Below are positions 1 through 38,602 of a stretch of DNA of 38,602 nt, piece by piece; within the stretch, counting starts at the first letter, position 1; each line of letters opens with the position of its first letter. The notes under the pieces are model-generated. The model saw only the letters and a list, made by a program, of their open reading frames with translations. It ran no database searches and was not told the origin of the DNA. The position numbers and the translations under genes are program-made. Source of the stretch: Clostridiaceae bacterium. GTDB taxonomy: Bacteria; Bacillota; Clostridia; Oscillospirales; Acutalibacteraceae. Location of the stretch: NCBI GenBank assembly GCA_016285645.1, contig JAEERC010000002.1:1-38602 (forward strand). The letters run 5' to 3'.

Positions 1-164
1 CACCTCAAAGAGATGAAATTTGTGCATATTTGCAGGTTATGACGACGAGTAATACTTGCCGTATTCCGAGGAGGAATACCTGCATAAGATGTGCGAAGGT
101 CGCTCTTTGAGGCATTACTGGCTTATGAAGGACCGCCCTTTACCCGACCTGCATTTTTTATGGT
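1..164. other. Window edge without a convincing gene; nested inverted repeats
   Basis: No intact gene is supported here. Three inverted pairs are visible: CCTCAAAGAG (3-12) with CTCTTTGAGG (103-112), TGCAGGT (31-37) with ACCTGCA (78-84), and GTATTCC (61-67) with GGAATAC (73-79). The last two overlap by two bases, so they cannot all form together. A plus-strand frame is open from about 53 to 178 after a TAA at 50-52 and reads protein-like (for example YLPYSEEEYLHKM), so this may be a decayed or cut C-terminus. I do not recognise a family. It lies just downstream of the minus-strand aroA-like gene, and I see no clear terminator for that gene. Confidence 0.3.
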
Positions 165-1376
165 TTATTTTTTTCTGAACTCAATCCCGATTTCACTTAA
201 CTTGTCGTAGTACTGCGGCACAAAGCCGTCAATCACTTCCGCCCCTTCGAGCGCTCCGCCCACATTTGAAAGCAGCACCGCAAGCGCCATAACCGCCCTG
301 TGGTCGCCGTTTGCCGACACGGGAGTTGACGAGGGCTTTACAAGCGATTTGTTTATAATCGCCGTCTCATCGCCGAGGGCGAGGAACACATTGAGTTTGG
401 ACAGCTCCTTCGCGAGTTTTTCAATACAGAGTTTTTCCTTCGGCTTGAATCTGTTGAGTCCTCTGAAGGTGGCGCCTCTGTTGAGCGCCGCGTAAACAAA
501 GAGTATCGGCGCTAAATCGGGGTTGTCGGCAATGTTGATTTCGGGACTTTCATCCTCGCGAAGCTGTCTGAACAGTTCGGGGTAAATCACATCGTTCTGC
601 ACGCTGCCGTCGGAGAGCCCTTCAAGTTCCACCTCGCCGCCTATTGCGTTGAACGCCTCAAAATACGCCGCCGAGGACCAGTCGCCCTCAATGTCAAGGT
701 CAAGGGGCGTAAATTTCTTTCCGCCGTTTACAACCACCATGGACTGACCGCTCCAGGAAACATCAACGCCCTGACCCGCAAGCACTTTCACGGTTAAATC
801 AATGTAGTTTCTGCCGTCAATCGGGGGAGTGATGAATATTCTGCTTTTGCCGTCAATCAGCGCGAGCGCGTAAATCAGACCGCTTATGAAATGGCTGCTC
901 TCGGAGCCGAGAACATTGTAATCTCCTTTTTTGAGAGAGCCGTGAACTGCGATTTTGGAAGAGGATTTTTTGAACTTGATTTTGTGCGCTTCGCACACCT
1001 TTCTGCACACATCGTATGAGCGCTCAAAAAGTGAACTTTCGCCCTCAAACACCGCTTTTTTGCCGGATGCCATAGCAATCGGCAGCATAAAGCCGAGGGT
1101 GCTGTTGAAGGACGCGCAGTCAAAGGCGACCGCTTTTTTGCGAAGCAGAGGGTTTATGCCTTTTATACGCAGGGTTGAGCCGTCCCTGCTGCATTGCGCC
1201 CCCATTTCCTGCAAACACGAAACCGTTGTGAGGATATCGGGAGAAAAGGCGACATTGCGTATGACGCTTTCTTCTTCACAAAGGCCCGCGTACAGAATGA
1301 GGCGGTGCGCAATGCTTCTTGACGAGGGTGCCTGAAGTTTTCCCTTTGCCTGTGAAGGTTTAAATACAGCCGTCAT
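165..1376 (-). CDS. aroA: EPSP synthase-like protein (AroA family) with an altered PEP site
   Basis: Family: 3-phosphoshikimate 1-carboxyvinyltransferase, which joins shikimate-3-phosphate and PEP in chorismate synthesis in the cytoplasm. The 403-aa length, slightly under the usual ~427, and the order of family motifs support the fold. These are the SRSIAHR segment near residue 19, STLGFMLPIA at 92-101, GSESSHF at 157-163, IDGRNYIDLT at 186-195, ADNPDLAP at 283-290 and GDHRAVMA at 357-364. The start has a good AAGGAGG upstream. Odd: aligned by eye to E. coli AroA, PEP-contacting residues are replaced: Lys22 is Arg20, Arg124 is Gly95, Arg344 is about Cys317 and Lys411 is about Gly384. Gln171 becomes His162. 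Asp313, Glu341 and Arg386 equivalents remain (Asp284, Glu314, Arg360). The fold assignment is firm, but normal catalytic activity is doubtful. It sits 43 bp downstream of the DUF4274 gene and may share its transcript. Confidence 0.8.
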   Translation of the reverse strand: MTAVFKPSQAKGKLQAPSSRSIAHRLILYAGLCEEESVIRNVAFSPDILTTVSCLQEMGAQCSRDGSTLRIKGINPLLRKKAVAFDCASFNSTLGFMLPIAMASGKKAVFEGESSLFERSYDVCRKVCEAHKIKFKKSSSKIAVHGSLKKGDYNVLGSESSHFISGLIYALALIDGKSRIFITPPIDGRNYIDLTVKVLAGQGVDVSWSGQSMVVVNGGKKFTPLDLDIEGDWSSAAYFEAFNAIGGEVELEGLSDGSVQNDVIYPELFRQLREDESPEINIADNPDLAPILFVYAALNRGATFRGLNRFKPKEKLCIEKLAKELSKLNVFLALGDETAIINKSLVKPSSTPVSANGDHRAVMALAVLLSNVGGALEGAEVIDGFVPQYYDKLSEIGIEFRKK

Positions 1377-1419
1377 TTTTCTTCCTCCTTTTCAACGGTT
1401 TATGTCTGTATCGTATTCG

Positions 1420-1857
1420 TTACAAGTCAATATTACAGTCAATTCCATCAATTTGATTAGTAAAGATTTGTTCATCTTCGGCAAGCTGCTTTTTCAACTT
1501 AAATATTTGAACTTTTGTTAAAGGAACATTAAACGCTACTTTGCCAATCTTAAATGTGTTGCCTTTAATTCTCATATATAAATCGGTTATAAACTTAAAC
1601 CATTCTTTTGACTCTGATTCTTCCGGTTTCTCAAGAAGATAACTGTAACCATCGCCTGCATAAAAAATCATTAAAGCAAGGTTTAAAGTGCAATTAGAAT
1701 TATTTATAATAGCAGTAGGAATGGAAAACCCATCGCCCCAATTATAATTATATGCAAACAAATATAAAGCTTCTTCATCATTGCAACTTTTAGCAAATTC
1801 ATACTGACTTGATGAGTTGCCGTTAAGCAAGAGTTCCGTTATTGTTTCTTTTTTCAT
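1420..1857 (-). CDS. DUF4274 domain-containing protein
   Basis: A 145-aa soluble protein whose core resembles DUF4274: a stretch around residues 30-75 with YNYNWGDGFSIP, then a conserved NCTLNLALMIFY segment, and a charged C-terminal half. DUF4274 has no established biochemical function. Members are small cytoplasmic proteins often found near toxin or immunity genes, so an immunity-like role is only a guess. The ATG is chosen because AAGGAG lies seven bases upstream. That Shine-Dalgarno falls inside the decayed hsdM reading frame, which runs through the start codon in another frame. It reads toward the aroA-like gene with 43 bp between them. Confidence 0.6.
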   Translation of the reverse strand: MKKETITELLLNGNSSSQYEFAKSCNDEEALYLFAYNYNWGDGFSIPTAIINNSNCTLNLALMIFYAGDGYSYLLEKPEESESKEWFKFITDLYMRIKGNTFKIGKVAFNVPLTKVQIFKLKKQLAEDEQIFTNQIDGIDCNIDL

Positions 1858-2083
1858 ATCTCAACTCCTTGCCGGCTACATCATCTTCTGTAACTACTTT
1901 AGCGAAATCAATCACATCTTCATAGTTGCAGAACAGTTCATAAGTTTTTTCAATATCGGAATCGTCCATGTATTTTTGCGCACGTTTTGCATGAACTATT
2001 GTGCTCGCATCAATCAGTATTATTTTACCGTCCCTTTCCGACGGCTTGTGATTGTTCAGGAAAAGTGTTTTCTTATTATTATT
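1823..2083 (-). pseudogene. Remnant of a type I restriction methylase C-terminus (hsdM)
   Basis: The minus-strand frame from 2083 to a TAA at 1823 has no start of its own and is preceded by an in-frame TAG. It reads as the C-terminal part of an HsdM methyltransferase: a LFLNNHKPSERDGKIILIDA segment, then DDSDIEKTYELFCNYED, then FAKVVTEDDVAGKEL. In HsdM this is the stretch after the catalytic domain, where the methylase reports its product as an 'IDAS' strand and then ends with a helix pair. Resemblance is lost at about position 1866, where the DUF4274 gene takes over in another frame. It is too short to encode a methylase. Alternative: a chance resemblance, but three consecutive motifs in order make that less likely. 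Confidence 0.55.
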
Positions 2084-2198
2084 CTATCATCCATAATTAA
2101 AAATATCAATAATTCTTTCAAATGTACATAATTTGTTTACATTTTACAAATTAAAAAGTGAAAAATAAAAATTATTAATCAATTTTAACAAAAAACTG

Positions 2199-2228
2199 TT
2201 GACTATTATACCGAATTAGAATTATAAT
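2199..2228 (+). promoter_or_regulatory. Promoter for the first YhhN gene
   Basis: TTGACT (2199-2204) and TATAAT (2223-2228) with an 18-bp spacer in AT-rich DNA. The gene start lies 45 bp further on, after a CGGAGGGG ribosome binding site. Confidence 0.65.
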
Positions 2229-2273
2229 TAAATAGATAGGTTTTGTGAAATTCTGAATACCGGAGGGGCTTTT

Positions 2274-2981
2274 ATGATTGTGCCTTATGTTCTGACCGCC
2301 TGCGGAGCGGTTATGCTCTGCGTATTTTTAAGGGAGAGGGTAAAAAAAGGCGCGTGCGCGTCGGTCGCGGTACTCAAAAGCATTGTTTCACTGCTGTTTA
2401 TTTTTACCGCGATTACGGCATCGGTCATCGAGGGAAAAACAGTTTACGGTCTGCTTATTCTGTCGGGGCTTATCCTCGGAATGCTCGGCGATATCTGGCT
2501 CGACCTCAAATACGCCCATCCTGAGAGTGAAAAGGTTTACACCTGCGCGGGCTTCGCGGTTTTCGGCATCGGCCACATCTTTTATGCCGCGGCAATGATT
2601 ACCTTCTTTTATATCCGCGGGAATATCAAATTTATCATCATTCCCCTCGCTGTTTCGGTCATAGCCGCAGTGCTAAACATTTTTGGCGAAGATGTTATGA
2701 AAATAAAGTACGGTCAGTATAAAGCCATAGCGATTATCTACACCGTGTTCGTGTTTTCACTGCCCGCTCTCGCGATATCGTTCGCGATTCAGAACTCGTT
2801 TAAATGCGTTCCCGTCAATATGATGGCTGTTGCCGGTTTATTCTTTCTTGTTTCCGATTTTATTCTGAGCGGAACATATTTCGGCGAGGGTAAAAACCGC
2901 CCGGTCGATGTAATCACAAACCACGCAACATATTATATTGCCCAGTTCATAATCGCCCTTTCAATCTGCTTTGTAAAATAA
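2274..2981 (+). CDS. YhhN family membrane protein (lysoplasmalogenase-like)
   Basis: A 235-aa integral membrane protein with about eight hydrophobic segments. It carries the YhhN/TMEM86 pattern: a GDIWLDL motif near residue 72 (the family's conserved G-D), an F-x-G-H motif (FGIGHIFYAA near 98), and a C-terminal TYYIAQFIIALS helix. TMEM86 proteins hydrolyse the vinyl-ether bond of lysoplasmalogens. Whether bacterial members share that activity is established for only a few. Some anaerobic Clostridia make plasmalogens, so a role in ether-lipid turnover is reasonable inference. Start supported by CGGAGGGG ten or so bases upstream. It is alone on this strand. A paralogue lies at 4572-5267 beyond the M28 peptidase. 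Confidence 0.8.
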   Translation: MIVPYVLTACGAVMLCVFLRERVKKGACASVAVLKSIVSLLFIFTAITASVIEGKTVYGLLILSGLILGMLGDIWLDLKYAHPESEKVYTCAGFAVFGIGHIFYAAAMITFFYIRGNIKFIIIPLAVSVIAAVLNIFGEDVMKIKYGQYKAIAIIYTVFVFSLPALAISFAIQNSFKCVPVNMMAVAGLFFLVSDFILSGTYFGEGKNRPVDVITNHATYYIAQFIIALSICFVK

Positions 2982-3030
2982 CGCTTTTTTCCGTTGCTTA
3001 AAATAGTCTAACAATAATGCATATAAAAAA

Positions 3031-3125
3031 ATAATTGGCAGCCAGCCCTCTCCAAGCACGGAGAGGGTGGATTGTGAGCGAAGCGAGCAAGACGGGTGTG
3101 GCGAAAAACGGCGAAGCCGTTTCTT
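3031..3125. repeat. Intergenic hairpin element
   Basis: Between two genes lies a GC-richer block with two perfect hairpins: CCCTCTCC/GGAGAGGG (3046-3053 with 3060-3067) and AAACGGC/GCCGTTT (3106-3112 with 3116-3122), joined by a GAGCGAAGCGAGCAAGACGG segment. Its composition differs from the flanks, and it looks like a short dispersed element of the type common in gut Clostridia. It could also serve as a terminator for the upstream YhhN gene. No second full copy is seen in this window. Confidence 0.4.
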
Positions 3126-3153
3126 ACAGCAATTATCAAACAAACCAAAAAAC

Positions 3154-3181
3154 AATCCCGCAGGAAATCTCCTGCGGGATT
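3154..3181 (-). terminator. Terminator of the M28 peptidase gene
   Basis: An 11-bp stem AATCCCGCAGG/CCTGCGGGATT with a six-base loop, followed on the minus strand by a run of T (complement of the A run at 3147-3152). It starts 13 bases after the peptidase stop codon. Confidence 0.8.
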
Positions 3182-3193
3182 TTAATATGCAGT

Positions 3194-4444
3194 TTACTGT
3201 TTTGCGCCGTTATCGAATTTCTCAAGCACCCTTACGCTCACGGCGAAGCAGTCCGCGAGGCCGTCGAGGTTCATATTGTCCCACGAGTCTTTTCTGGTGT
3301 GATAGTAGCTTTCAAGTTTGTGGTTGAGTCCGGTAATACCTGTGGCTCTGAAACCTGCCTGAGCAAAAGCCGCGCTGTCGGTTGCGCCGCCGAGAGGGGG
3401 AACCATACCCTTGTTGCAGGTAACGCCGAGCTCCTGAGCGCATTCCATAAACAGGTCGGAAACATCCTTGTCCGCTTTTACGGTTGCGTTTAAGTCGCGG
3501 TAATTTACAAGCAGATATTTCGGGTCGTGAATTGTGTCGTAGGAATAAATGAAGGTGGGAACATCGTTGAAGTCGTTTTTGTGAGCTTCGCACCACGCCT
3601 TTGCGCCGCGAAGACCCGCTTCCTCCGAACCGGTAAGAACAACGCCTACCTCGGTGTTTTCAAGTTCAATTCCCTCATCCTTGAGCGCCTTGAGAACGGC
3701 GATGCCCATGTAGCAGCCGGAGAGATTGTCGTTTGCGCCGTCAACAACTATTTTGTAGTTGACCATAAAGTAAAGACCTACAAGGAACGGAACAAAAAGA
3801 AGTCCCCAGAGACCGACTTTGACAAGCCCGTCGACTTCCGCGCCGGATGATACTTTCACAGCGGCTAAAACATTGAGAACAATATAGAATACTGCGCCGA
3901 CGGCACAGAGAATGGCATGACCTTCAAAGCCTACGCCGCCGAGCTTGTAGTTTACGGGCCATTCCCAGGCAGCGTCCGGGTGACCGTTGAAGATAATTCT
4001 TCTTTTGACTTCGCCGGTGGGCTTTTTAAGAGCGGTTACATTGTGACCGGTCTTTTCGGGGAAAAGAGCGTCAACCGTCTTTTTGTAAACGCCGAACTGA
4101 AGCAGAGCGAGCGCAAGGCCGAAAACGATGAGAACAACGCCGATTATAGGCAGAACAACATTGCCGGTGAGCGTGCCGCAGAAGAACAGCGCGATTGCCG
4201 CGAGAACGCAGGTGATTGTGATGTAAATCCAGCCGTAGAATGATTTGGGATTTTCCTTGAAAGATTCAACATCGACTTTGTCACAGCCGAGATCCTTAAG
4301 AACGCCGCCCATATATTCGCACGCCTGTTTTTCGCCGTTTGAACCGGGGTCTCTCTTTTCAAACTTTGTGCATATATGCTTGATTTCCTCAAACATATAC
4401 TGCGCGTAGTCCGCTTTTTTCTCAATGAGTTTTGATAAATCCAT
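3194..4444 (-). CDS. Membrane-anchored M28 family metallopeptidase
   Basis: A 416-aa zinc aminopeptidase-like protein. Two or three hydrophobic helices (about residues 70-118) interrupt the N-terminal part, and another pair lies near 180-235, so the enzyme is membrane bound. M28 metal ligands appear in order: NGHPDAAWEW (His and Asp), GANDNLSGC (bridging Asp), GSEEAGLRGA (catalytic Glu and ligand Glu), YSYDTIHD (Asp) and a late His in YYHTRKD. M28 enzymes trim amino-terminal residues or act as carboxypeptidases; the substrate here is unknown. Start backed by AAGGAGAG upstream. Transcribed alone, ending in a strong hairpin. The inserted membrane segments inside an M28 fold are less usual than a plain secreted form. 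Confidence 0.8.
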   Translation of the reverse strand: MDLSKLIEKKADYAQYMFEEIKHICTKFEKRDPGSNGEKQACEYMGGVLKDLGCDKVDVESFKENPKSFYGWIYITITCVLAAIALFFCGTLTGNVVLPIIGVVLIVFGLALALLQFGVYKKTVDALFPEKTGHNVTALKKPTGEVKRRIIFNGHPDAAWEWPVNYKLGGVGFEGHAILCAVGAVFYIVLNVLAAVKVSSGAEVDGLVKVGLWGLLFVPFLVGLYFMVNYKIVVDGANDNLSGCYMGIAVLKALKDEGIELENTEVGVVLTGSEEAGLRGAKAWCEAHKNDFNDVPTFIYSYDTIHDPKYLLVNYRDLNATVKADKDVSDLFMECAQELGVTCNKGMVPPLGGATDSAAFAQAGFRATGITGLNHKLESYYHTRKDSWDNMNLDGLADCFAVSVRVLEKFDNGAKQ

Positions 4445-4535
4445 AATATCTCTCCTTCCAAAAAATAACAGTATAATTATCTAACATTTTAACCAATAAG
4501 TCAAGGCGGATTGAAGATTTTTTCATAAAAAATCA

Positions 4536-4556
4536 CCGCGTGCTGTCAACACGCGG
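4536..4556 (-). terminator. Terminator of the second YhhN gene
   Basis: CCGCGTG/CACGCGG stem with a seven-base loop, followed on the minus strand by TGATTTTTTATG. It lies just after the stop of the YhhN gene at 4572. Confidence 0.7.
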
Positions 4557-4571
4557 CGAATGTGTAATATC

Positions 4572-5267
4572 TTATTGATTTATAAGCGCCACAGTGAGCG
4601 CGAGCAGTATCTGAGCGGGATAATATGTGGCAAGTTCTATGGTTACTAGGCGGTTTTTGGATTTGACCGGGAAAAAGTAGATAAACGCAAGCACGGTGTC
4701 GCTTATTATGAACAGCACGCTGCCGACTGAGGAAACGATGAAAGCGGGGTCTCCCGTGCGGTAAAGGGCGACAAAGGATGAAACTCCCTTTGCGAAAAGA
4801 ATTCCGTAATAGAGCGCGAGAAGAACGAACAACTTTTTGTCAACGTTGAATTTGAGCACCTTTATAAGCACAACAGCCCCCGCGAAAATCACGGCTCCGG
4901 TGATGAACGGAAGAACCGACACACCCGAAATGAGCATGAATGCCCATATAAAAAAGATATGACCCACGAGGAAGGACGAGGTTCCCATCGCCATAAGGCG
5001 CGAGCGGAATTTGGGCGCAATCTCCTTTAAGCCGAGCAGTATGTCGCCGCCCTGCCCGAACATCAGCGCGAAAATCGCCAGGCAGAAATAGTAGGGGTTT
5101 GAGTCGTTGTTGTAGCAGTAGCCCACAAAGGCAATCGACATAAAGCCGAAACTCGAAAGGAATTTGCAGAGCATTCCGTTGAAGGACTGACCCTTTCTGC
5201 GGAAGATGATTGTCGCCGTCGCGCTCGCGCAGGTAAGCGCGCAAAGAACAATGATTAAAGTGAGCAT
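4572..5267 (-). CDS. YhhN family membrane protein, second copy
   Basis: A 231-aa polytopic membrane protein with about eight hydrophobic helices. Family marks: GQGGDILLGLKE (conserved G-D pair near residue 73), SSFLVGHIFFIW (G-H pair near 100), SDTVLAFIYFF and a closing TYYPAQILLALTVAL. It is clearly related to the YhhN protein at 2274-2981 but diverged well beyond a recent duplication. The two copies flank the M28 peptidase gene. Lysoplasmalogenase activity is known for the family in animals and a few bacteria, and is inferred here. It is a single-gene unit with its own terminator, diverging from the cysteine-cluster gene. Confidence 0.75.
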   Translation of the reverse strand: MLTLIIVLCALTCASATATIIFRRKGQSFNGMLCKFLSSFGFMSIAFVGYCYNNDSNPYYFCLAIFALMFGQGGDILLGLKEIAPKFRSRLMAMGTSSFLVGHIFFIWAFMLISGVSVLPFITGAVIFAGAVVLIKVLKFNVDKKLFVLLALYYGILFAKGVSSFVALYRTGDPAFIVSSVGSVLFIISDTVLAFIYFFPVKSKNRLVTIELATYYPAQILLALTVALINQ

Positions 5268-5342
5268 AACAAAACTCCCGATATATTTATATTGTAATTA
5301 TATACCAAGAAAAAAGAAATTTAAAGATATTTGTAAAAAAAC

Positions 5343-5371
5343 TTGATAATCGGACAAAAATTTTATAGAAT
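5343..5371 (+). promoter_or_regulatory. Promoter for the cysteine-cluster/HAD gene pair
   Basis: TTGATA (5343-5348) and TAGAAT (5366-5371), 17-bp spacer. A GGGAGGGA ribosome binding site and the ATG at 5396 follow at the expected distance. Confidence 0.55.
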
Positions 5372-5395
5372 ATCTAAAAGCAGGGAGGGAATGAT

Positions 5396-5908
5396 ATGAC
5401 AGAGTCCGCAGAAAGAGCGCTGAAAAACGCGTACGCGCTTCTCAAAAACACAACTCCGCTTGAAAATGTAAACTGCGGGTATCTGTGCTCGTCCGCCTGT
5501 TGCGGCGGTGACGAAAACGACTGCGTTTTTCTTTTCCCCTATGAGGATGAACTTGTAAAGGGCAACGGCTTTACAATTTGTGAAACGGAAGGAAATTTCG
5601 GATTTTCGGCGCTGCGCTGCAACGGCGAGTGCAACAGAAATTTCCGCCCCCTCGGCTGCAGAATTTTCCCGCTTTTTCCTCTGATTCTTCCCAAAAACGG
5701 TCACGAAAAGATTGTTGTGATAACCGACCCGAGGGCTTCAATCTGCCCGCTGACGCTTGAAAACGCCCGCGTTTCCCCGAAATTCGTCCGCGCGGTGCGA
5801 AGGGCGGGGATTTATCTTATGCGCGACCCGGAAATTAACGGATATATGAAGCGGATGACCAATGAACTGCTCGAGATAATCGAACTCAGAAACAAACTTG
5901 AAAAATAA
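5396..5908 (+). CDS. Cysteine-cluster protein (YkgJ-like)
   Basis: A 170-aa soluble protein with a dense set of cysteines: Cys27 and Cys31 in CGYLCSSACCGG, then Cys35, Cys36 and Cys43, followed by RCNGECNRNFRPLGCRIFP. The C...RPxxCRxFP pattern resembles the YkgJ family, thought to bind zinc or an iron-sulfur cluster. Function is unestablished. A GGGAGGGA ribosome binding site fixes the start. The next gene begins about 40 bases downstream with its own ribosome binding site, so the two are probably cotranscribed. The call rests on the cysteine pattern alone. Confidence 0.6.
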   Translation: MTESAERALKNAYALLKNTTPLENVNCGYLCSSACCGGDENDCVFLFPYEDELVKGNGFTICETEGNFGFSALRCNGECNRNFRPLGCRIFPLFPLILPKNGHEKIVVITDPRASICPLTLENARVSPKFVRAVRRAGIYLMRDPEINGYMKRMTNELLEIIELRNKLEK

Positions 5909-5949
5909 CAATGTGTAACGGTAAACGCCTTTACACCGAAAGGAATACA

Positions 5950-6585
5950 GTGAAATACGATCTTGTTATTTGGGACTGGAACGGCACCCTTCTCGATGAT
6001 GTTTCCGCGTCTTTAAGAAGCGTAAACGATATGCTTGACAGGCGCAATATGGAAAGAATAGACCTTGTGCGCTACAGGGAGTGCATAGGCGTACCCATCC
6101 GCTGCTTTTACGAGCAGGTTTTCGATATGGAGAAGGAGGAATACACCTCGCTTCTGCGCGAATACAACGACGGCTATGAGTATTATGTAAACCTCGACTG
6201 CACCGTGGCGCCCGGCGCGGAAGAACTGCTCGGCAAAATCAGAAACGCGGGAGTCCGTCAGATTCTCGTCTCCTCCTGCGAAAAAAATCAGCTAGCCGAC
6301 GCTATTGCAAAATTCGACATAGGCGGCTATTTCGACGCCGTGCTCGGCGCAGAGGATTTTCTTGCCACATCAAAAATTGACAGGGCGGTCGAGTATATCA
6401 ACAACAATATGAAACCCGGCGCGAAAATACTCGCCGTAGGCGATATCATTCACGATTACGACCTCGCGAAAACAGTCGGAGCCGACTGCGTGCTTGTTAA
6501 AACGGGGCACGAAAACACGAAAAAAATCGATTCCTCCGGCGCGAACATAGCCGAAACCGTCGCCGAGGTGGAAAAATACTTATAA
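5950..6585 (+). CDS. HAD family hydrolase (phosphoglycolate phosphatase-like)
   Basis: A cytoplasmic phosphatase of the haloacid dehalogenase superfamily. Motif I is DWNGTLLDD near the N-terminus, with Asn where most members have the second Asp. Motif II is LVSSCEKNQ. Motif III/IV is ILAVGDIIHDYDLAKTVGAD, where the Asp residues bind magnesium. A helical cap lies between motifs I and II, as in phosphoglycolate phosphatase-like enzymes, so the substrate is a small phosphoester that cannot be named. Start: I prefer the GTG at 5950, seven bases after GAAAGGA. It gives 211 residues, whereas an upstream ATG at 5911 would add 13 unconserved-looking residues without a ribosome binding site. A bidirectional hairpin closes the unit. 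Confidence 0.75.
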   Translation: MKYDLVIWDWNGTLLDDVSASLRSVNDMLDRRNMERIDLVRYRECIGVPIRCFYEQVFDMEKEEYTSLLREYNDGYEYYVNLDCTVAPGAEELLGKIRNAGVRQILVSSCEKNQLADAIAKFDIGGYFDAVLGAEDFLATSKIDRAVEYINNNMKPGAKILAVGDIIHDYDLAKTVGADCVLVKTGHENTKKIDSSGANIAETVAEVEKYL

Positions 6586-6589
6586 AAAT

Positions 6590-6619
6590 AAGACCTGCGG
6601 GTTTATGCCCGCAGGTCTT
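6590..6619. terminator. Bidirectional terminator
   Basis: A 12-bp perfect stem AAGACCTGCGGG/CCCGCAGGTCTT with a six-base loop. T runs follow on both strands, so it can end both the plus-strand HAD gene and the convergent ferredoxin-reductase gene. Confidence 0.85.
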
Positions 6620-6623
6620 TTTC

Positions 6624-7796
6624 TCAGTTAATCTTTATTGTTATATCGCTCACGGGGAACGAACAGCACGGGTGGATATATCCGAAACGGGCGTCCGCAA
6701 TTCTGCGGTAATCGGCGCTCTCGTCAATATACACCTCGCCGCTTACAAGTTTGCTTCTGCAGAATCCGCACTCGCCGCTTCTGCATCTCACGGGCACGGG
6801 CACCCCGGCTCTTTCAAGCGCGGTCAGCACTGTCTCATCGCCCCTGCAGGTAAATTCCGAGGTCTCGCCGCGGTTTATAACCGTCATTTTGTAGGTTTCG
6901 CCGCTCTTTGCCTCGCCGTTTGCCGTTCCCTGCATTTCAAATCGCACGTATTTTTTCTTGAGACCGAGTTTTTCAATTTCGCCTTTAAGGAATTTATACA
7001 TCGCCGCGGGTCCGCAGGCAAAAACGCTGTATTCGCCCTTCGGGGCGTATTTTTTTATAAGATCCGCGCCGATAAAGCCGTGCTCAAAACCCTTCGCCTT
7101 GCTCTCGCTGAGCACATAGACCACTTTGAAACTGCCGTTATTTTCGGCGATTGAGTCAAGTTCTTTTTTGAAAGCGAGGTCCTTTTCCGTGCGAGCGCCG
7201 TAGAGCAGAATCAGATTTAAGTTTTCGCTTCTCTCGTCAATCGCTTTCGCGAGTGAGAGGAACGGAGTTATACCGCTGCCGCCCGCTACGCCTATAACCG
7301 TTTTCGCGTCCCTGAGCGGCTCATAGACGAAGGTGCCCTCGGGAGCGTAGGAGGTGAGGGTGTCGCCCTCTTTAACATTGTCGAGAATATAGTCCGAAAC
7401 GAAGCCGCCCGCGGCTCTTTTGACCGCTATGCAGTATTCGTTTTTAAGCGCCTCTTTCGGGGATGACGCAAGCGAATACGCCCTTGTGCAGAGGGATTCG
7501 CCGATTTTAAGCGTAATCGAAATATACTGCCCCGCTCTGAAATAAGCGGTTCTGCCGTTTTCCGATTTCAGGTAATAGCGCTTGAAATCGTCCGTAACAT
7601 CTTCAACTTTGGTAACCGTGAGCGGCTGTTCTTTCGGATGAAGGGCGCGGGCTACCTTGTTTACCTGAAAAGAATCGGTGGGCAGGGGAAGGGTGTCGGA
7701 CGCCTTTGCCACATCGCCCAGACGCGCGGGAATGGTTGAAACGGTGTTGGCAAAATCCTTTAATCCGTTTTTAAGCGGTAATGCTTTTATTTTCAT
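6624..7796 (-). CDS. NAD(P)H-flavin/ferredoxin reductase with C-terminal 2Fe-2S domain
   Basis: A 390-aa electron-transfer protein. An N-terminal leader of about 55 residues precedes an FAD-binding barrel with the R-x-Y-S motif (TRAYSLASSP, Arg105-Ser108). A nucleotide-binding domain follows with GVAGGSGITPF (near 169-179) and a CGPAAMY segment. The C-terminal plant-type ferredoxin domain has CRSGECGFC and a last Cys in HPCCSF, giving the four cluster ligands. The layout matches phenol hydroxylase or Hmp-type reductase modules. Its start overlaps the stop of the upstream phytoene desaturase-like gene by four bases (ATGA), so the two are translationally coupled. The reductase probably feeds or drains electrons for that FAD enzyme. 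The reaction is unknown. Confidence 0.8.
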   Translation of the reverse strand: MKIKALPLKNGLKDFANTVSTIPARLGDVAKASDTLPLPTDSFQVNKVARALHPKEQPLTVTKVEDVTDDFKRYYLKSENGRTAYFRAGQYISITLKIGESLCTRAYSLASSPKEALKNEYCIAVKRAAGGFVSDYILDNVKEGDTLTSYAPEGTFVYEPLRDAKTVIGVAGGSGITPFLSLAKAIDERSENLNLILLYGARTEKDLAFKKELDSIAENNGSFKVVYVLSESKAKGFEHGFIGADLIKKYAPKGEYSVFACGPAAMYKFLKGEIEKLGLKKKYVRFEMQGTANGEAKSGETYKMTVINRGETSEFTCRGDETVLTALERAGVPVPVRCRSGECGFCRSKLVSGEVYIDESADYRRIADARFGYIHPCCSFPVSDITIKIN

Positions 7797-9349
7797 TTGC
7801 TCTGCCCCTCCTTTTTCATATTTCCCAGAACATTCTGCGCCGCTTCATAGCCCGATGAATAGGCGGGATTGAAGCCGAGCGAACGCGTGCCGTAGCCGCC
7901 GGCGTAGTAGAGATTGGCGATTTTGGGACCAATCGCGTCGGTAGCCACTCTCTGAACAACGCCGTAGCTGCCGGTGTTTTCAAAGCCGTAAATCGTGCCG
8001 TTGGGCGCGTCGAGATATCTCGCGTAGGTTACGGGAGTGGCGATTTCAATTTCCTCAATATGCTCGCGGATTTTCGTTCCCGTGGCTTTTTCGAAGTTTT
8101 CAATCACCTTGTCGGCAAACTCGCGTTTAACATTCACATAGTTTTCTTCTGTAACATCGTTCCACGCCTCATCGCCCGTGAATATGGCGGTTATATAAAG
8201 TATGGTTGTGCCCTCGGGGGAGCAGTCCGGCACGCCGTTGTTGAGGCATACCGCCGCCTGTAAGCCGTTTGTGGCTCTGCTTTTTGTAAGCTGCGCCTGT
8301 TTTGCAGAATCGGCTGTGTTGTAAATGAAATAACTGTGATTTGTTATGCCGAGTTCTTCGGGTGAGGTATCAAGCCCGAGGAAGAGCGAGAAGCCCTTGG
8401 GCGCGAGTTTGGCGGAGTTGAGTTTCTTTATCTGGAACTTCGGAACAACCTCTTTGTCGAGAAGCTTTGTGTACATATTGTAAGCCGCGGCGTTGCACAC
8501 AACATAGTCGCTCTCAATCATTTCGCCGTTTTCAAGCGTGACTCCGACTGCTTTGTTATTAATTACATTAATCTTCTTTACCGCGGTGTTCATCCACGCC
8601 TCGCCGCCGAGTTCCTCAAAGCGTGAAAGCAGGGCGCTCGAAATGACGTGGCTGCGTGATTTAGGAATAACGGGGCCGTCAATCACATAGGATTTGAACA
8701 TTGTGAAATAGTGGGTGAAGCTCTCCTCGTCGAGATTTGTGCCGAGATAGAGCCAGTAGCCGCCGAAGCAGTCGCGCACGGCTTTCGGGGCGTTGAGCGC
8801 GTCAAACACCTCGTTTACGGTGTAGCCCGCCGTGTTTATAAAGTCGCTGTATTCGCCGAAAATCTTTTTGAATATGTCGGTTGAAAAATCCGTTATTGTG
8901 CCGAGATAGTCAAGCCCCGCGTTCGATTCCTCGATTATATCGAAAAGCGCGTTGCTTACCCCTCTGCTGCCGGGGCAGTATTCCTCAACCTTGTCAATGA
9001 ACGCCTCTCTGCCCACGGGCAGGGTGTAGTCGATGTTTTCCTCATCGTCGAGCGTTATCATGCGAAACGCCTCTTTGAGGGCGATCCACTCGATTTTTTC
9101 GGACACACCGAGTTCGTCAAACATTTTTTTGAGTTCTCCGTCAACGGTAAGCTCCGGACCTATGCCGCACAGCTCGTGCAGCGACGCCTCAAATTCGAAC
9201 CTGCCGCGTACAAAACTCGTGGCGCTTCCGCCGGGCAGATTGTGCTTTTCAAGAAGCAGAACCTTCTTGCCCTCGAGGGCGAGTTTTGCCGCCGCCGTCA
9301 GACCGCCGTTTCCGGCGCCGATAACAACAACATCATACTTTTTACTCAT
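7793..9349 (-). CDS. Phytoene desaturase/retinol saturase-like FAD oxidoreductase
   Basis: A 518-aa FAD enzyme. The N-terminal dinucleotide-binding motif is VIGAGNGGLTAAAKLALEGK (GxGxxG at residues 12-17), then LLEKHNLPGGSATSF as in CrtI-type desaturases. The C-terminal FAD motif is LYYAGGYGTRSLGFNPAYSSG. The CrtI/RetSat family desaturates or saturates isoprenoid chains. Many gut Clostridia carry such an enzyme with no carotenoid genes, and none is seen nearby, so the substrate is open. It overlaps the ferredoxin-reductase gene by four bases and has its own promoter upstream. Start: ATG with CAGGGAGAATGATAT before it. Confidence 0.75.
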   Translation of the reverse strand: MSKKYDVVVIGAGNGGLTAAAKLALEGKKVLLLEKHNLPGGSATSFVRGRFEFEASLHELCGIGPELTVDGELKKMFDELGVSEKIEWIALKEAFRMITLDDEENIDYTLPVGREAFIDKVEEYCPGSRGVSNALFDIIEESNAGLDYLGTITDFSTDIFKKIFGEYSDFINTAGYTVNEVFDALNAPKAVRDCFGGYWLYLGTNLDEESFTHYFTMFKSYVIDGPVIPKSRSHVISSALLSRFEELGGEAWMNTAVKKINVINNKAVGVTLENGEMIESDYVVCNAAAYNMYTKLLDKEVVPKFQIKKLNSAKLAPKGFSLFLGLDTSPEELGITNHSYFIYNTADSAKQAQLTKSRATNGLQAAVCLNNGVPDCSPEGTTILYITAIFTGDEAWNDVTEENYVNVKREFADKVIENFEKATGTKIREHIEEIEIATPVTYARYLDAPNGTIYGFENTGSYGVVQRVATDAIGPKIANLYYAGGYGTRSLGFNPAYSSGYEAAQNVLGNMKKEGQSK

Positions 9350-9379
9350 ATATCATTCTCCCTGAAAAAGATTAAAAAT

Positions 9380-9408
9380 ATTTTACCACAAAAGAAATAA
9401 TCATTCAA
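9380..9408 (-). promoter_or_regulatory. Promoter of the flavoprotein operon
   Basis: On the minus strand TTGAAT (9403-9408) and TAAAAT (9380-9385), spacer 17 bp, about 30 bp before the desaturase-like start codon. Confidence 0.55.
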
Positions 9409-9591
9409 TAACAACCTCTCACGTTTTGCGCACTTTTTTGCGAAATGCAGGATTTGATTTAAAAAACTGCAGAAGGGCGGTGATTATATAAATGTATATT
9501 CAAAAGCGTTATTATTCCACAAAAGAATCAAAACGCCCTGTAAAGCGCAAATCTTTACGGTTTTAATATCGAAAAAAGAAAAATAAAAAAG

Positions 9592-9621
9592 TTTTCCACT
9601 TTTTCCACAAAGTTTTCCACA
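9592..9621 (+). promoter_or_regulatory. Cluster of DnaA-box-like 9-mers
   Basis: The 390-bp gap at 9350-9739 has no gene. It contains TTTTCCACT (9592), TTTTCCACA (9601) and TTTTCCACA (9613), all on one strand with starts 9 and 12 bp apart. They match or nearly match the DnaA consensus TTWTNCACA. Looser versions lie upstream at 9382 (TTTACCACA) and 9513 (TATTCCACA). The surroundings are very AT-rich. DnaA is not encoded here, so a titration or regulatory site is more likely than the main origin. Whether DnaA binds is inference. Confidence 0.4.
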
Positions 9622-9697
9622 CGCGTAAAGAAACGGGCTTTACAAAAATTTAAGGGCTTTTATTCATTTATACCGTATTATACAAAACCCGTAAAAA

Positions 9698-9725
9698 AAG
9701 ATTTACAGGATTTCCTGCAAATCTT
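9698..9725 (-). terminator. nagA terminator
   Basis: AAGATTTACAGG/CCTGCAAATCTT stem with one A-C mismatch and loop ATTT, followed on the minus strand by a TTTTTTT run (complement of 9691-9697). It lies 15 bases past the nagA stop. Confidence 0.75.
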
Positions 9726-9739
9726 GATTAAGCCGTTAT

Positions 9740-10861
9740 TTAATTGAATTTTTTGCCCTTGATAAATACCGCTTTTATCTCGGAAAAATCTTCGTATGTA
9801 ATAAGCAGATCGGCGTTCTTTCCTTTCTCGATACTGCCCGTTTCATTATGAACATTAATTGATTTCGCCGGGTTTATTGTGCAGGATTTTACCGCCTGTT
9901 TAAGCGGAATGCCGATTGAGAGGAGATTTCCGAATTCGCTGAAAAGGTTTGTTGTGCTGCCCGCGACTGTTCCGTCCGCAAGAGTTGCCCTGCCGCCTTT
10001 TACAAAAACCTTCTGACCGCCCAGGGAGTACTCTCCGTCACCCAGACCGGCCGCAGCCATTGAATCGCTGATAACAACGGTTCTGTCCTCGCCGAGCACT
10101 TTGAACGCCGCCCTGAGAACAGCGGGCGAAATGTGGATGAGATCGCAGATAAGTTCGCAGTAAACATTTTCACTGTCAAACGCGGCGCCCACAACTCCGG
10201 GCGCGCGGGAGAGCAGGGGAGGCATGGCGTTGAAAAGATGAGTCACGTGGTTCGCGCCGAGCGAAAACGCCCTCATCGCCGTGTCATAATCCGCCTGAGT
10301 ATGCGCGAGCGATACGGCGCATATCTCTTTTGCCGCCTTTATGAATTCATCCGCTCCCTGCGTTTCGGGAGCGACGGCAACGAGCTTTATATCGCACACG
10401 GCGTTTAAACGGGAGAACATATCAAAATCGGGAGAAACTATGTATTCTTCGCTCTGCGCTCCCTTTCTGGCGGCTGAAATAAACGGGCCTTCCATATTTA
10501 TTCCGTGAATATAGGCGCCATTTTCATTCCCTTTGACAGCGGCGGTGTTTTCGAACGCTTTTTTCAGTTGACTTTCGGGAAGAGTCATTGAAGCGGGGCA
10601 GAAAGATGTAACGCCGTTTTCTGCTAAATATACGGACATCTCGTTTACGGAGGCGGCGCTGCCGTCCGTCATATCAAAGCCCCTGCAGGCGTGGGTGTGA
10701 ACATCAATGAATCCCGGCATAACAACACAGCCCGAAAAATCGCGAATGTCATCCCCGTCAATACAGTCGGAAATATCCGTTATTTTTCCGCCTTCAATGA
10801 GAATATCCTTTTTTACAAGTTCAAAACTGCTGTCAAAAATACGCGCGTTTTTGATAATCAT
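9740..10861 (-). CDS. nagA: N-acetylglucosamine-6-phosphate deacetylase
   Basis: A 373-aa amidohydrolase that removes acetate from GlcNAc-6-phosphate, giving glucosamine-6-phosphate for amino-sugar catabolism or cell-wall recycling. Motifs: PGFIDVHTHACRGFD (metal-site histidines), INMEGPFIS (metal-binding Glu), a mid-protein SLAHTQADYD (His), HVTHLFNAMPPL (His and substrate loop), VVISDSMAAAGL (catalytic Asp), and SINVHNETGSIEKGKNADLL closing the barrel. Length fits the family. The start is an ATG without a strong ribosome binding site just after the proS terminator. No nagB or PTS gene is adjacent, so it is probably expressed alone. Confidence 0.9.
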   Translation of the reverse strand: MIIKNARIFDSSFELVKKDILIEGGKITDISDCIDGDDIRDFSGCVVMPGFIDVHTHACRGFDMTDGSAASVNEMSVYLAENGVTSFCPASMTLPESQLKKAFENTAAVKGNENGAYIHGINMEGPFISAARKGAQSEEYIVSPDFDMFSRLNAVCDIKLVAVAPETQGADEFIKAAKEICAVSLAHTQADYDTAMRAFSLGANHVTHLFNAMPPLLSRAPGVVGAAFDSENVYCELICDLIHISPAVLRAAFKVLGEDRTVVISDSMAAAGLGDGEYSLGGQKVFVKGGRATLADGTVAGSTTNLFSEFGNLLSIGIPLKQAVKSCTINPAKSINVHNETGSIEKGKNADLLITYEDFSEIKAVFIKGKKFN

Positions 10862-10876
10862 ATTTTACTCCAAACA

Positions 10877-10903
10877 AAAAAGGACTGAAAGCCAGCCCTT
10901 TTT
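10877..10903 (-). terminator. proS terminator
   Basis: AAAAAGG-A-CTG paired with CAG-C-CCTTTTT (one A-C mismatch) around a five-base loop; on the minus strand it ends in TTTTTTG. It sits 15 bases past the proS stop and just before nagA. Confidence 0.65.
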
Positions 10904-10917
10904 ATTTTTTGATTCAA

Positions 10918-12354
10918 TTAATATGCCTTGCCCCAGTAGAGCATGTGCTTAGCGGGTTTGCCGCAGCAGACGCAGGTGTCGCTTATCTTTTCCTGCTCAA
11001 AGGGGATGCAGCGCGATGTAACGCCGGCGACTTCCTTGAGTTTTTCTTCGCATTCAAGTTCGCCGCACCACATTGCCTTGATGAAGCCGGGGCGGGAAGC
11101 CGCGTTTTCAACCATCTCGTCGAGGGAGGCGACGGAATAGGTCATCTCTTCACGGCGGGCAAGCGCCTTTTCGTAAAGGGCGTCGTGAACATCCTTAAGA
11201 AGGGCGCTCACGCTCTCTTCAAGACTGTCAAGCGATACAAATGACTTTTCCCTGCTGTCGCGGCGCACAAGCACGCACTGGTTGTTCTCAATATCCTTGG
11301 GACCGATTTCAAGACGCAGGGGAACGCCCTTCATCTCATATTCGGCGAATTTCCAGCCGGCTGAATTGTCGGTAAGGTCAATCTTTACCCTGAATGACTT
11401 GGCGAGGCGTTCATAGAGTTCTGTCGCCTTTTCGGTAACACCGGGCTTGTGAGTGGCTATGGGAACGATTACAAGCTGAACGGGAGCCACCGCGGGTGGC
11501 AGAACGAGACCGCTGTTGTCGCCGTGAGTCATAATGATTGCGCCTATTATTCTGCTGGACATACCCCACGATGTCTGGTGGGGATACTGCAGAGTATTGT
11601 TGCGGTCGGTGTAGGTGATGTCGAACGCTCTGGCGAAGCCGTCGCCGAAATAGTGAGACGTGCCGCTCTGAAGGGCTTTGCCGTCGTGCATAAGCGCTTC
11701 TATTGTGTAGGTTTTTTCGGCGCCCGCGAATTTTTCCTTGTCGGTCTTCTGACCTTTAACAACGGGAATGGCGAGACAGTCGGTGCAGAAATCGGCGTAG
11801 ATGTTGAGCATACGCTCTGTCTCCTCAACCGCCTGTTCGGCTGTTTCGTGCATCGTGTGACCTTCCTGCCAGAAGAATTCCATTGTTCTCAGGAACGGGC
11901 GGGTGGTCTTTTCCCAGCGCACAACGGAGCACCACTGGTTGTAGAGCTTCGGTAAATCTTTATAGGACTGAATAATGTCTTTGTAATGGTCGCAGAAAAG
12001 CGTCTCGGAAGTGGGGCGCACGCAAAGGCGCTCCTGAAGTTCCTCCTCGCCGCCGTGGGTTACCCAGGCAACCTCGGGCGCGAAGCCCTCAACATGGTCC
12101 TTCTCCTTCTGGAGCAGACCTTCGGGGATGAACATGGGCATCATAACATTTTCGTGGCCCGTCGCCTTGAAGCGCGAGTCAAGCTCGTTGCGTATATTCT
12201 CCCAGAGAGCGGTGCCGTAGGGTCTTACCACCATACAGCCGCGCACGCTTGAATAGGACGCGAGCTCCGCCTTGATAACAACGTCGGTGTACCATTTGGC
12301 GAAATCCTCATCCATTGAGGTTATTTCTTTAACTAACTTGTTCTGTTCTGCCAA
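10918..12354 (-). CDS. proS: Prolyl-tRNA synthetase, short type-3 form
   Basis: A 478-aa class II aminoacyl-tRNA synthetase that charges tRNA-Pro. It has the archaeal/eukaryote-like architecture without the INS editing insert of long bacterial ProRS. Motif 1 lies around [18 protein letters not shown]. Motif 2 is the [20 protein letters not shown] stretch. Motif 3 is [17 protein letters not shown], leading into the anticodon domain. The C-terminal Cys-rich segment ([12 protein letters not shown]) ends in GKAY with the terminal Tyr typical of the type-3 enzymes. It lies 42 bp downstream of acpP on the same strand with no terminator between, so cotranscription is plausible. Confidence 0.95.
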
Positions 12355-12396
12355 AACAAAAACTTCCTTTCAGGTAATAAACGGGAATGCGGGAAC

Positions 12397-12624
12397 TCAG
12401 ACGCGATCCTCAATGTAGCGGACCATATCGCCAACCGTCTTGATTTTTTCAATAGCGTCTTCGGAGAGTTCGATTTCAAACTCGTCCTCGATTGACATGG
12501 CGAGGTCGACGATGTCGAGGCTGTCCGCGCCGAGGTCGGAAGTGATTGACGCGTCGGGAGTGATTATGCTCTCGTCAACTTCAAGCTGTTCGGAAAAGAT
12601 TTTCTTAACCCTGTCAAATACCAT
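12397..12624 (-). CDS. acpP: Acyl carrier protein
   Basis: A 75-aa acidic, helical carrier protein for fatty acid synthesis. The attachment site for 4'-phosphopantetheine is Ser35 in [11 protein letters not shown], followed by the usual acidic helix II. Length and acidity are typical. GGAGAATAATT precedes the ATG. A strong promoter lies upstream. No other fatty-acid gene is adjacent; proS follows after 42 bp. Alternative: a carrier for another pathway, but the sequence is close to housekeeping AcpP. Confidence 0.93.
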
Positions 12625-12680
12625 AATTATTCTCCTTTTTAAATATTGTTTATTAAACGGTCTGATTAATTGACAAATCT

Positions 12681-12709
12681 ATATTATAAATAAAAGATAT
12701 GTTTGTCAA
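12681..12709 (-). promoter_or_regulatory. acpP promoter
   Basis: On the minus strand TTGACA (12704-12709) and TAATAT (12681-12686) with a 17-bp spacer, in an AT-rich gap upstream of acpP. Confidence 0.75.
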
Positions 12710-12769
12710 GGAATAAAATAAATAATTAAAGATATCATAAGAATTTGAAATTTATATAAAATGCAAAAA

Positions 12770-12792
12770 GCACGGAACAACAAGTTCCGTGC
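12770..12792 (-). terminator. Terminator of the 53-aa membrane protein gene
   Basis: GCACGGAAC/GTTCCGTGC, perfect 9-bp stem with a five-base loop, then TTTTTG on the minus strand. Confidence 0.8.
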
Positions 12793-12813
12793 AGTGGAAT
12801 AGCCGAGGTTGGG

Positions 12814-12975
12814 TTATGCGTCAACGCAGGAGCAGGAAACGTAGTTTTCTTCGCTGTCAGCGTCAGCGTTTTTCTTGTCGATGAACTTTTTGACTACGAG
12901 ATAGATGCCCGCGCACGCCGCAGCAACGGCGAGAACTATCAATATGACCTTGAGAATCTTTTTGAAGTTACACAT
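12814..12975 (-). CDS. Small single-span membrane protein, 53 aa
   Basis: A 53-codon gene beginning MCNFKKILKVILIV, with one hydrophobic helix of about 20 residues (8-28), then basic residues (KKFIDKK) and an acidic tail ending YVSCSCVDA. The polar flanks suggest the tail is cytoplasmic, though orientation is uncertain. Function unknown. It is a real gene: GGAGG stands eight bases before the ATG, a consensus promoter lies upstream and a perfect terminator hairpin downstream, making a monocistronic unit. The CxC near the C-terminus could bind metal or be lipidated, but there is no direct evidence. Confidence 0.75.
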   Translation of the reverse strand: MCNFKKILKVILIVLAVAAACAGIYLVVKKFIDKKNADADSEENYVSCSCVDA

Positions 12976-13021
12976 AATTGCCTCCGTTATAATTATTTAA
13001 TGTTTACACATATTTTTAACT

Positions 13022-13049
13022 ATTATAACACAACTGTGTAAAATGTCAA
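13022..13049 (-). promoter_or_regulatory. Promoter of the 53-aa membrane protein gene
   Basis: Minus-strand TTGACA (13044-13049) and TATAAT (13022-13027), 16-bp spacer. ACACA-AC-TGTGT (13029-13040) is an inverted repeat between the two boxes, a possible operator. Confidence 0.7.
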
Positions 13050-13061
13050 CCGAAAATAAAA

Positions 13062-13083
13062 GGCTGCAGTAAAATCTGCAGCC
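13062..13083 (-). terminator. rpsT terminator
   Basis: GGCTGCAG/CTGCAGCC, perfect 8-bp stem, six-base loop, followed by TTTTATTTT on the minus strand, 16 bases past the rpsT stop. Confidence 0.8.
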
Positions 13084-13098
13084 GATTATATACGCATC

Positions 13099-13356
13099 TT
13101 ATTCTGCGTTGAGAAGCTTTGCGAGCGCTGACTTTTTGCGGGCGGCATTGTTCTTATGAATAAGACCTTTTGCACAAGCCTGGTCAACCTTTTTGATGGC
13201 GTCGTTGATGAGTGCGGGAGCATCATCCGACTTAGCGAGCGCTGCGGCGTTAGCTTTCTTGATTGCGGTTTTGAGAGCGGAATTGCGGGACTTGTTTCTC
13301 GCGGCTCTTGTCTTGCTGACGATAACACGCTTCTTAGCTGATTTGATATTGGGCAT
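13099..13356 (-). CDS. rpsT: 30S ribosomal protein S20
   Basis: An 85-aa, Lys/Ala-rich protein of the small ribosomal subunit that binds 16S rRNA. MPNIKSAKKRVIVSKTRAAR and the later GLIHKNNAARKKSALAKLLN are the family's signature ends. Length is typical. GGAGGTGCC precedes the ATG. It has its own promoter and terminator, as expected for a monocistronic ribosomal gene. Confidence 0.95.
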   Translation of the reverse strand: MPNIKSAKKRVIVSKTRAARNKSRNSALKTAIKKANAAALAKSDDAPALINDAIKKVDQACAKGLIHKNNAARKKSALAKLLNAE

Positions 13357-13438
13357 CGTGGCACCTCCTTCTGTTAACCGGTAATTGATTGTCGCGCTTC
13401 ATAACGAAACGCAAGTTGTTTTTATCAATAGCCCTACT

Positions 13439-13467
13439 ATAATACTAAACACTTCTGAAAAAATCAA
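13439..13467 (-). promoter_or_regulatory. rpsT promoter
   Basis: Minus-strand TTGATT (13462-13467) and TATTAT (13439-13444), 17-bp spacer. It leaves an untranslated leader of about 75 bases before rpsT, and means rpsT does not depend on the candidate small RNA unit upstream. Confidence 0.65.
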
Positions 13468-13506
13468 GAGTTTTTTTAAAATAATCCGGGAAATTTATAA
13501 ATAAAA

Positions 13507-13616
13507 AGCAAAAAAGCAGACCGAACAGTCTGCTTTCTGCTGAGTGGAACAAAAAAATGAAAAGGCAATAATCTATATTATGCTCTTGCGATATGATCAA
13601 ATTAATTGATTTGTTG
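13507..13616 (-). ncRNA. Candidate small RNA of about 110 nt
   Basis: The 335-bp gap between the GT-C gene and rpsT holds a complete minus-strand transcription unit with no ATG-started ORF. The predicted transcript starts near 13615, seven bases after a consensus -10, and ends in an AAGCAGAC/GTCTGCTT hairpin (13514-13535) followed by TTTTTTG. The body is U-rich, including TTTTTTT before the hairpin. No known RNA family is recognised. Alternatives: the hairpin ends the GT-C gene (stop 156 bp upstream) and the promoter match is chance, or the unit is a leader. Expression is unproven. Confidence 0.45.
13514..13535 (-). terminator. Terminator of the candidate small RNA
   Basis: Perfect 8-bp stem AAGCAGAC/GTCTGCTT, six-base loop, followed on the minus strand by TTTTTGC. 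Confidence 0.75.
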
Positions 13617-13621
13617 TCCCT

Positions 13622-13650
13622 ATTATATTACTGCGATTCAAAGATTACAA
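13622..13650 (-). promoter_or_regulatory. Promoter of the candidate small RNA
   Basis: Minus-strand TTGTAA (13645-13650) and TATAAT (13622-13627), 17-bp spacer. No coding start follows before the terminator. Confidence 0.6.
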
Positions 13651-13691
13651 TATCATTTCAGTTACAATTAAATTACAAATTGGTTACAAAC

Positions 13692-15755
13692 TCACAGCCA
13701 CCAGCATACCGTGTGTTTTATCGTTTCAAATACTCCGCCCTTCATTGCCGAAAAGTTGCCGCCGACAGTCAGGGCAAGCAGTGAGGCGATTATAACGGAA
13801 ATGCAGAACACGCTGAAAACAAGCGTCTCAAAAGCGATTGCCGGTGTGCGCGTTTTTACTTTGGCGTTTTCGAGGGCGCTCACAAGCTCGAGCAGAATTA
13901 CGAGCGACAGGAAAGCCGTTACAAATGAAATATCGCCCGTATATCTGTATATTACGCCGCCCAGGCAGAAATCAATGAAGGCGGCGGCGAGCACTCCAAC
14001 GGCTCCGGCTATAACAACCCAGAGTTCATACGGCGATTTGTTTTTGCCAAGCGGATAAACCGGAACGGTCAGCAGGGCTATGTTGTGCGGCACGGCGAAA
14101 ACACCGCAGTTGTCGTCGATATATACATAATCCTTCGCGACCGGGTAAATGCCGCCTCTGCCCACGCATAAAAACGGAAAACTCTCCCTGAAGGTGCTCT
14201 TTTCAAAGAAATAGTAGTAAACGCTTGCGGGTATTCCCGCGATAAACAGTTTATTTAAAGATGTGTCGCTGACGGTCAGCTGATAATCCGTGCCGAAATC
14301 GAGCGGGCTGCCGAAACGAAGATAATTGAATATAAACGCGAGAGACACAGCCGACAGAACGGGCACCGCGAGGCAGACGAGATCCGAAATGACCGCCGTA
14401 AACTTCGCCTTTTCTTTAAATGATTTAATAATAAATACAATTATTACCGCCGCAGTTATAAACGCGGGGGCTAAAACGGTGTTTACTCTCGAGAGAAACG
14501 CCATTCCGAACGCCGCGCCCGAAAGTATCATCAGAATCTTTCTTTTAACCGCTTTTTTCTGAGTGAACGCGCACATAAGAAGGAACGCGAAAACGCAGGT
14601 GAACATCAGCGCGCACAGCAGGGCGAGGTAATAAAACGGCTCAACCCCGCGCATAAGCGTAAACAGCATTCCCGAAAATAGCGCGCTCACGCTCCCGCCG
14701 ATGAGAAATACAAACGGAATCTTCTTTTTGAAAATCTCAACCCATTTGAAAACAGAAAGTATGAAGAAAAACGCGGCGACCGCGCAGCAGAATACAGTCA
14801 GAAGTCTGTCGCAGGGCAGGGCTCCTCTTACAAGATAGTAAGGTATATAGAGCGAAATCAAGGGCCCCAGCCCGAAATAGGAATAATATTTGCCGTTGTA
14901 ATACGCTCTGTCCCACAGGCATTTTATATCCTTTCTCGCCTGCTTGTCGTAGGGGTTTTCGAGCCGAGCCAACTCTTCGGGCGGGTCAACATCAATGTTG
15001 AGCTGCCCCTTTTTGAAAGCGTCAAACTGCTGAATATAAGGATTGTAGGTTTTTACCTCGTTTTCAAGCGGCCAGGCGATTTCCGCGGTTTTGGTGTTGA
15101 GTATGAACACTCCCGAAAAAACGGTCATCCCCGCGCACACAAGAGCCGTAAGGGCGGCTGCTTTTCGGTGCTTTTTCTTTTCGGGCTCATAATAAATATT
15201 GTAAAGATTAAAAGCGAAAACCGCGGCGGGCAGGAGTATCGCAGCGAAAATGATGCCCGCCCTGTAAAAATTGAAGCCGAAGCGAAATGACGGATTGACA
15301 ACAATATCCGAAATAACAACAATTCCGTTCGGACTGTCAACCTTTATTTCAACGGCGTACGCCTTTATTACCTGCTTTAAATGATATGTGTGCGTGCGCT
15401 TCTGACTGCCGACGGGGATTCTGTCGGTCAGCATAAGGTGGTAGTTGCCCTCATCGCCGGGAAAGGAAAGTTTTATAAAAATGTCGCTGTATTTTTCCTG
15501 AGTCGCCGTCTCGCTGTAAATGTCAAAGCTTATGCTGTTTACAACGCAGCCGGCTTTCATGCGGATATAATCGCCGCTGTCGTCCTTTTCCGAATCATCG
15601 CTTTCGGCAACGCTCTCATTGAGCGGCACGGGTCCGCCGTATTTTTTTGATTGAAAATATCTGTAATTTGACAAAAGGCATTCAATGCCGGCGGCAAGCA
15701 CCGCCGACAGCAGAACGCACAGCAGCGCGCGCAATACCTTGTTGCCGGTCTTCAT
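13692..15755 (-). CDS. Polytopic membrane protein, GT-C glycosyltransferase-like
   Basis: A 687-aa protein with an N-terminal membrane anchor (about residues 8-28), an extracytoplasmic beta-rich region (about 60-155), and then about 11-13 hydrophobic helices to the C-terminus. A loop with FDAFKKGQLNIDVDPPEELA and NPYD...WDRAYYNGKYYSYFG (about 235-290) resembles the first extracellular loop of GT-C enzymes, where acidic residues bind metal or lipid-linked sugar. No exact family can be named. It follows the FAD oxidoreductase with no gap (stop at 15756, start at 15755) and completes an operon with the kinase. A role in cell-surface polysaccharide is inferred from fold and neighbours. Confidence 0.6.
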   Translation of the reverse strand: MKTGNKVLRALLCVLLSAVLAAGIECLLSNYRYFQSKKYGGPVPLNESVAESDDSEKDDSGDYIRMKAGCVVNSISFDIYSETATQEKYSDIFIKLSFPGDEGNYHLMLTDRIPVGSQKRTHTYHLKQVIKAYAVEIKVDSPNGIVVISDIVVNPSFRFGFNFYRAGIIFAAILLPAAVFAFNLYNIYYEPEKKKHRKAAALTALVCAGMTVFSGVFILNTKTAEIAWPLENEVKTYNPYIQQFDAFKKGQLNIDVDPPEELARLENPYDKQARKDIKCLWDRAYYNGKYYSYFGLGPLISLYIPYYLVRGALPCDRLLTVFCCAVAAFFFILSVFKWVEIFKKKIPFVFLIGGSVSALFSGMLFTLMRGVEPFYYLALLCALMFTCVFAFLLMCAFTQKKAVKRKILMILSGAAFGMAFLSRVNTVLAPAFITAAVIIVFIIKSFKEKAKFTAVISDLVCLAVPVLSAVSLAFIFNYLRFGSPLDFGTDYQLTVSDTSLNKLFIAGIPASVYYYFFEKSTFRESFPFLCVGRGGIYPVAKDYVYIDDNCGVFAVPHNIALLTVPVYPLGKNKSPYELWVVIAGAVGVLAAAFIDFCLGGVIYRYTGDISFVTAFLSLVILLELVSALENAKVKTRTPAIAFETLVFSVFCISVIIASLLALTVGGNFSAMKGGVFETIKHTVCWWL

Positions 15756-17306
15756 TTATTTTTTCTCCTCGTGATAAGAGTTTTCGGTGTTGACATTCCA
15801 GATGTTTTCCTTGCTCTTTTTTCCCGAGAGCAGGTTGGAAACCGCCTCAATCGATGTTGCCATGGAGTGGTCCATATTGTTGTATCTGTGCTGACCGTTC
15901 CTGCCCACGCAGAAAAGATTGTCAAAGCCGTCAAGGAACGAAATGACCTTGTCAATTTCGCCGTAGGTGTCAAAATAAGCAGGGTACGCCTTTTTCACTT
16001 TTTCTCGGTGGCTGTCGAAAACCTTTGTTTCGCCGTCGATTATGCCCATTTTTTTAAGTTCGCCAACGGCTTTTTTAACGCAATCTTCCTCGCTCATATT
16101 CCAGAACTCATCGCCCTCGTTGCAGAAATACTCAAGACCGAGCCATACGGTGTTCAGAGGATCCTTTACAAGGTAGGGCGACCAGTTGTTGAAAACCTGA
16201 ATTCTGCCGAGTTTTACGCCTGTGTCCTGCACATAAATCCAGCAGTCGGGAACAATGTTGCCGAGAGTTTTTATTTTTGTTTCATTCTTTATCGCAAGGC
16301 GGTCAACAAGCAGACCGACCGTAACGAAATCACGGTAGGGCAGCCCGCCCGCGATTCTTCTTACATCCTCCGGCGCGCAGTCCGTTCCGTTTATAAGATC
16401 TTTGAGCGGCATTGACGAAAAGAAGAAGTCGCCCTCAAAGGTCTCCTCTTTTCCGTCCCTCACATAGCCCACGGCGGTGATTTTTCCGCCGTTCGTGATT
16501 ATCTTTTCGGCTCTGCAGTTCTTTATGATTTTTCCGCCGAGTTTTTCAAACTCGTCAGCCGCCGTCTCCCACAGCTGACCGGGTCCGTATTTCGGGTAGG
16601 TGAATTCCTCTATCAGCGAGGTTTCAACCTCCTTGTTCTTTGAGGGAATCATCTTGCCCAGAACATCTTTTATAACCGCCGATATCGACAGCCCTTTCAC
16701 CCTCTGCGCTCCCCAGTCCGCGGAAATCTGCGACGGGTGTCTGCCCCAGAGTTTTTCGGTGTAACCCTCAAAAAACATTGAGTAGAGCGTTTTGCCGAAG
16801 CGGTTTATATAGAAGTCCTCAAGCGAGTTTTCTTCTCTCTTGAAAGCGCAGGCGTGAAGGTAGCCGAAGCCCGATCTGACCGTGCGCCCGAAGCCCATAT
16901 TTATAAATGTCTGCGGCTTCATCGAAATAGGATAATCGAAAAACTTGTTGAGGTAATATATGCGCGAAATCCTCTGCCGCAGAAGCATAACCCTGTCCTG
17001 CGTTTCGGGGTCGGGTCCGCCCTCGTTCAGTTCCTTTTCCCTGCCGAGGATTTTATCATCCAGCGACGGCTTTCCCTGCAGCGGCATAAGGGCGTTCCAG
17101 CGTTCGTTTACGCGCTCATCCTTTGAAAAGAATCTGTGGCCGCCTATATCCATACGGTTGCCGTTGTAAAAAACCGTGCGCGATATTCCGCCGATACAAT
17201 CGCTCTCTTCTATAATAATTACATCATATTCATCGCTGTTACGCAGTATTTCAAGCCCCGCCGTAATGCCCGCGGGGCCCGCGCCTATGATGACAACCTT
17301 TTTCAT
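15756..17306 (-). CDS. NAD(P)/FAD-dependent oxidoreductase (UDP-galactopyranose mutase-like superfamily)
   Basis: A 516-aa flavoprotein. An FAD-binding VIIGAGPAGITAGLEIL at the N-terminus is followed by ESDCIGGISRTV and NRMDIGGHRFF, as in UDP-galactopyranose mutase and protoporphyrinogen oxidase-like proteins. GYTEKLWGRHP near residue 180 is typical of the branch found in surface polysaccharide clusters. A C-terminal FAD motif reads LFCVGRNGQHRYNNMDHSM. The exact substrate is unknown; a sugar-nucleotide or lipid-linked sugar is the usual guess for this branch. It starts 11 bp after the kinase-like gene, and the polytopic membrane gene follows with no gap, suggesting one cell-surface glycan operon. 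Confidence 0.75.
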   Translation of the reverse strand: MKKVVIIGAGPAGITAGLEILRNSDEYDVIIIEESDCIGGISRTVFYNGNRMDIGGHRFFSKDERVNERWNALMPLQGKPSLDDKILGREKELNEGGPDPETQDRVMLLRQRISRIYYLNKFFDYPISMKPQTFINMGFGRTVRSGFGYLHACAFKREENSLEDFYINRFGKTLYSMFFEGYTEKLWGRHPSQISADWGAQRVKGLSISAVIKDVLGKMIPSKNKEVETSLIEEFTYPKYGPGQLWETAADEFEKLGGKIIKNCRAEKIITNGGKITAVGYVRDGKEETFEGDFFFSSMPLKDLINGTDCAPEDVRRIAGGLPYRDFVTVGLLVDRLAIKNETKIKTLGNIVPDCWIYVQDTGVKLGRIQVFNNWSPYLVKDPLNTVWLGLEYFCNEGDEFWNMSEEDCVKKAVGELKKMGIIDGETKVFDSHREKVKKAYPAYFDTYGEIDKVISFLDGFDNLFCVGRNGQHRYNNMDHSMATSIEAVSNLLSGKKSKENIWNVNTENSYHEEKK

Positions 17307-17317
17307 AATATTCTCCG

Positions 17318-17851
17318 TTATCCGTTGAGGTATTTTTCGTATTCTCCGAGTATTTTCGCCACATTGAGAGCAACGGCGCTCTCCTCGCAGTCAACAGTGA
17401 TGTCGGCGTATTTCATATAGAGCGCCTCGCGGCTTCTGAACATATCGAGCATCGTTTCTCCCTCGTGCAGAAGAATGCCGCGCGTGGCAAGGTCGGTAAT
17501 TCTCTCCATCATGCAGTCAAAGGTGATTTTGAGATAGACAATAACGCCGTTTTCCGCGAGATTCTTCATAGCGCTTTCGTAGCATACCGCGCTGCCTCCC
17601 GTTGCTATAACGGTGTTTTCCGCCCTGAGTTCAGAAAGAATCCTCTCCTCAGCGCAGGCGAAATAATCCGTGCCCTTTGTGTCGATTATCTCCTGCAGGC
17701 GCATACCCTCGCTCTGCTGAATGAGCAGGTCGGTGTCGAGAAAATCCTTGCACGAAAGTTTGCCCAGCAGAACACCGCAGGTGCTCTTTCCGCTGCCCGG
17801 CATACCGATAAGCACAATATTGCTTTTTGTTTTGTCAGAATTGTTTTTCAT
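17318..17851 (-). CDS. aroK: Shikimate kinase-like P-loop protein
   Basis: A 177-aa nucleoside monophosphate kinase-fold protein that would phosphorylate shikimate if canonical. Walker A is GMPGSGKST (16-24), with DTD at 39-41. The usual shikimate-binding Arg of the F-R-x-x-E motif is Ala65 (YFACAEE). The GGG loop is GGS (85-87, in VIATGGSAV). The lid Arg124 (TRGILL) and Arg141 (SREALY) remain. So it belongs to a shikimate kinase-like branch whose substrate may differ. It opens a three-gene run with the FAD oxidoreductase and the GT-C-like protein, an unusual place for an aromatic-pathway gene. Confidence 0.7.
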   Translation of the reverse strand: MKNNSDKTKSNIVLIGMPGSGKSTCGVLLGKLSCKDFLDTDLLIQQSEGMRLQEIIDTKGTDYFACAEERILSELRAENTVIATGGSAVCYESAMKNLAENGVIVYLKITFDCMMERITDLATRGILLHEGETMLDMFRSREALYMKYADITVDCEESAVALNVAKILGEYEKYLNG

Positions 17852-17950
17852 GTCACCGCCCCCGAAATCTTATTATAACATTATTGATTATATAATTCAA
17901 TCGGATATATGAGGTCATAAAATTTTAACATTTTCTTAATTTTAAAAATG

Positions 17951-17979
17951 TTGTATGTACCGCGTCCGCGTGCTATAAT
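17951..17979 (+). promoter_or_regulatory. Promoter of the 29-aa peptide gene
   Basis: TTGTAT (17951-17956) and TATAAT (17974-17979), 17-bp spacer with a GC-rich centre (CGCGTCCGCG). The ribosome binding site GGGAGGA follows about 20 bp later. Confidence 0.7.
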
Positions 17980-18012
17980 AACCGTACAATAATATTTCGG
18001 GAGGAAAATGAA

Positions 18013-18102
18013 ATGTTACAGTCAATCTTATACGCAGTTGACGGAATCCTTGACACGGTATCTTCCTTCGTGGTAAGCATACTGTTCTTCCTTTTCGGAT
18101 AA
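18013..18102 (+). CDS. 29-aa hydrophobic peptide
   Basis: A short ORF encoding MLQSILYAVDGILDTV followed by SSFVVSILFFLFG. It is nearly all hydrophobic, with two Asp residues (10 and 14), so it is probably membrane-associated. GGGAGGA lies seven bases before the ATG. A consensus promoter sits upstream and a very strong terminator 27 bases after the stop, so it has its own transcription unit of about 180 bases. An overlapping 22-codon ORF begins at 18008 in another frame but is too close to the ribosome binding site and lower in quality. Function unknown: candidates are a membrane-acting peptide, a type I toxin-like peptide or a small regulator. Confidence 0.6.
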   Translation: MLQSILYAVDGILDTVSSFVVSILFFLFG

Positions 18103-18128
18103 TCAACAAAAAAATTCAACAGGAACTA

Positions 18129-18165
18129 AACCGGGTGCGCCGAGTTTCGGCGCAACCCGGTTTTT
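18129..18165 (+). terminator. Terminator of the 29-aa peptide gene
   Basis: A 15-bp stem with one bulge (AACCGGGT+GCGCCGA against TCGGCGC+A+ACCCGGTT), three-base loop, then TTTTT. It is one of the strongest hairpins in the window. Confidence 0.9.
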
Positions 18166-18282
18166 CATTGCCGCGGTCAAACGGCTTTTCAATCGGGATT
18201 CAACTTCCCTGTCTCATTCATTGCTTTATTTGCTTTTTACGAAAAAACAAATTAATAAACTGTAACTTTTTATCCCGTTTCA

Positions 18283-18310
18283 TTGACATTGATTATTGTT
18301 GTAATATAAT
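18283..18310 (+). promoter_or_regulatory. Promoter of the transglutaminase-like gene
   Basis: TTGACA (18283-18288) and TATAAT (18305-18310), 16-bp spacer, with a GAAGGATGATAT ribosome binding region before the ATG at 18363. Confidence 0.75.
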
Positions 18311-18362
18311 GAGTAAATGAACGGCAGGGCGTTCTGCCCGCAAAAAGAAAGAAGGATGATAT

Positions 18363-19493
18363 ATGTTTGAAAAAATACTGCTTTCGGTAATTGCTGTTAT
18401 TACCGCCGCGTCGCTCGTGTTCGGCGTGAACAACACTCTCGCTCAGAAGAAGATAATCGAGGATGTCAATGAAATATCCAAGCGATACAGCAATGAGGAT
18501 GTTGCGTCAGAGGACGATGTTACAATCGCCGGCGAGTTCGAAATAAAATCGACCAGACAGATTTCGGACGCCTATATCGGCGGCGACACATCAGCCCTCA
18601 GCGAGCGCGATAAAGAAACGCTCGATATGGCGAAAGCCGTTATAAAAGAATACATCACGGACGGTATGACCGATTGTGAAAAGGAGGAAGCGATATATAA
18701 ATATCTTACCTCCGAAATGAAGTTTGACAGCGGTCTGCTCACCGTAATACCTCAGACAAGCGCCGACAGCGACAATCCCTTCGGCGTACTGAAAAACCAC
18801 AACGCGGTGTGCGTGGGCTACGCCACAACTTTCAGACTGCTTATGCAGATGCTCGGTTTCGATTGCATGGTTGTTCACAACACCGACCTTACCCACACCT
18901 GGAATCTCATAAAGCTTGACGGCGAGTGGTACCATACGGACTGCTATATGGACAGCGAAGTTTCCAACTACTGCAACTTCAATATGAACGATGACCTGTG
19001 CTCTCAGAATCACGACTGGAACAGGGATTTCTTCCCCGCCGCGAACGGTTTGAAATACAACTACGCCGTGATGAACTGCGAAGAAATCGAAGACTTATAC
19101 TCAATACCCGAATTCGTAAACGGCAAAATAAACGAAGACGATATTCCCGATTCCTTCAGCTGCTCATTCAGGAAAAAAATTGATAAGGACAGCGAAATTG
19201 TCGCCCGCTATATATGCGACACAATCGCGGCAACGCTCAACAACGGCGAGGGCGAATACTACGAGTTCCGCTGGATAGCGGGAGAAGACGGTGAATATAT
19301 TCTGTGGGTCTGCCGCAACGATTACTCGGGTGAGTACGATTACAGCGAGATTCCCGATGACATACTTGAAAAGGCGAACGCCGCAATAGAGGAGCAGTTC
19401 CCGGATTATCTGACTCCGTCCGAGGAATACGACTACGGTGAAACCGATATGTATTATTACACGGACGGCGACAATACTTACGCCGCGGGATGA
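18363..19493 (+). CDS. Membrane-anchored transglutaminase-like protein
   Basis: A 376-aa exported protein. An N-terminal hydrophobic segment (about residues 4-22) forms a signal anchor. The transglutaminase/protease-like core has its catalytic triad in order: Cys150 (NHNAVCVGYATTF), His178 (LTHTWNLI) and Asp193 (EWYHTDCYMD). An extended acidic region of over 150 residues follows. Such proteins hydrolyse or crosslink amide bonds at the cell surface; the substrate is unknown. It has its own promoter. The next gene, a lipoprotein, starts 11 bases after the stop, so the pair is probably cotranscribed. The acidic, Tyr-rich C-terminus (YDYGETDMYYYTDGDN) is unusual. Confidence 0.75.
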   Translation: MFEKILLSVIAVITAASLVFGVNNTLAQKKIIEDVNEISKRYSNEDVASEDDVTIAGEFEIKSTRQISDAYIGGDTSALSERDKETLDMAKAVIKEYITDGMTDCEKEEAIYKYLTSEMKFDSGLLTVIPQTSADSDNPFGVLKNHNAVCVGYATTFRLLMQMLGFDCMVVHNTDLTHTWNLIKLDGEWYHTDCYMDSEVSNYCNFNMNDDLCSQNHDWNRDFFPAANGLKYNYAVMNCEEIEDLYSIPEFVNGKINEDDIPDSFSCSFRKKIDKDSEIVARYICDTIAATLNNGEGEYYEFRWIAGEDGEYILWVCRNDYSGEYDYSEIPDDILEKANAAIEEQFPDYLTPSEEYDYGETDMYYYTDGDNTYAAG

Positions 19494-19504
19494 GGGAACC
19501 TGAT

Positions 19505-20005
19505 ATGAAAAAACACATTATTCCCGCCGTTCTGCTTATACTCGCCCTTGTGCTCACATCCTGCTCGGCGGGCTCGCCGGCGGAGAAAAAGGAAATAAGT
19601 ATGTATGACCTATGCGCCGCCATGAAAAACGCGGGCGCGAACCTCGCGGATATGTCATACGCGAGCAGCGAGGATGAAAACGCGGAGGAACTGCTTTCGG
19701 CAATCGCGGATTTCGATTATGAAAAAGTGGAATCCTTCTTTATTCTCTACGCAACCGACGGCAGCAAAAGCGCGGACGAGATAGTGGTTGTTTCGGCAAA
19801 GGATTCCGCTTACACCGGGGAGATGACCGCTCTTCTGAGAAACCACCTTGAATACAGAACTTCGCTCTACAAAACCTACGGGCCGGGGCAGGTTCCCAAA
19901 CTTGAAAAGGCGAAAGTTTTCTCCGAAGGCAGCCTCGCCGTGTTCATAGCAGCCGATGACGCCCCGCAGATACAAAACGCGTTTTACACATTCATAAACG
20001 GCTGA
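19505..20005 (+). CDS. DUF4358 lipoprotein
   Basis: A 166-aa predicted lipoprotein. MKKHIIPAVLLILALVLTSC is a signal peptide with lipobox LTSC, so Cys20 would be lipidated and the protein anchored outside the membrane. The mature part matches the DUF4358 pattern, a small alpha/beta domain in Clostridia of unknown function. I chose the ATG at 19505 over the in-frame ATG at 19490 because GAGGG at 19492-19496 lies at the right distance and the leader is then canonical. It follows the transglutaminase-like gene by 11 bases, suggesting shared export to the cell surface. Confidence 0.7.
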   Translation: MKKHIIPAVLLILALVLTSCSAGSPAEKKEISMYDLCAAMKNAGANLADMSYASSEDENAEELLSAIADFDYEKVESFFILYATDGSKSADEIVVVSAKDSAYTGEMTALLRNHLEYRTSLYKTYGPGQVPKLEKAKVFSEGSLAVFIAADDAPQIQNAFYTFING

Positions 20006-20023
20006 CAGTACAAACCGGAACTC

Positions 20024-20159
20024 GTTGGGCAGTGCCCGACAATGAATTGCGCCTGACGGCGCGTGATTTGCCTTGCGGCATGAATTGTTCCTTCGGAACA
20101 TGAATTGCCCTGCGGGTATCGGTCGCAATTCAAATCACGGAGCGAAGTGAGAAATCAAG
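20024..20159. repeat. Hairpin-array intergenic element
   Basis: A string of short hairpins separated by the spacer ATGAATT: GTTGGGC/GCCCGAC, GCGCCTGACGGCGC, GCCTTGCGGC, GTTCCTTCGGAAC and GCCCTGCGGG. A related piece (ACAGCATGAATTGCTCTGCGGGGC) occurs at about 38537-38561. The pattern is that of a dispersed non-coding element, probably of MITE or REP-like type, in this lineage. The gap at 20006-20357 also holds a terminator and the promoter of the surface protein. Confidence 0.5.
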
Positions 20160-20185
20160 ACAAAGCCGAATCATTAAAAAACACA

Positions 20186-20229
20186 CCCCCGAAGCATTGG
20201 AAATCTTCCTCTGCCCGGGGGATATTTTT
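20186..20229 (+). terminator. Terminator, first copy of a repeated form
   Basis: CCCCCG/CGGGGG stem with a long imperfect middle, then TATTTTTATGCC. Nearly the same sequence recurs at 23805-23846, flanking the surface protein gene. It would end the DUF4358 transcript. Confidence 0.55.
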
Positions 20230-20284
20230 ATGCCTGCTTGTTGATTGTTTCTTCCCCGTTCCGCCTTATTTTTCAACAAATGTA

Positions 20285-20314
20285 TTGTAAATATGTGTAT
20301 TGATATGATAAAAT
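20285..20314 (+). promoter_or_regulatory. Possible promoter of the surface protein gene
   Basis: TTGTAA (20285-20290) and TAAAAT (20309-20314), 18-bp spacer, with GGAGGAAGAGCT before the ATG at 20358. Weak boxes but well placed. Confidence 0.4.
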
Positions 20315-20357
20315 ATTTTTATAAGCGTTTCTCAGATTATAACTTGGAGGAAGAGCT

Positions 20358-23300
20358 ATGAAAATGACAAAGAAGATTTTATCCCTTCTGCTCGCACTTT
20401 TGCTGGTGCCGGGCGTGTGCGTTGTTGCGCCTGTTACGGCGGGCGCGGAGGAAACCGGCAAGGCAATCCGTTTTGTGAAAAACGGGGTTTTGGATGATAT
20501 ATCTGGTGCGTATAACAGCATCATCTGGTTCGGTAATTACCGGCAGAGTAGCGACGGAAACGGCGGATTTAACAATGATCCTATTAAATGGGAAATACTT
20601 GATACGGTTGACAACAGCAAATTGTTTCTGCTTTCCACGTATAATCTTGACTTGCATGTATACGTTGTAAATAGCTTCCCTATAACATGGGAGCAATGTA
20701 ATTTGCGTTTTTGGCTGAATACATATATCACGCAGGAACAGTATGACCTAGGCGTGCCGTTGCGTTCCCATTTTATGGATGACGCCTTCAGTTTGGCTGA
20801 AATAGCGGCAATTGCCGAAACAGAAGTTAAAAATGACCCTGACCCTTTCTACAACACACCCGGAGGCAACGATACAACAGATTATGTTTTCCCGCTCTCA
20901 TACAACGAGGCATCGCTCTTGCGATTTTATAATGCATCCGTTTCGCGCAAAGCACAACTTACGGAATATGCGGCGGATAGGGCAGTCAGTTTAGGTGTTG
21001 ACTCTTCCGTTGCTTCTGCCGGTCAATATTATAAGTATTGGCTTCGTTCACCCGGAAGCAACCCGTATAAGGCAACAATCATTACCGAAGATGGCAGTTT
21101 CAGTGAGGAAAACACAACATCAGGAACCGTTGCTGTGCGACCTGCTTTGAAATTGAATACAAATGCTATTTTATTCACTTCCGCCGCCGAAAATGGTAAA
21201 ACAGGAAACGGCGCTCTTAAAGAAATTGCCGATTACAACGGCAGCGATTGGAAGATGACGCTGCTGGATGAAAGCCGCAATTTTTCCGTGGCTCAGACGG
21301 CGGTGTCTGCAATGCCGAGAGAAAGACTCTCTATGGCTTATACCGGCGCAACGGTGGGTGATAATGAATATATCTCCGCGATTCTGACGGATTCGGAAGG
21401 TAATGCCGTGTATTACGGCAGGCTGGCGCAGCCCGCGCAGACAGACGGAACTCTGAATTTTTCCGTGCCCGCGGGTATTTCCGAAGGCAACTATACACTT
21501 AAATTTTTTAATGAACAGTATAACGGCGATTACAAAACTGACTATGCAAGTGCTTTTGTTGATATACCTCTGACAGTTACATATCCCAACACGCTGTATC
21601 TTGTGCAAAACGGTGCTGTGGATGGTGTTTTCGGTGCGCAGCAGACCAATGTCTGGTTTGGTAATTACCAGCAGTCTAACAGTTGTGAGTTTGTCAGTCC
21701 TGCTGAGCCGATAAAGTGGCGCGTGCTCTCAAATTCTGACGGCAGATTGCTCCTGCTTGCGGATCAGAGACTGGACAGGGTTCCATATAACACATCATCG
21801 GGTGATGCTGTCACATGGGAGACCGGCACCCTGCGCGCGTGGCTGAACAATAACAGCAACAATCCATACGGCGACAGTTTTATAGGCACTGCTTCCAGCT
21901 CGGGCGAAATTGCGGTGATTGCCGAAACGCAACTGCAAAACCCGGATAATCCCGTCTACGGCACTTCCGGCGGAAACGATACGGTGGACAAGATATTCCT
22001 TCTGTCTGTCGCTGATGCGACGAACACGGATTATGGCTTTACAGACGCAAATACCCGTGTCGCATCATCCACCGCTTATGCGGGCACGGGAGGACACAAC
22101 GGCCCGGGTGTATATATCGTAGTAACTATAGATGGTTCCCCGGGACCTTCGTGGTGGCTTCGCACACCCGGCGGCAGCAGTGATTCCGTAGCGTATGTCG
22201 ACAGTAAAGGCGGTGTGCGCTGCGATGGTTATCCCGAGAACAACATATATAACCTGGTTCGTCCTGCTTTGAATGTGGATTTGAACTCCGTTCTCTTCAC
22301 CTCTGCCGCAACAGGAGGCAAGCCGGGCGGCGGAGAGCTTACACGAATCGACAAAAGAAGCACACCCGAATGGAAACTGACACTGCTGGATGAAAACCGC
22401 GATTTCACCGTGAGCCAAACGGAGGTTTCTGCCATGCCGGGCAAAACAGTTTCTCTGACTTACTCCGGCGCTTCAGTGGGCAATAAAGAATATGTATCTG
22501 TAATTCTTGCGGATACGGACGGCAAAGCTTTATATTACGGCAGGCTGGCACAGCCGACAGAGGCGAACGGAACAGTATCATTTACGGTGCCCGAAGATCT
22601 TCCCGAAGGCAGCTACACGCTGAAGGCATTCAGCGAACAGTATAACGGTGATTACAAAACAGACTACGCAAGTGCTTTTGCCGATGTGACTCTGAAGGCC
22701 GGTGCTGACGGTGAGAGAATTACAGGCGTTGCCATTGACGAAAACGGACATCTTATAATCAGCTTCGCAAACGGCGGCGTGTCAGACCTCGGCAAAGTCA
22801 CGGGAGAAAACGGCTCCGACGGACAGGACGGTCAGAACGGACAAGATGGTCAGGACGGTAATGACGGCGAAGATGGTATTACACCTCAGCTTAAAATCGG
22901 CGATGACAACTACTGGTATGTCAGTTATGACAACGGCACAAACTGGGAATGCCTTAATATAAAAGCGACCGGCGAAAACGGTCATGACGGAACCAACGGC
23001 TCCAACGGTCATGATGGCAATGACGGGCAGGATGGCGTCGGAATCAAAGATGTAAAAATTGACGAAGACGGGAATCTGATTGTTACTCTGACAAACGACA
23101 GAGAGTTCAACCTCGGTAAAATTACCGGTGAGAATGGTGCAAACGGAAGCGACGGAACAGACGGACAAAACGGTGCAGACGGAAAAACTCCTTCACTTCG
23201 CATAAACGCCGAAACGCTTGAATGGGAAGTTTCCTATGATGACGGTGCTACCTGGACCTCTCTCGGCATAAAAGCAACAGGCGAAGCCGGTCAGAACGGT

Positions 23301-23789
23301 AACGACGGTCAGAACGGAGCCGATGGTAAAGACGGTGAAGACGGCAAGGACGCTCCGACCATAACGGGTATGCATTATAACGATAATGGCGAACTGATTG
23401 TCACAATGTCAGACGGCACTGAAATCAACGCGGGCAAACCTTCGGGCAGCGATGAAACCGAAAAACCCGTTGTCACCATCAGCGGTTATGAAGCAAGCAG
23501 AAGCGTGGATTACGGCACACAGATCACCTTCCACGCGTCAGCAGATTCAATCCCCGACGGCTGTGAAATTCACTTCTTCCTCAACGGCGAGGATCAGGGC
23601 TCTTCCGACACTCTGACTGTAAACGCAACAGGCAACTTCAATGTTTGCGCAAAACTTATGAAAGGCGATTCAACTCTCAGCGAATCCAAAACTGAAAAAG
23701 TTACTGTCAAGAGCGACTTCTTCAGCAGAATTATCGCCTTCTTCAAAAAGCTGTTCAATGCAAACGCGTTTATAATCGACCAGAAATAA
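20358..23789 (+). CDS. Secreted DUF6273 repeat and collagen-like surface protein
   Basis: A 1143-aa exported protein. A signal peptide (about 1-30, ending VTAGA) is followed by two copies of a large unit (about 36-410 and 415-790). Each holds a DUF6273-type domain (IIWFGNYRQS, PIKWEIL, WLRSPG, VRPALKL in copy one) and a beta domain carrying EQYNGDYKTDYASAF. Four collagen-like G-X-Y stretches (near 815-840, 873-894, 925-944 and 975-1000; rich in G-x-D, G-x-N) alternate with a repeated VSYDNGTNWE-type beta unit. The C-terminus has an Ig-like domain, then FFSRIIAFFKKLF and a short tail, with no LPXTG. Probably an adhesin or host-contact protein at the cell surface. The function is inferred from architecture. 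It is bracketed by two copies of the same terminator. Confidence 0.7.
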   Translation: MKMTKKILSLLLALLLVPGVCVVAPVTAGAEETGKAIRFVKNGVLDDISGAYNSIIWFGNYRQSSDGNGGFNNDPIKWEILDTVDNSKLFLLSTYNLDLHVYVVNSFPITWEQCNLRFWLNTYITQEQYDLGVPLRSHFMDDAFSLAEIAAIAETEVKNDPDPFYNTPGGNDTTDYVFPLSYNEASLLRFYNASVSRKAQLTEYAADRAVSLGVDSSVASAGQYYKYWLRSPGSNPYKATIITEDGSFSEENTTSGTVAVRPALKLNTNAILFTSAAENGKTGNGALKEIADYNGSDWKMTLLDESRNFSVAQTAVSAMPRERLSMAYTGATVGDNEYISAILTDSEGNAVYYGRLAQPAQTDGTLNFSVPAGISEGNYTLKFFNEQYNGDYKTDYASAFVDIPLTVTYPNTLYLVQNGAVDGVFGAQQTNVWFGNYQQSNSCEFVSPAEPIKWRVLSNSDGRLLLLADQRLDRVPYNTSSGDAVTWETGTLRAWLNNNSNNPYGDSFIGTASSSGEIAVIAETQLQNPDNPVYGTSGGNDTVDKIFLLSVADATNTDYGFTDANTRVASSTAYAGTGGHNGPGVYIVVTIDGSPGPSWWLRTPGGSSDSVAYVDSKGGVRCDGYPENNIYNLVRPALNVDLNSVLFTSAATGGKPGGGELTRIDKRSTPEWKLTLLDENRDFTVSQTEVSAMPGKTVSLTYSGASVGNKEYVSVILADTDGKALYYGRLAQPTEANGTVSFTVPEDLPEGSYTLKAFSEQYNGDYKTDYASAFADVTLKAGADGERITGVAIDENGHLIISFANGGVSDLGKVTGENGSDGQDGQNGQDGQDGNDGEDGITPQLKIGDDNYWYVSYDNGTNWECLNIKATGENGHDGTNGSNGHDGNDGQDGVGIKDVKIDEDGNLIVTLTNDREFNLGKITGENGANGSDGTDGQNGADGKTPSLRINAETLEWEVSYDDGATWTSLGIKATGEAGQNGNDGQNGADGKDGEDGKDAPTITGMHYNDNGELIVTMSDGTEINAGKPSGSDETEKPVVTISGYEASRSVDYGTQITFHASADSIPDGCEIHFFLNGEDQGSSDTLTVNATGNFNVCAKLMKGDSTLSESKTEKVTVKSDFFSRIIAFFKKLFNANAFIIDQK

Positions 23790-23804
23790 ATACATATAAA
23801 ACAA

Positions 23805-23846
23805 CCCCCGAAGCAGGGAATTACTCCTCTGCCCGGGGGATATTTT
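23805..23846 (+). terminator. Terminator, second copy of the repeated form
   Basis: CCCCCG/CGGGGG stem, then TATTTTATGCC, 15 bases past the surface protein stop. It shares most of its sequence with the copy at 20186-20229. Confidence 0.6.
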
Positions 23847-24079
23847 ATGCCTTCTGAAACGATATGAAACGATAGAAAAGCGATTTTTAGGGGTGAGGTG
23901 TGGGTGACAGTGCAGGGGCAAAAACCCATAAATGAAACAATGAATACCCGCGCTTTTCAGCCCTTGTGTATCAATACTTTCGGGGCGCAAAAAAACGATA
24001 GCATCTTCAACGCTCTTGTATCAAAGATGCTACCTGCTATGTATCTACTACCCACGATTGATACAATGACTGCATATAA
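23847..24079. other. Intergenic junction between core and defence-like operon
   Basis: No gene seen. The segment changes composition toward AT-rich DNA. It contains the convergent operon's terminator (23989-24032), and TTGTATCAA (24016-24024) with its inverse TTGATACAA (24058-24066). A looser TGTATCAA lies near 23967. These could be remains of a junction, but no attachment repeat can be proven. Confidence 0.3.
23989..24032 (-). terminator. Terminator of the four-gene defence-like operon
   Basis: Stem TAGCATCTT (23999-24007) with AAGATGCTA (24024-24032), 16-base loop, and on the minus strand TTTTTTT after the hairpin (complement of A7 at 23989-23995). It lies 48 bases past the operon's last stop codon. 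Confidence 0.65.
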
Positions 24080-26689
24080 TCATTCAAATTTCTCGTCGTT
24101 AAGAATGTTGATGAGCTTACTCTCAAATTCCATCAACTGTTCATATTGGTTGTCAAGAACAGAATAGATTTCTTCATCGGACATGTCTTCTGGGATATTC
24201 GTATAAGAAGTAACAAACGGACACTTCCATTCCCAATCTAGTGTTTTACTTCTTGTCGGGAAATGCTGTATTATGCGGTTACTTATTTTCCTTAAATTAT
24301 CCGGCAGGTTTTTCCCGCTCAACGCAAACTGCATATGAAGGCTTTTACCTCCATTATTGATGATTTCATAAAAATAAAAGTTTTTCGTCTTCCAACCGCT
24401 ATTTGCTTCATCTGCAAACGGAAGCACTTCCGTCATAGCCTCTGTAGTAAATCGAGCATACTTTCTCGAGCATTTTTCGCGATCAAGAACAATTTCGCCA
24501 TCAGCCTCTTTTGCACCGACCCACATCATGAAAACTTCAGCTAAATGTATGGATCTATTTGCTGGTTGCGTAGGATCTGGGTCTTCAGTTTCTGGCAGTT
24601 CTTCCGGAATGCTTCTTTCATCGTTTACGAAGCTAACAAATGTCAACTTTTCCTTCTGTTCCTGTGTCAATGAAAAGTTCCATCGCTTTTCCATAAAGGA
24701 AAGCAAGTTCAGGCTACGATTATATATGCGCTGACCGTCCCACGCGTCTTCTTTTGCAACTTCGATCTCCGAATTTGAACCGCTTGAATAACCACGCCTA
24801 CCTTTATTTTTATTAGTCGGCGTCTTTTTCTCATCAAAGCTATCATTTTGAAGGCTCGAATTAATGCTCTGGGCCAACGGAAGCAAATTTCCCAGCGACC
24901 CAGTTAACGCAGCCATTTCAGTTTCATTTTGAATGAACTGTCGGAATTGATTTCGCCAGTACCATTTTGAAGGTGTCTGCGGGAGAATATGTTCGATGGA
25001 GACCTTATCTTTTTCAGACTTTGCAAACAACTCCCAGGAGGGCTTTTTTACGCCAGTGCTTTCCCACAGATTATATTCATATTCATACAAGAAATACCTT
25101 AAAGAGTTCCAAGCGTAATATCCTTCTCTTTTGCCGGATTTGAGCTTCTTTTCTATATCTGTAGTAAAGCCGGGGATGGCATACTGGATGTTTGCATCAG
25201 CAGAATTATTAAGATCATTTGTGATTTTCTGTACTGTTGTCTTGCCGCTATAAACATCTCGTGCTGCACCATAATAAACAGTGCTTTGATAGTTTGATCT
25301 GTAATTTGCAAGCCTAAAGCAAACGAAAATGAAGCGCTCAATCGCAGTGAACAGCGCCACTTTTTCATCTTCAATAGCACATTTGCTTAATGCAACTGTG
25401 ACAAGCGGACGGAAATAGCCAATGCCTATCCGATTAAGTCTATCTATCCACATCTTTTCTTTGTCGGAAAGCGTGGTACTTTCTGTAGGAAACCATGTGT
25501 CATACCAGTATTTTGCCAAATCCTTTAGACTGTTCACATAATTGGCAATTTCACGAGGTTCCAGTTTAAGTAGGACCTCCGATGCTTCCTCTACTGTTTC
25601 TAGAGTCTCATCGTCTTCGTCCGCATCATCGATTATCTCCTCATAAACAGAAGGCTGTTCAATGGTGTCAACAACAGGCTTCTTTTCAAATACATTCTTT
25701 GCGGAGAATTTATTAAGTAAAAAGCGAATGTAATCGTCACCTTTTTGACGAGAGTATGCATAATAAATTATCCAGTGGGCACGCAAAAAGTCATCGTCAG
25801 ATAGCGCCACAGCCTTGTTTCTGCCCAGCTGGTAGTAAACTTCTTTCCATGCATCATTTATTTGTTTCCGAAGCTCCGATTTATCTTTTTCATCTATTTT
25901 GTCATCATTATAGATTGTCGTCAAATAGATCAATCTGTTTTTTAGAAGTTCCAGATTTGTCAATCTTTTACCACGGTTGTTCATTGTTTCAAAAGCAACA
26001 AAAACATCGTAATCATCATCTATTTCATGAAGATTAAACATCAACTTTTGTGTGAGTTTTTGATACATTTTATTCAACCCATCAATGCCTTCTTCGGCAT
26101 AAAGAACCGCTATATTGTTGGCAAAAAACTCCTTTGCTGTTTTAAGGTTCTTCGTATAATAGGTCTCGTTTACCTCGCCGGAATTTGGTTCATTAAAGAC
26201 TCTATAGCGCAGATACTTATCACTCGGATTGTCTGTTTCGTAGCCGAACAAATATGTCGTAATCATATTCTGCGGCGGGCGCTTTTGACAGATGTACTTT
26301 GCTTTTATATCCTTTATCGTTTCATAACCTAAAACAATATCGTCATCGTTCTTTCCAGCATTCTCATCCAAAGAACAAACAAAGCAAACAATCTCATTGA
26401 GCAAAATTATGAAAGTGGTAAGGCGTTGTTGACCATCTACGATATGGCAAGGTTTGAATCCCTTATCAACCATCCACAAATCATTACCCCAAGACATGGT
26501 CTCTTTGCTTTTGAGTAATTTCAGCGACAAAAGACCGGTATAGTGATATCGGTCCATCTGAAGGTTGTTTAAGTCGTCCCAAAAATCGACAAGCTGAGAC
26601 TGCTGCCACGCATATCCACGCTGATAATCCGGAATGCGAAATAGCCGGTTCTGAAACAACAATGATAATGGTTGAAGTTCGTTAGCCAA
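24080..26689 (-). CDS. DUF262-DUF1524 (GmrSD-type) nuclease
   Basis: An 869-aa protein with the GmrSD/SspE-like layout. The N-terminal DUF262 domain has RIPDYQRGYAW (about 18-28) and HIVDGQQRLTTF (near 83-94), the DGQQR nucleotide-binding motif. A long helical middle, with an acidic stretch DDADEDDETLETVEE (near 355-370), leads to a DUF1524 HNH-type nuclease domain with VSIEHILPQ and LGNLLPLAQSIN (near 565-612). A further C-terminal region of about 150 residues is unassigned. GmrSD enzymes cut modified phage DNA using nucleotide hydrolysis; specificity is unknown here. It is the last gene of the operon, after a 61-bp gap, and is markedly AT-rich. Confidence 0.8.
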   Translation of the reverse strand: MANELQPLSLLFQNRLFRIPDYQRGYAWQQSQLVDFWDDLNNLQMDRYHYTGLLSLKLLKSKETMSWGNDLWMVDKGFKPCHIVDGQQRLTTFIILLNEIVCFVCSLDENAGKNDDDIVLGYETIKDIKAKYICQKRPPQNMITTYLFGYETDNPSDKYLRYRVFNEPNSGEVNETYYTKNLKTAKEFFANNIAVLYAEEGIDGLNKMYQKLTQKLMFNLHEIDDDYDVFVAFETMNNRGKRLTNLELLKNRLIYLTTIYNDDKIDEKDKSELRKQINDAWKEVYYQLGRNKAVALSDDDFLRAHWIIYYAYSRQKGDDYIRFLLNKFSAKNVFEKKPVVDTIEQPSVYEEIIDDADEDDETLETVEEASEVLLKLEPREIANYVNSLKDLAKYWYDTWFPTESTTLSDKEKMWIDRLNRIGIGYFRPLVTVALSKCAIEDEKVALFTAIERFIFVCFRLANYRSNYQSTVYYGAARDVYSGKTTVQKITNDLNNSADANIQYAIPGFTTDIEKKLKSGKREGYYAWNSLRYFLYEYEYNLWESTGVKKPSWELFAKSEKDKVSIEHILPQTPSKWYWRNQFRQFIQNETEMAALTGSLGNLLPLAQSINSSLQNDSFDEKKTPTNKNKGRRGYSSGSNSEIEVAKEDAWDGQRIYNRSLNLLSFMEKRWNFSLTQEQKEKLTFVSFVNDERSIPEELPETEDPDPTQPANRSIHLAEVFMMWVGAKEADGEIVLDREKCSRKYARFTTEAMTEVLPFADEANSGWKTKNFYFYEIINNGGKSLHMQFALSGKNLPDNLRKISNRIIQHFPTRSKTLDWEWKCPFVTSYTNIPEDMSDEEIYSVLDNQYEQLMEFESKLINILNDEKFE

Positions 26690-26750
26690 AATATAAACCT
26701 CCTAAATGCGAAACAATGCGGAAACGAATTTGATTTTTTTCACCGTTATC

Positions 26751-28490
26751 TCATTCTCTTTCTTCTGAAAAATCTTGAGAGATAACTAGTTGCGAATTAA
26801 GTAGCGCAGCAAGTTTCTTTTTGCACTTTTTTTCGGAAACAACTGAGCCATCAAGCTCCTTTATTGTTTCAACGCAGTCTTCGTTTGTCATATTACAAAT
26901 TATACTCAAATAAAACTTTGCTCTCGATGACCCTACATAAAAATCGAAATGAGTGTCATCATTTAAAACATACTTATTTACATCAACAATTATTACCGCA
27001 TCCGCTTCAAGTCCTTTGAACTTCCTACAAGTAGTAAACCTGTAAGACTTGTTTTTATACACATAAAAGCCATCTTTGCAGTGACCTGTTAAAACGCTTT
27101 TATCTTCAGTTGCGCAAGTTAGTATCACAACATTATCAAGTTTTAAATCACGATAATACTGTAAAAGCGCATCAATAAACTCAATTTGCTTTTCTTGATT
27201 ATCCGAAATTACAATAAATGGAGAATCACCCTTAACACATCCAGAAAACATTTTGGGGCGACAAGAATCTCCAAGTGGTCGCATGCTGGTGATAGCAATA
27301 TTCTCAGTGTTTCGGCAATTCCTATACAATGTCAGCTTGCAATCCGATTCCAAAATGTATTTGGGGATTTTATATCCTTGAACTAACTGATTCTTATCAT
27401 AGAATAGATAGAAAGTTCCATTGATCTCTTCACTCAACACAATATCTTCCAAAAGGCCTATAATCGATGCTTCCTCTATTCTTTCCTTTCCAAAATCCTG
27501 GCCCTCATCAATTATTACGTGTTTAAAAGGAAACTGCCCGGAAAAGTATAATTCCTCAAGCTTTTCCTTTAACAGATTATAATCTGACGTTTCAGTGTTG
27601 CACAATGAACAAGCAAGGGCATCAATCGTATAATAAACGATATTGTTATGCGAATGATTTGCTCTAAAATAATCGCACAACAACCGATTAAAACAAAGAA
27701 ACAGCACTCTATCACCGTCATTAGCATGTCTCCTTGCCTTTTCGAGAGCAATCATGGTTTTCCCGGTTCCCGCAGCTCCGTTTATTACTGCGAACGGTTG
27801 TTCTTCCAGAAAGTTTAGAATATTTGACTGCTCGTTCAGTAGCCTATTAAAAGCAGAATTCTTAAGAGACAGGTCAGAAGCAATAGAAGGCACCAAATCA
27901 AAAGACGGGCACAAGACACTTTCGATTATCCTTCTAAACTCATCCTTTGTTAAATGCTGTTCAACCCCTGAAGCTAAAGGAATATCAAAGATCCTGTCAA
28001 TCTCTTGCTGAGCATTATCAAGGGACTCTCTTGTTAATGTTATTGCACGGTCCCCATCGGTTGGAAAGTTGATAGAAGAAAAATAATTTCTGTCAATTGA
28101 GGGAAACCAGACAGCATGTATAGGCTTAATTTTTTCCCATAAGCTTAATATATTCTTGTGCTCAAAATACTTTTGAAGTTTCCATTTATTTAAATCTGCT
28201 TGCCTGTAAGGCCCGCCTCTATCCATTTTTTTGCCGGACCCATAATACCATTCTCCTTTTATGCACTTAACATGTCCTGCTTTTGCCTCTATTACCATTA
28301 GTCCTTTTGTTTGATGAAATATTACAAAATCTGTTTCGCTTTCTCTAAGCGCTCCTTCAGAATTAGTAACAATTACTAATGAGTGAAAAACATAGTATTC
28401 ATCACTAAGTTGACTTAAAGCAACAAATATTCTGTCTTCTAAACTAGCGGGATCTAAATTGACCGGCTTTTCAGGGCACATTTTAGCCAT
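26751..28490 (-). CDS. NERD nuclease-UvrD-type helicase fusion
   Basis: A 579-aa protein. The N-terminal NERD (nuclease-related) domain carries D54 in SETDFVIFHQ, and E68 and K70 in MVIEAKAG, the PD-(D/E)xK-like pattern. From about residue 235 a superfamily 1 helicase follows: Walker A INGAAGTGKTMI, Walker B VIIDEGQDFGKE (near 328), a YRNCRNTENI motif and the late RKFKGLEADAVIIVD motif (UvrD-type motif V). NERD-helicase fusions occur in defence islands and on plasmids. The probable job is nicking or degrading DNA during unwinding. It starts four bases after the big helicase stop, so expression is tightly coupled. AT-rich, with codon use like its operon neighbours. Confidence 0.82.
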   Translation of the reverse strand: MAKMCPEKPVNLDPASLEDRIFVALSQLSDEYYVFHSLVIVTNSEGALRESETDFVIFHQTKGLMVIEAKAGHVKCIKGEWYYGSGKKMDRGGPYRQADLNKWKLQKYFEHKNILSLWEKIKPIHAVWFPSIDRNYFSSINFPTDGDRAITLTRESLDNAQQEIDRIFDIPLASGVEQHLTKDEFRRIIESVLCPSFDLVPSIASDLSLKNSAFNRLLNEQSNILNFLEEQPFAVINGAAGTGKTMIALEKARRHANDGDRVLFLCFNRLLCDYFRANHSHNNIVYYTIDALACSLCNTETSDYNLLKEKLEELYFSGQFPFKHVIIDEGQDFGKERIEEASIIGLLEDIVLSEEINGTFYLFYDKNQLVQGYKIPKYILESDCKLTLYRNCRNTENIAITSMRPLGDSCRPKMFSGCVKGDSPFIVISDNQEKQIEFIDALLQYYRDLKLDNVVILTCATEDKSVLTGHCKDGFYVYKNKSYRFTTCRKFKGLEADAVIIVDVNKYVLNDDTHFDFYVGSSRAKFYLSIICNMTNEDCVETIKELDGSVVSEKKCKKKLAALLNSQLVISQDFSEERE

Positions 28491-28494
28491 TTTG

Positions 28495-31400
28495 TTACTC
28501 TCCCTTAATTGAACTAATTAATTCATTAATTGTAAAACTTTCTTCCAAGCAAAACGCTTTCCAATCAGTTGCCTTCATTGCCTCATATGAATCTTTATTC
28601 TCTTTCAGGAAGAATGCAACTTTTGATTTTTTCCACAACAAATCTGTAGTTATCGTTTTGTTTGTTTCGATGACTCTAACACTTCCTCCATAAAAGGGTT
28701 TTTCCTTTCCATCAAGTGTGGTGTTAGTTTTTATCTCTTCAAAAAAAGCAATTTCATCATTATCTTCTGTATCTGATTCAATGTAAGACCAAATCTGCCT
28801 GTATGCCATACTCGATTGATCCTGGCCATCGTTGTTAAATACAGATAACAATCCTTCTCTTTCGGCGATTAAATCATCTTCATCTGCAAGCTTTTCACAC
28901 ACAAATGAAGAATTGCCGCATTTTAATGATTCGAAAAATTCAATTGCAAATCTTCTTTGAAGAATATCATGTTGCTTCTGGTTATAATAATTACAGAGAC
29001 AGCTATAACATGCAGTGTCTGCGGCATCTCCGCCGCAGTCGCACTCGGAAACAATTCTAAGTCCGTTGTTAAGCATGCCTGTTATTGTAGAACAATTTCG
29101 CAGGTTTCTAACATATCCCGCGCCACCAGGGGTGTTGTCAAACAATATAAAATCAAAGTTTCCAAGACCACCAAACGAAGGATTATTGTACCAGTGAAGA
29201 CAACCGGAAATTTCATTTCTGTCGATGTTCAGCTGTTTGCATAATCCCTCAATCAAAGCATACAAAATAGTCCATGCCTTGTCGGAATCAGTTATGTTTT
29301 CTGACTCAAATTGGAGCTGAACAACATCTGTTTGGAACTCGTGACCAAGTGAGTATCTTGTCAAAGTATCACAACTACAATGATATCCATCAGATTTGAA
29401 ATGAGAAGATTCTCTCCGAAGATCAAAAGAGTTTTCATGAATCTCGCCATAACCACATTCATCACAGATATAGAAATTAGAAGTGTTTAAAACAGCGAGT
29501 TCATCCATTTTGCTAGTTCCGACTACAACTTTTTTCCCATTAATTGAGTAGTTGCATTTTTCAATTTTGTCTCCATCGCCAATATATGAAATTGATCCTT
29601 TATAAGTCCTTTCCGGCTTTGAAGTACCAACGCGTTCAGGTTCCTTGTTATCAACGATAAAGCCAAATTTGGGAATAATATATGTTCTTCTGCCGAGTTT
29701 GTTTAATGGTTGGCCGCATTGCTTGCAGTTTTCGGGAAGATCATCAGTCCACAAGGTTCTGTTTAGGGTATTACAATGGCTGCAAGTAATATAGTTGTAC
29801 TTCGGCCATTCATAAGAACCAAGCTTTCTTACATACCGACTAGTAATCAGTTTTCCGTCGGCAACCACTTGAGATTCGGGAGCATACTCTGAAATAGCAG
29901 AGAATAAATCGCGATTGAGGCTTAGCGAGCTTAAAGACCCACCGTTTCCTAAGCTCTTAAGATCAACCGTATCAACAGGAAAACCATATTTAGGAATCAG
30001 ATTGTTTTGAGAGAGGAATGATATTAGCTGTTGATCTTTCAAAGTTCTTATTGAATTGCTTATGGAAATAGATTTCCAATTTACTATATTGTATTCTTTA
30101 GTGCCTGGTGTTAAGCTGTTACGTTCTCTTTCAATTCTCGTTAAGGCGTCTTTAAGTTGTTTGTTATCCGCCTCATACTTTTCTTCAGCAATATCAAACA
30201 CACCTGGATTATTAATGTCGTCCGAAAACAGTTTGTCAACCCATCCAAAGTTTTCAATATCGTATATTTTCTGAAGTTCAAATGATACAACGCTATTCAA
30301 ATAATCTTTCAAATCATCCGGCTCAGAATACAGATAATCCCTAAATGCATATATTCCGTCGTCGTCAACAAATTCGCCTATACTATGTTTATAGTATTCA
30401 GGGTGAGTTCTCCAGAAGAAGGAAAAAGCGGATGCAAAAATATGTCTCAAAACTATCTTTTCATTATCCACATTGAAAGCAGGCGGCTTAACGGATCCAA
30501 TGATCATTGAAACCGGATTTCTAAAAAAATTTAAGTCATGAGAATTGTTAGGGCAATATGTCAGTGCATATGCAGCTGATTTTGCACTTCTTCCTGCACG
30601 TCCTGCTCGCTGCGCATAATTTGCGGGTGAAGGAGGCATATTTCTCATAAAGACGGTTTCAAGAGTACCTACATCAACGCCCATCTCAAACGTCGTTGAG
30701 CAACTAAGAACATTTATCTTTTCGTTAATAAAATCATTTTGATAGTCATATGCCAGCTTATTTCCAAGCTGAGCGGTGTGCTCTTTTGCAACCAGAGTGT
30801 CAATATGCAATTCGCTGTATAGCCTTTTATAATGATCGTCGCGCTTAATTATTTCAGCATCAAACGGCAAAAGTTGTCCGCCACAATTAATATTGCAGCA
30901 TTTTCCTTTGTAATTATATGGAGTTATTGTTTTGCACTCATTACATCTAAACAACTCATTGACTTTCTTTACAATAATCTTTTCATTATTAATTATATAT
31001 TTTGATTCTGTGCTGTCATAAACAAGAATGTTTTGTTTTGTAATAATAGCCCATATTGACTTTAATAATCGTTTAATAAAGTCATCATCTTTATCCGGGA
31101 ACAGTTTTTTGAGAACTTTCGTTCTGCTATTATCATTACCGTCTTTGGGCAACCACGACTTTGTATATTGAGATTTTGAATGTGACTCTTGGTAACCGTT
31201 TATTTTTTTCCCAAAGGCGTATTCTGAAAAATCAGATTCCGTTAGAGTGATTGGTGGCTTAATGCAGCCATCTTTGACAACTTGTTTTAATAGTATCTTT
31301 ACTAAATTTGTTACTTCCTCAGCGCTTCCAATATCCGGATGCTCCGGCATTTCTATGTCAAAATCAAAATATAAAGTTCCTTCGCTTTGTAAAGAGTTCT

Positions 31401-33621
31401 TTGCTTTATAGTTTACCATTTCGCGAAGAACGGTTAACCAAGCTTGCTTGTGACGCTCATCTTCACCGCAAACTTTATACTTAGTCATAACATCCTCAAG
31501 CTTTGAAACAAAAGAATTTAGTGAAATCCCTTTGCTCATTATCTCTGCATTATCTATGCACACTTGAGTCATTATTCTTTTTAGCAGGCTGGTTTCATAT
31601 GTGTTTTGCAAATAAGAAGCAAAAAAAGCGGCAGCTTGACGATTATCTGAAAAAGTCAAAAACTGTTTAACTAGAGGCTCTTTACTAACTTCTTGAGTTT
31701 CGGTTGTGCCTGTTCCAAAGAATGAATCTTCGCTTTTTTTAATTGTTTTTGTTATTTTTGTATCAGGCAACACATCATAAAGTGCAGTTGCAATTACCGC
31801 TGTCGCGGCTTCATTTCCTAAAAAATAAGGCCTTAATATACTTCTCTGAGAGTTCTTTGTATGACAACAGGGGCAGCTTTTGAGAATTTCTCCACGTTCC
31901 TTAACTTTTATAACTCTATTCCAATTTATTCTTTCGTGACCGCAGTTTAGTCCTTCGTTTGAAGATGCATGTGTAATGGCACCGCATTTAGAGCATAAAA
32001 GGTACTTTTTATCGTCTTCTTCCGTTTCGTTTTCTTCATCCTCAGGATCATAATCGCCATCAAGAAGGTACACTTCTGGAGCGTAATCATCATCAAATTT
32101 TGATACTTGAATTAAATGACCAGATTGATCTGTTTGACCGACAATAAAAACAGCCTCGCAATTGTGACAAAAGGATATTTCATATGCTTTATAGCCAACA
32201 TCATCTTCGTCAAACGGGTCTTCTTTATAAGTTTCCATTTGCCTTAAGAACAGTTTATTGCTAGGCGACAGAGTGACAAAAACGCCCTCTATACCTCTAA
32301 TAAACATGTGGTATCTGGCCTCAAACAATTTATCATCATTAATTACAGCGTTTGATGCTACTGCAATAAAATCTGATATATCGTCAGTATTTGTTTTAAG
32401 TTCAAGCGCAAGCTGATTCAGAGCCTTGGTTTTATCAAGCAAAGCTCTTCTGAATTCATAGTAGAATGAGTCATGAACAATCATTGAATACAGTGTCTTT
32501 TCAAGACTTTTTTCAATGTCATCATCTGGAATAATCTCAACACGATTGTTCTTTAAAAATTCAATATTGTCTGAGGCGGGATAGTTTTCTCTAATTCTAG
32601 TTGCTAATTGTCTGTAAATTTCAAAATCAAGTCTTTCAATTGCGTCAGGTTTTTCCGGGGGAATAGTTACAGATCTGATAATTGAATTGTTATCAAAGTC
32701 TGTATTACATAATGACTCTGCAAAGTTAACTATTTTAGGGTTATCATCTTTTCCTCCCAAAGTTGCAGAAGTCAAAATGAATTGAAGGTCATTTCTCCTC
32801 AACATGGCCTTAACTCTTTTTAGAAGGCTTCCAACCTCAATGCCGGTTGCTCCACCATAAGAATGTGCTTCGTCCAAAACAATAGAGTGCCACTTTTGGG
32901 CGTTTGTTTCGTTGAAAAAGACGTTGTCTCCAGGTCTGAGCAAGAGAAACTCCAACATTGCATAGTTTGTAATTAATATATTTGGCGGTGTTTCCTGCAT
33001 CTGTTCTCGGCTTATAAGCTCATTCTTTTTAGGCTCAAAGCCTTCTCTTTCTACAAATGCATCATACGCTTCTTTATATGTGTATAAAGTTTCTCCGGTA
33101 TATTTTCCGAATGTGATGTCTTCACAATCACCTAAAACTTTTCTTAATCTTGTTATTTGGTCATTAACCAATGCGTTCATTGGGTAAATGATAAGTGTGC
33201 GCACGCCGGGATTAAGTGTGCCGTTTTCTTTCTCTTTCAGCAAATGGTTTATAACCGGAATAAGAAAGCATTCGGTTTTACCTGAACCTGTGCCGGTAGT
33301 AATAACCAAATTATTATCATTAGTTGCTTTCTTTATTGCTTCAACCTGGTGTTTATATAAAGCCCTGTCCGGATGCAACTTATCCAAATCCAAAATAGAT
33401 TTACAGAGATAACCTTCTTCAACTAGCTGACGAATGCTCATTTCTTTCTTGAATGAGTCGCTCATACTTATAAAAGGACCATTTGAGATAACATTATCTT
33501 TTGACAATTGCTCTGCCATCTGCTTGTTGTAATAGTCCCTATTTGTTCTAAATGTTGAAAGTAAATACCTTCTGTAAAAATCAACTATATCTTTTGAACT
33601 GTCAGCCGGTCTAAATAACAT
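28495..33621 (-). CDS. Giant DEAH helicase with DUF1998/MZB region (DruE-like)
   Basis: A 1708-aa protein. The N-terminal helicase core has a Q motif (ALYKHQVEAI), Walker A TTGTGSGKTE (108-117), motif Ia YPMNALVNDQ, LITNYAMLEF, DEAH (250-253 in IVLDEAHSYGG) and LTSATLG. A long insertion with zinc-finger-like CxxC pairs separates it from the second RecA lobe, which has FEMGVDVGTLE and QRAGRAGRSAKS (near 1000). The C-terminal part (from about 1300) has CSHCNTL and CKQCG, then a DUF1998/MZB segment with DNTPGGAGYVRNL and CYSCLCNYYNQKQHD. This fused layout is that of DruE of Druantia and of MrfA-type helicases, rather than the split DrmA/DrmB of DISARM. Its ATG overlaps the stop of the unknown gene upstream by one base. 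Confidence 0.8.
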   Translation of the reverse strand: MLFRPADSSKDIVDFYRRYLLSTFRTNRDYYNKQMAEQLSKDNVISNGPFISMSDSFKKEMSIRQLVEEGYLCKSILDLDKLHPDRALYKHQVEAIKKATNDNNLVITTGTGSGKTECFLIPVINHLLKEKENGTLNPGVRTLIIYPMNALVNDQITRLRKVLGDCEDITFGKYTGETLYTYKEAYDAFVEREGFEPKKNELISREQMQETPPNILITNYAMLEFLLLRPGDNVFFNETNAQKWHSIVLDEAHSYGGATGIEVGSLLKRVKAMLRRNDLQFILTSATLGGKDDNPKIVNFAESLCNTDFDNNSIIRSVTIPPEKPDAIERLDFEIYRQLATRIRENYPASDNIEFLKNNRVEIIPDDDIEKSLEKTLYSMIVHDSFYYEFRRALLDKTKALNQLALELKTNTDDISDFIAVASNAVINDDKLFEARYHMFIRGIEGVFVTLSPSNKLFLRQMETYKEDPFDEDDVGYKAYEISFCHNCEAVFIVGQTDQSGHLIQVSKFDDDYAPEVYLLDGDYDPEDEENETEEDDKKYLLCSKCGAITHASSNEGLNCGHERINWNRVIKVKERGEILKSCPCCHTKNSQRSILRPYFLGNEAATAVIATALYDVLPDTKITKTIKKSEDSFFGTGTTETQEVSKEPLVKQFLTFSDNRQAAAFFASYLQNTYETSLLKRIMTQVCIDNAEIMSKGISLNSFVSKLEDVMTKYKVCGEDERHKQAWLTVLREMVNYKAKNSLQSEGTLYFDFDIEMPEHPDIGSAEEVTNLVKILLKQVVKDGCIKPPITLTESDFSEYAFGKKINGYQESHSKSQYTKSWLPKDGNDNSRTKVLKKLFPDKDDDFIKRLLKSIWAIITKQNILVYDSTESKYIINNEKIIVKKVNELFRCNECKTITPYNYKGKCCNINCGGQLLPFDAEIIKRDDHYKRLYSELHIDTLVAKEHTAQLGNKLAYDYQNDFINEKINVLSCSTTFEMGVDVGTLETVFMRNMPPSPANYAQRAGRAGRSAKSAAYALTYCPNNSHDLNFFRNPVSMIIGSVKPPAFNVDNEKIVLRHIFASAFSFFWRTHPEYYKHSIGEFVDDDGIYAFRDYLYSEPDDLKDYLNSVVSFELQKIYDIENFGWVDKLFSDDINNPGVFDIAEEKYEADNKQLKDALTRIERERNSLTPGTKEYNIVNWKSISISNSIRTLKDQQLISFLSQNNLIPKYGFPVDTVDLKSLGNGGSLSSLSLNRDLFSAISEYAPESQVVADGKLITSRYVRKLGSYEWPKYNYITCSHCNTLNRTLWTDDLPENCKQCGQPLNKLGRRTYIIPKFGFIVDNKEPERVGTSKPERTYKGSISYIGDGDKIEKCNYSINGKKVVVGTSKMDELAVLNTSNFYICDECGYGEIHENSFDLRRESSHFKSDGYHCSCDTLTRYSLGHEFQTDVVQLQFESENITDSDKAWTILYALIEGLCKQLNIDRNEISGCLHWYNNPSFGGLGNFDFILFDNTPGGAGYVRNLRNCSTITGMLNNGLRIVSECDCGGDAADTACYSCLCNYYNQKQHDILQRRFAIEFFESLKCGNSSFVCEKLADEDDLIAEREGLLSVFNNDGQDQSSMAYRQIWSYIESDTEDNDEIAFFEEIKTNTTLDGKEKPFYGGSVRVIETNKTITTDLLWKKSKVAFFLKENKDSYEAMKATDWKAFCLEESFTINELISSIKGE

Positions 33622-36434
33622 TATACAATCCTCCCAATCAACGTATCATATACCGTGGAGTCATCAAACAATGGAATATACCTCGAATAATCATTGCTAG
33701 ACAGACTATCACAATCTAACAACCTATGTTCATTGCAATCATAATAAAGCGGTTCGAAAATATCCTCATCGTACTCATATTTGATAGATAACACTGAAAG
33801 AACGCCTTCTTCGTTTGTACACTCCACTAACACGTTATCTAATACAACCCTAGATGGCCCCAAGAAATCCTTTTTCTTTTCTTGCTCAACGAGTTTCCCC
33901 TTAAAGGTAATCTCATCAATCATTTCGAGATGCAGAATAGAATAGTTATAATCAAAATCTAAAACCGTGTCATTGTTGGTAACTCCATTAATAGTTACTT
34001 TGCATTTTGATATAGTTTTCGAGTTGACTATACCTAATCCATATTGAGGCTCACATATCTCTTTGAGTTCAGCGAAAAAGCCAAAAGCATCTCCTTCACG
34101 TTCAAAAATTTTCATAGTGTAAATTCCATCTGGAGAAACATCATCAAAGTTATTAACCCCATTATTTACAGTCTTTTCAGCGATAGTTTCGTTTGTGTTT
34201 TGATCAATTATTTGAATTACCAGATCGTAATTTCCTTTATAATCAACATCAACTTTTACACCGCTTTCTTCGTCAAAAATCATATTTGCTTTAATCACTT
34301 TGTTGTGAAATAAAACATCATATAACTCAAACAGATATTTTTTGTCAGCTTCAAAAAAGAACCTTATGGCGTTTGTTCCATTAGCGTTATTATGTATTTC
34401 TTGATTAAGATCAGTTAAATCAAATTTAAACAGTCCGTTTTTTTCTTCTACTCCCTTTTTTCTGCCATTTATTCCGATATTGTTATTCTTTTCATACAAT
34501 AAAAACGCTTTAGAAGCACCGGGAATTAATACATTAAAATCATTTTTTAAATCTGTGTGCCACAGATAGTCTGGCTTGGATGGGGTTAAAGCACCTTCAA
34601 AGCCATGCTTAAATGTATTAATTTCAACGTTGAATAAAAACTGTGTATTGTTAAGCTTGATTGAAAACTCAGCAACACCCGTTTGATTGTGCAAATCAAA
34701 AATGAACCGATTTGTGCTACTATCTTTATAGCAGTTAATTGGAGCTATTTCATAATTACTATTTAAATCAATTATAGCTTCATCATCAAACACATACCAT
34801 TTTTTATCAAGTTCGCATTTGAAATCTTTAAAAAGAAGATATTTACAAATTGTCTTATTTGATTTCCCAGGTTCATCCAATTCAATCAAATACATTCCTT
34901 CTTTATCTTCAAGGATGTCTTCCAATATTATTGTTACGCCCTTTGTTTCAACTTCATCTGGCAAATCAACGATTGATGTTGCAACATACTCAATAAAGTG
35001 TTTCGAGTTATTACACCTAATTAAGGTTCCGCCAATCAAACTGCTAGGCACTTTGAAAGATACTATAGGATGATTATATGCGGCCCTTATTGGCTTGTTG
35101 TCACTGTAAAAAGTTACTCCTTCTCCCAGATTTTCAAAATTTGCGCCAACAGTAAAACTACCGGTCATGGAAATGGGGCATTCGTTAATATACAAAACGG
35201 ACTTTTCATTTATCTTTCCAAATGAATACTCATCCCATTCGTCAAAATCACGGTTTATATAAACCGGTTTTTCTCCTTTTATTATGCTGCCTTTTGAGAC
35301 TAAAATATAGTTTTGGCCTTTTCTAAGTTTTGATATTTCATAATAATCCTCATCAAAAATACGATAAGATTTTGATTCTATTTCAAATTTTCTTGTTTTT
35401 CCGGAGACTATTGAAACACTAAACTCAGCGAAAACATCATCAATAGGTATGCGCTTTTCTTCAGTAACATAAACACCAAACGCACGATAAATGTTCAATG
35501 TATAAGTGTCTGCTTTACCATTTACTGATACCAAAGCATAAACAGACCCTCTTAAATCATCCTCGCGTATTTTTTGCTTAGGAATCACTAAACTCGCGTA
35601 ACCATTTCCACGATCAATGGTAAAATACGGCTTCCGATAGAATACGCCGCTATGCTTTCTATCTCCTTTAAGTTTAGCTTCTTTTATTTCGTTTGTTTTT
35701 TCTATCCATTTTGAGAACGCAACACTGAATCTATTAGAATCATTCGGCTGTTTGTCATCAAAATAATCGTCCACCATTTTAAGGTGGTCATATAGAATGT
35801 TTGAAACCGCGGTAACATCACCTGTTGCAAACAACGAACGAGTGGCTTTTAGTAGTCTGTATGATTTGGAGGGGCGGTTGTCAACAGACATAAGACTTAC
35901 GCTATCTCCAGAACTGCTTAATGAATTTTCAAAGAAATATGACATTTCAGCAAAATCTTCAGTTATATCATCAGGAAGCTGCCTAAGAAGGTTTTTCTCA
36001 TAGAAGGCATAAATAAAGTCAAAGTATCCATCAAGATAGTTATTAGGCACATAGGCATGAGCTTTTATGTTTTCAACAAATGCATTGTTGGCATATTTGT
36101 CACGAGAGATTTGAAACAGATGATAATGCTTTAATGTGGCAACAAATACTCTACCAATATTATTTGTTTTAGCAGACGACAAAGCAGGATTGTTAATCTC
36201 CTCTTTAAAGTACTCCCAATAGTTTCCATCTGTATATTTTCTTATTGCAACCTGAACAAGAAAAACCGACAAATAGAGGTCACAAGGTGAAGTTGTTCTT
36301 ATCTGTAAATTATTAATACGATCTTTGGAATAAGCCAACAGTTCGGCATATTCTTCTTCAGAAATCTGTATCTGGCCAAGAAGCTTTATGCCGGAATCTT
36401 GTATTGCGCTTTGAATTGTTTCAATAAAGCTCAT
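33621..36434 (-). CDS. Large protein of unknown fold, first gene of the defence-like operon
   Basis: A 937-aa protein that I do not recognise. The N-terminal ~200 residues are alpha-helical. After about residue 250 it becomes largely beta, with many short alternating strands (for example KPYFTIDRGNGYASLVIP, and FSIKLNNTQFLFNVEIN), suggesting stacked beta-sandwich domains. No catalytic motif, Walker box, zinc cluster or membrane helix is seen. Start: ATG at 36434 after GGGAGGA; an in-frame TTG 15 bases upstream is less likely because it overlaps that ribosome binding site. It overlaps the helicase gene by one base. By position and size it could be the counterpart of DruH in Druantia type III. 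That is inference from context, not from sequence similarity. Confidence 0.7.
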   Translation of the reverse strand: MSFIETIQSAIQDSGIKLLGQIQISEEEYAELLAYSKDRINNLQIRTTSPCDLYLSVFLVQVAIRKYTDGNYWEYFKEEINNPALSSAKTNNIGRVFVATLKHYHLFQISRDKYANNAFVENIKAHAYVPNNYLDGYFDFIYAFYEKNLLRQLPDDITEDFAEMSYFFENSLSSSGDSVSLMSVDNRPSKSYRLLKATRSLFATGDVTAVSNILYDHLKMVDDYFDDKQPNDSNRFSVAFSKWIEKTNEIKEAKLKGDRKHSGVFYRKPYFTIDRGNGYASLVIPKQKIREDDLRGSVYALVSVNGKADTYTLNIYRAFGVYVTEEKRIPIDDVFAEFSVSIVSGKTRKFEIESKSYRIFDEDYYEISKLRKGQNYILVSKGSIIKGEKPVYINRDFDEWDEYSFGKINEKSVLYINECPISMTGSFTVGANFENLGEGVTFYSDNKPIRAAYNHPIVSFKVPSSLIGGTLIRCNNSKHFIEYVATSIVDLPDEVETKGVTIILEDILEDKEGMYLIELDEPGKSNKTICKYLLFKDFKCELDKKWYVFDDEAIIDLNSNYEIAPINCYKDSSTNRFIFDLHNQTGVAEFSIKLNNTQFLFNVEINTFKHGFEGALTPSKPDYLWHTDLKNDFNVLIPGASKAFLLYEKNNNIGINGRKKGVEEKNGLFKFDLTDLNQEIHNNANGTNAIRFFFEADKKYLFELYDVLFHNKVIKANMIFDEESGVKVDVDYKGNYDLVIQIIDQNTNETIAEKTVNNGVNNFDDVSPDGIYTMKIFEREGDAFGFFAELKEICEPQYGLGIVNSKTISKCKVTINGVTNNDTVLDFDYNYSILHLEMIDEITFKGKLVEQEKKKDFLGPSRVVLDNVLVECTNEEGVLSVLSIKYEYDEDIFEPLYYDCNEHRLLDCDSLSSNDYSRYIPLFDDSTVYDTLIGRIV

Positions 36435-36473
36435 ACTTTTTCCTCCCAAAAGTGTAAAAAAATTGTTGAATTG

Positions 36474-36488
36474 CTAGATTATTAATCT
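36474..36488. promoter_or_regulatory. Perfect palindrome upstream of the defence-like operon
   Basis: TAGATTA-T-TAATCTA, seven-base arms with a one-base centre, 40 bp before the start codon. It looks like an operator for a dimeric repressor, though no regulator gene is present in the operon. No confident -35/-10 pair was found nearby. Confidence 0.4.
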
Positions 36489-36578
36489 AAAAACTATTTT
36501 GAGTTCATCATTTTTAAATATCCATTTATACCTCAATTATATATTTCTGAAGAATGATTGCTAAGAACGCTTCAAGTA

Positions 36579-37234
36579 TTAAATACTATAATATTCCTCA
36601 ACATAAGCATATGCCTTGTTGAAAAGCTCAATATCATAAAGCTTTCTCTTTACAAAAATAAATTTTATGGCTTTTTCAACATCATTTTTGCCCTGGATTG
36701 TATTGGTCCATCCGGGGAATCTGACAAACTTAACTATTCCGTCGATTTCATCTAGTATTTTACCTACAAACATCGGGGTTTTTTCAATAAGATTTTTTAG
36801 AAGTTCATCAGATAAGTTGTTTTTATTGCTCCACTCGGCATCATCAAAACTTGTGAAAACACCATTTAAAGTCTGCGAGTTTGCTTGTTCAACAGCCATA
36901 AGCGCATCGGCAATTGCTTTGCCTACATTTTCACTTACATTGCGTATACCTCTCCAATGACTGCCTTCAGGAATATTGAAGGTGTGTATCGTAGAGCCGA
37001 GAAAAGCAAGCGCATCTTCACCGTGTTCTTTTATAGCTTCGGCTGTTTCTTCATCATATACATCGGATATTCTCTTAAAGAAAAGCAGCGGAATAAGATA
37101 AGTTCTAAAGACGCTTTTTCAACATAACCATGCAGAATACAAGCAGCCTGATATAAACGATTGAACAGGTCGTTACTGGTTTTTTTGTCAGTAACACCGG
37201 ATATTGATTCAAATGTTAATTGTTCAGATGGCAT
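36579..37234 (-). pseudogene. Decayed type I restriction locus: hsdM 5' end fused to hsdR 3' end
   Basis: The ATG at 37234, after GGAGG, begins MPSEQLTFESISGVTDKK, the N-terminus of an HsdM methylase, and reads to GYVEKAS. A -1 shift in an A run (T run at 37115-37119 on the plus strand) breaks the frame. Restoring one A continues with FRTYLIPLLFFKRISDVYDE, then STIHTFNIPEGSHWRGIRN and ANSQTLNGVFTSFDDAEWSN, all typical of HsdM. After about NNLSDELLKNLIEK the sequence changes to FVRFPGWTNTIQGKNDVEKA and FNKAYAYVEEYY, the C-terminus of an HsdR nuclease. So the rest of hsdM, hsdS and most of hsdR were deleted. It encodes no functional enzyme, and the break could be a sequencing error only for the single A. 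Confidence 0.7.
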
Positions 37235-37454
37235 AAATAATCCTCCAAAGATTTTGACGCAAATTTTGAAAGAGCATATAATACCCCATAATATATTTAT
37301 TATATTATACGCGCGCAAAATTTTCAACAAAAATAATTATAAGTATAAACTAATTTATTATTATTCTAACACGCATTGTGTCCAAAATACCGGACTTGTT
37401 TTTGTGTGATTTATTATTGCCGAAATGCTTGATATATGTGGCTTTCAGAGTTAA

Positions 37455-38312
37455 TATCACACTACCAAATTTAAAGGAGGTCATAGTAATGACATACTGC
37501 AAAAGTCGTTTACAGTAGATTTCCTTCAAAAGAAAGTGAAGAAAAACGAGGGCGAGGTCGCAAAGTATTATGTTGAGAAAAGCCACCCGGCGATAATCAG
37601 CCCGGAAGAGAGGGAAAAGGTGCAGACGGAAGTCGAATACCGAAAGCTGCGCGGTAATCACTGCAACAGTCTCAATCCGTTCTGCTTTAAGATAGTATGC
37701 GGAGAATGCGGCGACCACTACGGCAAAAAGGTCTGGCATTCAACCGATCCGAAATACCGCAAAAATGTATGGCACTGCAATTCAAAATATCTCCGCGAGA
37801 CCGGCTACTCTACACCGTTTATAACGGATGAAGATATAAAGATTCTTTTTATCCGGGCGGTCAGAAAACTGTCCGTTTATGACGGAACTGTTCTTGATAC
37901 CTGTATGCTGGCAAAAGAAACTCTGGCCGATGCTTCCGCCGAAGAGGAGCGGGGCAGAGAACTTGCCGACAAACTTGAAATGCTGAATCTGATGATTACA
38001 AACCTTATCAAGGAAAACGCCGTCGAACCGATGGACCAGGCCGAATACAACCGAAAATACAATCTGCTCTCGGGACAATACGAAGAGGCGCAGTTTGAGT
38101 ATAACTCCCTGTGCGAAAAGATACTGGAAAAACGGTCAAAAGCAGATAAAATAAATACTTTCATAGAACAGATAAAATCAATGCAGAATATGCCGCTGGT
38201 GTATTCCGACAAGATGTTTATAAATATGGTTGATGAAATCAAGGTTACCGCTGACGAATCACTGATTTTCAAATTTAAAAACGGCGCGGAAATAGAAGAA
38301 CTGCTCGACTGA
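37455..38312 (+). pseudogene. 5'-truncated large serine recombinase
   Basis: The C-terminal half of a large serine recombinase, with the resolvase catalytic domain missing. The frame is open from 37455 but homology begins at about 37488 with NDILQKSFTVDFLQKKV, then YYVEKSHPAIISPEE (recombinase domain end), a zinc beta-ribbon (CGECGDHYGKK and HCNSK), and a long coiled coil to EELLD. Full-length enzymes are ~500-550 residues; about 280 remain. The sequence upstream (37235-37454) shows no N-terminal domain on this strand. Such enzymes integrate phages and conjugative elements, so this is likely a scar of an old element near the defence-like operon. The codon use is GC-richer than that operon. 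Confidence 0.7.
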
Positions 38313-38330
38313 ACCATATAAACAGAAAGG

Positions 38331-38371
38331 CCCGGAGCGTGGGAATCATCCCATTACTCCGGGTTTATTTT
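38331..38371 (+). terminator. Terminator after the recombinase remnant
   Basis: CCCGGAG/CTCCGGG outer stem with an inner TGGGA/TCCCA stem (38331-38363), then TTTATTTTT. Confidence 0.75.
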
Positions 38372-38375
38372 TATG

Positions 38376-38405
38376 TTGACCGGCTGTGTTGCTTTGCGGT
38401 ATAAT
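38376..38405 (+). promoter_or_regulatory. Promoter reading out of the window
   Basis: TTGACC (38376-38381) and TATAAT (38400-38405), 18-bp spacer. No gene starts before the window ends, so the unit continues to the right. Confidence 0.5.
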
Positions 38406-38602
38406 TATCTCAACAAATCGGGATTTGTGAAGGTCGGATTTTTATGGTGAGTTAAATCCCGGTTTGCCGAAACAGCAAACTTGACATCTGCCGGCTTGCA
38501 TCTGTGAAGGGGATCATGCGATCAGAGCTTGCCTGACAGCATGAATTGCTCTGCGGGGCAGCGGGAGAGATTCGTTCCCGTGAAGAGAATGATTTTGTTT
38601 TC
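38406..38602. other. Leader-like or repeat region at the right edge
   Basis: No gene seen. CGGGATTT (38419-38426) pairs with AAATCCCG (38454-38461), and GTGAAGG occurs twice. A piece related to the hairpin array at 20024-20159 lies at about 38537-38561. Downstream of a good promoter, this could be a long structured leader of a gene beyond the edge. No known riboswitch is recognised. Confidence 0.3.

Follow-up and report, generated by a model that had tools for sequence, protein, structure and literature searches.

ORF calling in the 23,847–36,488 region of the window (the whole stretch analysed, 38,602 nucleotides of contig JAEERC010000002.1 from a Clostridiaceae bacterium of the gut) revealed four long, co-directional ORFs on the minus strand, designated G1 to G4 in the direction of reading. 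As an earlier note on this DNA had claimed, they follow one another with an overlap or small gaps: G2 overlaps G1 by 1 base (a gap of -1), and 4 and 61 bases separate G2 from G3 and G3 from G4, respectively. The arrangement far exceeds chance, and G1–G4 look like real genes arranged as a single operon. A promoter-like site (TTAGCA-17-TATAAT, 36536..36564, minus strand) was located ~100 bp upstream of G1; it is a consensus match only, in a region with 62 such sites versus 47.5 expected from shuffles. An intrinsic-terminator-like hairpin with a T-run (23997..24034, minus strand; 15 pairs, 4 of them G-C) lies 3' of G4, and the strongest terminator-like site of the operon strand was found only after this gene.

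The AT-richness noticed previously was confirmed, with GC content of 0.33–0.40 in composition windows wholly within 24–37 kb versus 0.40–0.52 across 1–24 kb. Both decayed genes said to flank the operon, for restriction and recombination, were also found. Upstream of the operon is a fragment of a decayed HsdM gene (P0004, 36579..37118, minus strand; HsdM_N, E 1.6e-14), read as one open stretch with nothing mended. A recombinase fragment with a zinc ribbon (37536..38309, plus strand; Zn_ribbon_recom, E 1.5e-4, below the Pfam cut-off) hints at past mobility. An Rfam scan gave no match, a tRNA search detected none, and only short imperfect pairs were seen among flanking repeats that might be element ends. 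When positions 23900–26000 were used as a DNA query against 20 relatives, the window's own genome was the sole match.

G1 (33621..36434, minus strand) encodes a protein of 937 aa from an ATG at 36434, which has GGGAGG ahead of it on the minus strand; an alternative TTG start would give 942 aa (33621–36449). Its AF2 model (pLDDT 84, pTM 0.57) shows a helical N-terminus followed by Ig/FN3-type beta domains, and its Foldseek matches were generic Ig/FN3 arrays, whose TM-scores over the query were ~0.05–0.15. Identification of G1 as DruH by PADLOC models was rejected: no family, DruH included, matched G1 at E 0.01, and the same was true of P0001 and P0003. As a positive comparison, the DruH proteins of loci L006 and L011 do match the DruH3 models. 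However, comparison of a G1 family profile with a DruH profile (built without L206, whose gene is cut by an IS, and with L011 reserved for testing) yielded a match over the N-terminal ~120 residues (E 1.6e-5, probability 79%; reversed control 0.58), which weakened to E 0.028 for a subset of 20 sequences. When the G1 family was compared with just one or two DruH sequences, E-values were 5.5e-4 to 0.13, compared with 0.1 to 0.82 for eight controls. No DruH match to G1 was detected beyond these residues. The N-terminal domain of G1 is probably homologous to DruH, whose layout is likewise helical and then Ig-like (PMC13192584, section 13). The G1 family profile (5 rounds, not yet converged) recruited 62 proteins in a search limited to ORFs in DruE flanks; 56 of them lie directly upstream of DruE and the other 6 elsewhere in these flanks. 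In mobile-element records G1 was found in one phage and no plasmid.

G2 (28495..33621, minus strand; 1708 aa) contains DEAD, Helicase_C and MZB domains in Pfam and matches the PADLOC models DruE1 (E 5e-179, 596 bits) and DruE3 (E 3e-162, at best 541 bits; a genuine Chryseobacterium DruE3 scores 2692 with its model). By homology, it is a DruE-type YprA-family SF2 helicase. Reading the first pair as DruH–DruE, as was done previously, is supported by these matches, by the position of the G1 family and by the N-terminal DruH match; what has to be changed is that the pair appears to belong to a divergent III-B/III-like branch, with the PADLOC DruH models unmatched. In a FastTree phylogeny, in which long branches are flagged and III-B representatives of the preprint describing this branch (Bell et al. 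2025, PMC12458937) are not included, G2 is placed apart from L006, L007 and L011. Past residue 1566 it has 142 aa, compared with 361–388 aa (312–343 by another alignment) in these three loci. A DruE C-terminus of type III-A length, in which the preprint text places two PLD domains, is absent from G2. The extension that is present (residues 1567–1708; 28498..28923, minus strand), defined with an AF2 model and alignments, may tentatively be a degenerate PD-(D/E)xK/Vsr-like fold: Foldseek matches to AbaSI/PvuRts1I had E-values of 0.18–0.62, and the best PDB match of the G2 C-terminal model was MrfA. The extension did not match the C-terminus of L010, read by eye as an active Vsr, and those of L040 and L074 were also unrelated.

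G3 (26751..28490, minus strand; 579 aa) is predicted to combine a NERD nuclease and a UvrD-like SF1 helicase in one protein, and Walker A/B motifs are present. The Pfam NERD model gave no match to it at E<=1, so the NERD label rests on the PADLOC RTasNERD-Hel profile (E 2e-62, residues 1–531) and on the conserved E-x-D-F/E-x-K motif, whose residues E52, D54, F55, E68 and K70 are invariant in 10 of 10 aligned sequences. G3 was found in six plasmid and no phage records. G4 (24080..26689, minus strand; 869 aa, with a TTG start after AGGAGG) is predicted to be a DUF262/GmrSD-type nuclease: it matches GmrSD_N (E 4e-29, 102.4 bits, cut-off 33.2), GmrSD_C (E 2e-16, 60.4 bits, cut-off 23) and PADLOC HEC-06 (E 3.5e-46), and its C-terminal stretch 717–863 matches PDC-S26.

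To place these genes in context we used a set of 97 DruE loci. It excludes L001, L002 and L004, which are parts of the window or of genome G250, as well as L045 and L068, in which no DruE ORF was called. Seven of the 97, with a DruE ORF of <=1350 aa, were left out of the DruE tree (92 rows, including the additional L138 and L139). Set A4 comprised the window and 49 of 51 listed entries (L088 and L092 left out), and set A5 the window and 33 of 70; L078 was left out of one Pfam scan. A full-length NERD-helicase occurred at 10 of the 97 loci, all ten among the 75 whose downstream sequence reached 1.8 kb or more, which leaves 87 of 97 and 65 of 75 without one. This count excludes partial or weak matches of <500 bits (L026, L044, L048, L057, L083, L090, L098 and L100); in L026, L098 and L100 the excluded match directly follows DruE, and a less strict threshold would give a higher number. 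In all ten loci the NERD-helicase adjoins DruE on the same strand with no ORF of at least 150 aa between them; in nine it lies downstream, and in nine the gap is -12 to 13 bp. Locus L168 is a further DruE–NERD case, found starting from the NERD side. In the NERD tree, every readable member (5 of 5) of a 6-row clade (support 100) immediately follows DruE. The enclosing 9-row clade (support 95) contains two more DruE cases and one gene beside another SF2 helicase, so that DruE immediately precedes 7 of its 8 readable members. The seven DruE partners of this clade do not themselves form a clade (AU p 1.1e-4; 29 rows, picked after the first DruE tree was known).

The pairing of DruE and NERD-helicase recurs across unrelated microbes and is therefore probably a working partnership. 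Its role as a recurrent partner is supported, but at only 10 of 97 DruE loci the NERD gene is accessory and not core. The C-terminal extension of DruE only suggestively accompanies G3. This association was tested only after the pattern had been noticed; once 11 long-C-terminus rows had been dropped, Fisher p was 0.0015 and independent pairs were ~6:0 (median p 0.03, or 0.07 if the two traits change places), whereas all 93 rows gave p 0.125. The extension occurs without NERD in L033, L138, L057 and, weakly, L073, and NERD without the extension in L038, L051 and L058.

Taken together, these data make it fairly probable that the operon is an anti-phage locus consisting of a pair of the Druantia III-B (III-like) kind, a rare form of the system, in which G1 is a DruH-like sensor and G2 is DruE, with G3 as an accessory effector. 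It is also conceivable, although unlikely, that the pair is a complete two-gene Druantia III-B system in a defense island and that the NERD-helicase and GmrSD genes are independent systems which became neighbors by chance. The many DruE loci lacking a full-length NERD-helicase are consistent with this, as are the pairs without G3 or G4 homologs in phage NatCom_28274 and in G250. The earlier note had asked whether NERD genes are often found in unrelated places, and many are: among 40 contexts read for NERD-helicases that are not part of the DruE set, 29 matched none of a few context queries, one contained DruE and seven contained DrmA or DrmB of another YprA-type helicase set (five downstream, two upstream). 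However, random placement would make all ten flank NERD-helicases adjoin DruE with a probability of ~8e-7 (a rough null), strand and spacing are nearly uniform, and one NERD clade is almost confined to DruE.

The four-gene system proposed previously, with giant helicase, NERD-helicase and GmrSD nuclease acting jointly, was rejected and seems very improbable. It would agree with the short gaps, with the terminator-like site only after G4 and with a G4 homolog close to DrmA/DrmB in L134. However, in the flanking DNA examined for the other nine NERD-containing DruE loci, a G4-like ORF was found only at L058 and on the opposite strand, the closest G4 homologs (65–66%) come from two genomes in which DruE was unmatched, and DUF262 relatives (~43% among the matches listed) occur in 31 Acinetobacter plasmid records. 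The pair is mostly found without both nucleases in other genomes, which also argues against a four-gene unit. Thus, G4 is probably a passenger and an independent neighbor of the Druantia genes. Still more doubtful is a TALON-like or ARMADA-like YprA system instead of Druantia. TALON does couple a YprA homolog with a NERD nuclease (PMC12458937, section 5), and the NERD-containing loci L038 and L058 are from Chloroflexi-type MAGs, the latter without a G1-family gene in the flanking DNA examined; but no TPR-CSD, TBP, BrxHII-like or, the HsdM fragment aside, PglX-like protein was detected among G1–G4 or 10 neighboring ORFs scanned, G1 is DruH-like and G2 scores best with DruE models. A repair locus of MrfA type, to which the MZB (MrfA Zn-binding) domain and top PDB match of G2 might point and which the earlier note had named as a refuting outcome, is scarcely credible and was rejected on the PADLOC DruE scores, as DruE models cover most of G2, the operon has large partner genes, the pair is carried by a phage and the distribution is patchy (matches at E 1e-30 in 11 of 394 genomes, partial ones included).

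For the Druantia III-B pair with an accessory NERD-helicase, the following scheme may be envisaged. The Ig-like array of G1 would recognize an infection signal, G2 would load onto phage replication intermediates bearing 3'-ssDNA and translocate, and G3 would cut DNA in trans. Cutting in trans is proposed because G2 lacks the long PLD-carrying III-A C-terminus and no counterpart of the DruH helical C-terminal region is seen in G1. G3 may dock on G2, perhaps via its C-terminal extension, and G4 would be a co-transcribed yet separate GmrSD-type restriction enzyme. In E. coli Druantia III, the form whose mechanism was described recently, a PLD nuclease is part of DruE itself and DruH, too, acts as a nuclease (PMC13192584), whereas III-B helicases are "most frequently" without a nuclease domain (PMC12458937, section 8). 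The adjacent, recurrent NERD-helicase would be a direct, testable answer to how phage DNA is destroyed in part of the III-B branch. More speculatively, nuclease-poor III-B systems might rely for cutting on a movable NERD-UvrD helicase-nuclease, which would have joined DruE several times. One NERD clade would be dedicated to DruE and would pass from one DruE lineage to another together with a matching C-terminal docking extension, or because of it. YprA-family immune helicases, DrmAB as well as DruE, could then take up their nucleases as plug-in modules. That genes of the NERD-helicase family also lie beside DrmA/DrmB suggests such a general rule, in which these helicases exchange nuclease partners. 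The DruE–NERD-UvrD adjacency was unreported in the literature searched, and the main text of PMC12458937 names NERD only for TALON.

Among known systems, TALON, as described in the preprint text, resembles the operon in combining YprA helicase and NERD nuclease, but the operon has no TPR-CSD or TBP gene, its NERD domain is fused to a UvrD helicase and a DruH-like gene is present. G3 resembles RTasNERD-Hel, a DRT accessory in PADLOC, and NERD+UvrD C3a187; no reverse transcriptase was found among 14 window ORFs scanned. Like GmrSD and HEC-06 DUF262 enzymes, G4 has both GmrSD domains, but it differs in its further C-terminal stretch and its place in a Druantia operon. G1–G2 fits Druantia III-B/III-like as this branch is described in the preprint text: the DruE-type helicase has no C-terminus of III-A length, a large gene occupies the place of DruH, and the distribution is broad and patchy. 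The window differs in its adjoining NERD-UvrD gene and GmrSD, and neither DUF262 nor GmrSD occurs in the main text of that preprint. E. coli Druantia type III (PMC13192584) shares gene order, size class and the helical-then-Ig layout, and DruH is the probable homolog of the G1 N-terminus; G1 is unlike it in that PADLOC DruH models do not match and that no similarity was detected past this part. By size class and description, the pair is also like the two overlapping DruH–DruE genes (1132 and 1667 aa) of M. smegmatis, a size class shared by the actinobacterial loci L041, L051 and L073, which are members of the G1 family. The M. smegmatis system has been shown to be anti-phage (PMC13316683), in a paper whose main text does not contain the word NERD.

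The earlier note described four long ORFs on one strand, and these were borne out: a DruH-like gene (G1, 33621-36434), a 1708-aa DruE-type helicase of the YprA family (G2, 28495-33621), a 579-aa NERD-UvrD helicase-nuclease (G3, 26751-28490) and an 869-aa DUF262/GmrSD nuclease (G4, 24080-26689) all lie on the minus strand. The locus reads best as a Druantia operon of III-B-like type, in which the NERD-helicase is a recurrent partner and the GmrSD gene probably a passenger; anything said of mechanism, past this gene content, is what we infer. G1 and G2 overlap by 1 base, and gaps of 4 and 61 bases precede G3 and G4, respectively. G1 can start at an ATG (36434; 937 aa) or a TTG (942 aa), and since the TTG overlaps the ribosome-binding site GGGAGG, 937 aa is most likely its true length. 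The layout suggests that the four genes likely form one operon, as a promoter-like site precedes G1 by ~100 bp and a terminator-like hairpin of 15 pairs lies 3' of G4; the remaining minus-strand terminator-like sites within the operon bounds have 5-6 pairs and are all intragenic. GC content is 0.33-0.40 in windows within 24-37 kb, against 0.40-0.52 in 1-24 kb, and a decayed HsdM piece and a recombinase fragment are located upstream of the operon. At 20358-23789 the plus strand encodes a 1143-aa protein that matches DUF6273 and DUF4988 and, less strongly, collagen-like and Ig-like models; it may be a surface protein.

To sample DruE, a 3-sequence G2 alignment was searched against 84,980 genomes, and the sample favours window-like DruE because only the best 80 of 581 related places were used; a viral scan gave 10 places. 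Together with five plasmid neighbourhoods, one chromosome-sized PLSDB record, a phage, genome G250 and the window, the scan places yielded 97 loci with a DruE ORF, which is short in 7 of them.

It had been proposed that DruE, the NERD-helicase and the GmrSD nuclease act as one four-gene system. This was not supported: in the sample that includes the best 80 of 581 places, the only other G4-like ORF in DruE flanks was at L058, on the opposite strand. G4 has both GmrSD domains (Pfam), and a stretch at its C-terminus resembles the final part of PDC-S26 (PADLOC). Homologues of its DUF262 part (65-66% over residues 1-708) occur in genomes G054 and G221, neither of which is among the 11 genomes where G2 had a match; one of these homologues is near DrmA/DrmB (L134), and 31 Acinetobacter plasmid records carry relatives (~43% for those listed). 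G4 is best seen as a restriction gene independent of the other three.

G3 matched PADLOC RTasNERD-Hel over residues 1-531 (E 2e-62), and the Pfam NERD model was not among its Pfam matches. A full-length homologue, with partial matches below 500 bits left out, was detected at 10 of the 97 DruE loci (window, L012, L023, L031, L038, L040, L051, L058, L075 and L093) in the sample that includes the best 80 of 581; the same number was found among the 75 loci with at least 1.8 kb of downstream sequence. In all ten the two genes share a strand with no intervening ORF of at least 150 aa. The NERD-helicase is downstream of DruE in nine and upstream in L058, and the gap is -12 to 13 bp in nine and 757 bp in L051, where two small ORFs lie inside. 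If NERD-helicases were placed at random among the flank ORFs, a rough null, such adjacency would have a probability of 8e-7. Residues E52, D54, F55, E68 and K70 and the Walker A/B residues are conserved in all ten NERD-helicases.

A G3 search matched 8/394 genomes of the order and 30/398 of the phylum, both including the window's genome and G013; in G013, by contig positions, the NERD-helicase directly follows DruE, and this place looks like L031. Among 40 other NERD-helicase places, one is beside DruE (L168), seven beside DrmA or DrmB, one beside a C3a/DpdF-like helicase (L129) and two at contig edges, and the neighbours of 29 matched none of a few context queries. With one in 40 beside DruE, most NERD-helicases are therefore not DruE partners. 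In DISARM-type contexts the gene was downstream of DrmA/DrmB at L130, L131, L133, L185 and L191 and just upstream at L199 and L200; at L178 it directly follows an unlabelled 1872-aa gene (gap 0).

In a NERD tree of 50 rows, the window, L012, L023, L040, L075 and L128 formed a fully supported clade; all five readable contexts are directly after DruE, and L128 is cut by a contig end. A 9-row clade (support 95) adds L031 and L168 (DruE) and L129 (another helicase), and L038, L051, L058 and L093 fall outside it. DruE context changes five times in this tree, and NERD presence changes 10 times across 10 tips in the DruE tree. A single clade was rejected for all 11 DruE-linked NERD proteins (p 1.5e-4) and for the seven DruE partners of the 9-row clade (p 1.1e-4, which is optimistic as the 29 rows were selected after the DruE tree was seen). 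The scatter therefore means that the link was gained repeatedly or that it is old and was lost many times, and the change counts fit both.

A DruE C-terminal extension of 90-200 aa, scored by length alone, was present in 7/10 NERD-positive and 13/72 NERD-negative loci (Fisher p 0.0015) when 11 rows with longer C-termini were left out, in a test made after the pattern was seen. Independent pairs, with the 11 rows again left out, were ~6:0 (median p 0.03; 0.07 with the traits swapped), but with all 93 rows p was 0.125. A 3-sequence profile of the window, L012 and L023 matched that of L033, L138 and L168 (E 2.2e-5; eight controls 0.27-0.95). A larger profile matched L075 (1.2e-5), L057 (1.2e-4) and, weakly, L073 (1.9e-3), and left L040, L074 and L010 unmatched. 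L013, a sister of L012, is without the end of the extension and without a NERD-helicase in the flanks covered. The modeled C-terminus of G2 (pLDDT 82, pTM 0.56) contains a helix-strands-helix-strand-helix unit. Foldseek found MrfA for the zinc part (E 7.5e-4); because AbaSI/PvuRts1I reached only E 0.18-0.62, we can do no more than guess at an inactive Vsr-like fold, and the unit may instead be RNase H-like.

The G1 search matched 2/394 genomes of the order, the window's own included, no plasmid records and one phage record, tailed Ruminococcus phage NatCom_28274. The phage carries counterparts of both genes, encoding a 916-aa G1-like protein and a 1558-aa G2-like protein (35% identity), with a 4-base overlap, and no G3 or G4 homologue lies within the stretch read; the pair (L003:14767-22190) sits between endolysin and replication genes. 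L066, a MAG locus, may be a prophage, as its DruE is a very near sister of the phage DruE in the tree. G250 carries G1-like (25% identity) and G2-like (42%) genes with no G3 or G4 near the pair. After its DruE, a 480-aa protein (L005:14349-15788) has what we take, by eye, to be an NYN/PIN-like motif; it had no PADLOC match at E 0.01.

No PADLOC or NCBIfam family matched G1 at an E of 0.01; its sole Pfam match was an Ig-type model far under the cut-off (E 0.37). A co-directional ORF lies within 200 bp upstream of DruE at 86/97 loci in the sample that includes the best 80 of 581. A profile seeded with nine G1-like proteins and run for five rounds over all flanking ORFs (E <1e-5, >500 aa) recruited 62 proteins, 56 immediately upstream of DruE and six nearby, and did not recruit DruH from E. 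coli-type records (L006, L007) or Chryseobacterium (L011). Some members carry additional domains. The 1346-aa Ktedonosporobacter protein directly upstream of DruE (L052:5924-9961) has sigma-70 regions 1.2, 2, 3 and 4 fused near its C-terminus (residues 1045-1326). RNA polymerase alpha C-terminal domains matched in 3/30 aligned members scanned, including three stretches in L019:5415-9995 (best 184-239) and two near the C-terminus of L005:6176-9556 (best 960-1018); SSB matched in 1/30 scanned. BspA-type leucine-rich repeats occur in G1-position proteins L014:4060-9972 (540-659) and L018:1051-5415 (18-87), and by eye the start of the gene after DruE in L014 resembles them.

Among open-licence main texts, where absence is not proof, Druantia together with NERD, nuclease-related domain, DUF262 or III-B was found only in PMC12458937 and PMC10952713; in the portions available, the former uses NERD for TALON only and the latter lists it for Mokosh I and Nhi-like. 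G2 scored 596 bits with PADLOC DruE1 and 541 with DruE3, on a scale where a genuine DruE3 gets 2692 from its own model, and non-DruE families were far below; its Pfam domains are DEAD, Helicase_C and MZB. It is separate from L006, L007 and L011 in the DruE tree, which has flagged long branches, and past residue 1566 it has 142 aa versus 361-388 in those three (312-343 by a second alignment). According to the preprint PMC12458937, helicases of the Druantia III-B or III-like branch are "most frequently" without a nuclease domain.

Against single or paired DruH sequences the G1 family profile gave E 5.5e-4 to 0.13 (eight control proteins, 0.1 to 0.82). With a DruH profile of seven sequences (L006, L007, L202-L205, L207), window residues 27-151 aligned with DruH 34-162 (E 1.6e-5, probability 79%, against 0.58 for a reversed control); with a subset of 20 family sequences the match fell to 0.028. 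When G1 was modeled with AlphaFold2 (mean pLDDT 84, pTM 0.57), helices ran to about residue 260 and the rest was all beta, with generic resemblance to Ig/FN3 arrays. A mycobacterial DruH-DruE pair, comparable in size, is shown in PMC13316683 to protect against phages. According to PMC13192584, DruH has a helical N-terminus and Ig-like domains from residue 257, is DNA-cutting as a dimer, and has a C-terminal part suspected by the authors of DNA processing. The G1 model ends without a helical C-terminal part. On the N-terminal profile match and this layout we therefore regard G1 as a probable distant DruH relative that is without the helical C-terminal region; what this means for function is our inference.
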